This document shows positions 1-60,397 of a stretch of DNA of 60,397 bases, piece after piece (positions within the stretch are counted from its first letter, which is position 1; the number at the start of each line of letters is the position of its first letter). Source of the stretch: Desulfobacteraceae bacterium. GTDB lineage: Bacteria > Desulfobacterota > Desulfobacteria > Desulfobacterales > Desulfosalsimonadaceae. The translations under genes were made by a program, and so were the position numbers. The notes under the pieces were generated by a model. That model did not search any database. It saw only the letters and a program-made list of their open reading frames with translations, and was not told the origin of the DNA. The stretch is taken from assembly GCA_003597945.1 (NCBI GenBank), contig QZJS01000098.1, forward strand, positions 1-60,397. The letters are read 5' to 3'.

Positions 1-3
1 CGT

Positions 4-1029
4 ATGCTTCGAAAAGATTTTACGTTCGATCGATTCGTGGTAGGCAAAAATTGTGAATTTGCTTATGCCGCGTCTCTTTCTCTGGCATCCCAGAAGACCC
101 CGGCGCAAAACGCCCTGTTTCTATTGTCGCCCATTGGAATGGGGAAAAGTCATCTGGCCCAGGCGGCCGGGCATCAGATCCTGACCATGTTTCCCGGCGA
201 ACGCGTTTTTTATATCACCGCGGAAGACTTTACCAATGAAATGGTGGCGGCGTTTAAAAGCAAAAACATCAATGAATTCAAAAATCGTTATCGATCCTGC
301 TGCGATGTACTCCTGCTCGAAGATATTCATTTGCTGTCCAACAAACCCCGGACCCAGGAAGAGCTGGCGCTGATTTTAGACGATCTTTATGATTCGGGCA
401 GAAAAATCATCTATTCCAGCAATACGCCGCTGTCATCCATATCGAGCATGAGCGAAAAGCTGAAATCACGGATCGCGCAAAGTCTTGTTTCCGAAATCGA
501 GGCCCCGGATTTCAGGACTCGGGTACGGATACTCCAGTACAAGGCCAGGGAAAAATCGTTTCGCGTTTCCGATGACATTATTGAATATATCGCCAGCGAG
601 CTAACCGATAATGTCCGTATTTTAGAGAGCGGGCTGATGGGTGTGGCCACAAAAGCCTGTCTACTTGGCGTGTCTGCTGATCTGTCTCTTGCTGAGAGCG
701 TGGTCCGCAATATTGCCAACACCCAGAAGGCCATCAACATGGATCTTATTAAAAGGACCGTTTGCACGGAATTTAGTATTTCCGTCAAAGATATTGAATC
801 CGCATCCCGAAAACAGGTTCATGTCAGGCCCCGTCAGATTGCCATGTTTCTCTGCCGGCGCCATACGGATCAGCCGATTCAGGTCATCGGCCAGAGTTTT
901 AAGCGCTATCACGCAACGGTCATCCATTCCATCAACGCGGTGGAAAAAGAGCTGCGCCTGAAAGGCGAAATGTACCGCCAGGTGGAAATCATTGAAGGGA
1001 AATTGCTGCATGGAAAAGGGCATGCATGA
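4..1029 (+). CDS. DnaA-like AAA+ replication initiator protein (possibly 5'-truncated by window edge, or a paralog lacking the N-terminal domain)
   Basis: Protein has FTFDRFVVGK, Walker A-like SPIGMGKSH, Walker B LLLEDIH, and a C-terminal DnaA domain IV signature RPRQIAMFLCRRHT...IGQSFKRYHATVIHSINAVEKEL. Confidence 0.8.
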   Translation: MLRKDFTFDRFVVGKNCEFAYAASLSLASQKTPAQNALFLLSPIGMGKSHLAQAAGHQILTMFPGERVFYITAEDFTNEMVAAFKSKNINEFKNRYRSCCDVLLLEDIHLLSNKPRTQEELALILDDLYDSGRKIIYSSNTPLSSISSMSEKLKSRIAQSLVSEIEAPDFRTRVRILQYKAREKSFRVSDDIIEYIASELTDNVRILESGLMGVATKACLLGVSADLSLAESVVRNIANTQKAINMDLIKRTVCTEFSISVKDIESASRKQVHVRPRQIAMFLCRRHTDQPIQVIGQSFKRYHATVIHSINAVEKELRLKGEMYRQVEIIEGKLLHGKGHA

Positions 1030-1078
1030 ATACACACAAAATCCTTCCTGCCATCGCCTCCGCGGTTAACGGATTACC

Positions 1079-2464
1079 ATGACAATACCCACATCCGTAA
1101 TTAAGAAAATCGAAAAGATTATCGGCAGACAGCATCTCTGCCGCGACAAGGAAGACCTGCTCTGTTACGCTTTTGACGCCACAAAGACCGTCTCCGTGCC
1201 GGATGCGGTGGTCTTTCCGGGAAATGCGCAAGAAGTTTCCGAGATTTTGAAACTGGCCAATCAGCACGGATTTTCCGTGACGCCCCGGGGCGCGGGTTCG
1301 GGCATGACGGGCGGATCCGTGCCTGTCCGACAAGGTGTTGTGCTGGCCATGTCCCGTTTCAATAATATTTTATCCATTGACCGTGATAATCTCATTGCCC
1401 GGGTGGAACCGGGAGTCGTTACCGGGGTGTTCCAGAAAGCGGTCGACAAGGAAGGTCTGTTTTATCCGCCGGACCCGTCGAGTTCCGACTTTTCAACCCT
1501 TGGCGGAAATGCGGCCGAATGCGCGGGAGGTCCCAAGGCGGTCAAGTACGGGGTGACCCGGGATTATGTTTTGGGTATGACGGTGGTCCTGCCCACGGGT
1601 GAAATCATTCGCACCGGCGTTCAGACGGCAAAAGGCGTTGTGGGATATGACCTGACCCGTCTTATTGTCGGATCCGAGGGGACCCTGGGCGTAATCACGG
1701 AACTGACCCTGCGTCTGCGGCCGAAGCCCGAAGCGGTGCGTACGATGACTGCCGTCTACAACCGGATCGGCGCCGCTGCTGAAACCGTCTCGGAAATCAT
1801 TCGCCGGGGGATTATTCCCAGAACCATCGAATTTATGGATAACGCATCCATCCGGTGCGCCGAGGCCTATGCAAAATCGGGCCTTCCAACAGACGCCGAA
1901 GCGCTTTTAATCATCGAGGTTGACGGCGGCATCGACGAAACCGCGCGCGCCTTGAAAACCATTGAATCCGTCTGCCGGGGATTTGATGTGCGCAGCATCA
2001 TGGTCGCGGAAACACCCGAAGCGGCCCAGGCCGTCTGGAAAGCGCGGAAATCGGTTTCCCCGGCCCTTTACCGTTACGGTCCGGACAAGATCAACGAGGA
2101 TATTGTGGTGCCGCGCAGCCGGATACCGGACATGGTTTCAAAAATTCAGGATTTAAGCCGGCAAACCGGATTGATGATGGTCTGTTTCGGCCATGCGGGC
2201 GACGGCAATATTCATTTTAATATCATGGCCGATAAAAAGGATACCGCCCAGTGGGAAAAAGCCTTAAACGCGGTGGGGGAAATCTTTGATTATACCCTGG
2301 CCCTCGGGGGCACCCTGTCCGGCGAGCACGGGATCGGCATGACCAAGTCCGCTTATATCGGCAGGGAGATTACGCCCGAAGCCCTGGCCCTGATGCGGCG
2401 GATCAAAAACGCGTTTGATCCGAAAGGGATTTTAAATCCCGGCAAGATTTTCGCAAACGATTGA
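1079..2464 (+). CDS. FAD-linked oxidase, glycolate/D-lactate dehydrogenase (GlcD-like)
   Basis: FAD_binding_4 features PRGAGSGMTGGSVP, GGNAAECAGGPKAVKYG, C-terminal GEHGIGMTKSAYI and NPGKIF. Confidence 0.9.
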   Translation: MTIPTSVIKKIEKIIGRQHLCRDKEDLLCYAFDATKTVSVPDAVVFPGNAQEVSEILKLANQHGFSVTPRGAGSGMTGGSVPVRQGVVLAMSRFNNILSIDRDNLIARVEPGVVTGVFQKAVDKEGLFYPPDPSSSDFSTLGGNAAECAGGPKAVKYGVTRDYVLGMTVVLPTGEIIRTGVQTAKGVVGYDLTRLIVGSEGTLGVITELTLRLRPKPEAVRTMTAVYNRIGAAAETVSEIIRRGIIPRTIEFMDNASIRCAEAYAKSGLPTDAEALLIIEVDGGIDETARALKTIESVCRGFDVRSIMVAETPEAAQAVWKARKSVSPALYRYGPDKINEDIVVPRSRIPDMVSKIQDLSRQTGLMMVCFGHAGDGNIHFNIMADKKDTAQWEKALNAVGEIFDYTLALGGTLSGEHGIGMTKSAYIGREITPEALALMRRIKNAFDPKGILNPGKIFAND

Positions 2465-2479
2465 AATCAGACTTTTCAT

Positions 2480-2625
2480 TAGAAGCTGTTCCAAAACCTC
2501 AGATCAGGTTCAAGGGTAAGGCGCAGACCGATGAAAAAGCGGAGCATATTCAATATATGTGAGCATTTTGAAGAGGGCTGCAACGCTGCCATTGGGCCTC
2601 AGATGGGGTTTTGAAACAGCTTCTA
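2480..2625. repeat. MITE-like interspersed palindromic element (element A)
   Basis: Terminal inverted repeat agaagctgttccaaaacc (2481-2498) / ggttttgaaacagcttct (2607-2624), 17/18 match; central hairpin catat-tcaat-atatg at 2545-2559. Confidence 0.75.
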
Positions 2626-2641
2626 TCGTTTTGCGAAGGCG

Positions 2642-2836
2642 TCATTGAAGTTTAAGCTGAATCTCATCTGCTGACATCATATCTTCAAATTGTTCGATCC
2701 GCATTTGTTCCTGCTGCTCAATGGCGCACCGGAGCCGAAGGGCGCAGTATTTCCGGCAGACCGTATCGGCAAGATTAAAGTCTCCATAGCAGTCAAGGTA
2801 ATTATCCATCATTTTGATTTTCAGCAAGTCTTGCAT
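2642..2836 (-). CDS. small hypothetical protein with CRKYC...LRC cysteines
   Basis: 64-aa ORF directly upstream of suhB-like gene on same strand orientation. Confidence 0.45.
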   Translation of the reverse strand: MQDLLKIKMMDNYLDCYGDFNLADTVCRKYCALRLRCAIEQQEQMRIEQFEDMMSADEIQLKLQ

Positions 2837-2838
2837 TT

Positions 2839-3633
2839 TTATATCTTAATCTCCAGTATGGATTGCAGTTGTCCGTGAATATGGCCATTGGCGGCCAGAA
2901 TTTCTTTTTTGTCCACCGTGAAGGGATGCCCGGAAAAATCGGTGATGACGGCCCCGGCCTCAGCGGCGATCACGATGCCGGCCGCCGTGTCCCAGGGCTT
3001 AAGGTGCTCTTCCCAGAATCCGTCAAAACGACCGCAGGCCACAAAACAGAGATCCAAAGCCGCCGAACCCAGCCGCCGCACGCCCCGGGCCGCTGTCAGG
3101 CACGCTTCAAACCGGCGCATGGCGTTGCGCAGAATCTGATCCACATCATACGGAAAGCCCGTCACAAGAAGGGCCTCTCCAATATCCTTTCTGTCGGAAA
3201 CCCTTATCGGCGTCCCGTTTAAAAACGCTCCCCGTCCCCGGACGGCGGTGAATAATTCGCCGGAAACCGGATTCAAAACCAAGCCGACCATCATTTCATT
3301 ATCAATGGCAAATCCGATGGAAATTGAAAAAATGGGAATCTGATAAGCGTAATTGGTGGTGCCGTCTAACGGGTCGATGATCCAGCGATACGGTGATTTT
3401 CCGGTTTGATGCCATCCGCTTTCTTCGGCAAGGATGTCATGATCCGGAAATTTGGACCGGATGGTTTCGATGATCTGTTTTTCCGATGCAATATCGGCTT
3501 CCGTGACCAGATCGTCCGGGCCTTTTTTGCCGATATCCGTTAGTTTACCGAAAAAACGGTTCAGTATTTCCGCGCTGCGAAAAGCCGCGCCGGTGGCGAC
3601 ATTTTTAATGTAATTTAAATCCATGCTTGTCAT
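2839..3633 (-). CDS. suhB: inositol-1-monophosphatase family protein
   Basis: DLVTEADIASEKQI, EESG, WIIDPLDGTTNYAY and WDTAAGIVIAAEAGA motifs. Confidence 0.93.
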   Translation of the reverse strand: MTSMDLNYIKNVATGAAFRSAEILNRFFGKLTDIGKKGPDDLVTEADIASEKQIIETIRSKFPDHDILAEESGWHQTGKSPYRWIIDPLDGTTNYAYQIPIFSISIGFAIDNEMMVGLVLNPVSGELFTAVRGRGAFLNGTPIRVSDRKDIGEALLVTGFPYDVDQILRNAMRRFEACLTAARGVRRLGSAALDLCFVACGRFDGFWEEHLKPWDTAAGIVIAAEAGAVITDFSGHPFTVDKKEILAANGHIHGQLQSILEIKI

Positions 3634-3673
3634 TTTCTAATGGTTATATCAGAAGGATCAGGCACGTCAATAT

Positions 3674-5329
3674 TTAATCATGATAATGGGTGTGACCCGG
3701 CGCCGGGATGTTTCGGATGGCGGCCTCCATTTCGGCGATCAGCGGGCGGAGGGTTTGTTCATTTTTCGCGGAAATCGGGATGCCTTTGGTGTCGGCGATG
3801 ATGCGTTCAGTGCCCTCTTCATCCAGCAGATCGACTTTATTGACGGCGATCAGGCAACGGATGTGCTGCAAATCCAGTTCCTCTATGATCCGATCGACGG
3901 CGGCGATCTGGGCCGCGTAATCCCTGTTGCTGCCGTCAACGACATGCACCAGAAGATCGGCTCGTTCGAGTTCTTCCAGGGTGGCGCGGAAAGCCACCCG
4001 TAATTCCGCGGGCAGATCCCGGATAAATCCTACGGTATCGGTGAGGATCACCTCCGTATCTTTTGGAAACCGGATCCGACGGCTGGTGGGGTCCAGGGTC
4101 GCAAAAAGCCGGCTTTCGGCCAACACATGGCTGTGGGTCAGAGTATTGAGCAGGGTCGATTTTCCGGCGTTGGTATATCCGATGATGGAAATCACCGGCA
4201 CGCCGCGTTTTTCCCGCCGGGTTTTCTGGAGCTTGCGCTGTTTGATGACCTGGTGGAGTTCTTTCTCGATCCGGGTGATCCGTTCCCGTGCCCGGCGGCG
4301 GTTGATTTCCAGCTTTGTTTCACCCGGCCCCCGTCCTCCAATCCCGCCGGTCAGCCTTGACATGGCCGTATTTTTGGTCACCAGCCGGGGGAGCAGATAT
4401 TTGAGTTGGGCCAGTTCCACTTGGAGCTTGCCTTCCCGGGTCTGGGCGCGCTGGGCGAAAATATCGAGTATCAACTGGGTCCGGTCGATGACTTTGAGCG
4501 CGACCTTGTCCGTGATGGAGCGGATCTGGGAGGCATTGAGCTCCTGGTCGAATATCAGAAGCGAGGCGCCCTTGTGCATGGCCAGAATCGTGATATCTTC
4601 GAGTTTGCCTTTTCCCATAAGAAACCGGGGGTCCGCCACCCGCCGCTGCTGCATCACCTCTTCAATCACATGTATGCCGCCGGACCGGGCGAGTTGGACA
4701 AGCTCCCGCAGGGAAGCGGCCGCCTCCGGTTTTGTCGATGAACTCACACTGATAAGAATCGCCCGTTCCTTTCCGGTGTCCACGTCGTGATGCATGACGG
4801 CTGCGGAGAGATCGGCTTCAATGGACCGGATCAGGGCGACGCAGTCGATATCTACATGCGCCGGATCTTTTGGGGGAAGAACCCGGTAGGGGGTATCGAC
4901 ACCCGGATCGGTTAGTACATGGGCCAGGTGTAAGGCCTTTGGGAATCCTTCCGGCGACACCGTCACCGCTGCCATCAGATCGAGCCGCAAAAGGGCAAGG
5001 TCCGTCAGGTCGTCTCTTGTCAGCGGTTCGTCTTTGAAATGGGTATGGATGCACCGCAGCCCTTTGAGCCGGCCGGGGGGTGCACGATAATCGCTGGTGT
5101 CGGGCAGCAGGACGCTTTTGTGGTCTCCGGCGATGACCGAGATGATTTTTCCCGATCGATCGACCAGCAGGGCGATCTGCCGGGAGGTTTCATGGGAAAT
5201 GCTGCAGATTTCAGCGATCAGCGGGAAAGAAAGGACCTCATCCGGCGGGGTGCGATGCTGATAAAGGTTTTCAAGCCGGCGGATCTGGGTGGACCGAAGC
5301 CCGTTGGCATTGCCGAAAAGTTTTTTCAT
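3674..5329 (-). CDS. hflX: GTPase HflX (with N-terminal extension)
   Basis: GGIGGRGPGETKLEINRR, GYTNAGKSTLLN, DTVGFIRDLP, NKVDL. Confidence 0.95.
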   Translation of the reverse strand: MKKLFGNANGLRSTQIRRLENLYQHRTPPDEVLSFPLIAEICSISHETSRQIALLVDRSGKIISVIAGDHKSVLLPDTSDYRAPPGRLKGLRCIHTHFKDEPLTRDDLTDLALLRLDLMAAVTVSPEGFPKALHLAHVLTDPGVDTPYRVLPPKDPAHVDIDCVALIRSIEADLSAAVMHHDVDTGKERAILISVSSSTKPEAAASLRELVQLARSGGIHVIEEVMQQRRVADPRFLMGKGKLEDITILAMHKGASLLIFDQELNASQIRSITDKVALKVIDRTQLILDIFAQRAQTREGKLQVELAQLKYLLPRLVTKNTAMSRLTGGIGGRGPGETKLEINRRRARERITRIEKELHQVIKQRKLQKTRREKRGVPVISIIGYTNAGKSTLLNTLTHSHVLAESRLFATLDPTSRRIRFPKDTEVILTDTVGFIRDLPAELRVAFRATLEELERADLLVHVVDGSNRDYAAQIAAVDRIIEELDLQHIRCLIAVNKVDLLDEEGTERIIADTKGIPISAKNEQTLRPLIAEMEAAIRNIPAPGHTHYHD

Positions 5330-5358
5330 TTACCTGCCTGATGGCGGCGCCCCTCCGT

Positions 5359-6804
5359 TTACGCGGAAGGCGGGACTGTGTCATAACCGTATGCGAAATT
5401 TTCAAACCGGGTATATTCATCCAGAAAACGCAGATTTTGCATGCCCGTCGGGCCGTTGCGCTGTTTGGCCAGAATCAGTTCCGCCATGCCCCGGTTAGGA
5501 TTGGTTTCTTCTTTGTTGTACAACTCATCCCTGTAGAGAAATACGACCAGGTCGGCGTCCTGCTCCAGTGCGCCGGATTCCCTTAAATCAGATAAAATCG
5601 GGCGTTTGTCCTGCCGGGATTCAAGGCCGCGGTTGAGCTGGGAGAGGGCGATGATGGGAATATCGACCTCCTTGGCAAGATTTTTAAGGGACCGGGACAT
5701 TTCAGAAATTTCCAGGTCGCGTCGTTCCAGATGGGAGCGCGATGTCATCAATTGCAGATAGTCGATGATGACCAGCCCGATTTTTTTGTCCTTTTTGAGG
5801 CGCCGGACTTTTGTTTTGATTTCCAGCGAGGTGAGGCCCGGCGCGTCGTCGATATAAATAGGCGCTGTGGAGAGATCGTTGGCTGCTTCGGAGAGACGCA
5901 GAAAATCATCATCGGTGAATGATCCGTCGCGCACGCGGGCTGAGTTGACCCTGGCCTCGGCACACAGGAGCCGCAGGGAAAGCTGCTCCCGCGCCATTTC
6001 TAAAGAAAAGAAAACAACGGGCACTTCCGCTTCCATGGCGGCGTTTCTGGTGAAGTTTAACGCCAGCGCGGTTTTTCCCATACCGGGCCGGGCCGCGATG
6101 ATGATCAGGTCGGAATTCTGAAACCCGGCGGTCATGGTGTCGAATTTGGTAAATCCGGAAAGAATGCCGCTGGCCAGGTGCGGATTGGCCTTGCGTTTGT
6201 CGATCATATCGAAATTGGAGTGGAGGATATCGCCGATATGGTGATAGGTCGGTTTTCGTTTTTCCTCCGCAATTTCAAATACGACGCGCTGGGCCTGATC
6301 GATGACATCATCGACATCGGGGGGATTGTTGAAGCATTGACTGGTGATATCCGCGGAGGCCGTGATCAAACTGCGCAATATTGCCTTATCCCGGATGATT
6401 TTGGCATAATCGGTTGCGTTGGATGGAACCGGAGCCGTATCCACCAGTTTTGCCAGGTAGACGGCGCCGCCGACGGCTTCCAGTTGGTTTTTGTTTCTCA
6501 AATATTCCGCCAGCGTCACCAGGTCGATGGGGTCGCCGTTATCGGACATGATGCTGAATGCCTCGAAGATCTTCTGATGGGCCGTTCGATAGAAGTCTTC
6601 GGGTCTTAGAACATCGAGTATGTCAACAAGGGTATTGTTGTCCATTAAAACGGCGCTGATGATCGACTCTTCAGCGTCAATATTCTGGGGCGGCACTTTG
6701 TAGCTTGAAGGATCTTTGGTCACGGGCGAAAAGGTGTCATTGATGGTTGCGGGATCGGCGCCGTATCCGGGGCGCGTGTTTCGGCGCGGTGGTTTCAGCG
6801 GCAT
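5359..6804 (-). CDS. dnaB: replicative DNA helicase DnaB
   Basis: PPQNIDAEESIISAVL, ARPGMGKTALALN, FSLEMAREQLSLRL, DYLQLM, SQLNRGLESRQDKRPILSDLRESGALEQDADLV. Confidence 0.96.
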   Translation of the reverse strand: MPLKPPRRNTRPGYGADPATINDTFSPVTKDPSSYKVPPQNIDAEESIISAVLMDNNTLVDILDVLRPEDFYRTAHQKIFEAFSIMSDNGDPIDLVTLAEYLRNKNQLEAVGGAVYLAKLVDTAPVPSNATDYAKIIRDKAILRSLITASADITSQCFNNPPDVDDVIDQAQRVVFEIAEEKRKPTYHHIGDILHSNFDMIDKRKANPHLASGILSGFTKFDTMTAGFQNSDLIIIAARPGMGKTALALNFTRNAAMEAEVPVVFFSLEMAREQLSLRLLCAEARVNSARVRDGSFTDDDFLRLSEAANDLSTAPIYIDDAPGLTSLEIKTKVRRLKKDKKIGLVIIDYLQLMTSRSHLERRDLEISEMSRSLKNLAKEVDIPIIALSQLNRGLESRQDKRPILSDLRESGALEQDADLVVFLYRDELYNKEETNPNRGMAELILAKQRNGPTGMQNLRFLDEYTRFENFAYGYDTVPPSA

Positions 6805-6832
6805 CCGCGCCGCCGCGCGGGCGGCGCGGATG
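6802..6832 (-). promoter_or_regulatory. GC-rich 13-bp perfect stem-loop overlapping annotated dnaB start
   Basis: catccgcgccgcc (6802-6814) / ggcggcgcggatg (6820-6832), 5-nt loop. Confidence 0.6.
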
Positions 6833-6842
6833 GGAAAAACGA

Positions 6843-7283
6843 TTATTCGGCTTCAACAATCACCGTGATTTCAGGATGTATATTTTTGTATATCCGGATT
6901 TGCACCGGGTAGGTGCCGATCTCCTTGATGGGTTCCATCAGGATCATCCGCTTGGGAACGTCAATATTCTGAGCGGCCAGGGCTTCGACGACATCTCTGA
7001 CGGTTACCGATCCGTAAAGCCGCTTTTCATCGGCGGCCTTGGCCTTTACTGTGCAGACCACGCCTTCGATCTGCCGGGCCATTTCTTCGGCCTGGGCCCG
7101 CTCTTTTGCGATCTGAAGATCGAGTTTTACTTTTTCCTGGGAAAGAATTATCCGGTTCCGTGGGGTCGCCTCAACGGCTTTTCCCTGTGGAATAAGATAA
7201 TTACGAGCATATCCCTTTTTAACCTGGACCTCTGAACCGATGATGCCCAGCGCATCGATGGTTTCTTTTAAAATAACTTTCAT
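6843..7283 (-). CDS. rplI: 50S ribosomal protein L9
   Basis: MKVILKETIDALGIIGSEVQVKKGYARNYLIPQGKA; start taken at internal Met of the 6843..7298 ORF. Confidence 0.95.
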   Translation of the reverse strand: MKVILKETIDALGIIGSEVQVKKGYARNYLIPQGKAVEATPRNRIILSQEKVKLDLQIAKERAQAEEMARQIEGVVCTVKAKAADEKRLYGSVTVRDVVEALAAQNIDVPKRMILMEPIKEIGTYPVQIRIYKNIHPEITVIVEAE

Positions 7284-7345
7284 CTGTTGCCTCCGCAATC
7301 ATGATTGCTGTGAGAAATATTATACCGCAAAGACCGGTTGCTGCC

Positions 7346-8287
7346 TCATTGTGCGGGGGGATCAGCGCCGATCCGCCTGAAGTTGAACCATACGTCGAAA
7401 AAACCGAGCCCGATGACCAGCAGAACCAGTATCTGCTGAATCACGATGATCGCATACATCAAAACCCTTATAAAGACGGGAATCTGTTTTTTGTTAAAGT
7501 AAAAGGAAACAATGGCGATGCCCTGGAAAAAATAGACGGTCATTAAAACGATCAGGCCGTTGATTCCGATCAGTTTCAGCGCTCCGCCCGGCATCGTCAT
7601 CAGTCCGACGCAGCCGATAAGACCCCAGACGAGGCCATCCGGCGTTTTCCAGGTATTCAACGGCGCGTCCGAGATAATCCGGATGTTTTTGATTTTAAAA
7701 ACCACCCTCGCCAGCAGGACATTGAGCCATGCAATCAACAGAAGGGCCGCGGCAGAAAGTCCGGGAAGTATCCCTATCAGCATGTCGCGGATATCTTCCA
7801 TGGCAGCGGCCAGTTCCATGACGGCATCTTCGGGCATTCCCATTTTCTGGTAAAGCATCATGGTGATGGTCAGGTACGTGTCGATATACTCGGAGACAAC
7901 AGCGACCGTATTACTGCCGGAAAAGTTGCTGTATAATATCAGTGTGAATATACCGACGCCACATACCAGGCCCACGGCAAAACCGATGATGCGCCCGACG
8001 GAAAAATTCATCTCGGTGAATTCACCGAGGCAGAATCCAAGGCCGACCATGCCCGATAGAAAATAGATGTCTGATCCGATATTGCCGGAATAGACCGTGA
8101 CCACCGCCATGGAGGCCAGTGCCACGACTCCGCCGTCTTTCCTGCCCAGCCTGATCCGGTAAATCATCATCGGCAGGGGCAGGAGGATAAAACAGAAAAA
8201 TCCAAATCCCGGAGCGGCGATGGAAAGGATGCAGACCGCCGATATGAGCGCAATGCCGCTTAATATTGTTTTATGGCGCGCACCCAT
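7346..8287 (-). CDS. DUF2232 (YybS-like) polytopic membrane protein
   Basis: Multiple hydrophobic helices; position between rplI and rpsR is typical of DUF2232 proteins. Confidence 0.8.
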   Translation of the reverse strand: MGARHKTILSGIALISAVCILSIAAPGFGFFCFILLPLPMMIYRIRLGRKDGGVVALASMAVVTVYSGNIGSDIYFLSGMVGLGFCLGEFTEMNFSVGRIIGFAVGLVCGVGIFTLILYSNFSGSNTVAVVSEYIDTYLTITMMLYQKMGMPEDAVMELAAAMEDIRDMLIGILPGLSAAALLLIAWLNVLLARVVFKIKNIRIISDAPLNTWKTPDGLVWGLIGCVGLMTMPGGALKLIGINGLIVLMTVYFFQGIAIVSFYFNKKQIPVFIRVLMYAIIVIQQILVLLVIGLGFFDVWFNFRRIGADPPAQ

Positions 8288-8311
8288 GAATCCCTTGTTT
8301 TTTTTCTTTCA

Positions 8312-8557
8312 TCAGACATCATATGTGCCGACAAACGGCAGCAGGGCGATGGTTCGGGCCCTCTTGATTTCACGGGCGAGTTCCCGCTGATGTTTCGCGC
8401 AGGTTCCTGAAATGCGTCTCGGGATGATTTTTGCGCGCTCGGTGATGAAATATTTCAGCATGCCGGCATCTTTATAATTGATTTTAAGCGTGCTGTCGGC
8501 ACAGAAGCGGCAGACTTTTCGGCGGTGAAAGAATCTTTTTTTTTGTGGATAGGCCAT
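8312..8557 (-). CDS. rpsR: 30S ribosomal protein S18
   Basis: [18 protein letters not shown]-like, [33 protein letters not shown]. Confidence 0.95.
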
Positions 8558-9030
8558 CAGGATTGTTCCTCCGTATCTGATGCGGGCTGCGCGATATCGC
8601 CGGCCGCCGTTTCGGTTTCAGTATCCGCTGACGCTTCGGGAGTCGTCGGCTGGTCGGCGGATACCGTTTCTTCAGCCGCCTCGGCTGCCCCTGCTTCGGG
8701 TTCTTCCGGGGTTATGGCAACTTTCAGGGCTTCGACATCGACGTCCTTGTCAATCTGAATGGTCATGAACTTGAGTACCCGGTGATCCAGCCGGAAATTG
8801 CGCTCAAGTTCATCTACCAGGTTCCCGTTGCCGCAATAATCGAGGCGGATGAAACGGCCCTGCTTTTTCTTCTTGATTTCATAGGCCAACCTGCGGACGC
8901 CCCAGTTGTCAAGCAGCAGCAGTGTGCCGTCCTTCTGGGAAAACGCGGAATTGACTTTATTCATGATCAATTCGCGTTCGTCGTCGGCCGTGTCGGGATC
9001 GACGATAAAGATGGTCTCGTAATGGTTCAT
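8557..9030 (-). CDS. rpsF: 30S ribosomal protein S6
   Basis: [51 protein letters not shown]. Confidence 0.95.
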
Positions 9031-9138
9031 CAGCTCTCCTTTTGGGTATCAAGCCCCGCTTCAGCGCGGAGCAAGGATTAAAAAATACTTCACTTCCGTT
9101 GTAAAAATTATCTTAATTAACTCCTCCGGTGATCCCTG

Positions 9139-9660
9139 TCAAGAATTTTTCGTTTTACAGGCTGTTTCCCCAAGAATCCGATCAAGCCGCTCCCGGATAT
9201 AGCCCGCAAGCGTTTCCACATCAGATTGCGGTACATGCAAGATGTCATTGGACAGTGCCTCAATATCATCTTCGGCCATACCCAGTGTCTTGTTGACCAT
9301 GAATGTGTCGATTTCTCCGTTTTCCAGCAGCAGGCCGCAGGCTCCCACCGCGCCGACGAATTCATCCTCGATGAAAATGGGCACCACCAGTTTGAGCAGG
9401 CCGGCATCGCATTCCTCGATCACCGCCTCCCGGGCCTGCCGGGCCATCTCGGCAATGTTCATATGGGCCACGGCGCAGATGTAGCTCTGACCTCGGTCAT
9501 CGGCCTTGACCGCCGGGCAGAACCGGTTGATCCATTGCTTGTAATCGGTGATCCGGATGCCGTTGATATCAAATACGTTGGCATCAAGGCCTGAACGTTC
9601 ATGAATATCCTTTTCAAAGGCAACCCATTGGTCCAGTGGTAAAATATCGGTTAGTTTCAT
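9139..9660 (-). CDS. PocR-like sensory domain protein
   Basis: LTDILPLDQWVAFEKDIHERSGLDANVFDINGIRITDYKQWINRFCPAVKAD...CAVAHMNIAEMARQAREAVIEECDAGLLKLVVPI. Confidence 0.7.
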   Translation of the reverse strand: MKLTDILPLDQWVAFEKDIHERSGLDANVFDINGIRITDYKQWINRFCPAVKADDRGQSYICAVAHMNIAEMARQAREAVIEECDAGLLKLVVPIFIEDEFVGAVGACGLLLENGEIDTFMVNKTLGMAEDDIEALSNDILHVPQSDVETLAGYIRERLDRILGETACKTKNS

Positions 9661-9903
9661 TTTTTCCCTTTATTCATGTATCCGTCGTCACGATTCCTTG
9701 TTCGGTTTGTCGCCACAGCATTCAAAATTGGGTTAAGGAATGATCATTTGCGCACCGGATATATATCAGATGAGAGTGGATGTCAATTTTTGGATTTCAG
9801 AGCGGCCATAACGGATCCTTAACCAAAGCCGCAGTTGCATTATCATTGTTAATAGGATAAATATTATAAAAATATCCGAATAACTCATCTTGAGTAGGAT
9901 CTC

Positions 9904-12372
9904 ATGATAATAGAGAAAAATAATAAAACACGGGCCAAAAGCGTGCCGGTAGATGCCAATGCAGTTGAGGCGCGAGCGCGCGCAACAGAATCAGGCGAGA
10001 CCGTCGATGTGGCCGGAACACCGGCCGTCGAACCGGGCAGGCAGGTCGAAGAAGCCCTGCTGATTTTTAAGGAATCCCTCGAAAACTCAGTTGACGCCAT
10101 CGGCATGACTACGCCCGATGGACATCATTACTATCAGAACAGGGCGTTCACAGAATTGTTCGGAACGGTAGGCCATGATCCATCCAGTGTGTATGTCGAT
10201 AAAAAAAAAGCGGATGAAGTATTTCAAACGATTATGCCGGGCGGCAGATGGTCCGGTGAATTAAAGATGTACAACAAGGATCGACAGGTCCGGGATATTT
10301 TTCTGCGGGCATACGCGAACAAGAATGATCACGGCAATATAACCGCACTTGTCGGTATTCATACCGACATTACCGAGCGCAAGCAGGCGGAAGAAGAACT
10401 TCGCATCAGTGAAAACAAATTCAGGTCGATCGCCGAGAAAGCGTCTGATTCCATTTTCATCAAGGATATTTCCAGGCGATACGCATTTGCCAACCCGGCC
10501 ATGCAGGAATTGCTCGATATGCCGGAAAACGAAATTGTCGGGAAATCGGCTGATGAAATTTTTGGATCTGAGCAGGGACGAATTATCAGGGAAATTGATG
10601 ACAAAGCCTTTTGCGGCCAATCCGTAAACACTGCCAGGAGTCTTGTCATTGACGGCAAGGAAAAGTTTTTCAGCACGAGCCAGATACCGCTCGTGGATTC
10701 AAATGGCGCGATTACTTCGATTATGGGCATCGTCCGGGATATCACCGCGATAAAACAGGCCGAGGAGGCGCTGCGGGAGAACGAAGAACGGTTCCGGGCG
10801 ATTTTTAACAACGCGGCCGTGGGAATGGCCTTAACCAGTCTGACCGGTCACATATTGAAGGTAAATCAAGCTTTTTGTATGTTTTTAGCCTATTCCCCGG
10901 AAGAATTGACAGATATGCATTTTTCAGAGGTGACCCACCCCGGAGATTTTGACATTGACGCCAGATTGTACCAGGAACTTATAGAAGGTGTTAGAACCAG
11001 CTACATGCTCGATAAAAGGTATGTGCGAAAAGACGGTAAAGTAGTCTGGGGACGATTGGGTTTTTCCCTGTTACGAAATACGGACGGGTCACCTAAATAC
11101 GGCGTAGGGACTTGCGAAGACATTACCGCGCGCAAACGGGCCGAAAAAGAGATTCGCCACCTGAATCAAACATTGGAACAGCAGGTGGCCGAGCGCACGG
11201 AAATAGCCGAGGCGCGGGCCCGTCAGCTTCAGGCACTGTCGGTGGAGATGGTCGAGGCCGAAGAGCATGAGCGGCAGCGCATTGCCCAGATCCTGCACGA
11301 GGATCTCCAGCAGATTCTGGTCGGCGCCCGGTTTCAGGCGCAGTCCGCGTCCCGGCGGGCCAATCCTGATGCGGTGTTTGCACATATTGACCGACTGCTG
11401 GAAGAGGCGATTGCCGTATCCAGGGGCCTTTCCCAACAGTTGAGCCCGCCGGTGCTGCATCAGTTCGGCCTGGCCGCGGCCTTGGAATGGCTGGCCCGCG
11501 AAAACGATGAGCAGTTCGGATTAAAAGTCCAACTGGAAACGCACGCACCGGATGTTAAAGATTCCTCGTTAAAGGTCTTTATCTTTCGCGCGGTTCAGGA
11601 ATTGCTGTTTAATATCGTCAAACATTCAGGCGTAAAAAGCGCAAACGTCATTCTTACCGCTGTTGATCAACATTTAGTGCTCACCATCAGTGATCCGGGC
11701 CGCGGTTTTGATCCTGAAATTTTGAATTCACCGGTAAAAAAAGGCGGTCTGGGGCTTGTGAGCCTTCGGGAGCGGGTTCGCGCCATCGGCGGTGATCTGG
11801 TGATCGATAGCGCCCCTGGGCGTGGCTGTCGATTCACCCTGACGGTTCCCCGCAGTTTAAGCGAAACAACTGTGCCGGAAGCGGCCAGACCCCGGTCGGA
11901 TGAGCCGCAGCCTATGATTTTCCCGAGTTACGCAGCAGTTTTTGATCCGAATGGCATCCGGGTGCTGTTTGCCGACGATCACCAGGTCCTGCGTCAGGGG
12001 CTGATCAGCATGGTCAAGGGTCAGCCGGACATTGTGGTGGTGGGTGAAGCCGCCGATGGCGAAGAAGCCCTGGAACTGACCCGACAACTCAATCCCCGCC
12101 TGGTGGTGATGGATATTTCAATGCCGAAGATGGATGGCATTGAAGCCACCCGCCGTATTAAAGAGGAAATGCCCGACGTGCGCGTGATCGGACTTTCAAT
12201 GTTCGATGATGAGAATGTCGCCCGGAAGATGCGCGAGGCGGGCGCGGCGGCTTTTGTGAGCAAGAGCGAATCTTCCACCGAACTGCTAAAGACGATCTAT
12301 GAAGTGGCCGGGAATAGACCGGATGTCGCGCGGACCGAATCATCTCCCGAAAATACTCATAAAACCTCTTAA
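9904..12372 (+). CDS. multi-PAS hybrid sensor histidine kinase (HisKA_3/UhpB type) with C-terminal receiver domain
   Basis: Repeated PAS/PAC motifs ([16 protein letters not shown]), [18 protein letters not shown], HATPase [17 protein letters not shown], receiver [12 protein letters not shown]...[12 protein letters not shown]. Confidence 0.92.
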
Positions 12373-12432
12373 AATTTGATTTTTTACGAAACCATCATAT
12401 TCTGAAATGGATAAGACAAAGGGGAAAATCAC

Positions 12433-12876
12433 GTGAATCATGAAGAAGCAAAAATAACCCTTCGCCGCCTTTTGGACTTGCGGTATGTCGGGGTGCTGGC
12501 AACCAGCAAAGCGGATTGGCCCTATGCCAACCTGGTGGCGTTTGCCGTGTCCGATAACCTTTTTGAAATGATTTTTGCCACGCCCCGCCAGAGTAGAAAG
12601 TATGAAAACCTGTCGGCAAATCCGCACGTTTCCGTGCTCATTGACGACCGCTCAAATGATATTGCGGATCTAAAGGACGCGGTGGCGGCCACGGCCATTG
12701 GAACGGCCGTCGAAGTCGATGGTTCGGAGAAAAAGCGATGCCTGGCCGTTTATGCGACAAAACATCCGCACCTCCATGATTTCGCGCATGCGGCCACCAC
12801 CGCTGTTTTTCGGATAACCGTTGAAAAGTATATCATGGTCAGCCGTTTTCAGAATGTGGTGGAAATCGTTCCATGA
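12433..12876 (+). CDS. pyridoxamine 5'-phosphate oxidase family (FMN-binding split barrel) protein
   Basis: LRYVGVLATSKADWPYANLVAFAVSD...FATPRQSRKYENLSANPHVSVLIDDRSND. Confidence 0.8.
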   Translation: MNHEEAKITLRRLLDLRYVGVLATSKADWPYANLVAFAVSDNLFEMIFATPRQSRKYENLSANPHVSVLIDDRSNDIADLKDAVAATAIGTAVEVDGSEKKRCLAVYATKHPHLHDFAHAATTAVFRITVEKYIMVSRFQNVVEIVP

Positions 12877-15092
12877 ACTATAGTTTCCTGATTCCGCTGT
12901 CTGATCTGGACGATCATCACCGGCCCCGGACCGGCGGAAAGGCGGCCGCGCTGGCCATGCTTGCTGGTCTTGGTTTCAATATTGCCCCCGGACTGGTGGT
13001 CACCACGGACGCTTACGGCCGGTATATGAAAAACTCGGGGCTGCGGGAAAAGATCGCTTTTGAAATGGGCCGCAAGGATTTCAACGACATGCGGTGGGAA
13101 GAGATCTGGGATCTGGCGCTGCGCATCCGCAGCCATTTTTTGAAAACCCCGCTGCCCGAGCCCTTAAAGAAAGACATCGGTTTTGCCCTAAGCGGCCTTT
13201 TCGGCAGCGATCCCGTGGTCGTGCGATCAACCGCGCCCGATGAGGACGCGGCCGCCGCATCCTTTGCCGGCCTTCATGAATCCTACGTCAACGTGACCGG
13301 GGTTGAAGAAATACTTGACCGCATCCGGCTGGTGTGGGCGTCCCTTTGGTCTGACCGCGCTTTACTGTATCGCCGGGAACTAAAATTAGATGTCGCCTCC
13401 AGTTCCATGGCCGTTTTGATCCAGCGATTGATCCCCAGCCGGTCATCTGGGGTGATGTTCACCCAAAGTCCCAATGACGCGGGGCAAATGGTCATCGAGG
13501 CGGTTTACGGCCAGAATCAGGGGCTGGTGGACGGCGCGGTGGAGCCGGATCGCTGGTTTATCAGTAAATCAACCGGCAAGGTCCTTTCTCACCAGGCGCC
13601 CGCTGCGCGAACCAGCATGGTCCGGCCCGCTTCCGAAGGGGCCGTCCTCAGCGATATTGATCCGGCCCTGGCGGCCATCGCTCCCGTGACTTTCCCTGAA
13701 ATAGAGCAGTTATGGCAATTGGGGCTTCGGCTGGAAACCATTTTCGGCGGCCCGCAGGACATTGAGTGGACCATTGCCGGCGAAACGCTTTACGTGATGC
13801 AGGCAAGGCCCATCACCACCGGAAAAACCGGGGGCAAAGATGATCAGCGGTCCTGGTATATGAGCCTTCACCGCAGTTTCGACAACCTTAAAGCCCTGCG
13901 CGGTCGCATCGAGCAGGTGCATATTCCGGCCATGCAGAGCGAGGCGGCGCGGCTGGCTGAAACAGATGCGGATGCGCTTTCGGACCGGGAGTTGGCCGGC
14001 GCGATTTTGGAAAGACAGCGCGTCCTTGATAAATGGAACAAAGTCTACCATGATGAGTTTATTCCCTTTGCCCACGGCATGCGCCTGTTTGGGCAGGTCT
14101 ACAACGACCTTCTGACTCCGGAAAACCCCTATGAGTTTATGGATCTGCTCAAAGGGGCTGACCTGGAAAGCCTCCGCCGAAACCGCATGCTGGGGCAACT
14201 GGCGGGGATGCTTAAAAGTGATCCGGATCTTGCCGCCGCCCTGGAAGCGGGGCAGATGCCGCCGGATGACGGTGAATTTGCCTCACTCTTGAATGAGTTT
14301 ACATCATTAAATGAAATGCTTTTCTCCCTGGCCGGCGGCGGACCGGCCGGCCGGCGGGAACTGTTTGGCCTGCTGCTCACCATGTCCCGGCAGGCCATAA
14401 CATCAAAAACGGCAAATGGATCGGAAAACCTGAAAAGCCCGCGGGAACTGGAAACGGCATACATCGAAAAATTTCCGGCCGATCGTCGGACCCTTGCCGC
14501 CGAATTGCTGGACATCGGCCGGGCGAGCTACCGGCTGCGCGATGACGACAATATCCATCTCGGCCGCATCGAAGCGCAATTGCGGCGCGCCGAAAAAGCG
14601 GCACGGCATCGCATTACCCGGAAATTCGGCATTGATCTGGAAAATTTTGAAACGGCAGCCCTTGAAACGGCAGACTTGGCCCGTGGGCTCACGAATCCGG
14701 ATTTCACGCCGCCGGAAAGCAAAAGCCCACCAGCCGAACCCGTGCCGGAACGTCCGCAAGATATCCGCACCCGGCAGTTGTCCGGACAGCCGGCAAGCCC
14801 CGGCATCGCCGTAGGCCCGGCCCGGGTGATCCGATCCGGCAAAGATCTCTTCGGCGTCCAGGCGGGCGAGGTGCTGGTCTGCGATGCCGTGGATCCCAAT
14901 ATCACCTTTGTCATCCCCATGACCGTGGGCATTGTCGAACGGCGCGGCGGCATGCTCATCCACGGGGCTATTATTGCCCGCGAATACGGCATTCCCTGCG
15001 TGACCGGCATCCCGGACGCCGTTGACCGCATCCCCGCCGGCGCGGTGGTGACCGTGGACGGATATCTCGGCCTGGTTACCGTGGCCACGTGA
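12873..15092 (+). CDS. PEP/pyruvate-binding domain protein, phosphoenolpyruvate synthase-like
   Basis: GGKAAALAMLAGLGFNIAPGLVVTTDAY, VVRSTAPDEDAAAASFAGLHESYVNV, QDIEWTIAGETLYVMQARP; C-terminal swivelling His domain GGMLIHGAIIAREYGIPCVTG. Confidence 0.9.
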   Translation: MNYSFLIPLSDLDDHHRPRTGGKAAALAMLAGLGFNIAPGLVVTTDAYGRYMKNSGLREKIAFEMGRKDFNDMRWEEIWDLALRIRSHFLKTPLPEPLKKDIGFALSGLFGSDPVVVRSTAPDEDAAAASFAGLHESYVNVTGVEEILDRIRLVWASLWSDRALLYRRELKLDVASSSMAVLIQRLIPSRSSGVMFTQSPNDAGQMVIEAVYGQNQGLVDGAVEPDRWFISKSTGKVLSHQAPAARTSMVRPASEGAVLSDIDPALAAIAPVTFPEIEQLWQLGLRLETIFGGPQDIEWTIAGETLYVMQARPITTGKTGGKDDQRSWYMSLHRSFDNLKALRGRIEQVHIPAMQSEAARLAETDADALSDRELAGAILERQRVLDKWNKVYHDEFIPFAHGMRLFGQVYNDLLTPENPYEFMDLLKGADLESLRRNRMLGQLAGMLKSDPDLAAALEAGQMPPDDGEFASLLNEFTSLNEMLFSLAGGGPAGRRELFGLLLTMSRQAITSKTANGSENLKSPRELETAYIEKFPADRRTLAAELLDIGRASYRLRDDDNIHLGRIEAQLRRAEKAARHRITRKFGIDLENFETAALETADLARGLTNPDFTPPESKSPPAEPVPERPQDIRTRQLSGQPASPGIAVGPARVIRSGKDLFGVQAGEVLVCDAVDPNITFVIPMTVGIVERRGGMLIHGAIIAREYGIPCVTGIPDAVDRIPAGAVVTVDGYLGLVTVAT

Positions 15093-15094
15093 TT

Positions 15095-16321
15095 TTAAAA
15101 CCGCCCTTCCATGGTTTCGGCGTACCCGGTCATTTCCACATAACCCTCGGCAGTGACGGGCTGCCCGGCCCGGAAGCCGGTAAACGCCGCGGCTCCTTCC
15201 CAGTAGGTGGTGGAGACATTCATCTCCTGGTCAGCCATCATGGCGCCTCCGGTGATATCAAGATCGATCGCCGCGATGTTCATCCGCCATTTCACCGGGT
15301 AAACAGCTCCGCTTTCAGGGCTTTTCCATTCTTCAAGGACTTCCAGACGCCAATCGGCTTTTTCCAGATGGCGGGTCGTGCCGTCGGCGCTGATGAACGT
15401 TCCGCTGGAGGCATTTTCCAGGGTTCCATCCTCGCGCCGGATCTGGAAAAACATCAGGGCCGTGCCGTCGTCAAACTGCAATGAAAACCAGTCCCAGCCG
15501 ACCGTACCGGTGCTTAAGGCGCTGGTGCTGTATTCGTGATCTTTCCAGCTCAATCCCGTGACCGCGTATTGGCGGCCGCCTGCCGTTACCGTGCCGGAAG
15601 TTTTCTGGCGGACAATCGAATAATAATACGACGCGTTGCCCGGTTCCGGACCTTTGGGGCTCAAGCCTTGATCCCCGTGCAGCACCGGCGGCAGGGTTTC
15701 TTCCAGGACAAGATCAATGGCGGCATCATCGCTGTCAGCATGCAGCGCCACCCGGCCGGGGCTGATGGATCGGGCATGCCAGCCTTCCAGCCAGACCGCG
15801 TAAGGGTCCGCCGCTGCGCCGGCCAGCCCCACGGCGCCCCGGCTGAAGGATTCGGCATGAAGAAACCGGCCGCCGTCAATATCGCTGACGGCAAAATGGG
15901 CCAGGTATATCTGGCGGGTCCGCCAGTTGGAAGGACGGGTGGCCTTGCTGCCGCCGCCGTTTTGGAGTGACTCGCCATCGGCGTCCGGCGGGGACAGGGC
16001 GCGCCGGAAAAACGTGAGCTGAAACCCGAACCGCCGGCCCTGGGCCGTGGCAAGGTTGCCGGTGTAATACCACCATTCCGTCTGATAGTCGTCATGGGGA
16101 CCGAGGTCGTCCGGGAACCGGATGGCGCCCGGCTCGACTGCCCGGGCAAAACCGGCGGCATCATCATCAACCGGCAGAAAAACCGATGTTCCCGCCACCC
16201 GTGTCGCGGCGCCGGAACCGTCGCCGGAAAGATAGCGGAAAATGGCGGCTCTGTTCAGGAAGCCTATGGCAACGGCCGCGAAAAAGACGAGAAATAATAA
16301 ACTTTTGGTCAGTCGCGTCAT
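15095..16321 (-). CDS. lipocalin-like / AttH (carotenoid 1,2-hydratase-like) secreted protein
   Basis: DDYQTEWWYYTGNLATAQGRRFGFQLTFFRRAL, SWKDHEYSTSAL..GTVGWDWFSLQFDDGTALMFFQ; N-terminal TM/signal MTRLTKSLLFLVFFAAVAIGF. Confidence 0.85.
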   Translation of the reverse strand: MTRLTKSLLFLVFFAAVAIGFLNRAAIFRYLSGDGSGAATRVAGTSVFLPVDDDAAGFARAVEPGAIRFPDDLGPHDDYQTEWWYYTGNLATAQGRRFGFQLTFFRRALSPPDADGESLQNGGGSKATRPSNWRTRQIYLAHFAVSDIDGGRFLHAESFSRGAVGLAGAAADPYAVWLEGWHARSISPGRVALHADSDDAAIDLVLEETLPPVLHGDQGLSPKGPEPGNASYYYSIVRQKTSGTVTAGGRQYAVTGLSWKDHEYSTSALSTGTVGWDWFSLQFDDGTALMFFQIRREDGTLENASSGTFISADGTTRHLEKADWRLEVLEEWKSPESGAVYPVKWRMNIAAIDLDITGGAMMADQEMNVSTTYWEGAAAFTGFRAGQPVTAEGYVEMTGYAETMEGRF

Positions 16322-16329
16322 GAATTGTC

Positions 16330-18930
16330 CTACTCCTGCCGGATGGCCCGGGAAATATCCATTTTCCCCAGCCGGACCGCCGGATAGATTCCCGCCAGCA
16401 GGGCCGCGGCCAGGGCCACCGCAAAGGCCTGGATAAAAAATCCGGGGGATAAGATCATCTCCATTGTCCATCCGAAAGAGCGCAGGTTGATCACATGAAT
16501 TAAAATCCACGCCAGCACCCATCCCACGGGCATGGCCAGAAGACCTGCCGTGGCGCCCATGAGGCCGGTTTCCAGAAAGGTCAGGCGCCACATCTGCCCG
16601 ACCGACATGCCGGTGGCCCGTAAAACGCCGAGCTCGCGGGATCGCTCCAGTTGGAGGCTCATCAGCGCGGAGAGCACCCCGATAAAAGCCACGATGGTAG
16701 CCAATAGCTGAAGGGCCGCCGTGATGGTAAACGTCCGGTCAAAAATTTCTAACGCCGCGGCCCGCAGGAAGCGGCTGGACTGAACGATCACGTTCTGACG
16801 GCCGCGCAATCTCTCCTGAAGCACCGCCGCAGCGCTTTCCGCGTTAGTGCCTTCTTTAAGAAAAAAAGCCATGGAGGTGATGCGGTCATCGTTCCAGTTG
16901 GCGCGAAACAGATCCCGGCCGATCATGATGGTCCCCGTCTCCGAGGCATAATCGTAATAGACGGCCAGAACGGGAAACCGCCGGAACCCGGATTCGGTCG
17001 TCAGCAGGACGGGGGAGGGCGGCATGGCCATGTTTTCCCGGTGAAAGAGGGATTCGGAAATCATGATTCCGTGGCCGGCGGCCAGCCGGTCCCAGAGGTC
17101 TTTTTTATCGCCGGACATAAACAGATATCGCCGTCCGCCTCCGGACACATCGCCGTCCACACTGATCATTTCCACCACGCGTCCGATTTCCGGGGCCATG
17201 ACGCTCACATGCCGGGCCGTGACCATTTTTTTTACCCCGGCCAAGCCGGCGGCCAGCTCGATGACTTCCGGATCAAGGGCGTCCTGGACCCGGCCGGCGG
17301 AAAGGGACGGGGGAGAAAGATACACATCCGCCTGAAACGTGGCGTCCAGCCAGTGGGAGACGGTGCCCCGGAACGAGCCGATCATGATGGACACGCCCAC
17401 GATCACGGACACCGCCACCATCAGGGCGGCAATGGCCACGGAGGTGCGGGAAAGGGAGCGATCAATGCCCCGGGAGGCCATGCGGCCGAGAATGCCGAAT
17501 AAGCGCCCGGCGATCAGCGGCAACGTTCGCATCAACGCTGAAGTGACCGCCGGCGTCAGCAGGGCCATGCCGAAAAGCAGCGCAAAAAGACCGCCGAACG
17601 CCGCCGTCAGATAGTTTCCCGGCAGTTTGAGCAGAAGGCCGCCGGAAAGGATCAGCAGGCCGCCTGCCGCGGTCAGACGCGGCAGGGCCTTACGGGAACG
17701 GCTTTCCAGAAAGGAACGGGCCAGATTGCTCCGGGGGGTGGTGCGCATGGCTTCTACGGCCGGCGGCAGGGATGCGGCAACCGCCGCCCCGGCGCCCACG
17801 ATCAGCCCCTTGACAAGGGTGATGGTTGCCACGGCCGTGCTTTGCACATTCAAGACAAAGTAGAGGTCATTGATGGTCTGGGTGACCAGCACCACCAGAA
17901 AACGGCCCAGAAAGACGCCCAGGCCCAGTCCCAGAAGCGCGCCCATCAAGCCAAGGACGGCGGCTTCCGCCAGGATCAGCGTAAAAAGCTGGCCCCCGGT
18001 CACCCCCAGGCAGCGAAGTATCCCGAAGAGATCCCGGCGCTGGACCACACTGAAGCTTACGCTGTTGTAAATCAAAAACATTCCCACCATCAGGGCCAGC
18101 AGACTCAGGGCGGTGAGGTTTAATTTAAAGGCCGCCGTCATTTGCCGCAACGCGTTGCCTCTGGCCGCCGCCGGCTCCAGGGTAACGTCCGGCGGCAGCA
18201 TGGACGCCACCCGATCCAGCAGCGCCGGGTTTTCGGCGATCAGATCAATGCGGCTGAGCCGGCCCTGCATGCCCAGCATTTCCTGGGCCGTGGCAATATC
18301 GCAGAAGATGGTGCCGTCTAACGCCTGACGGCTGAGATCATCCTCCGGTTCCAGCAGGCCGATGATCACGGCGGGGATTTCCCGGCCGCCATGGGTCAAT
18401 ATCGCGGCGTCGCCGGGTTTAAGACCATGGGCAATGGCCCGGCTCCGGGACATCACAATGCCGGCCGGATGGGTCAACAGGTGGGTTATGGCGTCTGCAA
18501 TACCGTCTGCTCCAAGAGGAAAATACCCGCGAAACGGCGGCTCGGCGAAAATATCCACGCCCACCAGGCGCAGAGGCGTTTCGCCCATATCCCGGCCGAC
18601 CACGTAATCTTCCACAACAGGCGCAGCCGGGAGCCCGGCGATGGAGGTGCGAAGGGCGGTGTAAAGCGTTTCATCCAGGCCGGACGGACCGCCCATGAGG
18701 CGGTGGGTGGCCCGGCCGGCAACGGCCCGGGTGGACAGTTCAAATGCCCGGCCCGCGGAATGATTGGCCACATCCACCGACACCATCATGGCAACGCCGA
18801 TGGCCACCCCGCATATCAGCAGAACATATTGCAGGGGCCGATGCCGCATCCGCCGCCAGGCCATGCGCCGCAGAGGCGCAAGGGCCGTTTGGGGGGCATC
18901 GGTCAATGGTTTTATATTGCCGTCAATCAT
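16330..18930 (-). CDS. ABC transporter permease, FtsX/MacB-type duplicated domains
   Basis: LQYVLLICGVAIGVAMMVSVDVAN, FSVVQRRDLFGILRCLGVTGGQLFTLILAEAAVLG, second permease LQLERSRELGVLRATGMSVGQMWRLTFLETGLMG. Confidence 0.9.
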   Translation of the reverse strand: MIDGNIKPLTDAPQTALAPLRRMAWRRMRHRPLQYVLLICGVAIGVAMMVSVDVANHSAGRAFELSTRAVAGRATHRLMGGPSGLDETLYTALRTSIAGLPAAPVVEDYVVGRDMGETPLRLVGVDIFAEPPFRGYFPLGADGIADAITHLLTHPAGIVMSRSRAIAHGLKPGDAAILTHGGREIPAVIIGLLEPEDDLSRQALDGTIFCDIATAQEMLGMQGRLSRIDLIAENPALLDRVASMLPPDVTLEPAAARGNALRQMTAAFKLNLTALSLLALMVGMFLIYNSVSFSVVQRRDLFGILRCLGVTGGQLFTLILAEAAVLGLMGALLGLGLGVFLGRFLVVLVTQTINDLYFVLNVQSTAVATITLVKGLIVGAGAAVAASLPPAVEAMRTTPRSNLARSFLESRSRKALPRLTAAGGLLILSGGLLLKLPGNYLTAAFGGLFALLFGMALLTPAVTSALMRTLPLIAGRLFGILGRMASRGIDRSLSRTSVAIAALMVAVSVIVGVSIMIGSFRGTVSHWLDATFQADVYLSPPSLSAGRVQDALDPEVIELAAGLAGVKKMVTARHVSVMAPEIGRVVEMISVDGDVSGGGRRYLFMSGDKKDLWDRLAAGHGIMISESLFHRENMAMPPSPVLLTTESGFRRFPVLAVYYDYASETGTIMIGRDLFRANWNDDRITSMAFFLKEGTNAESAAAVLQERLRGRQNVIVQSSRFLRAAALEIFDRTFTITAALQLLATIVAFIGVLSALMSLQLERSRELGVLRATGMSVGQMWRLTFLETGLMGATAGLLAMPVGWVLAWILIHVINLRSFGWTMEMILSPGFFIQAFAVALAAALLAGIYPAVRLGKMDISRAIRQE

Positions 18931-18933
18931 GGC

Positions 18934-19752
<819 letters not shown>

Positions 19753-19867
19753 AATCGCCGGAAAATCTTCTCAGAATTCCAATCAAAATATGTTATTGAT
19801 AGGAACATTGGCGCGAGTGTCCATTTATACGATAATCATAAATCCTGTGAAATAGAATTTTCAACCG

Positions 19868-20629
19868 GTGAGTCAACCCTGGACCGCATACAACGAACTG
19901 GCATGGACCGAGGAGTGGCTGGCGGATCCGGCGGATTATGAAAAAGAAGCCGCCGTTTACGTCGGACTGATGACCCGGGCCGCGTCCGAACCGCCGCGCA
20001 CGCTGTTGCATCTGGGCAGCGGCGCGGGGGGGCATGATCGCTGGTTCAAGCGGCATTTCACCGTCACCGGCGTGGATCTGAGCCGGGGCATGCTCGATCG
20101 GGCGCGTGCCGCCAATCCTGAAATCACCTATGTGGAAGGCGATATGCGGACCATACGGTTACATCGCCGATTTGACGCCGTCGCCATTCCCGACAGCATC
20201 GATTACATGAATACGGCCGACGACCTTCAGCGGGCCGTAGACACCGCTGCGGCCCATCTATGCCCCGGAGGCGTTCTGCTGGTGACGGCAAAAACCCGGG
20301 AGACGTTTCAAAACAATAATTTTGCCTATACCGGCGAAAAAGACGGCGTGCATGTGACCCTGCTGGAAAACAACTACATCAGCAAATCCCGCCCCCACAC
20401 CTACGAGGCTACCCTGATCTATCTGATCCGGCGGAACGCGGAGCTGACCATTCACACTGATCATCACGTGCTGGGCCTTTTCCCGCAAGCCCTCTGGGAA
20501 AAGGTGTTTGAGTGCGCCGGATTCCAGATGCGGCAGATGACCCTTGACGGCATTTACGACAACTGGCTGCTCAATGACGGAGAATATCCGCTGACGGTGT
20601 TTTTCGGCGCCAGGGTCAAATGCCCCTGA
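19868..20629 (+). CDS. class I SAM-dependent methyltransferase
   Basis: LLHLGSGAGGHDRWFKRHFTVTGVDLSRGMLDRARAANPEITYVEGDMR; apparent GTG start. Confidence 0.8.
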   Translation: MSQPWTAYNELAWTEEWLADPADYEKEAAVYVGLMTRAASEPPRTLLHLGSGAGGHDRWFKRHFTVTGVDLSRGMLDRARAANPEITYVEGDMRTIRLHRRFDAVAIPDSIDYMNTADDLQRAVDTAAAHLCPGGVLLVTAKTRETFQNNNFAYTGEKDGVHVTLLENNYISKSRPHTYEATLIYLIRRNAELTIHTDHHVLGLFPQALWEKVFECAGFQMRQMTLDGIYDNWLLNDGEYPLTVFFGARVKCP

Positions 20630-21835
20630 TCACCCCATGGCCCCGGAGGCGGTTATTTCATCAATTTCGGCATCGGTCATGCCAAGAATCTCGGAAAGCA
20701 CGGCGCGATTATGCTCTCCTAAAGCAGGCGCGGGTCCGCGAACCTGAACCAGGCTGTTTAACGCCTTTAATGCCGGGCCGAAAATGGTGATGATGCCGGC
20801 GCCGGGCTGATCAACATCCACCAGTAGACCCCTGGCCCGGGTATGGGGGTGTTCCACCACCTGCTGCACATTATTGACGGATGCCGCCGGAACCCCGTGA
20901 GCCCGCAATTTTTCCACGGCGGTTTTGGTGGTAAACTGCCGGGTCCAGTCCTCGATGATTTTTTTAAGGTCCGGCTCGTTCTGGTTTCGAACGATAAAAT
21001 TGGAAAACCGTTCGTCAGCAGTAAGTTCAGGCCGGCCGATGGCCTCGCAGAGCCCCTTGAAAGGCTGATCCCCGGCGCAGATCAGAAACACATAACCATC
21101 CGATGTCGTAAACGTGTCAAACGGCGACACATACGGATAGCGGTTTCCCGTGCGTTTCGGGATATTGCCGGTCACCGTGTAATCCACGAATTTGGCCTCT
21201 AAAAGCTGCACGGCCACATCAAACATGGAAACATCCAGATGCTCTCCCTGACCGTTTCTCTCCCGTGCAAACAGGGCCGCGCTGATGCCGAACGCGGCAT
21301 AAATGGCGGTGGAGATGTCCACGATCAGGGTCCCGGCCCGAAGGGGCTCGCCGTCCGGATATCCCGTGGTGCTCATGAGCCCGCTGATCGCCTGAATAAC
21401 GGCATCGTAGGCGGGTTGTGAAGACAGGGGGCCGGTCTGACCGTAGCCGGAAATGGAACACATGATCAGTTTCGGATTTACCGCTTTGAGATCCTCATAG
21501 CCGAGGCCCAGCCGGGCCATGACCCCGGGCCGGAAGTTTTCCACCAGCACGTCGGATTCGGCCGCCAGAGATTTAAAAAGGGCCACGGCCTTTTCATTTT
21601 TCAGATCCAGCGTGATCCCTTTTTTCCCCCGGTTCAACGCCACAAAAGACGCGGACTGCGGGCCTTTGTATGGCGGAAAGAGACGCGCTTCATCCCCAAG
21701 CCCCGGCCGTTCCACTTTAATGACTTCCGCGCCCAGGTCGCATAGAAAAAACGTACACCCCGGACCGGCAACTGTTGTCGTAAAATCAATGACCCGTATT
21801 CCTTCCATCATCGAACGCATTATGAACCCCTCCAT
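20630..21835 (-). CDS. CaiB/BaiF (class III) CoA-transferase family protein
   Basis: GIRVIDFTTTVAGPGCTFFLCDLGAEVIKVERPG, LDLKNEKAVALFKSLAAESDVLVENFRPGVMARLGLGYEDL. Confidence 0.93.
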   Translation of the reverse strand: MEGFIMRSMMEGIRVIDFTTTVAGPGCTFFLCDLGAEVIKVERPGLGDEARLFPPYKGPQSASFVALNRGKKGITLDLKNEKAVALFKSLAAESDVLVENFRPGVMARLGLGYEDLKAVNPKLIMCSISGYGQTGPLSSQPAYDAVIQAISGLMSTTGYPDGEPLRAGTLIVDISTAIYAAFGISAALFARERNGQGEHLDVSMFDVAVQLLEAKFVDYTVTGNIPKRTGNRYPYVSPFDTFTTSDGYVFLICAGDQPFKGLCEAIGRPELTADERFSNFIVRNQNEPDLKKIIEDWTRQFTTKTAVEKLRAHGVPAASVNNVQQVVEHPHTRARGLLVDVDQPGAGIITIFGPALKALNSLVQVRGPAPALGEHNRAVLSEILGMTDAEIDEITASGAMG

Positions 21836-22196
21836 CTATGTGGTTATCGATATTATTTCTGTTTCAGCAATATTTGATATTCGAACCTGCCCGTTTGGCG
21901 TTGTGGCCGCGCCCGTTTTTGAGCTTGCATCTTCATGTTTTGAATATGTTGTCCGTAATTATCATATGCCCATAAAAAACAGAAGAAAAAGATTCTTATG
22001 TCTAAGGCCGGCCATAAGATTCAGATCCTTTCAAACGGGATTGTGATGATTTGCTAAAAGTATTGAATTATTTATGACAATAGAATACAAAAAACAAAAT
22101 AAAACAGGCTCGACAAAAAAGGCAATCCTTTTTGAAGAAAGGCCCGCACGAGTTTTATTCACCCACTGTTAACCCACAACAATAAGGAGATGCACG

Positions 22197-22388
22197 ATGA
22201 AAGTGATCATTACGAAAAACTGCATGGGCGACCGGAACTGCAATAATCTTTGTCCCGAGGTGTTCGAATACGACGAAGACGAATTAAAATCCATCGTCAA
22301 ATTCGACGTCATCCCGGAGCAGTATCATGCCGTGGTGCGGCAGGCCGCGTTTGAATGCGGAGCCAAAGCCATCGAAGTCGAAGAATAA
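22197..22388 (+). CDS. small ferredoxin-like protein with CxxDxxCxxxCP cluster-binding motif
   Basis: MKVIITKNCMGDRNCNNLCPEVFEYDEDE...CGAKAIEVEE. Confidence 0.8.
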   Translation: MKVIITKNCMGDRNCNNLCPEVFEYDEDELKSIVKFDVIPEQYHAVVRQAAFECGAKAIEVEE

Positions 22389-22423
22389 AACCACCAGCGA
22401 AGCCGGAGAATGGAGATTGCAAC

Positions 22424-22999
22424 ATGGGAAAATTCAAGGAAAGCCGAACCGCTAAAAATCTGCTGACATCGTTTGCGTTCGAAGCCCAGGCCAACAACCG
22501 GTATCTTTTTTTTGCCAACAAGGCGAAAGAAGACGGCTATCAGCAGATCGCAAAAATTTTCAAGGAAACCGCCGACCAGGAATTTGAGCACGGCCTGCGA
22601 TTTTTTAAATTTTTCAACGGCGGCGATCTCGAAATCACCGCCACCTTTCTCACCGGCGTCATCAAGGGAACCTACGATAACCTCCTGGCTTCGGCTTCGC
22701 TGGAAAACAATGTGCATACCAACCTGTATCCCGGGTTTGCCCGGATCGCCCGGGAGGAAAACTACGAGCGCGCCGCCGAAACATGGGATGCCATCATCGT
22801 CGCCGAACGGCATCATGAAAAATGTTTTTCATTACTGGCCGAAAATCTCCGCGACGATAAGCTGTTCAAGCGAGACAAGCAGAACATCTGGCGCTGCATC
22901 AACTGCGGCTATCTCCACGAAGGCCCGGCCGCCCCGGAGCAATGCCCCGCCTGCGTCCGGCCCACCGGCTATTTCGAAATTCTGTGTGAAAATTTTTAA
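22424..22999 (+). CDS. rubrerythrin
   Basis: Ferritin-like EAQANNRYLFFANKAKEDGY...EFEHGLRFFKFFNG and C-terminal rubredoxin WRCINCGYLHEGPAAPEQCPACVRP. Confidence 0.93.
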   Translation: MGKFKESRTAKNLLTSFAFEAQANNRYLFFANKAKEDGYQQIAKIFKETADQEFEHGLRFFKFFNGGDLEITATFLTGVIKGTYDNLLASASLENNVHTNLYPGFARIAREENYERAAETWDAIIVAERHHEKCFSLLAENLRDDKLFKRDKQNIWRCINCGYLHEGPAAPEQCPACVRPTGYFEILCENF

Positions 23000-23062
23000 A
23001 ATGCCCCTTGCCAAATGTCTTGCTTTGTATCCTGAAGCCTATTTTTGAAAGCAGATGACGCC

Positions 23063-23690
23063 ATGAACGAACTGAAAAAGAGCAATCCAGGCCCGGATTA
23101 CGCGCACCTCCTCGCCGAAGTGAAGGTTCGCGTCCGCATGGCGCAATATGCGGCATTGAAATCGGTAAACACAGAGCTGGTAGGTCTTTATTGGGATATC
23201 GGGCGGATGATCGTGGAGCGGCAGCAGGATGCCGAACATGGTTCTGCCATTGCCGAACAGCTATCCAACGATCTCCGGGCGGAGTTCCCTGGAATCAGTG
23301 GCTTTTCCCGGCGCAATGTTTTCTATATGCGTGAATTTTATCTTCTCTATCGTGATGATGAACGAGTGCAACCACTGGTTGCACAAATCGGCTGGACTCA
23401 CAACCTGATAATTCTTCAGCGCTGCAAAGATCCCTTGGAACGCGAGTTCTAAATCCGCATGACCCGCAAATTCGGTTGGTCCAAAAATGTCCTTATCCAT
23501 CAGATCGACAACCAGAGCTATGAAAAATCACTGCTTGGGAAGAATCATCGTCGAGTATGCCCTGTACGACGCCCGCAAGCCTATCGGGGTGGCAACCTAT
23601 AAAACCACCAGGACTCTCCCCCTGGAGTTAAAGGGTCAACTGCCGCCGCCGGAAGATATCGCTGCCCTGCTGGAAGGGATTGAAGAATAA
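23063..23690 (+). pseudogene. DUF1016 (YhcG-like) nuclease pseudogene: nonsense codon plus internal deletion of the nuclease core
   Basis: N-terminal DUF1016 region to CKDPLEREF-stop (taa 23450-23452), in-frame continuation IRMTRKFGWSKNVLIHQIDNQSYEKSLL, then jump to the C-terminus RIIVEYALYDARKPIGVATYKTTRTLPLELKGQLPPPEDIAALLEGIEE in another frame. Confidence 0.8.
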
Positions 23691-23702
23691 ATCAAGTCCA
23701 AA

Positions 23703-23759
23703 CGCCATATCGGCCCCGCCAAAGGCGGACACTGGGAAATCGTTATGAAGGATGAGAAG
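23703..23759 (+). repeat. near-duplicate of the 3' end of the 26684-28059 gene
   Basis: cgccatatcggccccgccaaaggcggacactgggaaatcgttatgaaggatgagaag vs 28000-28056 cgccgcatcggccccgccaaaggcggacactgggaaatcattgagaaggatgagaag. Confidence 0.9.
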
Positions 23760-23879
23760 CTTGCTTTTAAAAGTTGGGCGCATAGATTCTTTTAAAAATT
23801 GAAACAATATGATAAAAGAGTCCGCACCAAACGCAAAGAACCGACCAAAGACCGCATTGTTCTGGAAAAGGAACCTGGA

Positions 23880-25376
23880 ATGGAATCGACCGAATCCAAA
23901 ATTCTTGAGATGATCCGCAAGGGCGAAGGACTCGATCTTGAATTCAAAGCCTGCCGGAACCAGCTCAACCGGGATGCCTATAAAACGGTTTGCGCCTTTT
24001 TGAATCGACATGGCGGCACCTTGCTTCTCGGTGTTCAGGATAACGGCGAAGTCCAGGGCATCGAGCCGGATGCGGCGGCGCAAATCCGGAAAGACTTTGT
24101 GACGGCCGTCAACAACCCGCAGAAGATCACCCCGCCCACCTATCTGGCGATAGATGAAGTCGTGGTTGACGGTAAACCGCTGCTCCGCGTCTATGTGCCG
24201 GAAAGCTCCCAGGTGCATCGCTGCAATGGTCGCATTTACGACCGCAACGAAGACGGCGATCTGGATATCACCGATCACACCGCCCAGGTGGCGCAGCTTT
24301 ATCAGCGCAAGCAGGTCACTTACAGCGAAAACATGGTGTTTCCCCATCTGGGACTTGATGACCTGGATCGCGATCTGATTGCCAGATGCCGCAAGACCGC
24401 TACCCTGCGTTGGGAAGATCATCCCTGGAAGGACCTGGACGATCTGGAGCTGTTGCAAAGCGCCCAACTTTACCAGACCGACTCGGAAACCGGAAAAAGC
24501 GGCGTCACCCGCGCCGGGATTTTGCTGCTGGGAAAGCAGTTGCCGTTGTTGCGGACCGTGCCGCACCACCGCACCGACCTGATTCTACGCAAGGTGAATC
24601 TTGACCGCTACGACGACCGGGATTTCGTGGATGTCAATCTGGTGGAGAGTTATGAGCGGATCATGGCCTTTATTCACAAGCACCTGCCTGATCCTTTTTA
24701 CCTGGAAGGCACGACCAGTATTAGCATCAGAGATGCCATCTTCCGGGAGGTGGCGTCAAACATCCTGATTCATCGGGAATACACCAACGCTTTCCCCGCC
24801 AAGCTGATCATCGAGTACGGCCAGGTCCGCACCGAAAACAGCAACCGCCCCCACGGCTTTGGCCGTCTGGACCCTGAAAACTTCACCCCGTTTCCGAAAA
24901 ATCCGGTAATTGCCCGGTTTTTCCGCCAGATCGGCCGGGCCGATGAGCTGGGGTCCGGAATGCGTAAGATGATGAAGTACAGCCGAGCCTACGGTGGTGA
25001 TGATCCGGAACTGGTGGAGGGTGATGTCTTCAGGATGGTCATACGAGTGCCCGAGTTTGGCGAGAAAACAGTACCTGAATCCCAACAAGTACCCAGCAAG
25101 TACCGGACAAGTACCGGACAAGTCACCGGACAAGTCACCGGACAAGTGGCGCCATGGATTAGCAAAGTACTTTCCGCGTGTGTTGAGCCGAGAAGCAGTG
25201 CTGAAATTCAGATGCTTACCGGCATGAAGCACCGCGAAACATTTCAGCGAAACTACCTGGACATGCTTTTGAAAGACGGTCTGATCGAAAGGACCATACC
25301 AGATAAACCCCGTAGTCGCCACCAACGATACCGAACTACGGCAAAAGGCAAGAAGATTCTGGAGAGTATTCAATGA
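23880..25376 (+). CDS. Schlafen AlbA_2-type ATP-binding/transcriptional regulator-like protein (AlbA_2 + HATPase_4 + wHTH)
   Basis: GEGLDLEFKACRNQLNRDAYKTVCAFLNRHGGTLLLGVQDNGEVQGIEP; C-terminal ELGSGMRKMMKYS; wHTH after a TGQVTGQVTGQ repeat linker. Confidence 0.85.
   Translation: MESTESKILEMIRKGEGLDLEFKACRNQLNRDAYKTVCAFLNRHGGTLLLGVQDNGEVQGIEPDAAAQIRKDFVTAVNNPQKITPPTYLAIDEVVVDGKPLLRVYVPESSQVHRCNGRIYDRNEDGDLDITDHTAQVAQLYQRKQVTYSENMVFPHLGLDDLDRDLIARCRKTATLRWEDHPWKDLDDLELLQSAQLYQTDSETGKSGVTRAGILLLGKQLPLLRTVPHHRTDLILRKVNLDRYDDRDFVDVNLVESYERIMAFIHKHLPDPFYLEGTTSISIRDAIFREVASNILIHREYTNAFPAKLIIEYGQVRTENSNRPHGFGRLDPENFTPFPKNPVIARFFRQIGRADELGSGMRKMMKYSRAYGGDDPELVEGDVFRMVIRVPEFGEKTVPESQQVPSKYRTSTGQVTGQVTGQVAPWISKVLSACVEPRSSAEIQMLTGMKHRETFQRNYLDMLLKDGLIERTIPDKPRSRHQRYRTTAKGKKILESIQ
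25096..25146 (+). repeat. coding tandem repeat (11/12-nt units, aagtaccggac / aagtcaccggac)
   Basis: aagtaccggacaagtaccggacaagtcaccggacaagtcaccggacaagt read directly. Confidence 0.85.
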
Positions 25377-25837
25377 AACCAAATCCGGAAAAGTTGTTCA
25401 AAGGAAGAATTTGAACAGATTTGTATGGATCGACGACTCCTTTGACCCTGCCGCCGCCTCAACCGGCCTGCCGGAAGAGATCCGAACATCAGCGCCGCTT
25501 TCCCGGCTGAAGAAAACAGTGCGTTCAGCAGGAACCCGCCGTCAACCTAAAAGCATTGAAATTTTATTGAAAATAGTCTACAGGGAACAAAATCGAATCA
25601 GAAGAAACAAGCGGATTTATGCCGTCACCGCTGAAACCATGGATATATCCGAAAAAGACGACATGCTTGGTAGTGTATTCAAAAAAAGCATCGCCTGAAA
25701 AATATAAAGAGCTGATGCTGGTTCTTAAATACGAGCAGATCGGGAAAAGTCTGCGTGCTGAAGGATGAATGATGAATTTTGAATCGGAGACAAGGGCAAA
25801 ATTACCGGGCAGCCGGTTGCCGCTAAAACCCTGGAGG

Positions 25838-26447
25838 GTTCCATTTCGGCATCACTCCGGAGGAGTTGCGCAAACCTCACGAATCCAAGCCGTGTAATCC
25901 CATTATCGCCAATGTTTTCTATCGCGCCGGCATCATCGAACGGTGGGGCACCGGCACGTTGAATATTATAGACTGGTGCAGAAACAACGGAAACCCAGCG
26001 CCGACCTGGTCCGAGCAGGCGGGCTCGGTTTTTGTAACTTTTTCCCCCATTAAGGAGGCGGGAACCAGCCTTGGGGCGGAAGTAAATGGACGCCAACGTA
26101 CAGGGGAAGTCACAAGGGAAGTAACCGGGGAAGCTACTGGGGAAGCTACCGAACAAGTAACCGAACAAGCGACGGGGCAAGTCGAGGCCCATGACGAGGC
26201 CCATGATCTGTCCGAAACGGAATGGGCAATTCTCAAAGCCTGTAGAAGCGCGCCACAAGGCGTTTCAGATCTGTTGATTGTCCTTGGATACAAGACCAGA
26301 ACAGGAAATTTCAAGAAGGCAATGCTGCGCCTTGAGGAATCGTTAAGTCTCTTGGAAAAGACTTTGCCTGACTCGCCCAGGAGTAAAAATCAGAAATATC
26401 GCCTGACCGCAAAAGGCAAGAAAGTGGTCACGACTCGCGATTCATGA
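25838..26447 (+). pseudogene. N-terminally truncated AlbA_2/HATPase_4-type protein (C-terminal half with wHTH)
   Basis: FHFGITPEELRKPHESKPCNPIIANVFYRAGIIERWGTGTLNIIDWCR..., TGEVTREVTGEATGEATEQ repeat linker, wHTH; no AlbA_2 domain upstream. Confidence 0.7.
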
Positions 26448-26458
26448 ATCGCGAGTCG
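26431..26458. repeat. 28-bp perfect palindrome over the stop codon of the upstream ORF
   Basis: cgactcgcgattcatgaatcgcgagtcg is its own reverse complement. Confidence 0.95.
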
Positions 26459-26510
26459 CAGGGTTGAAGATGGCAAGGATTGAAAAGTTGATTGAAATGA
26501 CCCAGCCGGC

Positions 26511-26612
26511 TGGGCTGGATCGACGATGCCTATGTCCTGGCTACACTACCACCAAAATTTCAGAAGAGATCAGCAAAATTCTTGAGATGATCCGCAAGGG
26601 CGAAGGACTCGA
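26511..26612 (+). repeat. chimeric fragment: copy of the 3' part of the DUF1232 gene joined to a copy of the 5' part of the 23.9-kb AlbA_2 gene
   Basis: 26511-26574 resembles 28476-28539; 26575-26612 equals 23898-23935 (aaaattcttgagatgatccgcaagggcgaaggactcga). Confidence 0.85.
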
Positions 26613-26683
26613 AACAAGTAAAACTGACGGTTTTGCATAGATCGACCTTTTTTCAACGAAGAAACTAAAGGAAGAGTGCAGAG

Positions 26684-28059
26684 GTGAAAAAAGCCGACCT
26701 GCTTGCTGAAATCGCCTTGGGTGAAGACAGCACGCGCCAGTTTAAAAAAGATATCCGCAACGGCGAATCGCTGGCTTCGGAGATGGCGGCTTTTGCCAAT
26801 GCCGAGGGCGGAACGATTTTTATCGGAGTGGATGATGACGGCTCAGTTCCGGGCCTTGAGCCGAAGGATGTCGCACGGATCAATCAGCTTATCAGCAATG
26901 CGGCCAGCCAGCTTGTGCGCAGCCCGTTGGCCGTGCAGACGGAAATGTCGCGGTCAGAAAGGCCCGTGTTGTCATCAGGCTCATGGTGCCCAAAGGCCTC
27001 GATAAACCCTATTTCGATAAAAACGGAGTGATCTGGTTCAAGAGCGGTTCGGATAAACGCCGCATCAACTCCAAGGAGGAACTGCGTCGCCTGTTTCAGT
27101 TTTCCGATCAGTTTCATGCCGATGAATATCCCACCCGGGCGGATATCGGCAAACTCGACAAGCTGCGCTTTCGTGATTTCCTCCGCGATTTCTACAAACA
27201 GGACTTCCCCGACGATCCCGACGAGTTAAAACGTCTGCTGCGGAATATGAACCTGGCCGATGAAGCGGGTTTTCTGTCGCTGGCCGGCGTGCTTCTGTTT
27301 GCCGAACGACCAGAATGGATCAAACCACAGTTTGTCATCAAGGCCATCCGCTATCCGGGCAACGACATTCATGTCAGCGATTATCTGGACACGGAGGATT
27401 TTGATGGACCGCTGCGCCGGATGTTTGACAATGCCCTGGCCTTTGTCATGCGCAATCTGCATAAAATTCAGGCCGGCCGCGGGGTGAATGCGCCGGGGCT
27501 GCCTGAAATTCCAGAGTCGGTTTTTGAAGAACTTCTGGTAAACGCGTTGATCCACCGCGACTATCTGGTCAGTGCGCCCATCCGGCTGTTTATTTTTGAT
27601 AACCGGATCGAGATCATCAGCCCCGGCCATCTGCCCAACAACCTCACGGTTGAACGGATTCGAGCCGGAATTTCAAATATCCGCAATCCGATTCTGGTTT
27701 CCTTTGTGGCCAAAGGGCTTCTACCCTATCACGGGCTGGGTTCGGGCATCAAACGCGCATTGGAGGCCTGGCCCGACATCGAGTTTACCGACGATCGGGA
27801 CGGATGCCAGTTCACCGTAACGGTTCATCGAAAGAAGGCGAAAGGTTCGGGGAAAAGTTCGGGGAAAACAGAAAATCAAATCATTGTTCTGCTCTCAGAC
27901 AGACCGAACCTGACGATTCCGGAACTGTCTGAAACCCTCAATATTACTACGCGAGCGGTTGAAAAACAAATTTCAAAATTACGCATGGACGGCCGCCTGC
28001 GCCGCATCGGCCCCGCCAAAGGCGGACACTGGGAAATCATTGAGAAGGATGAGAAGTAA
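26684..28059 (+). pseudogene. AlbA_2-type ATP-binding protein split by a 1-nt frameshift near 26942
   Basis: MKKADLLAEIALGEDSTRQFKKDIRNGESLASEMAAFANAEGGTIFIGVDDDG in frame 1; continues as VIRLMVPKGLDKPYFDKNGVIWFKSGSDKRR in a second frame; adding one A at ggaaatg restores one ORF. Confidence 0.8.
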
Positions 28060-28186
28060 TGCCATCTAATAGAATTTGGATGAGCAGCTCCAAGGAATCC
28101 GATTCTTTTCCATCAGACATACAAATTTTTCAGGGCGGTCAAAAAAACAATCCCAAAACGAACGCACGTGTTCGCGGGGCCGTGTT

Positions 28187-28567
28187 ATGCTCTTCAAAAA
28201 CTTCAAGGAGGCGGTATTGAACCGATTGACCAGAGAAGAGAAGCAAAAGGCCCTGGAGATGGCGGAAAACATGGCGGATGACTTTGACGCCGACCGTGCG
28301 GCACAGTTTGTCAAAAAGCATGCGGATAAATCATGGTTTAACGATTTCAAGCTGCTCTATGACCTGATTACCGACCGCACCTTCAAACTCAAGCCCTCCA
28401 CCTGGGCCGTCATCGCCGGCGCGATAGCGTATGTGGTCATGCCCATTGACGTTATTCCGGATTTCATCCTGGGCCTGGGCTGGATCGACGATGCCTTTGT
28501 CCTGGCCACCACCACCACCAAAATTTCAGAAGAGATCAGCAGATACAAGATGCACTTGAAGGCGTAA
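28187..28567 (+). CDS. DUF1232 (YkvA-like) membrane protein
   Basis: MLFKNFKEAVL...LKPSTWAVIAGAIAYVVMPIDVIPDFILGLGWIDDAFVLA. Confidence 0.85.
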   Translation: MLFKNFKEAVLNRLTREEKQKALEMAENMADDFDADRAAQFVKKHADKSWFNDFKLLYDLITDRTFKLKPSTWAVIAGAIAYVVMPIDVIPDFILGLGWIDDAFVLATTTTKISEEISRYKMHLKA

Positions 28568-28597
28568 CAGGGGTTGCTCCAGATAAAGGAGGCTGTT

Positions 28598-29515
28598 TTG
28601 GCCAAGCACGATTACGACCGGGCCATGTATCGCATCACCACGATTGTTTCCCGCCTGAACATCGGGGAACGGCTGTTTCTGCCGGATCTGGCAAGTGAAT
28701 TCGGCGTCAGCCTCCGCACCATCCAGAAAGATTTTTCCACCCGGCTGGCCGTATTTCCCATCATCCGAAACAGCGACGGCAGTTATTCCTTCATGGGCCG
28801 CTATCGCCTCAAAGGCACGGCCAATGCCGAGGAAAGCATTGTGGTGGAACTGATGGGCGCCCTGGCGGAACAGGTCAATGCCGGTTACGCCGAAGTCACC
28901 CGCCGGCTCTTAAGCGGAGCGGGCTATTCCAACCGCACGTTTGCCATTCATCTGAAATTCGAGGATATATCCGCCCACCTGGATACGTTTTACCTGCTCA
29001 AACAGACCATCCAGTTCCAGCAGAAAATCCGTTTCAGCTACACCACCCGGCATGGGAAAAAAGACAGCTATCTGGTCGATCCCTACCGCCTGGGCAATTT
29101 CGATGGGTTCTGGTATCTCATCGCCATGGATAACAAGGCCGGCATTCTCAAAACGTTTTACCTGAAAAGCATCGAGAATATCCGGGTCTCGCCGGAAAAT
29201 TACGCCATTGATTCGGCCCTGGAAAAAGAAATTGAAGAGACCTACGGCAACCTGACCACCGCCTGGTTCAAGGAAGAAAAGCAGAACGTCAACCTGCTGG
29301 CCGCGGGCGCAGCGCGCCGCTACATCATGCGCAATCCGGGTCCTCAGATAGCGATCATCAAGGATGCCCCGGATGGCCTGCATCTGCAAATGACCTATCA
29401 CCGGGATGTTGAAGTGCTCTATTTCGTCAAACACTGGCTGCCGGATATCCGGATCATCGGCAACCCGCATCTCAAAAAGATGCTGATGGATCAGATTAAA
29501 AATTATTCCGGGTAA
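28598..29515 (+). CDS. WYL-domain transcriptional regulator
   Basis: N-terminal HTH FLPDLASEFGVSLRTIQKDFSTRL; WYL core KIRFSYTTRHGKKDSYLVDPYRLGNFDGFWYLIAMD; TTG start assumed. Confidence 0.85.
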   Translation: MAKHDYDRAMYRITTIVSRLNIGERLFLPDLASEFGVSLRTIQKDFSTRLAVFPIIRNSDGSYSFMGRYRLKGTANAEESIVVELMGALAEQVNAGYAEVTRRLLSGAGYSNRTFAIHLKFEDISAHLDTFYLLKQTIQFQQKIRFSYTTRHGKKDSYLVDPYRLGNFDGFWYLIAMDNKAGILKTFYLKSIENIRVSPENYAIDSALEKEIEETYGNLTTAWFKEEKQNVNLLAAGAARRYIMRNPGPQIAIIKDAPDGLHLQMTYHRDVEVLYFVKHWLPDIRIIGNPHLKKMLMDQIKNYSG

Positions 29516-29567
29516 TTTGTGTAAACCGGAATGTTAATGACGCACATCAATCAAGGAGGCGCCCGTC

Positions 29568-29873
29568 ATGAAATGGATCGCCGTTTTTCTGATTCTGCTT
29601 TTTCCCGCCGCGGCCCTGTGCCAGTCTTACCGGAGTGAACGGTATCGCGGATATGATTATTACAAGTCCTTCCGGGAACAGCCGAAACCCGCCGCATCCC
29701 TGTTTTCCAAACCCCGGCAGCATGATCCCCGGCAATGGTCGTCGCCGCACTCCTGTTCCCCCTATCCGTGCCGGGAGGAGCGATATGACGTGGAGATTTA
29801 CGATCACACCACCGGAAAGCGCGAACGCAAGACCATCACGGTAAAATCCGCAGATCGGCGGTATGGGTGGTAA
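29568..29873 (+). CDS. small secreted hypothetical protein
   Basis: Signal-peptide-like MKWIAVFLILLFPAAALCQ, preceded by aaggagg. Confidence 0.55.
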   Translation: MKWIAVFLILLFPAAALCQSYRSERYRGYDYYKSFREQPKPAASLFSKPRQHDPRQWSSPHSCSPYPCREERYDVEIYDHTTGKRERKTITVKSADRRYGW

Positions 29874-30188
29874 TAATAGCAACAGAACTCATAAGCACGT
29901 AAATGCTCCCCGCCAAATATCTGCCCGAACTGCGGTGGTATTTAGCCACAAAACACACTGCAAGCTATCTATCCAAATATTTCAAAACCGATGGTGGTTA
30001 GAGAATAAAGGGTATGCTCGGGTACTGGTAGGCAAGGATCGGTTGTGATATTTACCCATTTTATCGCTTTATAATCTTTTTGTATTGTTATATGATCTAA
30101 AAAGTTCTTTCTAAGAAAATTATATATTATGATACATAAAAAATTTTTTGGAGTCGCCGCTTATTTTTAATATCAATTTTACTAAACT

Positions 30189-31205
30189 ATGGTGAGGCTG
30201 TTGATATTTATGGATGAAGAGATTTTAAGGGCTGATCCCCATTCAAAAAGAAAAAAAATTGCGATAGCGATATTTGTCGGCGTTATAGGTCTTCTGGCAA
30301 TTGTTGCATTTCTGATTTTCGGCTTATTGGTAAAAGACTATATCATCTTTGATGCAAATAGAATTCAGGCTGCCAATGAATTAACTATGCTTAATTCTCG
30401 TATTAAAGAGATGGAAAATCGACTTTATGAGCATCGGGCCTCCTTATCATCGCAACTGAAAACAGGAAAAGATCAGCTTCAAGAATTGGATGAACTCATT
30501 CATAAACGCAATGCTCAAATAGACTCCCAACAAAGATTGATTGCCGAGTACGATGAATTAATGAAAAAAATCGACTTGGCAAAGAAGGAATACCAAAGCA
30601 CGCTGGGAGATATAAAGTTACTTCGTGAGAGTGCGGCAAAGGAAATGGGTGTTATTACAGCACTCAAAAAGGAAAACGAAATACTTGAAGCCCAAAAGTC
30701 GGCGCTTAATAAAGAATTGGCGGAACTCGATAAGGCCAAAAAAAGTAGCAATCAGTCCATTGAAGACCTTGCTCGTCAACTAAGGGACCTGAGTGGAAAA
30801 GAATCCATCGCCAGGGCCGAATTTTCAGAATTACAGGAAGCTTTGACAGAAACTTCCGCGAATCTGGCTATACAAAACAATAAGATTGAGAGCGCGCGAA
30901 GATCTCTATCCATATTGGAACAAGAAATCAGCGAAATGAAATTGAATCATGACACTCTCTCGGCTCAAATTATCCTTGCCCAGGAAACCTTCACAACCAG
31001 AACGGCTGATAAGGAAAAATTGATTGCGACAGTTTCTGGACTGACACAAAAAAAAATAGAACTCTCCTCGGAAATTGCATTGCTGGAAGAACGTAAGCTT
31101 GGAATGGAATCCCAAACAAAGGCATTGGATATCAAGATTAAACAAACCAACGAGCGCCTGCAGGCAATAAGTCAGAAAGTTGAGACGGATAAGGCCAACG
31201 ATTAA
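30189..31205 (+). CDS. single-TM, long coiled-coil protein (first gene of putative CoCoNuT-like operon)
   Basis: TM IAIFVGVIGLLAIVAFLIFGLLV followed by ~270 residues of heptad-like coiled coil; 5 nt from the next gene. Confidence 0.75.
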   Translation: MVRLLIFMDEEILRADPHSKRKKIAIAIFVGVIGLLAIVAFLIFGLLVKDYIIFDANRIQAANELTMLNSRIKEMENRLYEHRASLSSQLKTGKDQLQELDELIHKRNAQIDSQQRLIAEYDELMKKIDLAKKEYQSTLGDIKLLRESAAKEMGVITALKKENEILEAQKSALNKELAELDKAKKSSNQSIEDLARQLRDLSGKESIARAEFSELQEALTETSANLAIQNNKIESARRSLSILEQEISEMKLNHDTLSAQIILAQETFTTRTADKEKLIATVSGLTQKKIELSSEIALLEERKLGMESQTKALDIKIKQTNERLQAISQKVETDKAND

Positions 31206-31210
31206 AAAGG

Positions 31211-33145
31211 ATGGTAAACCATTTGAACACGCCAATCTATTTTTATCTTACCGGAATTTCTTTTGTTACAATTTTGGTCATCGTTCTGTGTTTATCTGTT
31301 TACTATTACATCAAGGCAAAAGATATTGCACCCTTCCTTCTGCGCCTTGAAGATTTGCAGAGAAAGATTGCCGAAGCACAAACTACACTTGAGGAGACCA
31401 AAAGGGAGTTACGTGACAAGCAGAACGAAATTGCCAAGGCGGACAGACTGATCGCTGAAGGGAAAATCGCTGAGCAATGGCTGGCCAATAACAGTTCACA
31501 GATTGCGGTTTTACGGATCGAAATTGACAAGCAGAAAGCAAGATTACAAGAGGCCACTGAAAATTATCAAAAACGGCAGGAAGAGTTAAACGAACTGACC
31601 CAACGGGTATCTGACAAGCATGTTGAAATTAATGCCGCGACGGAAATAAAAAACACTTTGGACATCGAAGTTTCTAAATTAACAGCGGATTTAAATTCTA
31701 TTAAGGATTTAATCGCGCAAAAAACAAAACAGGAAAACGAATTAACGGACAGTATCACAAAACTTCAAAGTGCCAAAAACCAATGGGAGGCGAAAGTCCG
31801 GGATTTGATAAATCAAGCCAAGTTGCTTGAAAAACAGTTGGAAGAAAACACATCTAATCTTGATCAAATTAAAGATGAACTCGGTAAGACAAAGAAAATA
31901 TTGGCAACAACAGAAGGTCAAGCGCTGGCTGCTGAAAAAACGCTCGCGCAATTGGCTAAAACTCAGGAAATAGACAAAGACCGCTGGAAGGATTTGGATA
32001 GAAAATTTATTCAGAAATCGCAACCTTTAAACGCATCAAATTTGGTTGAAAACGACTGGCTGGAGGAGTTCATGGGCTCGTTGCGTCAACACGGGTTTAT
32101 TTTTAATGAGCGGGCTATTCTATCTTTCCATACAGGCTTGAAATGTGCCAAAATTTCCCCCCTGGTTGTCTTGGCAGGGATTTCCGGTACAGGAAAAAGT
32201 CTGTTGCCTGAACTCTATGCCGCCGCTTTGGGCATGCACTTCTTGCCTGTTGCGGTACAGCCGCGGTGGGACAGTCCCCAAGACTTGTTTGGTTTTTATA
32301 ATTACATGGAAGGACGGTATAAGGCGACGGAATTATCCCGCCTATTGTGGCAGTTTGACAAATACAACAATCAAAATGCGAAGCAACTCTATCAGAAGCG
32401 GATGCCCATGAACCTTGTTCTGCTGGATGAAATGAATCTGGCTCGGGTGGAATATTATTTTTCCGATCTGCTAAGCAAACTTGAGATACGCCATGGGCTG
32501 GATCCAGAGAATGATATGAGCAGAATAAAAGCGGAAATCGAGATCGAGTGCAACGCCTCAGCTCAAGATAAGCAGACTCGGCGTTTGTTTGTTGCCCTGA
32601 ATACGCTCTTTATTGGCACGATGAACGAGGATGAAAGCACTCAGACCCTTTCCGACAAAGTAATTGACCGCTCCAATGTCATTCGGTTCGGTCGTCCAAA
32701 GCGACTCGCGGTTACTCCTAGCAAAGAAAGGTTCTTTGAAAAATGGACGCATATAGAAGGCATTACTTTTCAAAATTGGACAGACTGGTGCAAGCCGAAC
32801 CAAGACCTAAGGATTCGAGAAGAACTAAATAAAACATTGTGGGAAATAAATGGGATTTTGGCGGGAGTCCATCGGCCATTCGGCCATCGCGTCAATCAAG
32901 CTATAATACAATATGTTGCCTGCTATCCCGGCGATTATAATAAAGCGCTTGCCGACCAAATCGAGATGAAAATTCTGCCCAAGCTTAACGGGTTAGATAG
33001 CCAAGTAAACGGTTTTGACATTGCAATGACGGCAATCGAAGGTATTATTGGTGGGTTGGATGATAGTGAATTGCATGAGGCATTCAAGGAGTCAAGGGAG
33101 AAAGCCGCTGATTCTTTTTTCAAATGGCGCGGTGTGATGCGATAG
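31211..33145 (+). CDS. TM + coiled-coil + McrB-like AAA GTPase
   Basis: N-terminal TM; coiled coil; LAGISGTGKSLLPELYAAALG, VQPRWDSPQDLFGFYNYMEGRYK, NLVLLDEMNLARVEYYFSDLLSKLE, and McrB-type IGTMNEDES. Confidence 0.9.
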   Translation: MVNHLNTPIYFYLTGISFVTILVIVLCLSVYYYIKAKDIAPFLLRLEDLQRKIAEAQTTLEETKRELRDKQNEIAKADRLIAEGKIAEQWLANNSSQIAVLRIEIDKQKARLQEATENYQKRQEELNELTQRVSDKHVEINAATEIKNTLDIEVSKLTADLNSIKDLIAQKTKQENELTDSITKLQSAKNQWEAKVRDLINQAKLLEKQLEENTSNLDQIKDELGKTKKILATTEGQALAAEKTLAQLAKTQEIDKDRWKDLDRKFIQKSQPLNASNLVENDWLEEFMGSLRQHGFIFNERAILSFHTGLKCAKISPLVVLAGISGTGKSLLPELYAAALGMHFLPVAVQPRWDSPQDLFGFYNYMEGRYKATELSRLLWQFDKYNNQNAKQLYQKRMPMNLVLLDEMNLARVEYYFSDLLSKLEIRHGLDPENDMSRIKAEIEIECNASAQDKQTRRLFVALNTLFIGTMNEDESTQTLSDKVIDRSNVIRFGRPKRLAVTPSKERFFEKWTHIEGITFQNWTDWCKPNQDLRIREELNKTLWEINGILAGVHRPFGHRVNQAIIQYVACYPGDYNKALADQIEMKILPKLNGLDSQVNGFDIAMTAIEGIIGGLDDSELHEAFKESREKAADSFFKWRGVMR

Positions 33146-36100
33146 CCATGGACGAACGGAGCGTGATAGAGTTACGGGCATACCTGCGCAAGGTTGATCC
33201 CGAGCCTGATGCTGCGATTGACTCTTTTCGGGAACAGGTAGATATTATATTCAAACTGCGCATTGAGGCCGAAAAAAACTTTAAGAACAATCCCCATATT
33301 GCTAAAAGCAAACGAAAAGCACTGCCGCTTGGATGGCCTGCTATTACTCAAATACTTAATCCTAGTACAATGGCGCCGCCGGAAAAACTCATAACACAGA
33401 TTTCACGGGAATGTTTTAACGAGACAGACGAAATCATTCGCAATATGCGAAAGATTCTGACACGCGAACGGGAAAAGGTTTCGTTGGGATTGGTTCAGCA
33501 GGTTGATCCCCATTGTCTGCGTTGGTTGTCCAAGCAGCCTGGTTATAATGCGATGGAAAAGGCTGGTGCAAAGCAGCGGATTCTTGCAATAGTCAGGCGT
33601 GAGAATTTTAACACCATAGAAAATCGAATTTTTAAAGATTACCTGAAACGAACCAAACAAGAGGCAAGATTCTATTTGCGCGTTAATGGTAAAAAATTTC
33701 CAAACCATGAAGCAATCAAACGGGTAGCGAGACTTGAACGTCTCTGTGAAGAAGGGTTTCGCGATCCAATAATGGAAGGAATCACTGCGATTCAGGAACT
33801 TCCGATTCCAAATTATGTTTTGCGCCAAGAACGGAGATATTCGAAAATTTGGAAGGCCTATTGCGATCTTATCCGCCAGTCCGACATCGCGGAAAAGTTA
33901 TGGTTACGGCGCACAGAATTAGCGGTAACTCTGGAAAAACTTCGCTTAGAAGCCAAGGTACATGCTGATCCGCGCGCAAAATACCACAGTCCTATCTGGT
34001 TTAATTACTTGGACGGAAAGCACAATTTGCTGGAAAAGCCTTTTTATAAAAATGAGTTAATGAGTGCGGCCCACCAGAAATTCTTATCTTTCAAAAGAAA
34101 CCAAAATAAAGAGCCCGTCTTTCACCAGGATAATGTCATCATTGACTTGACCGGCAAGGAACCTTCTCGCGATTTGTTGATTTACGGCTGCCATGAAAAT
34201 GCCAAACCTTATCTTCAGGATTATAAAAAACCCTCCATCGAGAATATCAAGGCCGGCGAGCATTTTTTTCTGAACGACCTCTTGCACAAACATGACAAAA
34301 AAAACAGTCTTCTGCATTCGAGACTTCGTGATTACTTTGAACAGCTTTTCGCCCACATCGGCGGAAAAAATTGGCTTATACTTGTACCGGACGATTGGGA
34401 TGCGCTCTGGCAAGAAACGATTATAAAATCTATACCGCTTCCACGAAATAAGGTCTTCCTTTTATGGCGAAGCGTCGCAGCGGTCATCGGGATCATCAGC
34501 CATTTAGAAGATCCCCGTGAGAACGACACTGTCGTCATTGTTGATATTCAACAAGGCGGGATTGTCAGCATGAGTAAGCTGACGCTTGCGCTATGTGAAA
34601 ATGGGAATAGCCTGATTCCTCAAAGAAAGTCCTTTATCCGCCATCCCCAAAGCTATGCAAAGATAGTACTTTCTGTTAACGGTCCCATTCCAAAGCGAGA
34701 TGCTTTTCTGTATGGGAAAAAGTCGGATTATATATTGTCCCCGGCTGACATAACTGTAATAAATGCCTTTGCGCACAGGGCGAAGCATGTTGTCATTGTA
34801 AACAACAGTGGAATCAAAATCCCGATTTCGAAATGGCATATCACGGCAGGGGAACTGCTTGAAAGAGGCGCAAAACAGTTTATTACCCAAAGGGACAGGG
34901 GCCAGATTGCCTATTATGATGAACTGGAGGCGCTGTCACTTGTTGTCCAAACTGAGGATGAACGGATTCTTGCTAAGCCGCTGGTCGAAGCCGATGAAAA
35001 GTCGCCGGGAGGAAAAGAGATTGTCACGAAAACCATCAAGCGGGCGGCTGTCCTCAAGCGCGAGTCAGATTACGTAGATCTTGTTTTGTGCATGGGAGAG
35101 GCAACGCCCGACACATCGCTAAAAATCAAACGCCATGAATTTAATAAAAGCCTTATTGAAGACCATGCGATTGATTTGTCCGCAAGAATGACGCCTGGAC
35201 AGGGAATGGCAGTGGTAACGGTCACGTCCGACTTCTTGCGAAAACCGATTGAGCTGGATTTCCTCCATGGCATGACGGACAAAGACCCGAAGGGCCGAGC
35301 GCTAACGATGTCATCCCTCGAAAATGAGATGGAACGCAGTTTCCCTCCTGATTCACCGGATGTCATAGCCGATGATTTATTGTGGGCAGGTGTAAGGGAT
35401 CAAGTGGATGCTTACATGAAGGATCTGATATCGCCGGATGGGAGTTGGTTTGCAAAAGCACAAAGAATCTACCTCGACGGAGCGCCTCTGCCCAATCGGA
35501 TAAGTCCATTGGAACGACTGCGCAGGAAAAATGTATTCGGCAATGCTCCCGCACACCGTTTTCCATCGTTAGTTCAAGGAATTTTTGGTTTACTTGGGCA
35601 ACAGTTTAACTTTGAAGCCCTCTTCCAAAAGTTGGCCAGCGGGTATAATGGGCCTGATCATGCAGCCGTCATCCGGCTTATTGCCTGGACTTATGCATCA
35701 AATGAACCGGCTTTTGATCACATTCGGCGGCAGACGGTGAAACATGTTTTTGAATATGCGCAGGGTGCTACCTCGATAGCACCACTTCATCAGGAGATGA
35801 CGATTTGCGCGAATCTATGCGTCTCGCGAAATGAATGGCGTACATGCCTGAAAGCAATTGAGTATAGAGTAAAAGATTACAATAATAATGTTAGTCGAGA
35901 TTTTTATTTGCTTTATAATTTGCTGCAGTTCCATCCGTCGATTCTCAAAGACACCGGTTATTTTCAAAATGACGGCTGTTGGAAGATCGTGAAGCATATC
36001 CCACACTGGTATCACACTCATCGCCAAGGCACTGTCGCTATCGGATATATTCTGAAAAGCATTTTGTATTTTCTCAGATGCCGTCGATTTGACGGAAAGA

Positions 36101-36252
36101 AATTCCTCACCAGAGAATACGACCCCGAGCACTATGCAATTATCGCTGAATGCCTTAACTATTCGGTGCATCGGTCCCATGAGAAATTGCGACGGCTGGT
36201 CATCGAATATCTGAACAATAAAGGCACCATTGACGGATTACCCGTGGACTAA
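33124..36252 (+). CDS. DUF2357/McrC-N-like protein with apparent Hsp70-like (ASKHA) region
   Basis: McrC/DUF2357-like signature NFNTIENRIFKDYLKRT; later WLILVPDDWDALWQETIIKSI...VVIVDIQQGGIVSMSKLTL and GAKQFITQRDRGQIAYYDELEALSLVV, Hsp70-like; overlaps previous gene. Confidence 0.65.
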   Translation: MARCDAIAMDERSVIELRAYLRKVDPEPDAAIDSFREQVDIIFKLRIEAEKNFKNNPHIAKSKRKALPLGWPAITQILNPSTMAPPEKLITQISRECFNETDEIIRNMRKILTREREKVSLGLVQQVDPHCLRWLSKQPGYNAMEKAGAKQRILAIVRRENFNTIENRIFKDYLKRTKQEARFYLRVNGKKFPNHEAIKRVARLERLCEEGFRDPIMEGITAIQELPIPNYVLRQERRYSKIWKAYCDLIRQSDIAEKLWLRRTELAVTLEKLRLEAKVHADPRAKYHSPIWFNYLDGKHNLLEKPFYKNELMSAAHQKFLSFKRNQNKEPVFHQDNVIIDLTGKEPSRDLLIYGCHENAKPYLQDYKKPSIENIKAGEHFFLNDLLHKHDKKNSLLHSRLRDYFEQLFAHIGGKNWLILVPDDWDALWQETIIKSIPLPRNKVFLLWRSVAAVIGIISHLEDPRENDTVVIVDIQQGGIVSMSKLTLALCENGNSLIPQRKSFIRHPQSYAKIVLSVNGPIPKRDAFLYGKKSDYILSPADITVINAFAHRAKHVVIVNNSGIKIPISKWHITAGELLERGAKQFITQRDRGQIAYYDELEALSLVVQTEDERILAKPLVEADEKSPGGKEIVTKTIKRAAVLKRESDYVDLVLCMGEATPDTSLKIKRHEFNKSLIEDHAIDLSARMTPGQGMAVVTVTSDFLRKPIELDFLHGMTDKDPKGRALTMSSLENEMERSFPPDSPDVIADDLLWAGVRDQVDAYMKDLISPDGSWFAKAQRIYLDGAPLPNRISPLERLRRKNVFGNAPAHRFPSLVQGIFGLLGQQFNFEALFQKLASGYNGPDHAAVIRLIAWTYASNEPAFDHIRRQTVKHVFEYAQGATSIAPLHQEMTICANLCVSRNEWRTCLKAIEYRVKDYNNNVSRDFYLLYNLLQFHPSILKDTGYFQNDGCWKIVKHIPHWYHTHRQGTVAIGYILKSILYFLRCRRFDGKKFLTREYDPEHYAIIAECLNYSVHRSHEKLRRLVIEYLNNKGTIDGLPVD

Positions 36253-36254
36253 TT

Positions 36255-39200
36255 ATGAAACTTGAAGAATTCCTTGGCATCTGGCAGCTCACGGCAAAGA
36301 AACGGAGTGTTTCCATTGGCTATACCGCGTTATGCCGAGAGATTGAAAAGCTTGATCCGGGGGAAATTGGCTATAAGGTGATTAGGCGTTTGGAGGACGA
36401 GGGTTTCATTTCAACCTTGCCCAACGGCCACCGTATTCTGACTGATTTAGGTCTTTCCAAAAGAATTCCTTTACCCGTCCGCCCAGTTGTAATTGAAAAA
36501 AGCAATGAACAGAACTGGGCAAGGTTCAGAAGGCTCTGTGTATATTATGCGGATTGCGTTACCCAGTCGGAAAAAACGCAAGAATATCTTTTTCAGAAGG
36601 ATTTGAACACCAAATATCTACTACCCCGATTGCCGATTGACTGGTTAAGCAATGACGATTCAATGCGACTTGCTTTCAGCAATTTGGAACGTCCGGCGGT
36701 TAATCGCATTAAAAGCCGCAGTGATGACGCCGAAGATATCTATATTGGATATCCGCTAAGCGCGTTTCACGATTCGCGCAATCAAATGGTATTTTCACCG
36801 ATCCTGCTCTTCCCGGCGGATGTGACTTTTGACACGACAAGCCTTGAAGTGACAATCCGGCGCGATGAAATCGACATTAACCGAACATGGCTGGAATACA
36901 ATGTTCCCCGTGACGACCAAAAGGACGTTCTTACAAGTATCTGTTTCTCTGCGGGAGATAAAACCGGGCTTTTGGATGCGGAGGTCGCTGTCCGGTATCT
37001 GGCCAATCGATTTAATGCCGATTTGGTCCCGAATCATCTTGATTACAATGTGACTCACCGCCCCAGAGGCATTGTCAACTCCGCCACATTGTTTGTTGGC
37101 AATCCATTGAAATACAGCAAGACGTTGAAAAAGGAACTGCGTGAAATCAGCAATCAACCGCCACATGTATTGGATCAGACAGCACTATCATATGTGTTCC
37201 GAGATCCTCCACTGGAAAATCAATATGAAATGAACCCATATATCGTTCCACTTGATTTTCTGGAAATGCCGTCCAACTACGAACAGCACGAAGCACTTAA
37301 ACAGGCCCTGAACCTGCCGGTTTCCAAAGTGACCGGACCGCCAGGAACCGGCAAATCGCAGGTTGCGGTGAACCTTATCGCGAACTTGGCTTTTTATGGC
37401 CAATCAGCACTGTTCACCAGCAAGAACCACAAGGCAATTCATGCGATTATTCAAAGGGCGGAATCTATAATGCCGAAATTGCCCTTGATGCAATTCTGCA
37501 CAACGGAAGACGGCTCCGCAGGCGCGGTTTGGTCAAACTTGCCTATAGATTTTGTGATTGCGCAAAGCGAGGTTATCAAGCAACAAAAGGGTTTCACGGA
37601 TGATTTTCCTCTCATGCGAAAATTTGAAGACTCGTTGGAAAATTTGTGTGATTTTGAGATGTTGTTTGCCGAAATTAATGATGCTCGCTTGGCGTTGCAG
37701 AAAATTCAGGCAAAGTATGATCAAATTTTTCCGAATATTTCGGTGCCGCTGGATACTTTATCCGTGGATTATTGCCAGCAACTTGAGAAACTATCGAACC
37801 GGATCAGCCTGGATCAAGACACGCGAACTTGGATACAAAGGGTTTTTGATTTTCTGTTTCTGCGCCAATATCGAGCGCATAATGCGGAGGTGGAGTTAAG
37901 AAAAATATTGCCGGAAATTTCAGCAGCAGCAAAGAATCCGGAGACATTGCGTAAACGCGTATTACGGTTATGTGGAGATATCGCTGATTATTTGGCGATC
38001 AAGGATGAAGAGGCTTTGCTTTATGAAAAAACATTGACACTACCGGAGGATGACCTTAAACGACTGGCGGAAGAAATAGCTTTCCGGCGTAAGCATCTGG
38101 GTGATATATTTTTAGCTAAACGCGTTTTTGCGATAAAAGACGTCCCCGATAATATTCGACAACAACTCAAAGATGCCTCGCAACGAATCGCCCGCCAAAA
38201 TCTTCCGTTCTTAGCACAAGTACTTCCGGTTTCCAGTATTGAAGAGGCCCAAGATTCATTCAAGCAGTTTGCAAATTTTTTCCCTGCGTGGGCGACGACA
38301 TTGTTGTCGTTGTCAAAAGCATCACCATGCGTGGCCGGGCTGTTCGAAAGAGTGATTATCGATGAAGCCTCCCAGTGCGAAATCCCTCCAATCATTCCCG
38401 CCCTCTATCGCGCTAAAGGCATGACAGTTATCGGTGACCCTGCTCAATTTCCGCCAGTTATTACCATGCGGGAAGCCCGCCATGCCCACATCCGATTCTT
38501 TAAGCATAAATTAACCGATTTGTCGGACGAACGATTTGACTTCATGAAACATAATGCCTTTGATGTCGTTGCAACTCATCCTCTGATGCTTCGCGAACAT
38601 TTCCGCTGTCACGCGGACATCGCTGATTATTTCAACGAAGAATATTACACAGACAAATTAAAGGTAAGAACTCATCCGGGAAGCCTCAAGTTTCCACGCA
38701 ATATGGGATTTCGCAGGGCGCTGGAATGGCGAAACGTTCATGATTCAATGGAAGATGAGATCGCTGAGGTTAAAAAATTAATGCAAGACCTGCGGCAAAA
38801 TCAATATGATGGAAAGATTGGTGTTATCTCTCCATTCCGTAAAGTGGCGGATAGGCTAAAGCAAGAACTTTATAATTACCAGCCCCTGCTTGATGTGGAA
38901 AAAGATGTTAATACCGTGAACGGGTTTCAAGGAGGCGAAAGAGATTTAATCGTCTTTGTCCTGGGGATCACGAGTAAATTGACAAGAGGCGAGGATTGGT
39001 ATGCCGTGGCGGAGGAAAACAGGTACATCTATAATGTAGCCGTGAGCCGTGCGCGGGCCTGTTTAATTGTTATTGGTGACCGGGAAAAGGCCCGTCAATC
39101 AAAATCTTCGGCCTTGCGGAATTTGGCAAAAGATATTGAACAGCGCCCACGAAAAACTTTATCACAATCACCTGGTGAAGAGATGATGTACAAAGCTCTT

Positions 39201-39467
39201 TGCGAGGCGGGCTTCGATCCCAAACAGCAATATCCTTTAGTCGGACGGTATCTCGATTTAGCGCTTGTGGATGAAAAAATTGATATTGAGGTTGATGGAG
39301 AAGGTTTTCATCTCAACAAATTTGGCGAACGTAAGCATGATGATATTTACCGTGACCTGCAAGTAACTTCAGTCGGATGGCGTGTTTGCAGGTTTTGGTA
39401 TCGGGAAGTCCGCGATAATCTTTCTGATTGTATTGAAAAAGTACAACAGACAGTAAAAAATCACTGA
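36255..39467 (+). CDS. SF1 (UPF1-like) helicase with C-terminal Vsr/DUF559-like nuclease domain
   Basis: VTGPPGTGKSQVAVNLI, RVIIDEASQCEIPPIIPALYRAKGMTVIGDPAQFPPV, VNTVNGFQGGERDLIV, YNVAVSRARACLIVIGD; C-term SPGEEMMYKALCEAGF...GRYLDLALVDEKIDIEVDGEGFHL. Confidence 0.9.
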   Translation: MKLEEFLGIWQLTAKKRSVSIGYTALCREIEKLDPGEIGYKVIRRLEDEGFISTLPNGHRILTDLGLSKRIPLPVRPVVIEKSNEQNWARFRRLCVYYADCVTQSEKTQEYLFQKDLNTKYLLPRLPIDWLSNDDSMRLAFSNLERPAVNRIKSRSDDAEDIYIGYPLSAFHDSRNQMVFSPILLFPADVTFDTTSLEVTIRRDEIDINRTWLEYNVPRDDQKDVLTSICFSAGDKTGLLDAEVAVRYLANRFNADLVPNHLDYNVTHRPRGIVNSATLFVGNPLKYSKTLKKELREISNQPPHVLDQTALSYVFRDPPLENQYEMNPYIVPLDFLEMPSNYEQHEALKQALNLPVSKVTGPPGTGKSQVAVNLIANLAFYGQSALFTSKNHKAIHAIIQRAESIMPKLPLMQFCTTEDGSAGAVWSNLPIDFVIAQSEVIKQQKGFTDDFPLMRKFEDSLENLCDFEMLFAEINDARLALQKIQAKYDQIFPNISVPLDTLSVDYCQQLEKLSNRISLDQDTRTWIQRVFDFLFLRQYRAHNAEVELRKILPEISAAAKNPETLRKRVLRLCGDIADYLAIKDEEALLYEKTLTLPEDDLKRLAEEIAFRRKHLGDIFLAKRVFAIKDVPDNIRQQLKDASQRIARQNLPFLAQVLPVSSIEEAQDSFKQFANFFPAWATTLLSLSKASPCVAGLFERVIIDEASQCEIPPIIPALYRAKGMTVIGDPAQFPPVITMREARHAHIRFFKHKLTDLSDERFDFMKHNAFDVVATHPLMLREHFRCHADIADYFNEEYYTDKLKVRTHPGSLKFPRNMGFRRALEWRNVHDSMEDEIAEVKKLMQDLRQNQYDGKIGVISPFRKVADRLKQELYNYQPLLDVEKDVNTVNGFQGGERDLIVFVLGITSKLTRGEDWYAVAEENRYIYNVAVSRARACLIVIGDREKARQSKSSALRNLAKDIEQRPRKTLSQSPGEEMMYKALCEAGFDPKQQYPLVGRYLDLALVDEKIDIEVDGEGFHLNKFGERKHDDIYRDLQVTSVGWRVCRFWYREVRDNLSDCIEKVQQTVKNH

Positions 39468-39696
39468 GTTGCGCCAAAAATTCAGCTTCCTGCAAAACAT
39501 GATACGAATCATGGTAATTAATAAAGATTGTTGGGTTAAAAAATCAGGGAAGATTTCCGATTATTCCCCATCACCTAAGAAGCGGATACCTAAAAAACCA
39601 TGCTCGGAAGGATATGGTTTCTGAGCGCAAGATTGTATGTCTCAAGCGAAAAACATCTCGATAAAAAGATATGCCCGAAACAGAATCTCAATTCAT

Positions 39697-40302
39697 ATGA
39701 AGAAAATGACTGCCATTGATTATTACCGTACCCACTGGGCGCAGTACCACGACAAAACTATCAATATTGACCCGGCCGGTTTTCTCTCCGGGTTTGTCAG
39801 GCATCTTCGGCATGGCGATCACGTTCTCGACGTCGGGTGCGGTTCCGGTCGGGATCTGCTGTGGCTCAAACAGCGGGGATTTTCCGTTACCGGATTCGAC
39901 GCGTCGCCGGGATTGGCGGAACTGGCCCGCCGTCATGCCGGCTGTCTCGTGATCGAAGGTGATTTCGAAACCTTTGATTTCCAGGCTCTGAGCGTTGACG
40001 CCGTCCTGATGTCCGGTTCTTTGGTTCATCTGCCTCACGACCGCCTTGCCCCGGCGCTGTCAAATATAGTAAACGCTCTCCGGAAAACCCCGGAAGCAAG
40101 GGTTTATCTGTCTCTCAAGGAAGGCGAAGGTTTATCGCGCCATACCCATAACCGTATCTATTACCTCTGGCAGGATCAGGATATCCGGTCCATCTTTGCC
40201 GATCTCGGATTGACGGTTTTAGAGACTTCCCGTTCGGAATCCGCCAGGGGAACCGGCGAAATCTGGCTTGGCTATATACTGGCGCGGGATAAGAATCCAT
40301 GA
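39697..40302 (+). CDS. class I SAM-dependent methyltransferase (no DNA-MTase catalytic motif seen)
   Basis: HVLDVGCGSGRDLLWLKQRGFSVTGFDASPGLAELARRH; 4-nt ATGA overlap with next gene. Confidence 0.85.
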   Translation: MKKMTAIDYYRTHWAQYHDKTINIDPAGFLSGFVRHLRHGDHVLDVGCGSGRDLLWLKQRGFSVTGFDASPGLAELARRHAGCLVIEGDFETFDFQALSVDAVLMSGSLVHLPHDRLAPALSNIVNALRKTPEARVYLSLKEGEGLSRHTHNRIYYLWQDQDIRSIFADLGLTVLETSRSESARGTGEIWLGYILARDKNP

Positions 40303-43300
40303 CAGATGATCTCAAAAACAAGGCCATCATTTATCAGAAGCTGGTGCGGGATCGCATTCCGGAAATTATCCGGAATCAGGGCAAGGCGCCTTATATCCGC
40401 AAAATTGAAGGCCCTGCGCTTTGCAAAGCGATCAGTGAAAAAGTGATCGAAGAAGCATTTGAGCTTTATACCGAACTGCGAGGCGAAAACCGGAATGCCG
40501 TGCTCAAGGAATCGGCCGATCTGCTGGAAATCGTGCTGGCGGCGCTTGAGGTGCATGGGTTTACCCTTGATGATCTGCTGGCCCATGCGGAAATCCGGCG
40601 TCAGGAACGCGGCGGGTTTGCGGAGCGCATTTTTCTCGATCAGGTGGGCGGCGGCGAACTCTGCGAAATCGAATTTCAGAAATATCCGGCTTTCGTTTTT
40701 AATCCGTTTGCCGGCGGCAAGCTGATTCACATTATTCGAACCGAACTGGCGCACAGCACGTCTGCCTGGATCGCATCGGCCTTTTATTCGCCGGGGGCCA
40801 CCAATCTACTGCTGGCGGAGATGACGAAATTTTTAAAGGCCGGCGGTTCGATGAAACTGCTGCTGTCGACAATGGGGAACATTACAAAACCAGAATATCT
40901 TGAGCATCTGATAGCGCAGGTGCCCGAACAGTGCGTCAAGGTATTTCATCCCCCGGATCTGGCCTTTGATAACATCCCTCCGCATTTTCATGTCAAAGCA
41001 TGGCTGTTTGAGCATACGGACGGGCAGGGCGCCATGATTATCGGTTCATCCAACCTGACCCGGGGCGGCCTGGTCAACAATATCGAGTGGAATTATTTTT
41101 CTCCGCGTGAAATCAACATCATCTATGATCGCCGCGAATCTCCCTTTCAATCCGCCGTAACCGAATTTGAGCGCATCTGGGAAAATGAGTCCACGGCGGT
41201 TACCGGCGAATTTTTAGCGGCCTATCGCCGCCGCCGGCCGGTGCTCAGCGACTGGGCCGTGCCGGATCAAGAGACGCCGGAACTTTTTAACCTGCAGGAA
41301 GAATATGGAAAAGCGGTTTCTTTTGCGGCGCCCAATGACGCGCAGAAAGAAGCCCTGGAAAATCTGGCGGAACAGCGCCGCCAGGGTGCAGCCCGGGCCG
41401 CGGTGGTTGCGGCCACGGGACTTGGCAAAACCTATCTGGCGGCCTTTGACTATCAGCGGAGTAACTGCCGGAGTCTTTTGTTTATCGCCCATCGCGAAGA
41501 TATTTTACGCAAAGCCCGGGATACGTTTCGTCATGTGACGGGCGATCCGTCTTTCGGCGCGATGCTGGGCCGGGGGAATACAGAGACCAGCGGCTCCGAG
41601 GCGGTGTTTGCCATGATTCAGACCCTCAGCCGGGCCCGTCATCTGGACGGCTTTCTCGCCAGAGATTTCGAATATATCGTCATTGATGAATTCCATCATG
41701 CCGAGGCCGCCAGTTATCAGCGCATTTTATCCCATTTTCAGCCGAAATTCCTGCTGGGCCTGACCGCCACGCCGGAACGAATGGACGGCCGGAGCGTGCT
41801 GGCTTATTGTGATTACAATGTGGCCTATGAAGTCCGGGTGCTCGAAGCCGTCAACCGGGGGTGGCTCGTGCCGTTTCAGTATTTTGCCATCTACGATGAA
41901 ACCGATTATGAGCAGATCCCCTGGCGGGGCACTTTTTATGACGAAGCCGCCCTGGATCAGGCCCTAAAGAATGACACCCGCACGGCCATTGCCGCGGCCA
42001 ATCTGAAAAAATACCTGCCGTCAACCGGTAAAATCAAGGCCCTGGCGTTCTGCAGTTCGGTCAGCCACGCCCGCTATACCGCGGAAAAACTGACCAGGGA
42101 TCACCAGCTTCCGGCGGTTGCCCTCTGGGGTGAAACGCCGGATGATGACCGGCATAATGCCATGGATCGTCTGCAAGACGAATCCGATGCACTGAACGTG
42201 ATCTGCACGGTGGATCTGTTTAACGAAGGCACGGACATCCCCGCGTTAAGTCATGTGCTGTTTTTGCGGCCGACCCAGTCCTTTACGCTGTTTCTCCAGC
42301 AGTTGGGCCGGGGCCTGCGGAAACATCCGGCCAAGGATTTTCTGGTGGTTCTCGATTTTGTCGGAAACTTCCGGAAATCCCATATCGCGCCCCTGGCCCT
42401 TTGCGGATACAGCTCTCTGGATTCGTTTGAAAATTTGAAACCGGCGATAGTGCGGGAAACGCTTGAGCAACGGCTTCCGGACGGGTGTTATGTCAGCGCG
42501 GATATCGAGGTTCAGCGGCTGTGGGATGCCGAGGTGCGGCAGATCATGGATAAACATCTGCCGCTGGCCGATCGCCTCAAGCTGGTTTATCAGGACATCA
42601 AGCAGGATCTTGGACGGGAAACCCCGCTTGAACTGTCGGATATGCTGTCCAATGCCAGTGGTGTTGATCCGTATTTGTATCTTAAAACCTTCGGAAGCTG
42701 GCTTATCGCCAAAAAGGAATGCGAAAACGGCAGGCTCTCCGACAAGGAAGCGCAATGGCTGAACACGCCGGGAGATTATCTGCTCCGCCACATTGAGACG
42801 GGCCTGAATCCGGTCAAATCATACAAAATGGTGGTTATCCTGGCCCTGCTCAAGCTGGAGGGGACGACCTGGAAAGCGGACGATATTGCGCGGGAATTTC
42901 TTGGGCATTATCTGGCGCATCCGGATCAGATCGCCGATTTTGATGCCCTGGCAAAATCACCGGAACCTGAAAAATTTCGGATCTCTGATGTCGTGGCGCA
43001 CCTCAAGCGTATGCCCCTGGATAAAATGAGCAATGCGGAAACCGACTGTTTTATTCTCGACAGCGCAGCCAATACTTTTCAGCTCAAACCCGAATATGTG
43101 CCTTACTGGCAGGACCCGTTTTTCCGGGCCCTGGTCAAGGACCGGGCGGAATTTGTGCTGGCCCGGTATTTCCTGCGCAAGCGCATGCAGGATACCATCT
43201 ATTTCAGCGAATCCATATTTTCAGAAGGCTTTCCCGTGAGCCGCAGGCTTGTGGAAGCATGTTGTGAAATCCCCCCGTCGCCGGGTGAAAAGCGCCCGCT

Positions 43301-43499
43301 AACCATGCGGATTGATAAACGGAACTTCAACGCGGATCTGGTGCGGGACGCGGTGGGAAATTATAAAATCGCCTATACTGAGGATAGCCCTATTGCCGGG
43401 TTTCTCCGAAAAACGCTGAGTCCCGCACCGGAAAAAGATGCAAAAATATTCCGGCTGCAGGCTGAAAACGATTATTTACGGCTTGCCGTGATTCAATAA
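40299..43499 (+). CDS. MazG/PRA-PH-like NTP pyrophosphohydrolase - PLD nuclease - SF2 DEAD/DEAH helicase fusion
   Basis: YQKLVRDRIPEIIRNQG...EKVIEEAFELY...ESADLLEIVLAAL; HFHVKAWLFEHTDGQGAMIIGSSNLTRGG (PLD); AATGLGKTYLAAF, VIDEFHHAEAASY, LTATPERMDG, QQLGRGLRKHPAKDFLVVLDFVGN. Confidence 0.88.
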   Translation: MTDDLKNKAIIYQKLVRDRIPEIIRNQGKAPYIRKIEGPALCKAISEKVIEEAFELYTELRGENRNAVLKESADLLEIVLAALEVHGFTLDDLLAHAEIRRQERGGFAERIFLDQVGGGELCEIEFQKYPAFVFNPFAGGKLIHIIRTELAHSTSAWIASAFYSPGATNLLLAEMTKFLKAGGSMKLLLSTMGNITKPEYLEHLIAQVPEQCVKVFHPPDLAFDNIPPHFHVKAWLFEHTDGQGAMIIGSSNLTRGGLVNNIEWNYFSPREINIIYDRRESPFQSAVTEFERIWENESTAVTGEFLAAYRRRRPVLSDWAVPDQETPELFNLQEEYGKAVSFAAPNDAQKEALENLAEQRRQGAARAAVVAATGLGKTYLAAFDYQRSNCRSLLFIAHREDILRKARDTFRHVTGDPSFGAMLGRGNTETSGSEAVFAMIQTLSRARHLDGFLARDFEYIVIDEFHHAEAASYQRILSHFQPKFLLGLTATPERMDGRSVLAYCDYNVAYEVRVLEAVNRGWLVPFQYFAIYDETDYEQIPWRGTFYDEAALDQALKNDTRTAIAAANLKKYLPSTGKIKALAFCSSVSHARYTAEKLTRDHQLPAVALWGETPDDDRHNAMDRLQDESDALNVICTVDLFNEGTDIPALSHVLFLRPTQSFTLFLQQLGRGLRKHPAKDFLVVLDFVGNFRKSHIAPLALCGYSSLDSFENLKPAIVRETLEQRLPDGCYVSADIEVQRLWDAEVRQIMDKHLPLADRLKLVYQDIKQDLGRETPLELSDMLSNASGVDPYLYLKTFGSWLIAKKECENGRLSDKEAQWLNTPGDYLLRHIETGLNPVKSYKMVVILALLKLEGTTWKADDIAREFLGHYLAHPDQIADFDALAKSPEPEKFRISDVVAHLKRMPLDKMSNAETDCFILDSAANTFQLKPEYVPYWQDPFFRALVKDRAEFVLARYFLRKRMQDTIYFSESIFSEGFPVSRRLVEACCEIPPSPGEKRPLTMRIDKRNFNADLVRDAVGNYKIAYTEDSPIAGFLRKTLSPAPEKDAKIFRLQAENDYLRLAVIQ

Positions 43500-43552
43500 A
43501 AATATGCGCCGGTTGACGGGGCCGCGAATGAATCAACATAACCAAATGTTGA

Positions 43553-45112
43553 GTGACTTTTTTCATGTGCAGTCAATTGAAAGCTGATTATCCCATCCCA
43601 TTTCCGCGCTCTTATTGGGTTATCCCCGGTGTTTTTCTGGCCGGGGAGTTTCCCGGATCAAAAGCCGCCGGTAAGGCCCGTCAAAAACTTAAGCGTCTAT
43701 ATGATGCCGGCATCCGGCATGTGATCAATCTCATGGAGCCGGATGAAATCGATCACGACGGCAATCCGTTTGATTCCTATAAAAATGATTTAACAGAAAT
43801 CGCCGAAAAACAAGACGACATTATTTCGTTCAGCCGGTATCCCATCAAAGACCTGCATATTCCGGATTCGGATCAGATGACGGCGATCCTGGATGCCATT
43901 GATGCGGCAATTGAGGCGCATCAGCCGGTTTATGTGCATTGCTGGGGCGGGATCGGCCGGACCGGCACGGTGGTGGGCTGTTTTCTGATCCGGCATGGGC
44001 TGGCCACCAGCCGCAACGTGCTGGATGTGATCCATGGGCTTCGGAAAAATGACCCGAAAAATTATCGCACATCTCCGGAGACATCCGTCCAGGTAAAGTT
44101 TGTCGCCTCATGGCAAAAACATGATGCGGCTCGCCATATCCGGCTGGATCGGTATCTTGGGTGCCTGGCGGGCCTTGCGGCAGGAGATGCGGTGGGGACC
44201 ACCCTTGAATTCAAACTTCCGGGTTCGTTTTCCCCCATTGATGATATGATCGGCGGCGGTCCTTTTGGCTTAAAGCCCGGCCAATGGACCGATGATACGT
44301 CCATGGCCCTGTGTCTGGCGGACAGCCTGATTCAATGCAACGGATTTGACGCGGCGGATCAGATGAAGCGTTATTGCCGGTGGCGGGATCAGGGGTATCT
44401 GAGCAGCATCGGGGAGTGTTTTGATATCGGCGGCACGGTGTCTTCCGCATTGTCGCGGTTTCAGGAAACCGGCGATCCGTTTGCCGGCTCCACCCATGAG
44501 CGCTCCGCCGGCAACGGCAGCATTATGCGGCTGGCGCCGGTGCCGCTGTTTTATGGCGGCCATCCGGAAACCGCCATACAGATGAGCGCGGAAAGCTCGA
44601 AAACGACACATGGCGCCCGGACCTGCATTGATGCCTGCCGGTATTTGAGCGGGTTGATCATCGGCGCGTTAACCGGCGAGTCCAGAGAAACGCTTCTGGG
44701 GCCGCGATACGCGCCGGTAAAAAATCTCTGGGGGGCTGATCCCCTGTGTCCTGAGATCGATGAAATCGCCCGGGGGTCATTTAAAACAAAGAATCCTCCG
44801 GAAATCAAAGGAACCGGTTATGTGGTCCAATCCCTTGAGGCCGCGCTCTGGGCGTTTTACCATTCCTCATGTTTTGAAGACGGCTGCCTGATGGCGGTGA
44901 ACCTGGGCGATGACGCCGACACCACCGGGGCGGTCTACGGCCAGCTTGCCGGCGCGTTTTATGGTTTTAAAAGTATTCCCCCCAAATGGCGGGATATGAT
45001 TGCCCATAAAGACATGATTGCTGATTTTGCGGTGAAATTGTGGCTTTCAACAAACGCTGAAAATAGGTTTTTGAGTGAAAATAAGGCGGCGAGCGGCTCA
45101 ATGCATTCGTAA
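43553..45112 (+). CDS. dual-specificity-type protein phosphatase fused to ADP-ribosylglycohydrolase
   Basis: [17 protein letters not shown] (Cx5R) then [71 protein letters not shown]; start may be downstream, near 43559. Confidence 0.88.
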
Positions 45113-45165
45113 ACGATATTAAATCCAGCCATCCAGGTTGTTTTTAACAACAAGTAACAAAAAAT

Positions 45166-45210
45166 TTGCACAATAACTTTTTTAATGTTATCGTACAAAA
45201 AAAAGTTATT
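45166..45210 (+). promoter_or_regulatory. candidate promoter with 12-bp inverted-repeat operator upstream of AbiEi-like gene
   Basis: ttgcac (45166-45171), 17 nt, tatcgt (45189-45194); IR aataactttttt (45172-45183) / aaaaaagttatt (45199-45210). Confidence 0.6.
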
Positions 45211-45216
45211 ATAGCC

Positions 45217-46200
45217 ATGGAAAAATTACAGCATCAATTTATCGGATACCTTTCAAAGATGACCGGGCTTCCCGTTTCCTGGGGAGAGGCCGTATCCAGA
45301 CCGCTGCCCCAATACCTGGTCCAGCGTTATGTCTTGAGGGAAATCCGTATCGGAGGCCGCGTCTTTTTGGGTATCCTGCTCAGGGATGCCCAAGATTTCC
45401 GCCCCGCGGGATTTGAAAAACACCTGGGGCAGATCCTGCCGAAAGACGCACCCTTTGAAGGATTCTGTCTGATTGCTTCGCACCTGCCGGGATATACCCG
45501 CCGCCGTTTGGTCGAACGCCATATTCCTTTTGTGGCGCCTGGGCAGCAGTTGCATTGGCCGGCATTGGGAGTCGCCGCCCAGGCCAGAAAAACAGGCAGA
45601 ACGCCATCCCCGACGACGGCTGTCACGCCGGCGACGCAAGCGGTTCTGATATATGCGCTTAACGGCAATATCAAAAAACCTGTAACGCCTAAGGAATTAG
45701 CTAATAAACTGGGCTATACCCCCATGTCGATGACCCGGGCGCTGGATGAGATCGAAGCAAACGATCTGGGGAAATTAACACGCCAGGGCCGGGAACGGTG
45801 CCTTGATTTTTCCGAACCGCCAAAGGACTTATGGCAAAAAGCGCTGCCGTACCTGCGCACGCCCGTGCGCGAAACGATTCACATAAAAGAGGCGACATTG
45901 CCGCTTAACATGCGGATCAAGGCGGGGGAAAGCGCACTTGCGGACTTGAGCATGCTGGCGCCGCCCAGGGAGCCGATTTTTGCCCTGGGCCGTCGGGATT
46001 GGAAACACCTTACCGGCAAGGTTGAACAGATTCCGGTGGAAGACGCAGGAACCTGCCGCATCCAGTTGTGGCGTTACAACCCGGCGTTGTTTATTCAAAA
46101 CAGCAGGGTTGATCATTTTTCTCTTTATCTCAGCCTCCAGGATGAAACAGACGAGCGAATTGAAATGGCCTTGGAAGAAATGATGGAAAAGATCTTATGA
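45217..46200 (+). CDS. AbiEi-like winged-helix antitoxin/regulator (type IV TA)
   Basis: wHTH-like LANKLGYTPMSMTRALDEIEANDLGKLTRQGRERCLDF; immediately followed by the start of an AbiEii-like ORF. Confidence 0.6.
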   Translation: MEKLQHQFIGYLSKMTGLPVSWGEAVSRPLPQYLVQRYVLREIRIGGRVFLGILLRDAQDFRPAGFEKHLGQILPKDAPFEGFCLIASHLPGYTRRRLVERHIPFVAPGQQLHWPALGVAAQARKTGRTPSPTTAVTPATQAVLIYALNGNIKKPVTPKELANKLGYTPMSMTRALDEIEANDLGKLTRQGRERCLDFSEPPKDLWQKALPYLRTPVRETIHIKEATLPLNMRIKAGESALADLSMLAPPREPIFALGRRDWKHLTGKVEQIPVEDAGTCRIQLWRYNPALFIQNSRVDHFSLYLSLQDETDERIEMALEEMMEKIL

Positions 46201-46268
46201 TTACCGGTCTGGATAAATTTGCCGGCCATTTTGCCGGCTGTCAGGATCACTATATCGTTAATTGTTAA
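46197..46268 (+). pseudogene. truncated nucleotidyltransferase (AbiEii-like) toxin, N-terminal 23 residues only
   Basis: ATGA overlap with previous gene; translation MITGLDKFAGHFAGCQDHYIVNC-stop resembles the N-terminus of AbiEii-type nucleotidyltransferases. Confidence 0.6.
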
Positions 46269-46281
46269 TACTGGATTCCAC

Positions 46282-47764
46282 GATGAAGAAATCAGGTGTT
46301 AACCGATATCGGCTTTTCGTCAGCAGTGTTCAAAAAGAACTGGCGGCGGAACGACGCGCCGTAAAGGAATTTATCCTGCATGACCCTCTGCTCAGTCGAT
46401 TTATATCCGATGTTTTCCTTTTCGAGGACATACCGGCCGGAGACCGCAAACCGGATGATATCTATTTGGACGAGGTTAAAAGTTGTGATTTCTATCTCGC
46501 CGTTTTCGGGAATGAATATGGGTGGGAAGGTGAGTCCGGAAAATCGCCGACGGAGCTGGAATTTGACCACGCCACCAAAACCCATCGGGAGCGTCTTGTT
46601 TTTGTTAAGGGCGATGATGACAAGGGACGCGCCCCTAAAATGGCGGAATTGGTGCGCAAGGCAGGCCGACAGGTCACCCGCCGCCGATTTTCAGACATCC
46701 CCGGCCTGATCCGGGAAGTTTATGCCAGCCTTGTTGAGTGTTTGGAACAGCGCGGCGCCATTCGGTCAACGCCCTTTGACGGCAGCGTCTGTGATGAGGC
46801 AACACTCCGGGATATTGATAATAAGGCCGTTGCCGACTTTATCGAAACTTCAGAGGCCGCCGGACGCTTGAAACTTAAAGGGTCCCGATCTTCAAAAGCG
46901 GTTCTTCAGAATTTTAATCTGTTGCGTGAGGGCAATCCTACCAATGCGGCCATTCTTCTTTTCGGCAAAGATCCACGAAGGTTTTTTTTCAATATTCAGG
47001 TCCACTGCTTCCATTTTCATGGAATCGTGAAGCAAAAACCCATCGCATCCCAGCAGCCATATGAGGGACGGCTGTTTGAAGTCATCGATGAGGCGGTCGA
47101 GTTTGTTTTGGGCAAAATCGACCGCCGTGTCGGCACTCGCTCCAAAAGCGCTCAGGCGCCTGTTACTTTCGAAATTCCCCGCTCTGTTATTTTGGAAGCG
47201 ATTGTTAATGCGGTGGCTCACAGGGATTACAGGAACAACGGTTTCGTACAGGTATTCGTTTTTTCAGACCGCATGGAGGTCTGGAACCCCGGCGAACTGC
47301 CGCCCGGGCTTACCCCGAAGCTGCTGCGCGAGCCCCATGGGCCGATGCCTCGAAATCCTTTGATTGCCGAACCCTTATATCGGATCAAGTATGTGGAAAA
47401 GGCCGGCACCGGCACCACCGATATGATCGCCGATTGCCGGAAGGCCGGTCTTCCAGAACCAGACTTCGAGCAGCGCGGCCCGTATTTTGTTGTGACGGTG
47501 TGGCGGGATTGGCTGACGGATGAAGTGATGAAAAGGATCGGCTTGGGTGAACGGCAAATTAAAGCTATCATGCATTTAAAGGTTAATGGGCGGATTACGA
47601 ATAGAGAATATCGTGAATTAACTGAGACAATTTATCGCACTGCCTCACGGGATCTGGAAGATCTGGTTTCAAAGGGAGTTTTATGCAAAATCGGTGTTAC
47701 CGGCCGGAACGTCCACTATGTTTTGTCTCGTAAACAGGACATAAACAGGACAAACAGGACATAA
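46282..47764 (+). CDS. DUF4062 (TIR/SLOG-like) N-terminal domain + HATPase_4-type ATP-binding protein + wHTH
   Basis: NRYRLFVSSVQKELAAERRAVKEFI...CDFYLAVFGNEYGWE; AIVNAVAHRDYRNNGFVQVFVFSDRMEVWNPGELPPGL; EKAGTGTTDMIADCRKAGLPEPDF. Confidence 0.85.
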
Positions 47765-47812
47765 ATGCTGTCCAAATGTAAACAGGACATAAACAGGACA
47801 AACAGGACATTC
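47731..47812 (+). repeat. short direct repeats (aaacaggacat / aacaggac units), two blocks
   Basis: taaacaggacataaacaggacaaacaggacat occurs at about 47731-47762 and again at about 47779-47811. Confidence 0.9.
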
Positions 47813-48052
47813 CAGGAGCAGCCTTCTAACACCTCCCCGGTGCTCTGGATAAAAGAGGAAAAAACCTAAGGGCCCTCTGTTATCGATTGAATCGGAATTA
47901 ATCTTTTCGTCGGTCTATGTGGATCATCATGACCCACTTATCCCTTCTTTATGGATCATTTGTGTCTCACTGATACCTGTCTGCCCATCCGCACAATTCC
48001 ATTTTAAGATAAAATTCCAATTATAATAAGTCGTTATAAAGTCACCGCAGCA

Positions 48053-48069
48053 CTGGCACATAAGTTGCA
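48053..48069 (+). promoter_or_regulatory. sigma-54 (-24/-12) promoter
   Basis: ctggcacataagttgca: exact match to TGGCAC-N5-TTGCA with correct GG/GC spacing; ~70 bp upstream of the mutase small-subunit start. Confidence 0.85.
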
Positions 48070-48139
48070 AAATTATGGCCCAGTTGCATCTGTTGATTCA
48101 CGCGAACCGAAAACGAGGGTTGGGGCAAAAGGAGTGTTC

Positions 48140-48547
48140 ATGGATCAGGAACGTAAGATTCGCGTACTGGTGGCAAAACCCGGGTTGGACGGTCATGAGC
48201 GGGGGGCCCATGTGGTGGCTTACGGGTTGCGGGATGCCGGGTTTGAGGTGATTTATACCGGGCTGCGGCAGACTCCGGAGCAGATCGTGAGCACCGCCAT
48301 TCAGGAGGATGTGGATGTGGTGGGTCTTTCCATTCTTTCCGGGGCGCATCTTCTGTTGACCCGGAAAGTCTTAGACGGGCTTCGGGCCGGCAACGCGGAA
48401 GACATCATGGTCATTGTGGGCGGCATCATCCCGGAAGACGATATTGCCCGATTAAAGGAAATGGGCGTGGCCGGGGTCTTTACCGCTGGAACGCCGGTGT
48501 CGGCCATCACCGCGTTTATCGCGTCTTCGGCCGGCCGGGATGCGTAG
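48140..48547 (+). CDS. B12-binding (small/C-terminal) subunit of acyl-CoA mutase
   Basis: [45 protein letters not shown] (DxHxxG B12 motif). Confidence 0.95.
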
Positions 48548-48634
48548 ATGGTTCCCCCATGCCGTTTGTGATGGGATCGGCGCGGCAACTCTGCTTTTAA
48601 AAATACGCAACATGACCACCTGAAAGGGATTTTC

Positions 48635-50392
48635 ATGGCTGACCACAAGGACGACCTGAAAGAAATTGAGCAGCGGCAGGATGAGTGGGAAGAAAAGGTG
48701 CTCCGAAAGCGGGTCAAGCGGTTCAACCTTCCCCAGAGCCCCACCCGGTTTTATTCGCCGCTGGCTGTGAGGGATTTTGATTTTATCGAAAACGTCGGGT
48801 TTCCCGGGCAATATCCCTATACCGCGGGAAACAGCCCTTTTGATTTCTGGCGGGCCTATGCCGGCGATGCCGCTAAAACCGATTACCGGCCGGACTGGGG
48901 CGGCGCGGGCGGAGTGGGCAAATACGGCGGGTTCGGCACGGCCGAAGATTACCGGGACTATCTGATCCGGATGCATGCCATGGGCCGGACGGGCGGTCCC
49001 AACATGGCCTTTGATCTGGTGACCCAGTGCGGGTACGACTCGGACAGCCCGTTTGCCGAAGGGGAAGTCGGCCGGGTGGGGGTGGCCATCGACACCTTCC
49101 GGGATTTTGAAACCATCTACGAACCCTATACCGGCGCCCTGGACATCGACAAGGTGCCGTCCAATTTCACCATCAACGCGCCCGCGGCCGTGCTGATCGC
49201 CATGTACGCGGTGCTGGCGGAAAAGCGGGGCATTTCGCCCGCCGTGCTTCGGGGGACCCCCCAGAACGATATTTTAAAGGAGTTCATCGCCCGGGGCACC
49301 TATATCTTCCCGCCCGGGCCGTCCATGCGGCTGTTCCGCGATACCTGCGTGTTCTGCACCCGGCACATGCCCAGTCTCAACATCAACAGCATGGGCGGCT
49401 ATCATATCCGCGAAGCCGGTGCCACCCGGGTCCAGGACCTGGCCTTTTCCATGGCAAACGCCGCCGCCTACATCCAGGCGGGCATTGACGGCGGCCTGGC
49501 CGTGGATGAATTCGCGCCTAAATTTACCTTCAACGCATTCGGCGGGAGCATGGAGCTGTATCATGAAATCGCGTTCCAGCGGGCGGCCCGGCGCATCTAC
49601 GCCCGGATGCTCAAAGAGCGGTTTCACGCCACCCATCCCAAGAGCATGCAGATCCGCCAGCCCATTACCGCGCATATCGGGTGTTCGTCCACGACCCTTC
49701 AGCGGCCCTTGAACAATCTGCCCCGGGCCGTGGTGGGCGGCATTGCCGCGGGCATGTCCGGCGGGATTCCGGGCGCGTTTCCGCCCTTTGACGAGCCCCT
49801 GGGCCTGGGTCACAGTCAGGAGGCGGTCCAGTTGCAGCTCGATGCCACGCGCATCCTGATCTATGAGGCTAAAATCGCCGATGTGAATGATCCGTGGGCC
49901 GGCTCGTATTTCATGGAGTCGTTGACCGATGAGTTGGAAGCCCAGGTCACAGCGGAAATGGAAAAGATCGATTCCATGGGCGGGGCCATTGCCGCGGTGG
50001 AAAACGGATACATGCAGAAAGCCATCGCCAAAAGCGCCTATCAGCGCCAAAAACAGATTGAAAATCAGGAGCAGTTCATCGTCGGCGTCAACTGCTTTAC
50101 GGGCAAAAATGAAATCAACATCTCGGTAAACCGCGAAGTGGAAGCCACCTATGATCCGGATCGCATGAAAAGCGCCGAGGGCCGGCAGATCGAAAAGCTG
50201 GCGCGCCTGAAACGGGAGCGGGACAATACCGCCGTCAAGTCTCTGCTGAAAACGTTAAAGGATCACGCCAAAGACGAATCCGTCAACCTGATGCCCGATA
50301 TCTGCGAATGCGTGAAAAACGATGTTTCCCTGCAGGAGATTTGCGATGTGTTGCGGGAGGTTTTCGGCGAATTCCAACAGTCCAAACTGTGA
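48635..50392 (+). CDS. acyl-CoA mutase large subunit (methylmalonyl-CoA mutase family, divergent substrate region)
   Basis: FPGQYPYTAGNSPFDFW, MAFDLVTQCGYDSDSP, INSMGGYHIREAGA, DVNDPWAGSYFMESLTDELE. Confidence 0.93.
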   Translation: MADHKDDLKEIEQRQDEWEEKVLRKRVKRFNLPQSPTRFYSPLAVRDFDFIENVGFPGQYPYTAGNSPFDFWRAYAGDAAKTDYRPDWGGAGGVGKYGGFGTAEDYRDYLIRMHAMGRTGGPNMAFDLVTQCGYDSDSPFAEGEVGRVGVAIDTFRDFETIYEPYTGALDIDKVPSNFTINAPAAVLIAMYAVLAEKRGISPAVLRGTPQNDILKEFIARGTYIFPPGPSMRLFRDTCVFCTRHMPSLNINSMGGYHIREAGATRVQDLAFSMANAAAYIQAGIDGGLAVDEFAPKFTFNAFGGSMELYHEIAFQRAARRIYARMLKERFHATHPKSMQIRQPITAHIGCSSTTLQRPLNNLPRAVVGGIAAGMSGGIPGAFPPFDEPLGLGHSQEAVQLQLDATRILIYEAKIADVNDPWAGSYFMESLTDELEAQVTAEMEKIDSMGGAIAAVENGYMQKAIAKSAYQRQKQIENQEQFIVGVNCFTGKNEINISVNREVEATYDPDRMKSAEGRQIEKLARLKRERDNTAVKSLLKTLKDHAKDESVNLMPDICECVKNDVSLQEICDVLREVFGEFQQSKL

Positions 50393-50513
50393 TGGCAGCG
50401 CAAAACGCTCAATTTCCGCGTTGCGCTCATCTCTCGTCGCTCAACGTGCGAAAAGCACGCCTCGCTCCTCGAGAATCGCGGCGCCTTGAACTTGAACGTT
50501 TTGCGCTGCCATC
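50391..50513. repeat. MITE-like interspersed palindromic element (element B), intra-operonic
   Basis: 17-bp perfect inverted repeat gatggcagcgcaaaacg / cgttttgcgctgccatc; central hairpin cgtgc-gaaaa-gcacg at 50445-50459. Confidence 0.8.
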
Positions 50514-50626
50514 TGGAATATAGCGTACAAGGCTGGGAAAAAGGAAAACTCCGTGAAAAGTCGTTCGAAGCGAGAAGACCGACTTTTTAAGGACACACAA
50601 CCGAGTAACGGAAAACAGGAGTTTGC

Positions 50627-51598
50627 GTGGACAATGCATGGGAAAAGCTGGTCCAGGGCGTAAAGGCCGGGGATGTCCGCTGTCTGGCGCGGCTGATCAG
50701 CCGGGTGGAAAATCGGGAGCCGGGCTGGGAGACGGCCATGTCGCGGATTTATTTCATGGCCGGATCGGCGCGGGTTTTCGGCATCACCGGGTCGCCGGGC
50801 GCGGGGAAAAGCACACTGACGTCTGAAATCACCCGGCTGCTCGTGGATCGGGGTTATTCCGTGGGCATTATCGCGGTGGACCCGTCCAGCCCGTTCAGCG
50901 GCGGCGCGCTGCTGGGGGACCGGCTTCGCATGAAAGCGCTTTTCACCCTGGAATCCGTTTATATCCGCTCCATGGCCACCCGGGGCATGCTGGGCGGTCT
51001 GTGCCAGGCGGCCCGGGATGTGGTGCGCATCATGGACGCCTTTGGAAAGGATATTGTGCTCATCGAGACCGTGGGCGTGGGTCAGGATGAAATCGAAATC
51101 GTCCGGGCCGCGGACCGGGTCATGGTGGTGATGATTCCGGGGCAGGGCGACGGGATTCAGGCCATCAAGGCCGGGGTCATGGAAATCGCCGATATCTACG
51201 TGGTCAACAAGGCCGATAAACCGGGGGCCGATGAGGTCGCGGCCGATATCGGGGCCATGCTGTCCCTGTCGGAATGGCAGCACGATGAACTGCCGCCGGT
51301 CTTGCAGGTCTCGGCCCTTTCCAGGCAGGGCATCGAGGCCCTGGTGGATGTTCTTCTGGCGGTTCCGGCCGACGGCAGCCGGCAGCGGCTTAACAAAGAG
51401 ACCCGGATCAAAGAGGAAATGCTGTCCCTGGTGGAACGGGAAGTGTTCCGGCGGACGCGAAAGGAACTGGAACAGGATGGTTGGCTCAGCCAGGCCGTTG
51501 ACCGGGTGTTGGATAACGCCGGCGATCCCTACACCATTGTGAAACAGATGATGGAAACGCACTTCAACCAAGGGACCCGCAAGACAATCGTGGAGTGA
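50627..51598 (+). CDS. meaB: MeaB/ArgK-type G-protein chaperone of B12-dependent mutase
   Basis: FGITGSPGAGKSTLTSEI, AVDPSSPFSGGALLGDRLRM, MATRGMLGGL, ETVGVGQDEIEI, NKADKPGADE. Confidence 0.95.
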   Translation: MDNAWEKLVQGVKAGDVRCLARLISRVENREPGWETAMSRIYFMAGSARVFGITGSPGAGKSTLTSEITRLLVDRGYSVGIIAVDPSSPFSGGALLGDRLRMKALFTLESVYIRSMATRGMLGGLCQAARDVVRIMDAFGKDIVLIETVGVGQDEIEIVRAADRVMVVMIPGQGDGIQAIKAGVMEIADIYVVNKADKPGADEVAADIGAMLSLSEWQHDELPPVLQVSALSRQGIEALVDVLLAVPADGSRQRLNKETRIKEEMLSLVEREVFRRTRKELEQDGWLSQAVDRVLDNAGDPYTIVKQMMETHFNQGTRKTIVE

Positions 51599-51602
51599 CA
51601 AT

Positions 51603-52943
51603 ATGACGGAAAACACCATGACACTGGCGCAACGACTGGCTGAATTTAGCGTAGACACGGGCAGCGACAAGATCCCGGCCGAGATTTTCGAACACGCCAA
51701 AACCGCGTTTATGGACTGGCTGGGCGTGACCTTCGGCGGGGTGGGCGATCCCATGGTGGACAAGCTCATTGCCTATGCCGATGACATGGGGGGGCATCCC
51801 CGGGCGAGCATCATCGGGTACGGCGCAAAAAAATCCGTGGATCAGGCGGCATTGATCAACGGCACGGCTTCCCATGTGCTTGATTACGACGACACCCTGG
51901 TTTCGTTTTTCGGGCATCCGTCGGTCACGCTGTTTCCGTCCCTGCTGGCCCTTTCCGAATGGAAGGGAAAAAGCGGCCGGGAATTTCTCACGGCCTATCT
52001 GGTTGGCCTGCAGGTGGGGGCCGTCATCGGGGTCAGCGCCGGGCTGGATCATTACATGGCGGGCTGGCATGCCACGTCCACCATCGGGCATCTGGCCTCG
52101 GCGGCCGGGTGCGCCAAACTGCTGGGGCTGAGCAAGACCCAGACCGTTTACGCGTTGGGCATCGCCGCCACCCAGGCATCGGGGTTGAAGCGGGTGTTCG
52201 GGACCATGTGCAAGCCGTTTCACGCGGGCAGGGCATCCCAGGCCGGCATGATGGCGGCCCTGCTGGCCCAAAAGGACTTTACCGGCCCGGCCGATGTGCT
52301 GGAAGGCCCCCACGGCTTTTTCGCGCTGTTTAAGGGCGGCGTGAATCAAGACGTGCTGGGGATGCTGGGCCTGGGCTGGGATGTGGTCAATATTTCCCAG
52401 AAATACCACGCGTCCTGCCATGCCACCCATTCGCCCCTGGAGGCGGCCCTGCAGGTGGTGGAAGATGAAAACATCGCATTAGACGATATCGCGAAAATTA
52501 CGGTGCGGTCATCGAAAATGGCGCTGGATGCGGCCGGCAGGGCCGTGCCCGCCACCGGTCTGGAAGGCAAGTTTTCCATTCCCTTCTGCGTGGCCAATGC
52601 CCTGGTCTCGGGCGAGACCGGCACCCGGGCGTTTACGGATGAAAACGTCAATCATCCTGCCATCAGGGCCCTGATGGAAAAAATCACCGTTGACCTGGAT
52701 GCCGGCAAACTCGCCCTGGAAGCCCATGTGGAGATTGAAACCACGGACGGAAAAACCCGCACCGGCTTTTCCGACATCCTGCAGCAGATCCCGCCCTTAG
52801 CGATCAAAAAGGACCGGGTGGGCAGGAAATTTGTGGATCTGTGCGCCGGCGTTTTAACGTCCGAAAAGGCGGAAACCATCCGTCAGACCATTGACGGGCT
52901 GGAACATCTGGAGCGCATGGGCGAGCTGACCCGGGCCCTGTAA
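51603..52943 (+). CDS. MmgE/PrpD family protein
   Basis: GSDKIPAEIFEHAKTAFMDWLGVTFGG, NGTASHVLDYDDTL, GHPSVTLFPSLLAL, MCKPFHAGRASQAGMMAALLA. Confidence 0.93.
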   Translation: MTENTMTLAQRLAEFSVDTGSDKIPAEIFEHAKTAFMDWLGVTFGGVGDPMVDKLIAYADDMGGHPRASIIGYGAKKSVDQAALINGTASHVLDYDDTLVSFFGHPSVTLFPSLLALSEWKGKSGREFLTAYLVGLQVGAVIGVSAGLDHYMAGWHATSTIGHLASAAGCAKLLGLSKTQTVYALGIAATQASGLKRVFGTMCKPFHAGRASQAGMMAALLAQKDFTGPADVLEGPHGFFALFKGGVNQDVLGMLGLGWDVVNISQKYHASCHATHSPLEAALQVVEDENIALDDIAKITVRSSKMALDAAGRAVPATGLEGKFSIPFCVANALVSGETGTRAFTDENVNHPAIRALMEKITVDLDAGKLALEAHVEIETTDGKTRTGFSDILQQIPPLAIKKDRVGRKFVDLCAGVLTSEKAETIRQTIDGLEHLERMGELTRAL

Positions 52944-53068
52944 ACTGGAGGCGCAGTTGATGCGGCCAGGCCGTGAGAACCGCAAGTGGAAAACCGCGCA
53001 ACCATTTTCGTGTGTCTGGGGATAGATTTTAAGGGACAAGGCACGAGACACCGGCAGAGGAACCGATC

Positions 53069-54034
53069 ATGCAACAGCAGGCGCTGGTCACCGACATTCA
53101 GAAATTTGCCGTAAACGACGGCCCGGGGTTCAGGACCAGCGTTTTCCTCAAGGGCTGTCCGCTAAAATGCGCCTGGTGTCACAATCCGGAAACCATTTCA
53201 CGGGCGCCTGAGATTTACTGGAAGCGGCGGCTCTGCGTCCAGTGCGGCGCGTGCATGGAGGCCTGCCCGCAGGAGGCCATCAACGCGCCGGTGCCGCCGG
53301 AAGAATCCCGGGAACCGGGATCCGCGTATCAAAAAATTATCCGGGACCGCTGCGACGGGTGCATGAAATGCGTGGATGCCTGCCTTTACGGCGCGCTCTG
53401 CGTGGCGGGACGGCCCATGTCAATTGACGATATTCTCGATGAGGTGGAACAGGACCGGCCGTTTTACGACAATTCCGGGGGCGGCATGACGGTCAGCGGC
53501 GGGGAGCCGACGGCTCACCCGGATTTTACCGGCAGGCTTTTTTTGGCGGCCCGGCAGCGGGGCATTCACACCTGTCTGGATACCAACGGCTTCTGCGGCT
53601 GGCCCATATTGGAAACCATCATCGAAAACGTCGATATTGTCCTGTTTGATTTAAAACATATCGATCCGGCGGCCCACCGGCTGCTCACGGGCGTTGATAA
53701 TGCCCTGATTCTGAAAAATCTTTCCCGGCTGTCGCGGAATGGAACGGAAATCTGGATTCGGATACCGATTGTTCCCGGTTTCAACGATGACATGGAAATA
53801 CACCTCCGGATGGCCCAATTCCTGGCCGGCCTGCCCGGAAAAATCAGCCGCATCGATCTGCTGCCGTTTCACAACTGGTGCCAGGACAAATACGACTGGC
53901 TTGGCATCTGCTGGCCTATGCAGTCAATCGAGGCCCTTGAGCCGTCTTTGCTGGAACCCGCCGCCGAACTTTACCGGGAAACCGGATTTGCGGCAACGGT
54001 GGGCGGCTCAGGATTTGAACATACCGGTACCTGA
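53069..54034 (+). CDS. radical SAM glycyl radical enzyme activase (AssD/BssD-like)
   Basis: GPGFRTSVFLKGCPLKCAWCHNPE, two ferredoxin clusters CVQCGACMEACPQEAI and CDGCMKCVDACLYGAL, GGGMTVSGGEPTAHPDF. Confidence 0.95.
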   Translation: MQQQALVTDIQKFAVNDGPGFRTSVFLKGCPLKCAWCHNPETISRAPEIYWKRRLCVQCGACMEACPQEAINAPVPPEESREPGSAYQKIIRDRCDGCMKCVDACLYGALCVAGRPMSIDDILDEVEQDRPFYDNSGGGMTVSGGEPTAHPDFTGRLFLAARQRGIHTCLDTNGFCGWPILETIIENVDIVLFDLKHIDPAAHRLLTGVDNALILKNLSRLSRNGTEIWIRIPIVPGFNDDMEIHLRMAQFLAGLPGKISRIDLLPFHNWCQDKYDWLGICWPMQSIEALEPSLLEPAAELYRETGFAATVGGSGFEHTGT

Positions 54035-54107
54035 GATTCGATCCTGGCGCCATCGCCGCCTGGATGACGTGCTTTGTTTCGCGTGCCGCGCGGTACGCTG
54101 GTAATAA

Positions 54108-54142
54108 AATGTAAAAAGCCAGATTTATTTACTTTTTACATT
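54108..54142. promoter_or_regulatory. 11-bp perfect inverted repeat upstream of the small-subunit gene
   Basis: aatgtaaaaag (54108-54118) / ctttttacatt (54132-54142), 13-nt AT-rich spacer. Confidence 0.7.
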
Positions 54143-54178
54143 ATTATGGTCACTGAAAATCAATAAAAGGAGGCCGAT

Positions 54179-54343
54179 ATGGCGACATGCAAAGAATGTA
54201 AAAGTTATTTTCCGCTGGAAGAAAATCCGGACAAGGGCGATTGCGTCAGGCGCGTAGTGGATCCCCGTCAGGAATACTACCAGTCAAAACCGGTAAACGC
54301 ATCTGACGACGCGGTCAAGTGCGCATCGTTTGCTAAAAAATAG
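54179..54343 (+). CDS. small Cys-rich subunit of fumarate-adding GRE (BssC/AssC-like), 54 aa, absent from supplied ORF track
   Basis: Own translation MATCKECKSYFPLEENPDKGDCVRRVVDPRQEYYQSKPVNASDDAVKCASFAKK; SD aggagg just upstream. Confidence 0.85.
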   Translation: MATCKECKSYFPLEENPDKGDCVRRVVDPRQEYYQSKPVNASDDAVKCASFAKK

Positions 54344-54372
54344 GAGTCGAACCCATATAGGAGGATAAAACC

Positions 54373-56883
54373 ATGGCACAAGCCGCGTTAAAAGATACCA
54401 GCGTTGAAGAATTTGAAACCAGGCAGCAGTGGTGGTGGGCCGCGGAGAAAAAACGCTCCGGCCGGCTCGACTACCTGCGCAAGGCCATCTGGAAAAAAGG
54501 CGCCATCGGCGGTCTGTACGCGCCGGGCGTGAAAGTCGATCTGGAACGGGCCCAGCTGCAAACCCGGAAGGCAAGAGAACTGGAGTTTTCCAATGATGCC
54601 TATGTCATCAAGTTTGCCAGAATGATCGCTCACATCCTGGATAACAAGACCATTTTCATCACCGATCATGCCCAGCTTGCAGGCTATACCGCCAGCCTGC
54701 CCCATACCATCGGATGGGACCCGAGCTGCGCGTCGATTTTAAACGTGGAAGTCTACAACGACCCCACCGCCATTCCCGAGCCCGCTGACGAAAGCCAGAA
54801 AATCATCCAGGAGGTCAATGCCTACTGGGGCGGTAAAACCGACCTGGATCGGATGATGCCGGTGTTTGACATGGAAGACCTGATGAAAATGCTCTCCGGC
54901 TCCATCGGCTGGGGCGTCCCCCTGGCCCGGGGCGGCTATTCCAGCAAGGATTATGAATACATCATGACGGGCAAACGGGCGTTTCAGGACATCATTGACG
55001 AACTGGACCGGAAAATCGACGAAGGCGACGAGATGACCCACGCGCCAGGCGCCACACCCGAAACTACGGACATGTATGACAAGCTCAATAACTGGGAAGC
55101 GATGAAAATCACCCTGGAGGCCGGCATCCGCATTGCCCGGCGCTATGCCCGGCTGGCCCGGATTATTGCCGAAAATTTCGAGGAAGATCCGGTGCGCCGC
55201 GAAGAGCTGTTAAAGATCGCCGAAACCTGCGAGCGCGTGCCGGCCCATCCGCCCCGCAATCTCCAGGAATCCTTTCAGTATGATATTTTCATTCAGATGA
55301 TGAGCCGGACCGAGGCCATTGAAGGTGCCTGGCCGTCCCGGCCGGATTTTTATCACGGTCCTTACTACGACAAGGACGTCAATATTGATCACACGCTTAC
55401 CAAAGAAGAGGCCCTGGACCTGGTGGGCGAATTTCTGATCCGGGCCGCCGAAGTCTGCCAGTTCAAGCCCAAATGGACCCGGGAAGGGCTCCAGGGGATC
55501 GACGGCACCTGGGTCTGGACGATCGGCGGCGTGGATGCCCACGGCAACGATGCCTGCAATGACCTGACCATCGCCCTGATGCAGGCGGCCCGCCTGGTCC
55601 GGGTGGCCAATCCCACGTTGTCGTTCCGCTGGCACCCCAAGGTCAAAGACGAAGTCCTGCGCGAGATTTTCGAATGCAACCGCCAGGGGCTGGGGTATCC
55701 CAATATGCGCAATGATCCGGTGCTCATCGCCAACACCATGCACTGGTACGGGCATCCCATTGAAGAGGCCCGGCTCTGGGCCAACCAGGCCTGCCTGTCG
55801 CCGTGCCCCACCACCAAGCACGGGTATCAGCCCATGCGCATGGCCAATGCCACGGCCAACTGCGCCAAAATCATCGAATACGTGCTGACCGGCGGATACG
55901 ACAAGGTGGTCAACATGCAGGTGGGCGCGGAAACCGGCGATGTGACCCGGTTCAAGAATTTCGAAGAGTTCTTTGACGCCTGGACCATGCAGATGAAAAC
56001 CATTTTTTCCATCCTCGTTCGGGCCGTGAACCGGGCCCGGACACTGGCGCCCAGACTCACCCCAAGGCCATTTCTTTCCGGAATATCGGAACGATCCATC
56101 GAAAGCGGCATGGACACCTTTGAGCCGTCTCTGGAGCGCGGCAACGCGTGGATCACCGCGTTTACCTGGGTGGAAAATATCGACAGCCTGGCGGCCGTCA
56201 AGAAGCTGGTGTTTGAAGAGAAGAAATACACCATGGCCCAGCTCAAGGAAGCCCTGGACGCCAACTGGGAGGGCTTTGAGCAGATGCGGCTGGACTTTGT
56301 GCGAAACGCGCCCAAGTGGGGCAACGACGACGATTATGTTGACGACATCATGATCCGCTGCCTGCGCGAAGCGGCCAAATTCTCCAGGGAGCTCAAATGC
56401 CCGTCGGGCAACAGTTGGCCCATTCTGCCGGAAAACGTCAGCGGAAACATTCATTATGCCAATATCGTGGGCGCCCTGCCCAACGGCCGGCGGTTGGGCG
56501 ACGCCCTGTATGACGGCGGCATCTCACCGGGTCCGGGTCTGGATAAAAAAGGACCCACGGCGGTGCTTAAATCGTGCAGCAAAATCGACCACATCACCGA
56601 CGGCCGGGCTTTCCTGCTGAACCAGCGGCTGTCCCCGACCCAGCTTGCCGGCGAAAAGGGTTATCAGCTCTGGAAGGCCTACATCCGCACCTGGGCGGAT
56701 CTGGGCATCGATCATATCCAGTTCAACATGATCGATGACGCCACGCTGCGGGCGGCCCAGAAGGAGCCGGAACAGTACCAGGAAGTCATTGTCCGGGTGG
56801 CGGGCTACAGCGCGCATTTCGTCGATATCAGCCGAAAGACCCAGGATAATATTATTCAGCGGACCATTCATGGACTGGGGTAA
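54373..56883 (+). CDS. glycyl radical enzyme catalytic subunit, alkyl/arylsuccinate synthase type (AssA/MasD/BssA-like)
   Basis: Active-site NQACLSPCPTTKHG (Cys474) and glycyl radical motif VRVAGYSAHF (Gly811, codon 56803-56805); neighbouring small Cys-rich subunits and activase. Confidence 0.92.
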   Translation: MAQAALKDTSVEEFETRQQWWWAAEKKRSGRLDYLRKAIWKKGAIGGLYAPGVKVDLERAQLQTRKARELEFSNDAYVIKFARMIAHILDNKTIFITDHAQLAGYTASLPHTIGWDPSCASILNVEVYNDPTAIPEPADESQKIIQEVNAYWGGKTDLDRMMPVFDMEDLMKMLSGSIGWGVPLARGGYSSKDYEYIMTGKRAFQDIIDELDRKIDEGDEMTHAPGATPETTDMYDKLNNWEAMKITLEAGIRIARRYARLARIIAENFEEDPVRREELLKIAETCERVPAHPPRNLQESFQYDIFIQMMSRTEAIEGAWPSRPDFYHGPYYDKDVNIDHTLTKEEALDLVGEFLIRAAEVCQFKPKWTREGLQGIDGTWVWTIGGVDAHGNDACNDLTIALMQAARLVRVANPTLSFRWHPKVKDEVLREIFECNRQGLGYPNMRNDPVLIANTMHWYGHPIEEARLWANQACLSPCPTTKHGYQPMRMANATANCAKIIEYVLTGGYDKVVNMQVGAETGDVTRFKNFEEFFDAWTMQMKTIFSILVRAVNRARTLAPRLTPRPFLSGISERSIESGMDTFEPSLERGNAWITAFTWVENIDSLAAVKKLVFEEKKYTMAQLKEALDANWEGFEQMRLDFVRNAPKWGNDDDYVDDIMIRCLREAAKFSRELKCPSGNSWPILPENVSGNIHYANIVGALPNGRRLGDALYDGGISPGPGLDKKGPTAVLKSCSKIDHITDGRAFLLNQRLSPTQLAGEKGYQLWKAYIRTWADLGIDHIQFNMIDDATLRAAQKEPEQYQEVIVRVAGYSAHFVDISRKTQDNIIQRTIHGLG

Positions 56884-56925
56884 TCGTAATAAGTAATATT
56901 ATATAGACACATTCAAACAGGGAGA

Positions 56926-57288
56926 ATGCCCATGTCGCGAAGAGAGGAAAAACGAAAGGCCTATGCCAGCATGCTGGCTCCGAATCTCGGGGAACCGGAA
57001 TCCGCTCCCGGGAAAAAGCCTGAAAAAGTTTGCGGCACGTGTCTGCATTATCTGGAAACCTCCTGGTCCAGCGACGGTCGGGGGTCCTGCAAGACGCTCA
57101 AACTGGGTTCGGATATCCACGCCAATCCGCCGGTATATGTGACGGACGGAAAGGAAGGGTATCTGACCCGGACCCTTTCGGATGCCTCCGGGTGCGCGCA
57201 ATATGAAAAGATGAAGCTCATCGACAAGGACGGATATGAATGCTCCGATCCGGCGTATCGGCGGACTATACGGCAATTGCAGGAATAA
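56926..57288 (+). CDS. small Cys-rich GRE subunit (BssB/AssB-like)
   Basis: KVCGTCLHYLETSWSSDGRGSCKTL...DASGCAQYEKMKLID. Confidence 0.8.
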   Translation: MPMSRREEKRKAYASMLAPNLGEPESAPGKKPEKVCGTCLHYLETSWSSDGRGSCKTLKLGSDIHANPPVYVTDGKEGYLTRTLSDASGCAQYEKMKLIDKDGYECSDPAYRRTIRQLQE

Positions 57289-57410
57289 TTCCAATTCGCA
57301 TTCAAGCGGCATCGGCGTTGCCTGCGTCGTCGGCTCCTCGACTTACCGGAAGTAAGCCTGCGTCGCCTTCTCCTTGCCGCCTTGATGTCATCTTGAATGC
57401 GAAATGGAAT
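57288..57410. repeat. MITE-like interspersed palindromic element (element C), intra-operonic
   Basis: 19-bp inverted repeat attccaattcgcattcaag / cttgaatgcgaaatggaat (18/19); central hairpin cttac-cggaa-gtaag at 57342-57356. Confidence 0.8.
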
Positions 57411-57446
57411 AAATAGCATTAACCTATGAGAAGGAGGAAAAAGTTT

Positions 57447-57671
57447 ATGAAATGTATTGCATGCGGCCATGACGGGCCGTTGTCGGATTTCAGATATCTT
57501 TACAACGCGCGCATCGACGCGTCCATCAGCATCCGTCAGTGCATCAACTGCCAGGAATGGGTGGCGGTGGATGAACTTAAAGGCGAAACCCTTGAAAAGA
57601 TCACGGGCGGGGCCGCCCCGTGGGGAAAAAGCGCCGGCATCGAGGGCCTTGCCACTGACGCGGCGGCGTGA
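57447..57671 (+). CDS. small zinc-ribbon/Cys-rich protein, third small component of GRE operon (possibly MasB-like)
   Basis: MKCIACGHDGPL...QCINCQEWVAVDEL; two CxxC pairs. Confidence 0.65.
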   Translation: MKCIACGHDGPLSDFRYLYNARIDASISIRQCINCQEWVAVDELKGETLEKITGGAAPWGKSAGIEGLATDAAA

Positions 57672-57677
57672 CGGCCG

Positions 57678-58529
57678 ATGAATCCGAATCGTCCGAAATT
57701 AATGGTTCCGGAGGCGGATCCGCATTTTTTTCTTCCGGAAGATATCATCGAAAGCATGGATCGGGTGAGGCTTTTGTCGGAGCGGCACCCGGTCAACGTG
57801 CTGGTGGCCGGCAAGCAGGGGTGCGGCAAATCGACCCTGGTGCGGCAGTTCGCGGCCCGGAACAACCGGCCCCTGGCCACGTTTCAGATCGGGATGCTCT
57901 CTGAACCGGGCCAGTTGTTCGGCGAACACGGGCTCAAAGACGGTCGGACCTATTACCGCAAATTTCTGTTTCCTGATGCCGTTCAGACGAAAGGATGCAT
58001 CATTCATCTGGAGGAGATCAACCGGCCGGAGCACCCCAAGGCCCTTAATATGCTGTTTTCCGTGCTTTCAGAAGACCGGAGCATCTACACCGACGAGCTG
58101 GGCCATATCAAGGTGGCAGAAAACGTAGTGTTTTTCGCCACCCTGAATGAAGGGGATGAATTTGTCGGCACGGAAATGCTGGATGCGGCTCTCCGGGACC
58201 GGTTTTACGTGGCCATGCTCGACTATCTGCCCCGTGAGGTGGAAACCCGGGTGCTCTGCCTGAAAACCGGCATCGAGGAGGCCGACGCCCTGACCATTGT
58301 CAATGTGGCCGGCCAGTTGCGCAACAACAACCGGGAACCCATCGTGGTCTCCACCCGGCATACCCTGATGATCGCGGAAATGGTTTCCATCGGCGCGAGC
58401 ATCGAAAAAGCCTTTGCCATGAGCCTGCAGATCAGTCCGGATATGCTGGAATCGATTCTGCTCTCTTTTCACGTGGCGATGAAACAGACCGGAAGCGGGC
58501 GTCATGGTCAAAACTATCAGCTCTATTAG
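57678..58529 (+). CDS. MoxR-type AAA+ ATPase (BssE-like)
   Basis: VNVLVAGKQGCGKSTLVRQFAARN, IIHLEEINRPEHPKALNMLFSVL, FATLNEGDEFVGTEMLDAALRDRF. Confidence 0.9.
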   Translation: MNPNRPKLMVPEADPHFFLPEDIIESMDRVRLLSERHPVNVLVAGKQGCGKSTLVRQFAARNNRPLATFQIGMLSEPGQLFGEHGLKDGRTYYRKFLFPDAVQTKGCIIHLEEINRPEHPKALNMLFSVLSEDRSIYTDELGHIKVAENVVFFATLNEGDEFVGTEMLDAALRDRFYVAMLDYLPREVETRVLCLKTGIEEADALTIVNVAGQLRNNNREPIVVSTRHTLMIAEMVSIGASIEKAFAMSLQISPDMLESILLSFHVAMKQTGSGRHGQNYQLY

Positions 58530-60339
58530 CTTCAAGCCGCAGTGCGGCATGGACCCGGGTGATACGGTATTTTCAGGCGGCGATATTCGGCCGGATTGTC
58601 CGGACCGCTGCCGGGAGTCTACGGCAATCGACGGCATATCCGCTTACTGGCGGAAAAACACGTCTTCCAGGGAATCCATTGAACTGGCCAACCTGTTGAG
58701 GGCGCTGCGCAAGGTTGCCGGCCATCTGGGGGCCAATACCGGCCGGATCGAATATGACGGAATGTCCTCGGCGGCCGACGGGGCCATTCGGGTCAGCCCC
58801 GAGTGGGTGATGGGGCAATATCCGGTCCCGTCCGAAAAAGTTGATCCGGTCATCGGGCATGTGGTCCATGAAGCCCTGCATCGCATGGAATGGTCCACCC
58901 ATGTCTGGAAACTCCTTGAGCCGGACATGGAGTCCATGCCGCCGCTTCAAAAGGTGATGTTTCAGAAAATGGTGGTCACCGGCGAAGACATCTATGTGGA
59001 CCGGAAATCGGATTTGTCCGTGTTCGGCCTGTATACCGCGGTTCTCAGAGGCCATGATCTGGCGGACCAGGACGCCAGGGTGCCGTCAAACGGCATTTCC
59101 GTGGATGAGCTGATGCTGACCTGGCGGGCCGGGCTGTTTGATGATCCGGCCGTCCGGGAGCCAAAGCCCGAATACAGCGAATTGCTTGACGCGTTGAATC
59201 ATCTGGCGCGGCGGTTGTATAACGAGGCCGGGGCCGATTGGCGGGTGACGAAAAAATGTCAAAACCGGGCATCCTTTTATCGCGATGCCTGGAAGCAGGT
59301 GGAAGGGCCGATCAAACAATTGCCTGTTTACCATAAACAGCTTTACTGGTTTTCCCGCACCAGCCCGGCCCGAATAAGTCCGGCCGGGCGAACCGGAGGC
59401 GCAAAACCCGGGAAACCCGCATTGCCCCGGCCCCTGGTTCGTGAAATTCAAACCTGTCTGGCCGCTGATGCCGTTGATATTACGCCGCTCATCCGATCCG
59501 TGGCCGGATATGACAATGAAACCGTTGAGCCCATGTCCCGATGGGATTTCAACATGCCGTCCCGGCCGGTGATCGATCGGCGGATGATCGGCAGGCTCAA
59601 GGCCGTGTTTCAGAATTACGCGGCCCGCCGCACCATTGTGAGCCGAGGCCTGCTCACCGGCCGGCTCGATCCGGGGCGTCTCTACCGGGCCCCGGTGAAC
59701 GGCCGGTGTTTCAGGGAGGATCTGCGGATTCCCAATCCGGACTGGTGCATCGGCCTGTTGATGGATGCCTCCGGCTCCATGCGGGGAATCAAATGGAAAA
59801 TGGTGGAAAGCATCATCGCCAACCTGCACAAGGCCCTTTCCGGCGATAAAAACCGTCTGAATGCCTGGGCTTATTTTGAATCCGGCGGGATCGCCATGCT
59901 TTCACGCCTGATCAAGGAAAACACGCTCATGTCGGTGCCGCCGTCGGGCCAGACCGCCTCGGGCCAGGCCATTATCGCCGCGGCCATGATGATGCCCAAA
60001 AACCGCCGCCAAAAGATCCTCATCCATGTGACCGACGGCGAATCCAATTTCGGGTGCGATGTTTCTTACGGGATCGAGTTGTGCCGGAAGGAAAAGATCG
60101 ATCTGATCACTCTGGGGTGCGGCTACAGAGACCGGCAGGCCATGCAGGAGCAGTACGGCCGGGCCATCCAGTTCATCGACCATTTTGAGCAGCTTCCCCG
60201 GGCCATGGAACATCTTGTTAAGTCGATTTTTTTGTTTGGGGCAAAAGCGATGAAGAGCCGGTTTTCAAATACTATATCAGAAAAATTAATTCTGAGAACA
60301 CTCTTGTCCAAAAACCATTTTACAGTAGTAAAGCGATAA
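58504..60339 (+). CDS. putative metallopeptidase + VWA-like domain protein, partner of MoxR ATPase
   Basis: HVVHEALHRMEWS (HxxxH-type zinc motif) and C-terminal VWA IGLLMDASGSMRG...ILIHVTDGESNF; overlaps MoxR gene. Confidence 0.82.
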   Translation: MVKTISSISFKPQCGMDPGDTVFSGGDIRPDCPDRCRESTAIDGISAYWRKNTSSRESIELANLLRALRKVAGHLGANTGRIEYDGMSSAADGAIRVSPEWVMGQYPVPSEKVDPVIGHVVHEALHRMEWSTHVWKLLEPDMESMPPLQKVMFQKMVVTGEDIYVDRKSDLSVFGLYTAVLRGHDLADQDARVPSNGISVDELMLTWRAGLFDDPAVREPKPEYSELLDALNHLARRLYNEAGADWRVTKKCQNRASFYRDAWKQVEGPIKQLPVYHKQLYWFSRTSPARISPAGRTGGAKPGKPALPRPLVREIQTCLAADAVDITPLIRSVAGYDNETVEPMSRWDFNMPSRPVIDRRMIGRLKAVFQNYAARRTIVSRGLLTGRLDPGRLYRAPVNGRCFREDLRIPNPDWCIGLLMDASGSMRGIKWKMVESIIANLHKALSGDKNRLNAWAYFESGGIAMLSRLIKENTLMSVPPSGQTASGQAIIAAAMMMPKNRRQKILIHVTDGESNFGCDVSYGIELCRKEKIDLITLGCGYRDRQAMQEQYGRAIQFIDHFEQLPRAMEHLVKSIFLFGAKAMKSRFSNTISEKLILRTLLSKNHFTVVKR

Positions 60340-60397
60340 ATTGAGGCCTTGAAAAAAAATCCTCCTTGGGGATATTGTTGTTTCACCACAAAACGAC

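Follow-up and report, generated by a model that had tools for sequence, protein, structure and literature searches.

A predicted III-B-like Type III CoCoNuT operon with fused CnuC and CnuD in a Desulfobacteraceae bacterium

Described Type III CoCoNuTs and a related four-gene operon

CoCoNuTs are McrBC-derived Type IV restriction systems for which targeting of RNA is a published prediction (PMC11090510); the literature searched yielded no experiments testing a CoCoNuT whose GTPase is active. Type III-B systems (Bell et al. 2024, PMC11090510), represented here by Rhizobium loci L003 and L004 and described as primarily alphaproteobacterial, comprise a coiled-coil CnuA, a coiled-coil NxD GTPase CnuB, a DUF2357 protein CnuC that keeps an inactive nuclease part, a separate Hsp70-like CnuD and a CnuH that has an N-terminal wHTH and is joined directly to a Vsr-like nuclease, with no TerY-P genes. 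Type III-A (Caballeronia L006, Phytobacter L007, Photobacterium L092), the only subtype for which a CnuC-CnuD fusion has been published (PMC11090510), has a DUF2357-Hsp70-HEAT fusion with a CnuC part devoid of active nuclease, a CnuE with two HEPN domains, an SmpB-like/RTL CnuH and TerY-P genes, the TerY-P triad being frequent but not invariable (PMC11090510). In Type III-C (Synechocystis pSYSX, L005; Microcystis, L065), an NxD coiled-coil CnuB with an N-terminal transmembrane (TM) helix and a published Hsp70-like CnuD are accompanied by a separate CnuC, a PLD nuclease protein in place of the Vsr fusion and a very divergent CnuH. CoCoPALM systems, by published description, likewise join a TM helix and coiled coil to an NxD McrB GTPase, but are linked to pilus-assembly signal peptidases; their description mentions no CnuH, CnuD or Vsr nuclease.

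The DNA analysed here (the window) comprises 60,397 nt of contig QZJS01000098.1 from a Desulfobacteraceae bacterium (GCA_003597945.1; assembly 88% complete, 137 contigs). The coordinates of four open reading frames (ORFs) at 30189-39467 confirmed the tight same-strand operon of the preliminary description, with intergenic gaps of 5, -22 and 2 nt in gene order.

30189..31205, + strand: cnuA-like gene (gene 1), 338 aa; N-terminal TM helix, then coiled coil up to the C-terminus (from the ORF)
31211..33145, + strand: cnuB gene (gene 2), 644 aa; N-terminal TM helix, coiled coil and McrB-type NxD GTPase (ORF, Pfam AAA_5, trees)
33124..36252, + strand: cnuCD fusion gene (gene 3), 1042 aa (split homologues, hhalign, AF2/Foldseek)
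36255..39467, + strand: cnuH gene (gene 4), 1070 aa; winged-helix-like N-terminal segment, UPF1-like SF1 helicase with large helical insertion, C-terminal Vsr/MTES_1575-type nuclease

Judged by homology, the operon is a Type III CoCoNuT of a III-B-like lineage with a CnuC-CnuD fusion, which sharpens the initial impression of a locus resembling a CoCoNuT. It combines an NxD GTPase of Type III grouping that carries a long coiled coil with a DUF2357 McrC homologue lacking an active nuclease, the nuclease being located elsewhere in the operon (gene 4). CnuA and the fusion of CnuH to a Vsr-like nuclease point to III-B, and the arrangement matches no published CoCoNuT subtype: CnuC and CnuD are fused, the gene order is A-B-CD-H and not H-A-B-C-D as in Rhizobium, a short low-confidence linker appears to stand where III-B CnuC keeps its inactive nuclease part, and the lineage occurs in Verrucomicrobiota and others. 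Unlike III-A, the operon and its neighbouring genes contain no CnuE with two HEPN domains; the SmpB-like/RTL type of CnuH is absent as well, and no VWA/PP2C/kinase (TerY-P) triad was found near the operon. A VWA gene at 58504 is paired with a MoxR ATPase.

The same gene set was present in Rhizobium III-B and in most of 80 genome loci, and since the homologues share one operon in other bacteria, a chance arrangement is excluded. The AT-richness noticed at the outset was borne out by a GC content of 44.2% compared with 54.6% in the remaining window, where 163 other 9.3-kb stretches ranged from 51.7 to 59.1%. Promoter and terminator scans of the operon gave no excess over shuffles; repeats in and around it were short matches in two or three copies with no sign of att sites, and the window contains no tRNA. 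Neighbouring genes are defence-like (a type IV-like PLD-helicase, a WYL regulator). The WYL regulator was rejected as a conserved partner, having no relative near other operons. Viral contigs searched with CnuB and CnuCD queries yielded no relatives.

Predicted membrane proteins, GTPase and helicase-nuclease

Using hydropathy alone for TM prediction, a single N-terminal TM segment was revealed in each of CnuA and CnuB, with Kyte-Doolittle values of 3.13 and 2.43, respectively. Heptad periodicity over shuffles (z = 3.7 for CnuA, with 0 prolines in 278 residues; z = 4.8 for CnuB residues 40-275, with 2 prolines in 236) conformed with the TM and coiled-coil architecture originally assigned to both genes.

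30264..30320, + strand: predicted TM segment of CnuA, residues 26-44 (hydropathy)
31247..31303, + strand: predicted TM segment of CnuB, residues 13-31 (hydropathy; TM helix kept here in 79/82 homologues)
32177..32200, + strand: CnuB Walker A motif GISGTGKS, residues 323-330 (conserved in homologues)
32618..32638, + strand: CnuB GTPase signature TMNEDES, residues 470-476 (diagnostic NxD, not NxxD)

CnuA, like III-B CnuA, is a separate coiled-coil protein without any other recognisable domain, here with a TM helix in addition; weak phmmer matches were obtained to the gene upstream of cnuB in loci L009 and L011. Its flanking charges (mean K+R 2.96 on the N-side, 2.58 on the C-side) leave the topology ambiguous, so that a fixed orientation was set aside; the coil could be periplasmic. 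Of 82 III-B/C CnuB proteins, 79 have a hydropathic N-terminal helix, and in 78 of these it carries positive charge on its C-side; III-A CnuB of L006 and L007 has no such helix by hydropathy. This N-terminal helix is absent from the main text of the CoCoNuT paper (PMC11090510). In the GTPase domain, a Walker B motif (LLDEMN, residue 404) was found together with Walker A and TMNEDES, in line with the McrB-type assignment first made for gene 2.

In database searches, the CnuB coiled coil gave SMC-like profile matches, and CnuB matched the PADLOC candidate PDC-M26A (E 1.9e-33), as did Rhizobium III-B CnuB. Matches of CnuA and CnuB to JetC/LmuB were rejected as generic coiled coil, and a PDB sequence search with CnuB and CnuCD produced no meaningful match. 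For the ZorAB-like membrane sensor suggested earlier, no ZorA or ZorB family was matched by the operon proteins in the PADLOC search; Zorya (ZorAB-ZorC/D) and Shield (ShdA) offer an analogy only, in which a membrane helix and long coiled coil are coupled to helicase/nuclease effectors. To our knowledge, both lack an McrB-type GTPase and DUF2357/Hsp70 proteins.

Two predicted membrane proteins would also suit a device for membrane or envelope stress, with GTPase and coiled coils surveying the membrane and the nuclease serving another process, for example the exclusion of plasmid or transformed DNA; FtsB-like TM/coiled-coil fusions have been reported in related CoCoPALM systems (PMC11090510). 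We consider such a device very unlikely, given that the operon shares its gene set and phylogeny with a restriction-derived family and that patchy occurrence (relatives of the CnuC part in 8/395 genomes of the host's phylum) and cross-phylum transfer are typical of defence.

Pfam and Foldseek analysis of CnuH corroborated the predicted UPF1-like helicase with a C-terminal Vsr/DUF559-like nuclease, the Pfam families being AAA_11/AAA_12 and MTES_1575/DUF559.

37335..37358, + strand: CnuH Walker A motif GPPGTGKS, residues 361-368 (motif, conservation)
37545..38270, + strand: CnuH helical insertion after Walker A, residues 431-672 (AF2 secondary structure)
39171..39461, + strand: CnuH PD-(D/E)xK-type (Vsr/DUF559/MTES_1575) nuclease, residues 973-1069 (MTES_1575 E 7.5e-10)

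The helical insertion is a stated feature of Type II/III CnuH (PMC11090510). At the N-terminus, helices 3-9, 23-33 and 39-48 and strands 52-54 and 60-62 of the AF2 model would fit a winged helix at the level of secondary structure. Nuclease residues D1001, E1012, D1014 and H1019 were shared by 90% or more of 29 homologues, and the catalytic residues of GTPase, helicase and nuclease are all retained. PADLOC matches of CnuH to Mokosh/Hhe were rejected, the SF1 helicase core being what they have in common.

The CnuC-CnuD fusion and its origin

The DUF2357/McrC-N-like character proposed for gene 3 was verified with Pfam (E 2.4e-9), and the protein was found to consist of two parts with a boundary near residue 345.

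33160..34167, + strand: CnuC part, residues 13-348 (homologues: stand-alone CnuC genes, L012-L018); strongest DUF2357 support over 68-280
34156..36249, + strand: CnuD part, residues 345-1042 (hhalign, AF2, Foldseek; homologous to separate CnuD genes, L012-L018)
Within gene 3, + strand: CnuD subdomains, namely Hsp70-like nucleotide-binding domain (NBD) ~337-600, SBD-beta ~604-712 and HEAT-like helices ~830-1030 (AF2/Foldseek)

In hhalign comparisons, the CnuC part matched split CnuC of the window's clade with E 3.5e-67 and III-B CnuC with 4.6e-50; the corresponding values for the CnuD part were 1.9e-78 and 1.1e-24. Because the halves match separate neighbouring genes of relatives, gene 3 is, on these alignments, a genuine CnuC-CnuD fusion, one gene and not two as in III-B. 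Against III-A, the alignment extended over DUF2357 and the NBD start (E 1e-18).

The AF2 model (pLDDT 84.6) substantiated the Hsp70-like segments noted before: its 29 best PDB matches were all Hsp70-family proteins, including DnaK (E 1.3e-8 to 1.7e-4), a fold-level likeness with low global TM-scores (0.12-0.23 of query) and no Hsp70 sequence-profile match in gene 3. By eye, the ATP motifs of the module appear degenerate. Neither Pfam nor the model revealed a nuclease domain; the stretch of ~65 aa that separates DUF2357 from the Hsp70 module (residues 281-345, in part with low pLDDT) seems too short for a PD-(D/E)xK domain.

The GTPase tree, in which no Type I or II CoCoNuT rows were knowingly included and no CoCoPALM sequences were present, placed CnuB in a 31-row Type III CoCoNuT clade (support 97/97) that excludes E. 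coli McrB as well as four further McrB relatives; the expectation that the GTPase would group with CoCoNuTs is thus upheld. Within it, the window fell outside the III-A clade, into a clade (100/99) of mostly Verrucomicrobiota/Kiritimatiellota relatives, and the CnuH tree independently grouped it with the same clade. Since this clade holds both fused and split forms of CnuC/CnuD, the fusion probably arose independently of III-A, as far as the trees indicate; forcing all fused forms, including III-A, into one clade gave a p-AU of 0.045. Relatives being mostly in other phyla and the fused gene occurring in none of 395 sampled genomes elsewhere in the host's phylum, acquisition of the operon by horizontal transfer is suggested.

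Every part is homologous to III-B parts, and in relatives the split CnuC and CnuD genes are already contiguous or overlapping, so that loss of the stop codon and frame would suffice for fusion; the operon might then be an ordinary III-B CoCoNuT with a trivial, functionally meaningless variation. We think this unlikely: a supported subclade (96/91) spanning Verrucomicrobiota/Kiritimatiellota and the host carries the fusion as a fixed trait, the CnuC tail has become shorter by ~75 aa and the CnuD start by ~30 aa, and III-A offers a parallel case.

Proposed mode of action and target

Homology, domain order, retained catalytic residues, predicted TM helices and phylogeny are computed results. From them we infer the following course of events, including the tethering to the membrane in the cell, the formation of a complex, its ligand, activation and substrate, and defence itself. 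The N-terminal helix would anchor CnuB to the inner membrane, its coiled coil and GTPase lying on the cytoplasmic side; a second coiled-coil protein, CnuA, would also be membrane-held. CnuCD would dock on the CnuB GTPase ring via its DUF2357 part, like McrC on McrB, and its degenerate Hsp70-like module would engage an infection-specific ligand, either nucleic acid or protein. A GTP-driven rearrangement would then license CnuH, whose helicase would thread nucleic acid into the fused Vsr-type nuclease, so that phage genome or transcripts might be destroyed close to the membrane or, as a last resort, host RNA. We regard this membrane-held mechanism of a III-B-like CoCoNuT with fused CnuCD as fairly probable.

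Alternatively, the system may be an RNA-targeting abortive CoCoNuT, in which the CnuD part and CnuH recognise stalled translation or transcripts that are viral or aberrant, the nuclease stops the cell by cleaving RNA, and the membrane anchor serves only assembly or regulation. This has been predicted for III-B/C from the Hsp70-like CnuD (PMC11090510), and the best fold matches of CnuH in Foldseek are the RNA helicases SETX, UPF1 and IGHMBP2. However, Dna2, a UPF1-family relative also matched by CnuH, acts on DNA, and nucleases of the Vsr/DUF559 kind are usually DNA-acting. Furthermore, no HEPN protein or TerY-P module lies in or beside the operon and no cold-shock domain is visible in the CnuCD model, several RNA-binding domains on which the published prediction rests being absent from this lineage. 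We rate the chance of RNA-targeting abortive action as appreciable but clearly short of even.

For the III-B-like mechanism, the choice of substrate is close to even, and we lean slightly to DNA entering at the membrane over RNA because no nuclease other than the Vsr/DUF559-type one is recognisable and HEPN, SmpB-like and YTH domains were not seen. With two parts predicted in the membrane, the system may act where viruses inject their DNA. More broadly, and tentatively, we see a somewhat less than even chance that III-B/III-C as a whole are membrane-anchored McrBC machines detecting or attacking incoming nucleic acid at the inner membrane, with the window representing a further subtype whose CnuC-CnuD fusion is independent of III-A.

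With four genes, one of which joins the McrC and Hsp70-like parts and another the helicase and nuclease, this compact version lends itself to reconstitution. The conserved membrane helix of III-B/C CnuB makes the site of action and the sensed signal testable questions. That CnuC and CnuD have fused a second time, apparently independently, suggests that both proteins work as one unit.

Affiliation of the operon with Type III CoCoNuTs

The four ORFs of the operon (30189-39467, + strand) agreed in coordinates and spacings with the preliminary description, and the AT-richness reported there was borne out by a GC content of 44.2% vs. 54.6% for the remaining window (51.7 to 59.1% in 163 other equal-length stretches of it). 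Pfam analysis revealed AAA_5 in gene 2 (CnuB), DUF2357 in gene 3 (CnuCD) and AAA_11/AAA_12 in gene 4 (CnuH), where MTES_1575/DUF559 confirmed the proposed C-terminal Vsr/DUF559-like nuclease; matches of gene 1 (CnuA) were of the coiled-coil type only. The window's genome contains the operon in one copy.

CoCoNuTs are defined as the NxD branch of McrB, with coiled coils (PMC11090510). CnuB carries this signature (TMNEDES), with Walker A and Walker B both intact. Relatives were collected by plasmid and genome searches, and operon contents were read by phmmer, yielding III-B systems from Rhizobium (L003, L004) and one genome from the same order as the host (L008), a III-C system from Synechocystis (L005), III-A systems from Caballeronia, Phytobacter and Photobacterium (L006, L007, L092) and, via genome searches, 80 further loci (L009-L088). 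A GTPase tree placed CnuB among the Type III sequences (97/97) and left E. coli McrB, together with four further McrB relatives, outside that clade, in line with the grouping suggested earlier.

In a GTPase tree, the window falls within a 14-member clade (100/99), where the helicase, wherever present, is encoded last. A subgroup of seven rows (96/91; window, L009, L010, L011, L019, L020, L021) encodes CnuC and CnuD together as a single ORF in every member with a complete gene, that of L020 being interrupted by a contig end; in the other half (L012-L018), they are two adjoining genes. The nearest CnuB is that of L009, a Verrucomicrobia bacterium (53% identity), for which no CnuH was found downstream of the cnuCD gene. 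A CnuH tree calculated by a quick method recovered the same clade (SH-aLRT 100) and subgroup (99). Elsewhere, cnuH is first in several planctomycete III-B operons (L028, L030, L034, L045, L056, L067) and last in Verrucomicrobia L027, L053 and L060; gene order therefore varies by lineage.

Type III-B is described with separate CnuA, separate CnuC and CnuD, a CnuH-Vsr-like nuclease fusion and no TerY-P, and Type III-A with a CnuC-CnuD fusion and HEPN CnuE (PMC11090510). The operon departs from III-B in one stated feature, separate CnuC and CnuD, and from III-A in several. It is a true CoCoNuT of III-B-like lineage, best called a new Type III variant.

Gene fusion, helicase-nuclease and predicted membrane helices

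In profile comparisons with the sister group, where CnuC and CnuD have genes of their own, residues 13-348 of gene 3 (1042 aa) matched CnuC (E 3.5e-67) and residues 345-1041 matched CnuD (E 1.9e-78), the respective values with III-B being 4.6e-50 and 1.1e-24. By this comparison, gene 3 divides cleanly into CnuC and CnuD parts, the former shortened by about 75 aa at its end and the latter by about 30 aa at its beginning. The AF2 model (overall pLDDT 84.6; low confidence at residues 307-334) supported the Hsp70-like segments noted before, as all 29 PDB matches with E of at most 0.001 were Hsp70-family proteins; the length and multi-domain make-up of the chain kept global TM-scores low. Enforcing a single clade of the window's fused group and III-A was marginally rejected (p-AU 0.045), and two state changes are required. 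A fusion independent of III-A is therefore likely, if not certain.

The AF2 model of CnuH (pLDDT 85.0, pTM 0.79) matched SETX, UPF1, IGHMBP2 and Dna2, as expected for the UPF1-like helicase originally assigned. Its Walker A is followed by a large insertion of helices, a described CnuH feature (PMC11090510). Among 29 homologues, the nuclease residues D1001, E1012, D1014 and H1019 are kept in 90% or more.

An N-terminal hydrophobic helix was predicted in both CnuA and CnuB. It was present in 79 of the 82 Type III-B/C CnuB proteins whose N-terminus is complete and absent from the III-A CnuB of L006 and L007 (two proteins). Since K and R lie on its C-terminal side in 78/79 helix-bearing CnuB, the coiled coil and GTPase of CnuB should be cytoplasmic. 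In most loci, a TM-bearing ORF directly precedes cnuB, the 72/72 of the upstream-ORF set having been selected for TM and thus not constituting a statistic. The main text of PMC11090510 makes no mention of TM helices in CoCoNuT core proteins, and reports FtsB-like TM/coiled-coil fusions for the related CoCoPALMs.

Distribution and genomic surroundings

Any relative of the CnuC part was found in 8/395 genomes of the host's phylum, the full-length fused form in the window's genome only. In the phylum of L010, to which L009 appears to belong as well, 13/388 genomes had a relative, with fused and split forms both present. This distribution and the low GC content point to a transfer of the operon, with the host as presumed recipient. 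Type III-B-like operons among L009-L088 occur in Planctomycetota, Verrucomicrobiota, Thermodesulfobacteriota and further groups, a wider range than the mainly alphaproteobacterial one published (PMC11090510).

The region at about 23.8-47.8 kb looks like a defence island; genes flanking the operon, in this region and beyond it, are:

23799-28059: cluster of Schlafen AlbA_2/HATPase_c_4/HTH genes
28574-29515: WYL-domain regulator, same strand as the operon, 0.7 kb upstream
40299-43499: PRA-PH/MazG-like N-terminus, PLD domain and SF2 helicase (PADLOC mREase_IV, 1.2e-87)
43553-45112: dual-specificity phosphatase-ADP-ribosylglycohydrolase fusion, glycohydrolase similar to Tri1
46262-47764: DUF4062-HATPase_c_4 domain fusion, right edge of the apparent island
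48635-56883: possible cluster for anaerobic catabolism, with a methylmalonyl-CoA-mutase-like protein, MmgE/PrpD, a radical-SAM activase and a PFL-like glycyl radical enzyme

The first cluster looks decayed, since one gene is broken into two frames that overlap (26684-27031 and 26983-28059), and of a second (25866-26447) only the C-terminal part is left. No relative of the WYL-domain regulator was found beside the related operons; the 40299-43499 protein has relatives in the vicinity of the Type III-B operons of L037, L044 and L051.

Putative mechanism and target

Homology and conserved active sites of the operon proteins are computed results. In vivo, the system may be tethered to the membrane, with CnuCD possibly docking on the CnuB ring; its ligand and substrate are likewise putative. 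RNA targeting by CoCoNuTs is a published prediction (PMC11090510), resting largely on domains that the window operon lacks; therefore, DNA is at least equally likely to be its target.

Follow-up and report, generated by a model that had tools for sequence, protein, structure and literature searches.

An Hsp70-type fold is predicted in place of the nuclease domain of an McrC-like protein in a probable type III CoCoNuT of III-B descent

The CnuA-CnuB-CnuCD-CnuH operon

The window, by which we mean the whole stretch of 60,397 nucleotides analysed here (contig QZJS01000098.1 of the Desulfobacteraceae assembly GCA_003597945.1), carries a four-gene operon, CnuA-CnuB-CnuCD-CnuH, on one strand (Table 1). 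The genes are closely spaced: the cnuA-like gene ends 5 nt ahead of cnuB, the start of cnuCD overlaps the end of cnuB by 22 nt (a gap of -22), and cnuH begins 2 nt past cnuCD. The cnuA-like product has coiled-coil-type matches only, and its hydropathy reaches 3.13 over 19 residues. CnuB matches Pfam AAA_5 and PADLOC PDC-M26A (E 1.9e-33) and was aligned with eight relatives; its coiled coil has SMC-type matches over residues ~45-275. The NxD signature of the GTPase is present in all 84 CnuB sequences checked (those of 80 genome_contigs loci, the window, and loci L130, L131 and L132). An McrB-like GTPase with NxD and a long coiled coil fused to it are the marks of CoCoNuTs (Bell et al., 2024; PMC11090510), and both are shared by CnuB of the window.

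In CnuH, Pfam finds AAA_11, AAA_12, AAA_19, MTES_1575 and DUF559, the last two above their cut-offs, and no match in the N-terminal ~70 residues. The nuclease residues E975, D1001, E1012, D1014 and H1019 are invariant in six of six aligned sequences. The original prediction had placed the nuclease activity in the helicase next to the McrC-like protein, and the C-terminal MTES_1575/DUF559 domain of this SF1 helicase bears that out. Neither the operon nor its next neighbours have a match to HEPN, kinase or VWA domains, so genes for CnuE and TerY-P are absent there. A VWA gene lies 19 kb from the operon. Because the operon is CnuA-CnuB-CnuCD-CnuH, we assign the locus to the type III CoCoNuTs.

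Table 1. Positions of the operon genes and their features in the window
Feature	Position	Strand	Description
cnuA-like	30189..31205	+	338 aa; N-terminal membrane helix ~24-48, then long coiled coil
cnuB	31211..33145	+	644 aa; membrane helix ~5-32, coiled coil, McrB-like AAA+ GTPase ~285-640
NxD GTPase signature of cnuB	32624..32632	+	N472-E473-D474 (GTMNEDES); invariant alignment columns
cnuCD	33124..36252	+	1042 aa, ATG start; CnuC (DUF2357) and CnuD (pseudo-Hsp70 and helical repeats) in one frame
DUF2357 domain of cnuCD	33424..33861	+	residues 101-246; Pfam
Linker of cnuCD	33964..34125	+	residues ~281-334; short, mostly disordered; pLDDT and alignment
Hsp70-like NBD and SBD-beta of cnuCD	34126..35283	+	residues 335-720; Foldseek and VIA-align
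Degenerate second phosphate loop of cnuCD	34543..34560	+	D474-IQQGG instead of D-x-GGGT; sequence alignment
Helical (HEAT-like) C-terminal region of cnuCD	35311..36249	+	residues ~730-1042; helices in model
cnuH	36255..39467	+	1070 aa; UPF1-like SF1 helicase, C-terminal nuclease domain
Vsr-like (MTES_1575/DUF559) PD-(D/E)xK nuclease domain of cnuH	39177..39452	+	residues 975-1066; MTES_1575 E 7.5e-10

Domains and predicted fold of CnuCD

The cnuCD reading frame is present on the + strand with the extent and length first given for it and has an ATG start. Its N-terminus had been described as of McrC/DUF2357 type, and Pfam agrees (DUF2357, E 2.4e-9, 37.3 bits against a cut-off of 23.3). DUF2357 is the N-terminal part of McrC and contacts the GTPase in McrBC. 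Beyond this domain no Pfam family matches CnuCD up to E 1, and PADLOC and NCBIfam hold no model for it. PDB sequence searches with CnuC and CnuCD profiles gave nothing useful, the CnuCD profile finding no Hsp70 there.

The structure was predicted with AlphaFold2 from a 42-row alignment (mean pLDDT 85.0, pTM 0.62). In the model, a helical DUF2357 part is followed by a poorly ordered linker, an Hsp70 fold and helices up to the C-terminus. A Foldseek search of the PDB gave 18 matches at E<=1e-3. Seventeen are titled as Hsp70-type proteins (DnaK, Hsc70, mortalin, Hsp110 and RAC complexes), with DnaK of M. genitalium at the top (E 2.9e-8), the remaining one being a ciliary-complex chain. VIA-align matched 351 residues, within 335-720 of the model, to DnaK (7krt; Z 16.9, rmsd 5.5 A), over both the NBD and SBD-beta. 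In a fold search of a viral library, the named matches at E<=1e-3 were viral Hsp70s only. Structure prediction and fold comparison thus recover the Hsp70-like nucleotide- and substrate-binding module proposed for this part of the protein. The motifs from which it had been read also fall in place: the second phosphate motif has its strand and loop in VVIVDIQQGG (at 470), a helix of the nucleotide domain contains GAKQF (at 582), and LKIKRHEFNK, by reading of the sequence, is in the beta-rich substrate-binding part. The Hsp70 assignment rests mainly on the predicted fold, because support from sequence is thin (the Pfam HSP70 model matches one of the 42 alignment rows, E 6.3e-5).

A PD-(D/E)xK nuclease fold was found in CnuCD neither by Pfam nor in the model, in keeping with the original prediction, and the model has no room for one: the DUF2357 helices end near residue 280 and the Hsp70 fold starts at 335, leaving ~55 residues, and 295-334 have pLDDT <50. 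In the alignment, the linker occupies the site of an inactive PD-(D/E)xK domain in relatives. As modelled, a worn-down chaperone fold of the Hsp70 type stands in place of the nuclease domain of an McrC-like protein.

In Hsp70 proteins, the second phosphate loop reads DxGGGT and the catalytic Glu lies within EPTAAA. At these two positions CnuCD of the window has D474-IQQGG and LWRSVAA. The GGGT loop and the catalytic Glu are absent from 29 of 29 rows, the window included, of a sequence alignment in which the sites were placed without structural superposition. The label of ATPase given to this region is therefore unsupported, the phosphate-binding residues being degenerate where they had been expected. 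Bell et al. (2024; PMC11090510) likewise describe the Hsp70 motifs of CoCoNuTs as degenerate and expect little hydrolysis. The sequence reading covered hydrolysis motifs, and the Hsp70 part may still bind nucleotide. It is unlikely that this part still functions as an ATP-driven chaperone in the unfolding or disassembly of phage proteins or complexes. It retains both NBD and SBD-beta, arranged as in DnaK, but the loop and the Glu are missing in every aligned row and the operon has no gene for a J-protein or a nucleotide exchange factor. We lean slightly towards a pseudo-Hsp70 that would serve as a non-hydrolysing sensor or adaptor.

Comparison with described systems

As described by Bell et al. 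(2024; PMC11090510), type III-A loci have a CnuC fused to an Hsp70 unit that replaces the nuclease, a HEPN CnuE and usually TerY-P. In type III-B of the same paper, CnuC (with a dead PD-(D/E)xK domain and an N-terminal beta-sandwich) and CnuD are separate, CnuA is a coiled-coil protein, and CnuH has an N-terminal wHTH and a Vsr-like nuclease. The window shares with III-B the coiled-coil CnuA gene, the NxD CnuB, DUF2357, the Hsp70-like CnuD with helical repeats, and the Vsr-like nuclease of CnuH. However, its CnuC and CnuD are fused in one 1042-aa frame that has neither the beta-sandwich nor the inactive PD-(D/E)xK domain. The fusion and the Hsp70 unit in the place of the nuclease are shared with III-A, which differs from the window by its HEPN CnuE, by TerY-P in most cases, by a CnuH without Vsr, and by a distant position in the CnuB tree. 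The replacement of a nuclease by a chaperone fold, suggested at the outset, holds as an arrangement but is not new in kind, since PMC11090510 has it for III-A. The helicase-nuclease fusion of III-B is also published there. Measured against the main text of that paper, the novelty lies in a III-B gene set that has a CnuCD fusion and lacks the nuclease fold, traits published there for III-A only; we saw no fused III-B variant there. Among the literature matches listed for the CoCoNuT protein names were only the 2024 paper and its preprint.

With McrBC of Escherichia coli the window shares an McrB-like AAA+ GTPase and a DUF2357 partner. Unlike McrBC, it has NxD rather than NxxD, the protein in the McrC position has no PD-(D/E)xK domain, and the nuclease is on a separate helicase. 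A canonical McrBC with an overlooked nuclease was rejected from the model, CnuCD offering neither fold nor room. The likeness to Hsp70/DnaK lies in the NBD and SBD-beta fold, whereas the nucleotide motifs are degenerate and the fold is joined to DUF2357. A 2025 preprint on YprA helicases (PMC12458937), which mentions CoCoNuTs, treats Druantia I/II as Type IV CoCoNuT. As described there, Druantia I/II resemble the window in a CnuB-like coiled-coil protein and a helicase with a C-terminal Vsr domain, but their CnuB and Vsr are inactive and the helicase is of the YprA family, in contrast to the active motifs and SF1 helicase of the window.

Fused and split relatives

The CnuB alignment was used to scan genome_contigs once for relatives, and 80 loci were kept. 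CnuC and CnuD are fused in three of them (L019, L020, L021) and lie in two frames in 67; the ten loci without a complete CnuC/CnuD call are unscored. Two further fusions came from 387 genomes of the phylum of L019 (L130 in G921 and L131 in G844). With the window, the fusions number six, each one open frame. Purifying selection extends over the entire fused gene in the pair L020/L021 (pN 0.26, pS saturated). Three loci (the window, L020 and L130) have a CnuH with Vsr directly behind cnuCD. L021 has two other genes in between, and its CnuH is cut by the end of the contig; L131 yielded broken pieces of CnuH only, and in L019 none is near, a search of the genome giving only weak matches (<=47 bits, in a 1886-aa frame). 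These last two loci may be decayed, or else the fused core may not need CnuH in order to act. The order in the window is A-B-CD-H; CnuH is upstream of CnuB in 45 of the 55 genome_contigs loci with a placed CnuH.

In viral contigs, one relative, a split III-B locus, was found among 129 pattern matches. There were 22 plasmid records with a match, none of them covering 80% of CnuCD. When the Hsp70 half alone was searched against 395 genomes of the phylum to which the window belongs, the window was the sole match, and a single-sequence search of six genomes of the same class with III-B loci found nothing, so that profiles were needed to link this half to the III-B CnuDs. A profile of 11 CnuDs of the clade (window included) matches other III-B CnuDs from E 9.7e-32 downward; its 94 matches at E<=10 do not include the III-A CnuCDs of L100 and L101. 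Judged by these profile matches, the Hsp70 half of the window belongs to the III-B CnuD family.

Placement within III-B and the number of fusions

For the trees, III-B reference loci were assigned by gene content. The window groups with the fused loci in three CnuB trees: with a branch value of 98 in a quick tree of 87 rows, from which duplicates of other loci and one truncated row were left out (L011-L014, L016, L080, L081, L083), and with 98/92 and 95/88 in careful trees of 40 and 36 hand-picked rows, the latter with all six fused loci. In all three, the fused loci are within the III-B set, apart from III-A and III-C, and in the 40- and 36-row trees the III-A rows are set off by a 100/100 branch. 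The DUF2357 tree agrees (fused group 99), and CnuH of the window groups with the same set (100).

Next to the fused clade come split loci from Verrucomicrobiota, Lentisphaerota, Spirochaetota and Bacillota in which CnuC is short. Short CnuCs occur in eight loci and have 415-452 aa; for 60 other split CnuCs the median is 557 aa. With the whole CnuCD model as query, matches to the Hsp70 part (333-717) take up the VIA list, and for this reason the comparison with McrC was done on the short CnuC of L023 and not on the window model. Through its DUF2357 part, the L023 model (pLDDT 84.1) matches solved structures of McrC (VIA; 6ut5, Z 9.0; 6hz4, Z 8.4). Its last 150 residues weakly match VC1899 (Z 5.5) and MunI (Z 5.2), which we take to be proteins of PD-(D/E)xK fold. 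Read from these low Z values, the C-terminus of L023 is probably a remnant of the nuclease fold, which agrees with the inactive nuclease described for III-B in PMC11090510. The fused proteins, by model and alignment, are without the remnant that their split sisters keep.

The six fusions thus form one clade inside III-B with split sisters that keep a nuclease remnant, which suggests a second fusion, independent of that in III-A. A least-change count gives two fusions on the 36-row set. When the fused loci and III-A were forced together, the AU test gave p 0.029 with 40 rows and p 0.141 with 36 rows; because these values are mixed, CnuB on its own leaves some room for a single shared fusion. 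Two separate fusions are the better reading, although not proven. A single ancestral CnuC-CnuD fusion, re-split in most III-B and III-C lineages, seems rather improbable. It would accord with the higher of the two p values and with trees rooted only by the choice of outgroup. However, the lower p value and the count of two speak against it, as do the nesting of the fused clade in III-B, with split sisters and outgroups, and the nuclease remnant of the split sisters, which could not have been recovered from a nuclease-free fusion.

That the locus is a plain type III-A CoCoNuT is very doubtful. Like III-A loci (PMC11090510), it has a CnuCD fusion and has lost both the beta-sandwich and the nuclease fold, but the operon has CnuA and is without HEPN CnuE and TerY-P, its nuclease is Vsr-like and on CnuH, the CnuB and DUF2357 trees lead to III-B, the Hsp70 half does not match III-A CnuCDs, and the membrane helix described below is found in none of four III-A CnuBs. 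An assembly or frameshift artefact, conceivable in a draft genome of 137 contigs, is refuted for practical purposes because the same one-frame fusion exists as independent copies in six genomes.

Membrane helices of CnuA and CnuB

A putative membrane helix was called where a 19-residue stretch had a mean hydropathy of at least 1.6, within the first 60 residues of CnuB or the first 180 of CnuA. By this criterion, 82 of 89 CnuBs and 71 of 77 genes just upstream of cnuB (CnuA) are positive, near-copies being kept in both counts. The III-A loci contribute four of the misses to each set (0/4 positive in each). The starts of CnuC and CnuH, taken as a comparison, gave one positive in 169. For the charges flanking the helix, identical CnuBs and rows below the hydropathy threshold were removed. 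In CnuB, K+R is higher on the C-side in 71 of 75, the N side being short. In CnuA, net charge is higher on the N-side in 56 of 64, and K+R alone is higher there in 38 against 13, with 13 ties. This simple reading of hydropathy and charge puts the body of CnuB inside the cell and suggests that the body of CnuA is outside. The main text of PMC11090510 has six mentions of 'transmembrane', none of them on III-B/III-C CnuA or CnuB; relative to that text, the predicted conserved membrane helices of these two proteins are new.

Proposed mechanism and meaning

Taken as a whole, the locus is probably a type III CoCoNuT that descends from III-B and has its CnuC and CnuD merged into one protein. Its gene content, fold and NxD motif, the missing nuclease fold in the McrC-position protein, the nuclease on the helicase and the III-B placement are computed; identity and architecture are very likely right. 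The N-terminal helix of CnuB would anchor this protein at the inner membrane, leaving its coiled coil and GTPase on the cytoplasmic side. CnuCD would use its DUF2357 part to bind the GTPase ring of CnuB and stimulate it, just as McrC acts on McrB; by this analogy a coupling of DUF2357 to the GTPase is quite likely. The pseudo-Hsp70 would be a binding or adaptor domain and not a cycling ATPase. From the place of the McrC nuclease it would put its ligand (RNA, a ribosome or an unfolded phage protein) beside the ring. GTP-driven remodelling would then license CnuH, whose helicase may feed nucleic acid to its own Vsr-like nuclease. CnuH is probably the only cutting part, and a role against phages is expected with good confidence.

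A bolder proposal, which we hold only tentatively, is that III-B/III-C CoCoNuTs act in membrane-anchored surveillance. CnuB would be tethered with its GTPase inside, and CnuA would be reversed, its coiled coil sensing phage attack on the envelope or DNA entry from the periplasm. The signal would pass through CnuB and the pseudo-Hsp70 to the helicase-nuclease, and the CnuC-CnuD fusion would hard-wire the sensor to the GTPase. If the helices are confirmed, a branch of the McrBC family moves to the cell envelope and phage entry becomes a testable trigger.

A CnuC with inactive nuclease, a short CnuC with a remnant and a nuclease-free CnuCD fusion make up a natural series in one clade. The series predicts that the Hsp70-like domain stands in for the dead nuclease in position and perhaps also in binding. 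Should the fusion have arisen twice, the CnuC and CnuD parts are being joined repeatedly by selection.

Origin of the locus

The operon has a GC content of 0.39-0.46 in flanks of 0.49-0.62. A flanking gene (12873-15092) has full-length relatives, 46-49% identical, in seven kin genomes. The CnuB most similar to that of the window comes from Verrucomicrobiota (69% over the GTPase domain). Because of the low GC, the kin of the flank and this closest CnuB, the operon is likely, as far as composition and similarity go, to be a cassette acquired across phyla.

CnuH and its replacement among relatives

The helicase-nuclease component CnuH varies among the relatives of the window's four-gene, type III-B-like CoCoNuT. 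In locus L131, it survives only as broken pieces with an internal stop (L131:7552-8441), and the fused CnuCD beside them is intact. In relative locus L025, the Vsr model scores 243 over residues 1013-1400 of CnuH, and this score and span suggest, at the level of sequence, two tandem nuclease domains. At L019, the nearest relative of the window's system, a TerY-P-like module (L019:4544-9992) lies directly upstream of the system and stands in place of CnuH; its genes encode two VWA proteins, a Ser/Thr kinase, an FHA protein and a calcineurin-like phosphatase. Bell et al. (2024; PMC11090510) state that III-B and III-C systems never contain TerY-P.

Predicted N-terminal membrane helices are conserved in both CnuA and CnuB of III-B/III-C loci; none was found in these proteins in the four III-A loci checked. 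Insertion sequences interrupt the III-A CnuCD genes at L018:9794-12361 and L102:6764-12771, which are on Klebsiella and Enterobacter plasmids.

Genes flanking the operon

The 1066-aa helicase adjoining the operon matches PADLOC mREase_IV (E 1.2e-87) and, judged from its sequence, is a separate restriction-type gene of the same island. Upstream, the WYL-domain protein could be a defence regulator, but a gap of ~670 bp, which holds a small gene, lies between it and the operon. Farther upstream, the frame at 26684-27031 looks, by eye, like the missing AlbA_2 part of the RecG-C-like/HTH regulator.

Coordinates of features in the window and in locus L025
Feature	Location	Remark
SLFN_AlbA_2 gene	window 23799-25376	second of AlbA_2 kind
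RecG-C-like/HTH regulator	window 26684-28059	seemingly split
WYL-domain regulator	window 28574-29515	upstream of operon
CnuA N-terminal membrane helix	window 30258-30332	predicted
CnuB N-terminal membrane helix	window 31223-31306	predicted
Helicase with PLD-like nuclease region	window 40299-43499	1066 aa; MazG/PRA-PH-like N-terminus; adjoins operon
ADP-ribosylglycohydrolase + dual-specificity phosphatase domain	window 43553-45112	one fused gene
CnuH	L025:15611-19822	1403 aa

Follow-up and report, generated by a model that had tools for sequence, protein, structure and literature searches.

The cassette described here lies in a defence-rich part of the window, by which is meant the whole stretch of 60,397 nucleotides of contig QZJS01000098.1 (assembly GCA_003597945.1) from a Desulfobacteraceae bacterium. 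As judged from sequence, it is a rare bacterial pair of a small methyltransferase and a putative SauUSI-like restriction helicase carrying a MazG domain, with the following features:

39697 to 40302, forward strand: small class I SAM-dependent methyltransferase, 201 aa, lacking a DPPY/NPPY or PCQ motif
40299 to 40302, forward strand: 4-nt ATGA overlap (translational coupling) of the methyltransferase and helicase genes
40299 to 43499, forward strand: SauUSI-like MazG-PLD-SF2 helicase-coupler-beta-domain protein, 1066 aa
40329 to 40649, forward strand: MazG/PRA-PH-like all-alpha NTP pyrophosphohydrolase domain, aa ~11-117, KLVRDxIPE motif at its N-terminus
40452 to 40520, forward strand: MazG metal-binding residues E52xxE55...E71xxD74
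40707 to 41234, forward strand: PLD nuclease domain, aa 137-312, H231xK233(x4)E238 and GSSN at 249-252
41301 to 42398, forward strand: SF2 helicase-like ATPase, aa 335-700, ATGLGKT, DEFHH and QQLGRGLR
42399 to 43178, forward strand: alpha-helical coupler, aa 701-960, with a profile match to the first part of the SauUSI-like DUF3427
43179 to 43496, forward strand: beta domain at the C-terminus, aa 961-1066, standing where SauUSI has its SRA reader and weakly B3-like in its model

Both open reading frames and their coordinates, as well as the translational coupling claimed in the original prediction, were confirmed. The first in-frame ATG of the methyltransferase gene is at 39637; the start at 39697 agrees with the homologues.

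The assignment of the N-terminus of the large protein to the MazG/PRA-PH-like enzymes held up, in that the first 140 aa scanned alone match Pfam PRA-PH above the gathering score (21.8 versus 21.3 bits), with a weak MazG match, while this part scores weakly in a scan of the full 1066-aa protein. PDB profiles of PRA-PH enzymes also match the domain (E ~2e-4), and in the AlphaFold2 model it forms helices at residues 39-61, 65-85 and 90-104 with a pLDDT of ~75-89, the full-length model being of low overall confidence (pLDDT 67, pTM 0.36) and therefore used at the level of the fold only. The ExxE...ExxD residues, the lack of which had been named as counting against the prediction, are present. The helical domain and these residues are thus common to the window protein and the MazG/PRA-PH NTP pyrophosphohydrolases (PF01503, PF03819), but in the former the domain is fused to a nuclease-helicase and its activity is a predicted one. 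Among 12 fusions the ligands are kept in 11, the exception being L102, where they are lost (E51Q, E55G, E71K) and the remaining protein is retained. The predicted PLD nuclease and SF2 helicase were likewise recovered by Pfam (ResIII 3e-35, Helicase_C 1e-11, PLDc_2 9e-4), with the Walker A, DEFH and QQxGRGxR motifs and the PLD HxK(x4)E and GSSN motifs all intact, and the catalytic motifs of nuclease and helicase are kept across 12 relatives.

By sequence and by fold the large protein is a relative of SauUSI, which is the best sequence match in the PDB (7clg, E=6e-85, aa 229-716) and the structure to which the AlphaFold2 model aligns best (E=1.5e-28 over 792 columns). Together with a partial-length PADLOC match to the model for type IV enzymes (mREase_IV, E=1e-87), this bears out the restriction- or defence-like identity proposed from the sequence. 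A full match to a named PADLOC system was not found, the partial-length matches being to the models for mREase_IV, PbeA and REase_I. In both fold and sequence, the better relatives of the ATPase include RadD. SauUSI, whose nuclease motif is H(X)K(X)4E, cuts DNA containing 5-methyl- and 5-hydroxymethyl-cytosine and carries an SRA reader after the coupler (PMC7913695). Both proteins thus combine an HxK(x)4E PLD nuclease, an SF2 ATPase and a helical coupler in one chain, and the nucleotide hydrolase that is fused in the window protein has its counterpart in a hydrolase gene adjoining that of SauUSI: in an S. aureus record, the SauUSI gene, whose product is essentially identical to 7clg over its first 499 aa, begins 1 bp past a Nudix gene. 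They differ in that the hydrolase of SauUSI is a separate Nudix protein, whereas the window protein has an N-terminal MazG domain, a coupled methyltransferase and no detectable SRA/DUF3427 reader at its C-terminus.

With respect to this reader, the coupler matches the DUF3427 region of relatives in hhalign (97.7%, E=1.4e-12), but the match stops near aa 957, and no match to DUF3427, whose C-terminal half is the SRA reader, was found in the whole protein or in its C-terminus scanned alone. When aa 901-1066 were modelled separately (pLDDT 83), the first five Foldseek matches were B3-type domains, including plant B3 and that of the restriction enzyme LlaJI.R1, with probabilities of 0.82-0.99 yet E-values of 0.02-0.15, and SRA was not among the best fold matches. 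The absence of SRA and the weak B3 likeness of the model therefore suggest that the window enzyme has a SauUSI-like layout but probably reads something other than SauUSI does, and a modified cytosine as its target is accordingly unsupported for this member. B3 readers are used by NgoAVII and CglI (PMC7913695). These R2H2 systems consist of PLD, B3 and SF2 helicase modules; the window protein also has a PLD nuclease and an SF2 helicase, and its C-terminus weakly resembles B3, but the R2H2 systems have nuclease and ATPase on two subunits instead of on a single chain of 1066 aa, and differ from the cassette in its MazG domain and its lack of a recognisable cognate DNA methyltransferase.

The product of the upstream gene matches Pfam Methyltransf_25 (E=5e-18), and its best PDB profile matches are small-molecule and unassigned methyltransferases. 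As the prediction had it, there is no DPPY/NPPY motif: motif IV, (D/N/S)PP(Y/F) or PC, is absent, the corresponding region reading SGSLVHLP, and in addition neither a target-recognition region nor, in Pfam and profile scans, a match to a DNA-MTase family was found in the 201 aa. From these motifs and profiles, a DNA methyltransferase was rejected, and the coupled enzyme is predicted to be an accessory protein that probably does not methylate DNA for protection. The pairing of a helicase-type restriction protein and a small methyltransferase is also seen in the Dnd-associated restriction helicase with its putative methyltransferase (TIGR04095/TIGR04096) and in PbeA, to which the window helicase is partially similar; however, these matches are sub-threshold and no phosphorothioation genes were seen near the cassette.

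MazG-PLD-helicase proteins of 45-55% identity occur in Desulfobacterota, Geobacteraceae and Methylococcales (L001-L008, L086-L089). The fusion had been called unusual, and indeed it is found in 5 of the 395 genomes of the phylum, the architecture being neither common nor already assigned. In the tree, the fusions form one supported clade together with L010 from Victivallales, in which the methyltransferase is present and MazG is absent. The methyltransferase gene usually lies immediately upstream of the fusion, with an overlap of 4 nt in the window, L006, L007 and L100 and of 1 nt in L101, or a gap of 20 nt in L008, the overlap in L010 being 31 nt; it is found further upstream in L003 and L102, and in L103 it lies beside a MazG remnant. 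A gene for a HIT hydrolase occupies its position in L004 and L005 from Geobacteraceae, also with a 4-nt overlap, L002 has neither partner, and L010, L150 and an Aeromonas locus (the last as judged from match coordinates) have the methyltransferase without MazG. Because the fusion recurs at such identities and the methyltransferase recurs with it, both the fusion and the coupling exceed chance. Of the two-gene module that had been postulated, the conserved linkage therefore stands, but the set of genes is not fixed, as HIT can replace the methyltransferase and MazG can be missing. The loci are patchy in their distribution, with type I RM genes (L102), AbiE genes (L100), Zorya/Dpd-like and NERD helicases (L005), or Dcm/Vsr or CoCoNuT-like genes as neighbours. 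Relatives in phage and plasmid collections are all below 60% identity, and a viral origin of the cassette was rejected, there being no close viral relative and a single weak helicase match in IMG/VR.

The fusion is real, but the account given of it was incomplete, as it belongs to a wider pattern of SauUSI-like enzymes accompanied by MazG, Nudix or HIT hydrolases. A census of the phylum yielded 24 SauUSI-like loci in 22 of 395 genomes, and a nucleotide hydrolase was present in 18 of them (as a MazG fusion in 5, as a MutT/NudG-like Nudix gene next to or overlapping the core gene in 12 and as a HIT fusion in 1), leaving one locus with the methyltransferase only and five with none of these. No hydrolase was found nearby in these 5 of 24 loci, in many actinobacterial loci or in 7 of the 11 plasmid loci viewed. 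Loci with an adjoining MutT/Nudix gene (L012-L023, L104, L139-L148, L170, L174) resemble the window in having a SauUSI-like core next to a nucleotide hydrolase, but the latter is Nudix and usually a separate gene, and DUF3427 is present in L018, L104 and L170, which were scanned. In Bacillaceae and Planococcaceae, a convergent Nudix gene lies at or near the 3' end in all 13 loci examined. The flanking sequence of the sampled loci, ~1.0 Mb in all, holds 32 Nudix genes at most 300 bp from the core gene and one elsewhere, a ratio that is biased towards one subfamily because the profile was built from three adjacent genes. The associated proteins score near both MutT and NudG. In the tree, a quick one in which the core of L144 is probably a second helicase, making single-label details for L144 unusable, the Nudix label changes at least eight times, and the association has therefore been gained or lost repeatedly. 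Further arrangements include a methyltransferase-HIT fusion encoded by the overlapping upstream gene of L071 (Chitinophagaceae), consecutive Nudix, SauUSI-like and free-standing MazG genes on an L. plantarum plasmid, HNH, HIT, Nudix and SauUSI-like genes on a Hymenobacter plasmid, and Nudix and SauUSI-like genes on one from L. curvatus.

For the association of MazG, Nudix and HIT with SauUSI-like enzymes, one prior trace was found, a single figure legend placing MutT homologues beside SauUSI homologues in Streptococcus (Bell et al. 2020, PMC7641849). In the literature searched, nothing relevant was found on MazG with SauUSI or on such fusions, nor any functional work on a hydrolase-SauUSI association or mention of MazG or HIT in it.

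Taken together, we tentatively favour, at a little under an even chance, a defence cassette acting by restriction and built round an enzyme of SauUSI architecture, in which the MazG hydrolase removes an unwanted, probably modified (d)NTP. The C-terminal target-recognition domain would find a DNA feature, the helical coupler would relay this recognition to the SF2 ATPase, which would then translocate, and the DNA would be cut by dimeric PLD domains. The N-terminal MazG domain would be an active pyrophosphohydrolase (NTP -> NMP + PPi) on the unwanted nucleotide, keeping it out of host DNA, where it might provoke self-cutting, and preventing modified nucleotides that are released as phage DNA is shredded from being used again; in relatives, this role would fall to the Nudix and HIT hydrolases. 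A modified (d)NTP is suggested as the substrate because SauUSI prefers 5-methyl- and 5-hydroxymethyl-cytosine and because kin of the associated hydrolases, namely E. coli Orf135/NudG (PMC10742078) and the human MazG-like DCTPP1 (PMC5389931), are reported to hydrolyse 5-methyl-dCTP. Counting against this proposal are the missing SRA reader of the window protein, the lost MazG ligands of L102 and the hydrolase-free loci, and also that the Nudix genes of Bacillaceae are convergent and outside an operon and that MutT-like genes could simply clean 8-oxo-dGTP. In addition, HIT hydrolases are not known to act as dNTP sanitisers. For the effect on alarmone pools that had also been considered, no support was found.

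Little work has addressed how cells with modification-dependent nucleases escape self-attack once modified nucleotides are in the pool. A hydrolase that several lineages have in fusion with the nuclease or next to it, and that also adjoins SauUSI, offers an answer that can be tested through two measurable activities, and would also account for an apparent house-cleaning enzyme travelling with restriction genes. The recurrent association thus points to a candidate link between restriction and nucleotide-pool chemistry. In its most general form, which we regard as conceivable though doubtful, MazG, MutT/NudG-like and HIT hydrolases would be an integral and repeatedly re-recruited part of SauUSI-like restriction, setting self against non-self at the level of the dNTP pool by removing the precursor of the attacked base. 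If so, host DNA would stay clean, while phage DNA made from a modified pool would not.

An alternative hypothesis, which we consider unlikely but the most serious rival, assumes that MazG is a regulatory or oligomerisation module, which keeps the nuclease inactive until infection by binding or hydrolysing a signal nucleotide or by dimerisation alone, Nudix and HIT removing the controlling ligand in relatives. MazG-family folds are oligomeric, L102 retains the domain despite its broken ligands, the fusion in cis and the 4-nt overlaps suggest a stoichiometric partnership, and release of an NMP is all that HIT, MazG and Nudix have in common; however, 11 of the 12 fusions have intact ligands, and a hydrolase that is mostly a separate and sometimes a convergent gene argues against a purely structural role.

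It is distinctly improbable that the protein is an abortive effector in which MazG destroys bulk (d)NTPs on infection and thereby halts replication, with the PLD-helicase as its sensor. The architecture is of a defence type, but the protein already contains an intact nuclease, a typical abortive sensor domain was not found in it, and MutT/NudG-like and HIT partners are not known to be depletion toxins. That MazG enzymes can hydrolyse canonical NTPs (PMC10014863) would fit such a role.

Very improbable, in turn, is an ordinary restriction-modification system of the NgoAVII type, in which the methyltransferase would protect a site read by the B3-like domain and MazG would be incidental. The tight coupling of the genes and the B3 likeness of the C-terminal model, LlaJI.R1 included, would suit it, but the 201-aa enzyme has neither the motif nor the recognition region of a DNA methyltransferase and its profile kin lie elsewhere, a HIT protein stands in its place in Geobacteraceae, and the Foldseek E-values are no better than 0.02-0.15. 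Least probable of all is general genome maintenance, in which the hydrolases would clear oxidised nucleotides in the vicinity of a helicase resembling DNA repair enzymes and have no part in defence. The RadD relationship and the MutT-like scores of the Nudix genes would point to it, but among relatives of known function the closest is a restriction enzyme, and the neighbours of the patchy loci are type I RM, AbiE or Zorya-like genes, or Dcm/Vsr or CoCoNuT-like ones.

Finally, plasmid homologues of the methyltransferase also adjoin HNH endonucleases, and a homologue in Devosia adjoins genes for DUF4007 and a class V aminotransferase; this small enzyme may therefore be a general partner of defence nucleases.

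The cassette, i.e. the gene pair coding for the small methyltransferase and the MazG-PLD-SF2 helicase protein, is preceded in the window by a run of four genes at 30189-39467 and followed by two genes coding for fusion proteins.

Genes flanking the cassette (window positions)
within 30189-39467: coiled-coil protein gene
within 30189-39467: AAA_5/McrB-like ATPase with coiled coil
within 30189-39467: DUF2357/McrC-like protein gene
within 30189-39467: UPF1-like helicase with C-terminal MTES_1575/Vsr-like nuclease
43577-45112: fusion of a dual-specificity phosphatase domain and an ADP-ribosylglycohydrolase
46262-47764: DUF4062-HATPase_c_4 fusion

The four upstream genes resemble the Type III-B CoCoNuT system described in PMC11090510. 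Downstream, the phosphatase-ADP-ribosylglycohydrolase fusion is the immediate neighbour of the cassette, and the DUF4062-HATPase_c_4 protein weakly matches PADLOC Argonaute-associated models.

With respect to SauUSI, the type IV restriction enzyme of S. aureus, and its relatives, the SauUSI gene of S. aureus NZ_CP077890.1 (L174:3484-5389) begins 1 bp after a Nudix pyrophosphohydrolase gene; the helicase ORF is broken in that record. An L. plantarum plasmid (L170:3565-8960) has a run of genes of three kinds, namely Nudix, SauUSI-like with DUF3427, and MazG-like as a stand-alone gene, after which comes another helicase gene. In the MazG-fused relative L102:8130-11297, which adjoins type I RM genes, the MazG domain itself is kept while its metal ligands are lost (E51Q, E55G, E71K). 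Also the genome of the window harbours a second SauUSI-like locus, on contig C9.

Content of the second SauUSI-like locus (L107:4806-10933)
Dcm-type cytosine methyltransferase
Vsr-like gene
Nudix frame, apparently frameshifted
PLD-helicase

Methyltransferase-HIT fusion proteins were found in about 17 of 245 genomes of one class (loci L071:1979-2842 and L156-L167); several of them are adjoined by HNH nucleases or Dcm/Vsr genes, and one by a SauUSI-like enzyme. Plasmid-borne homologues of the small methyltransferase (L181, L182, L183) adjoin HNH endonuclease genes, except for the homologue on a Devosia plasmid, which neighbours DUF4007 and class V aminotransferase genes.
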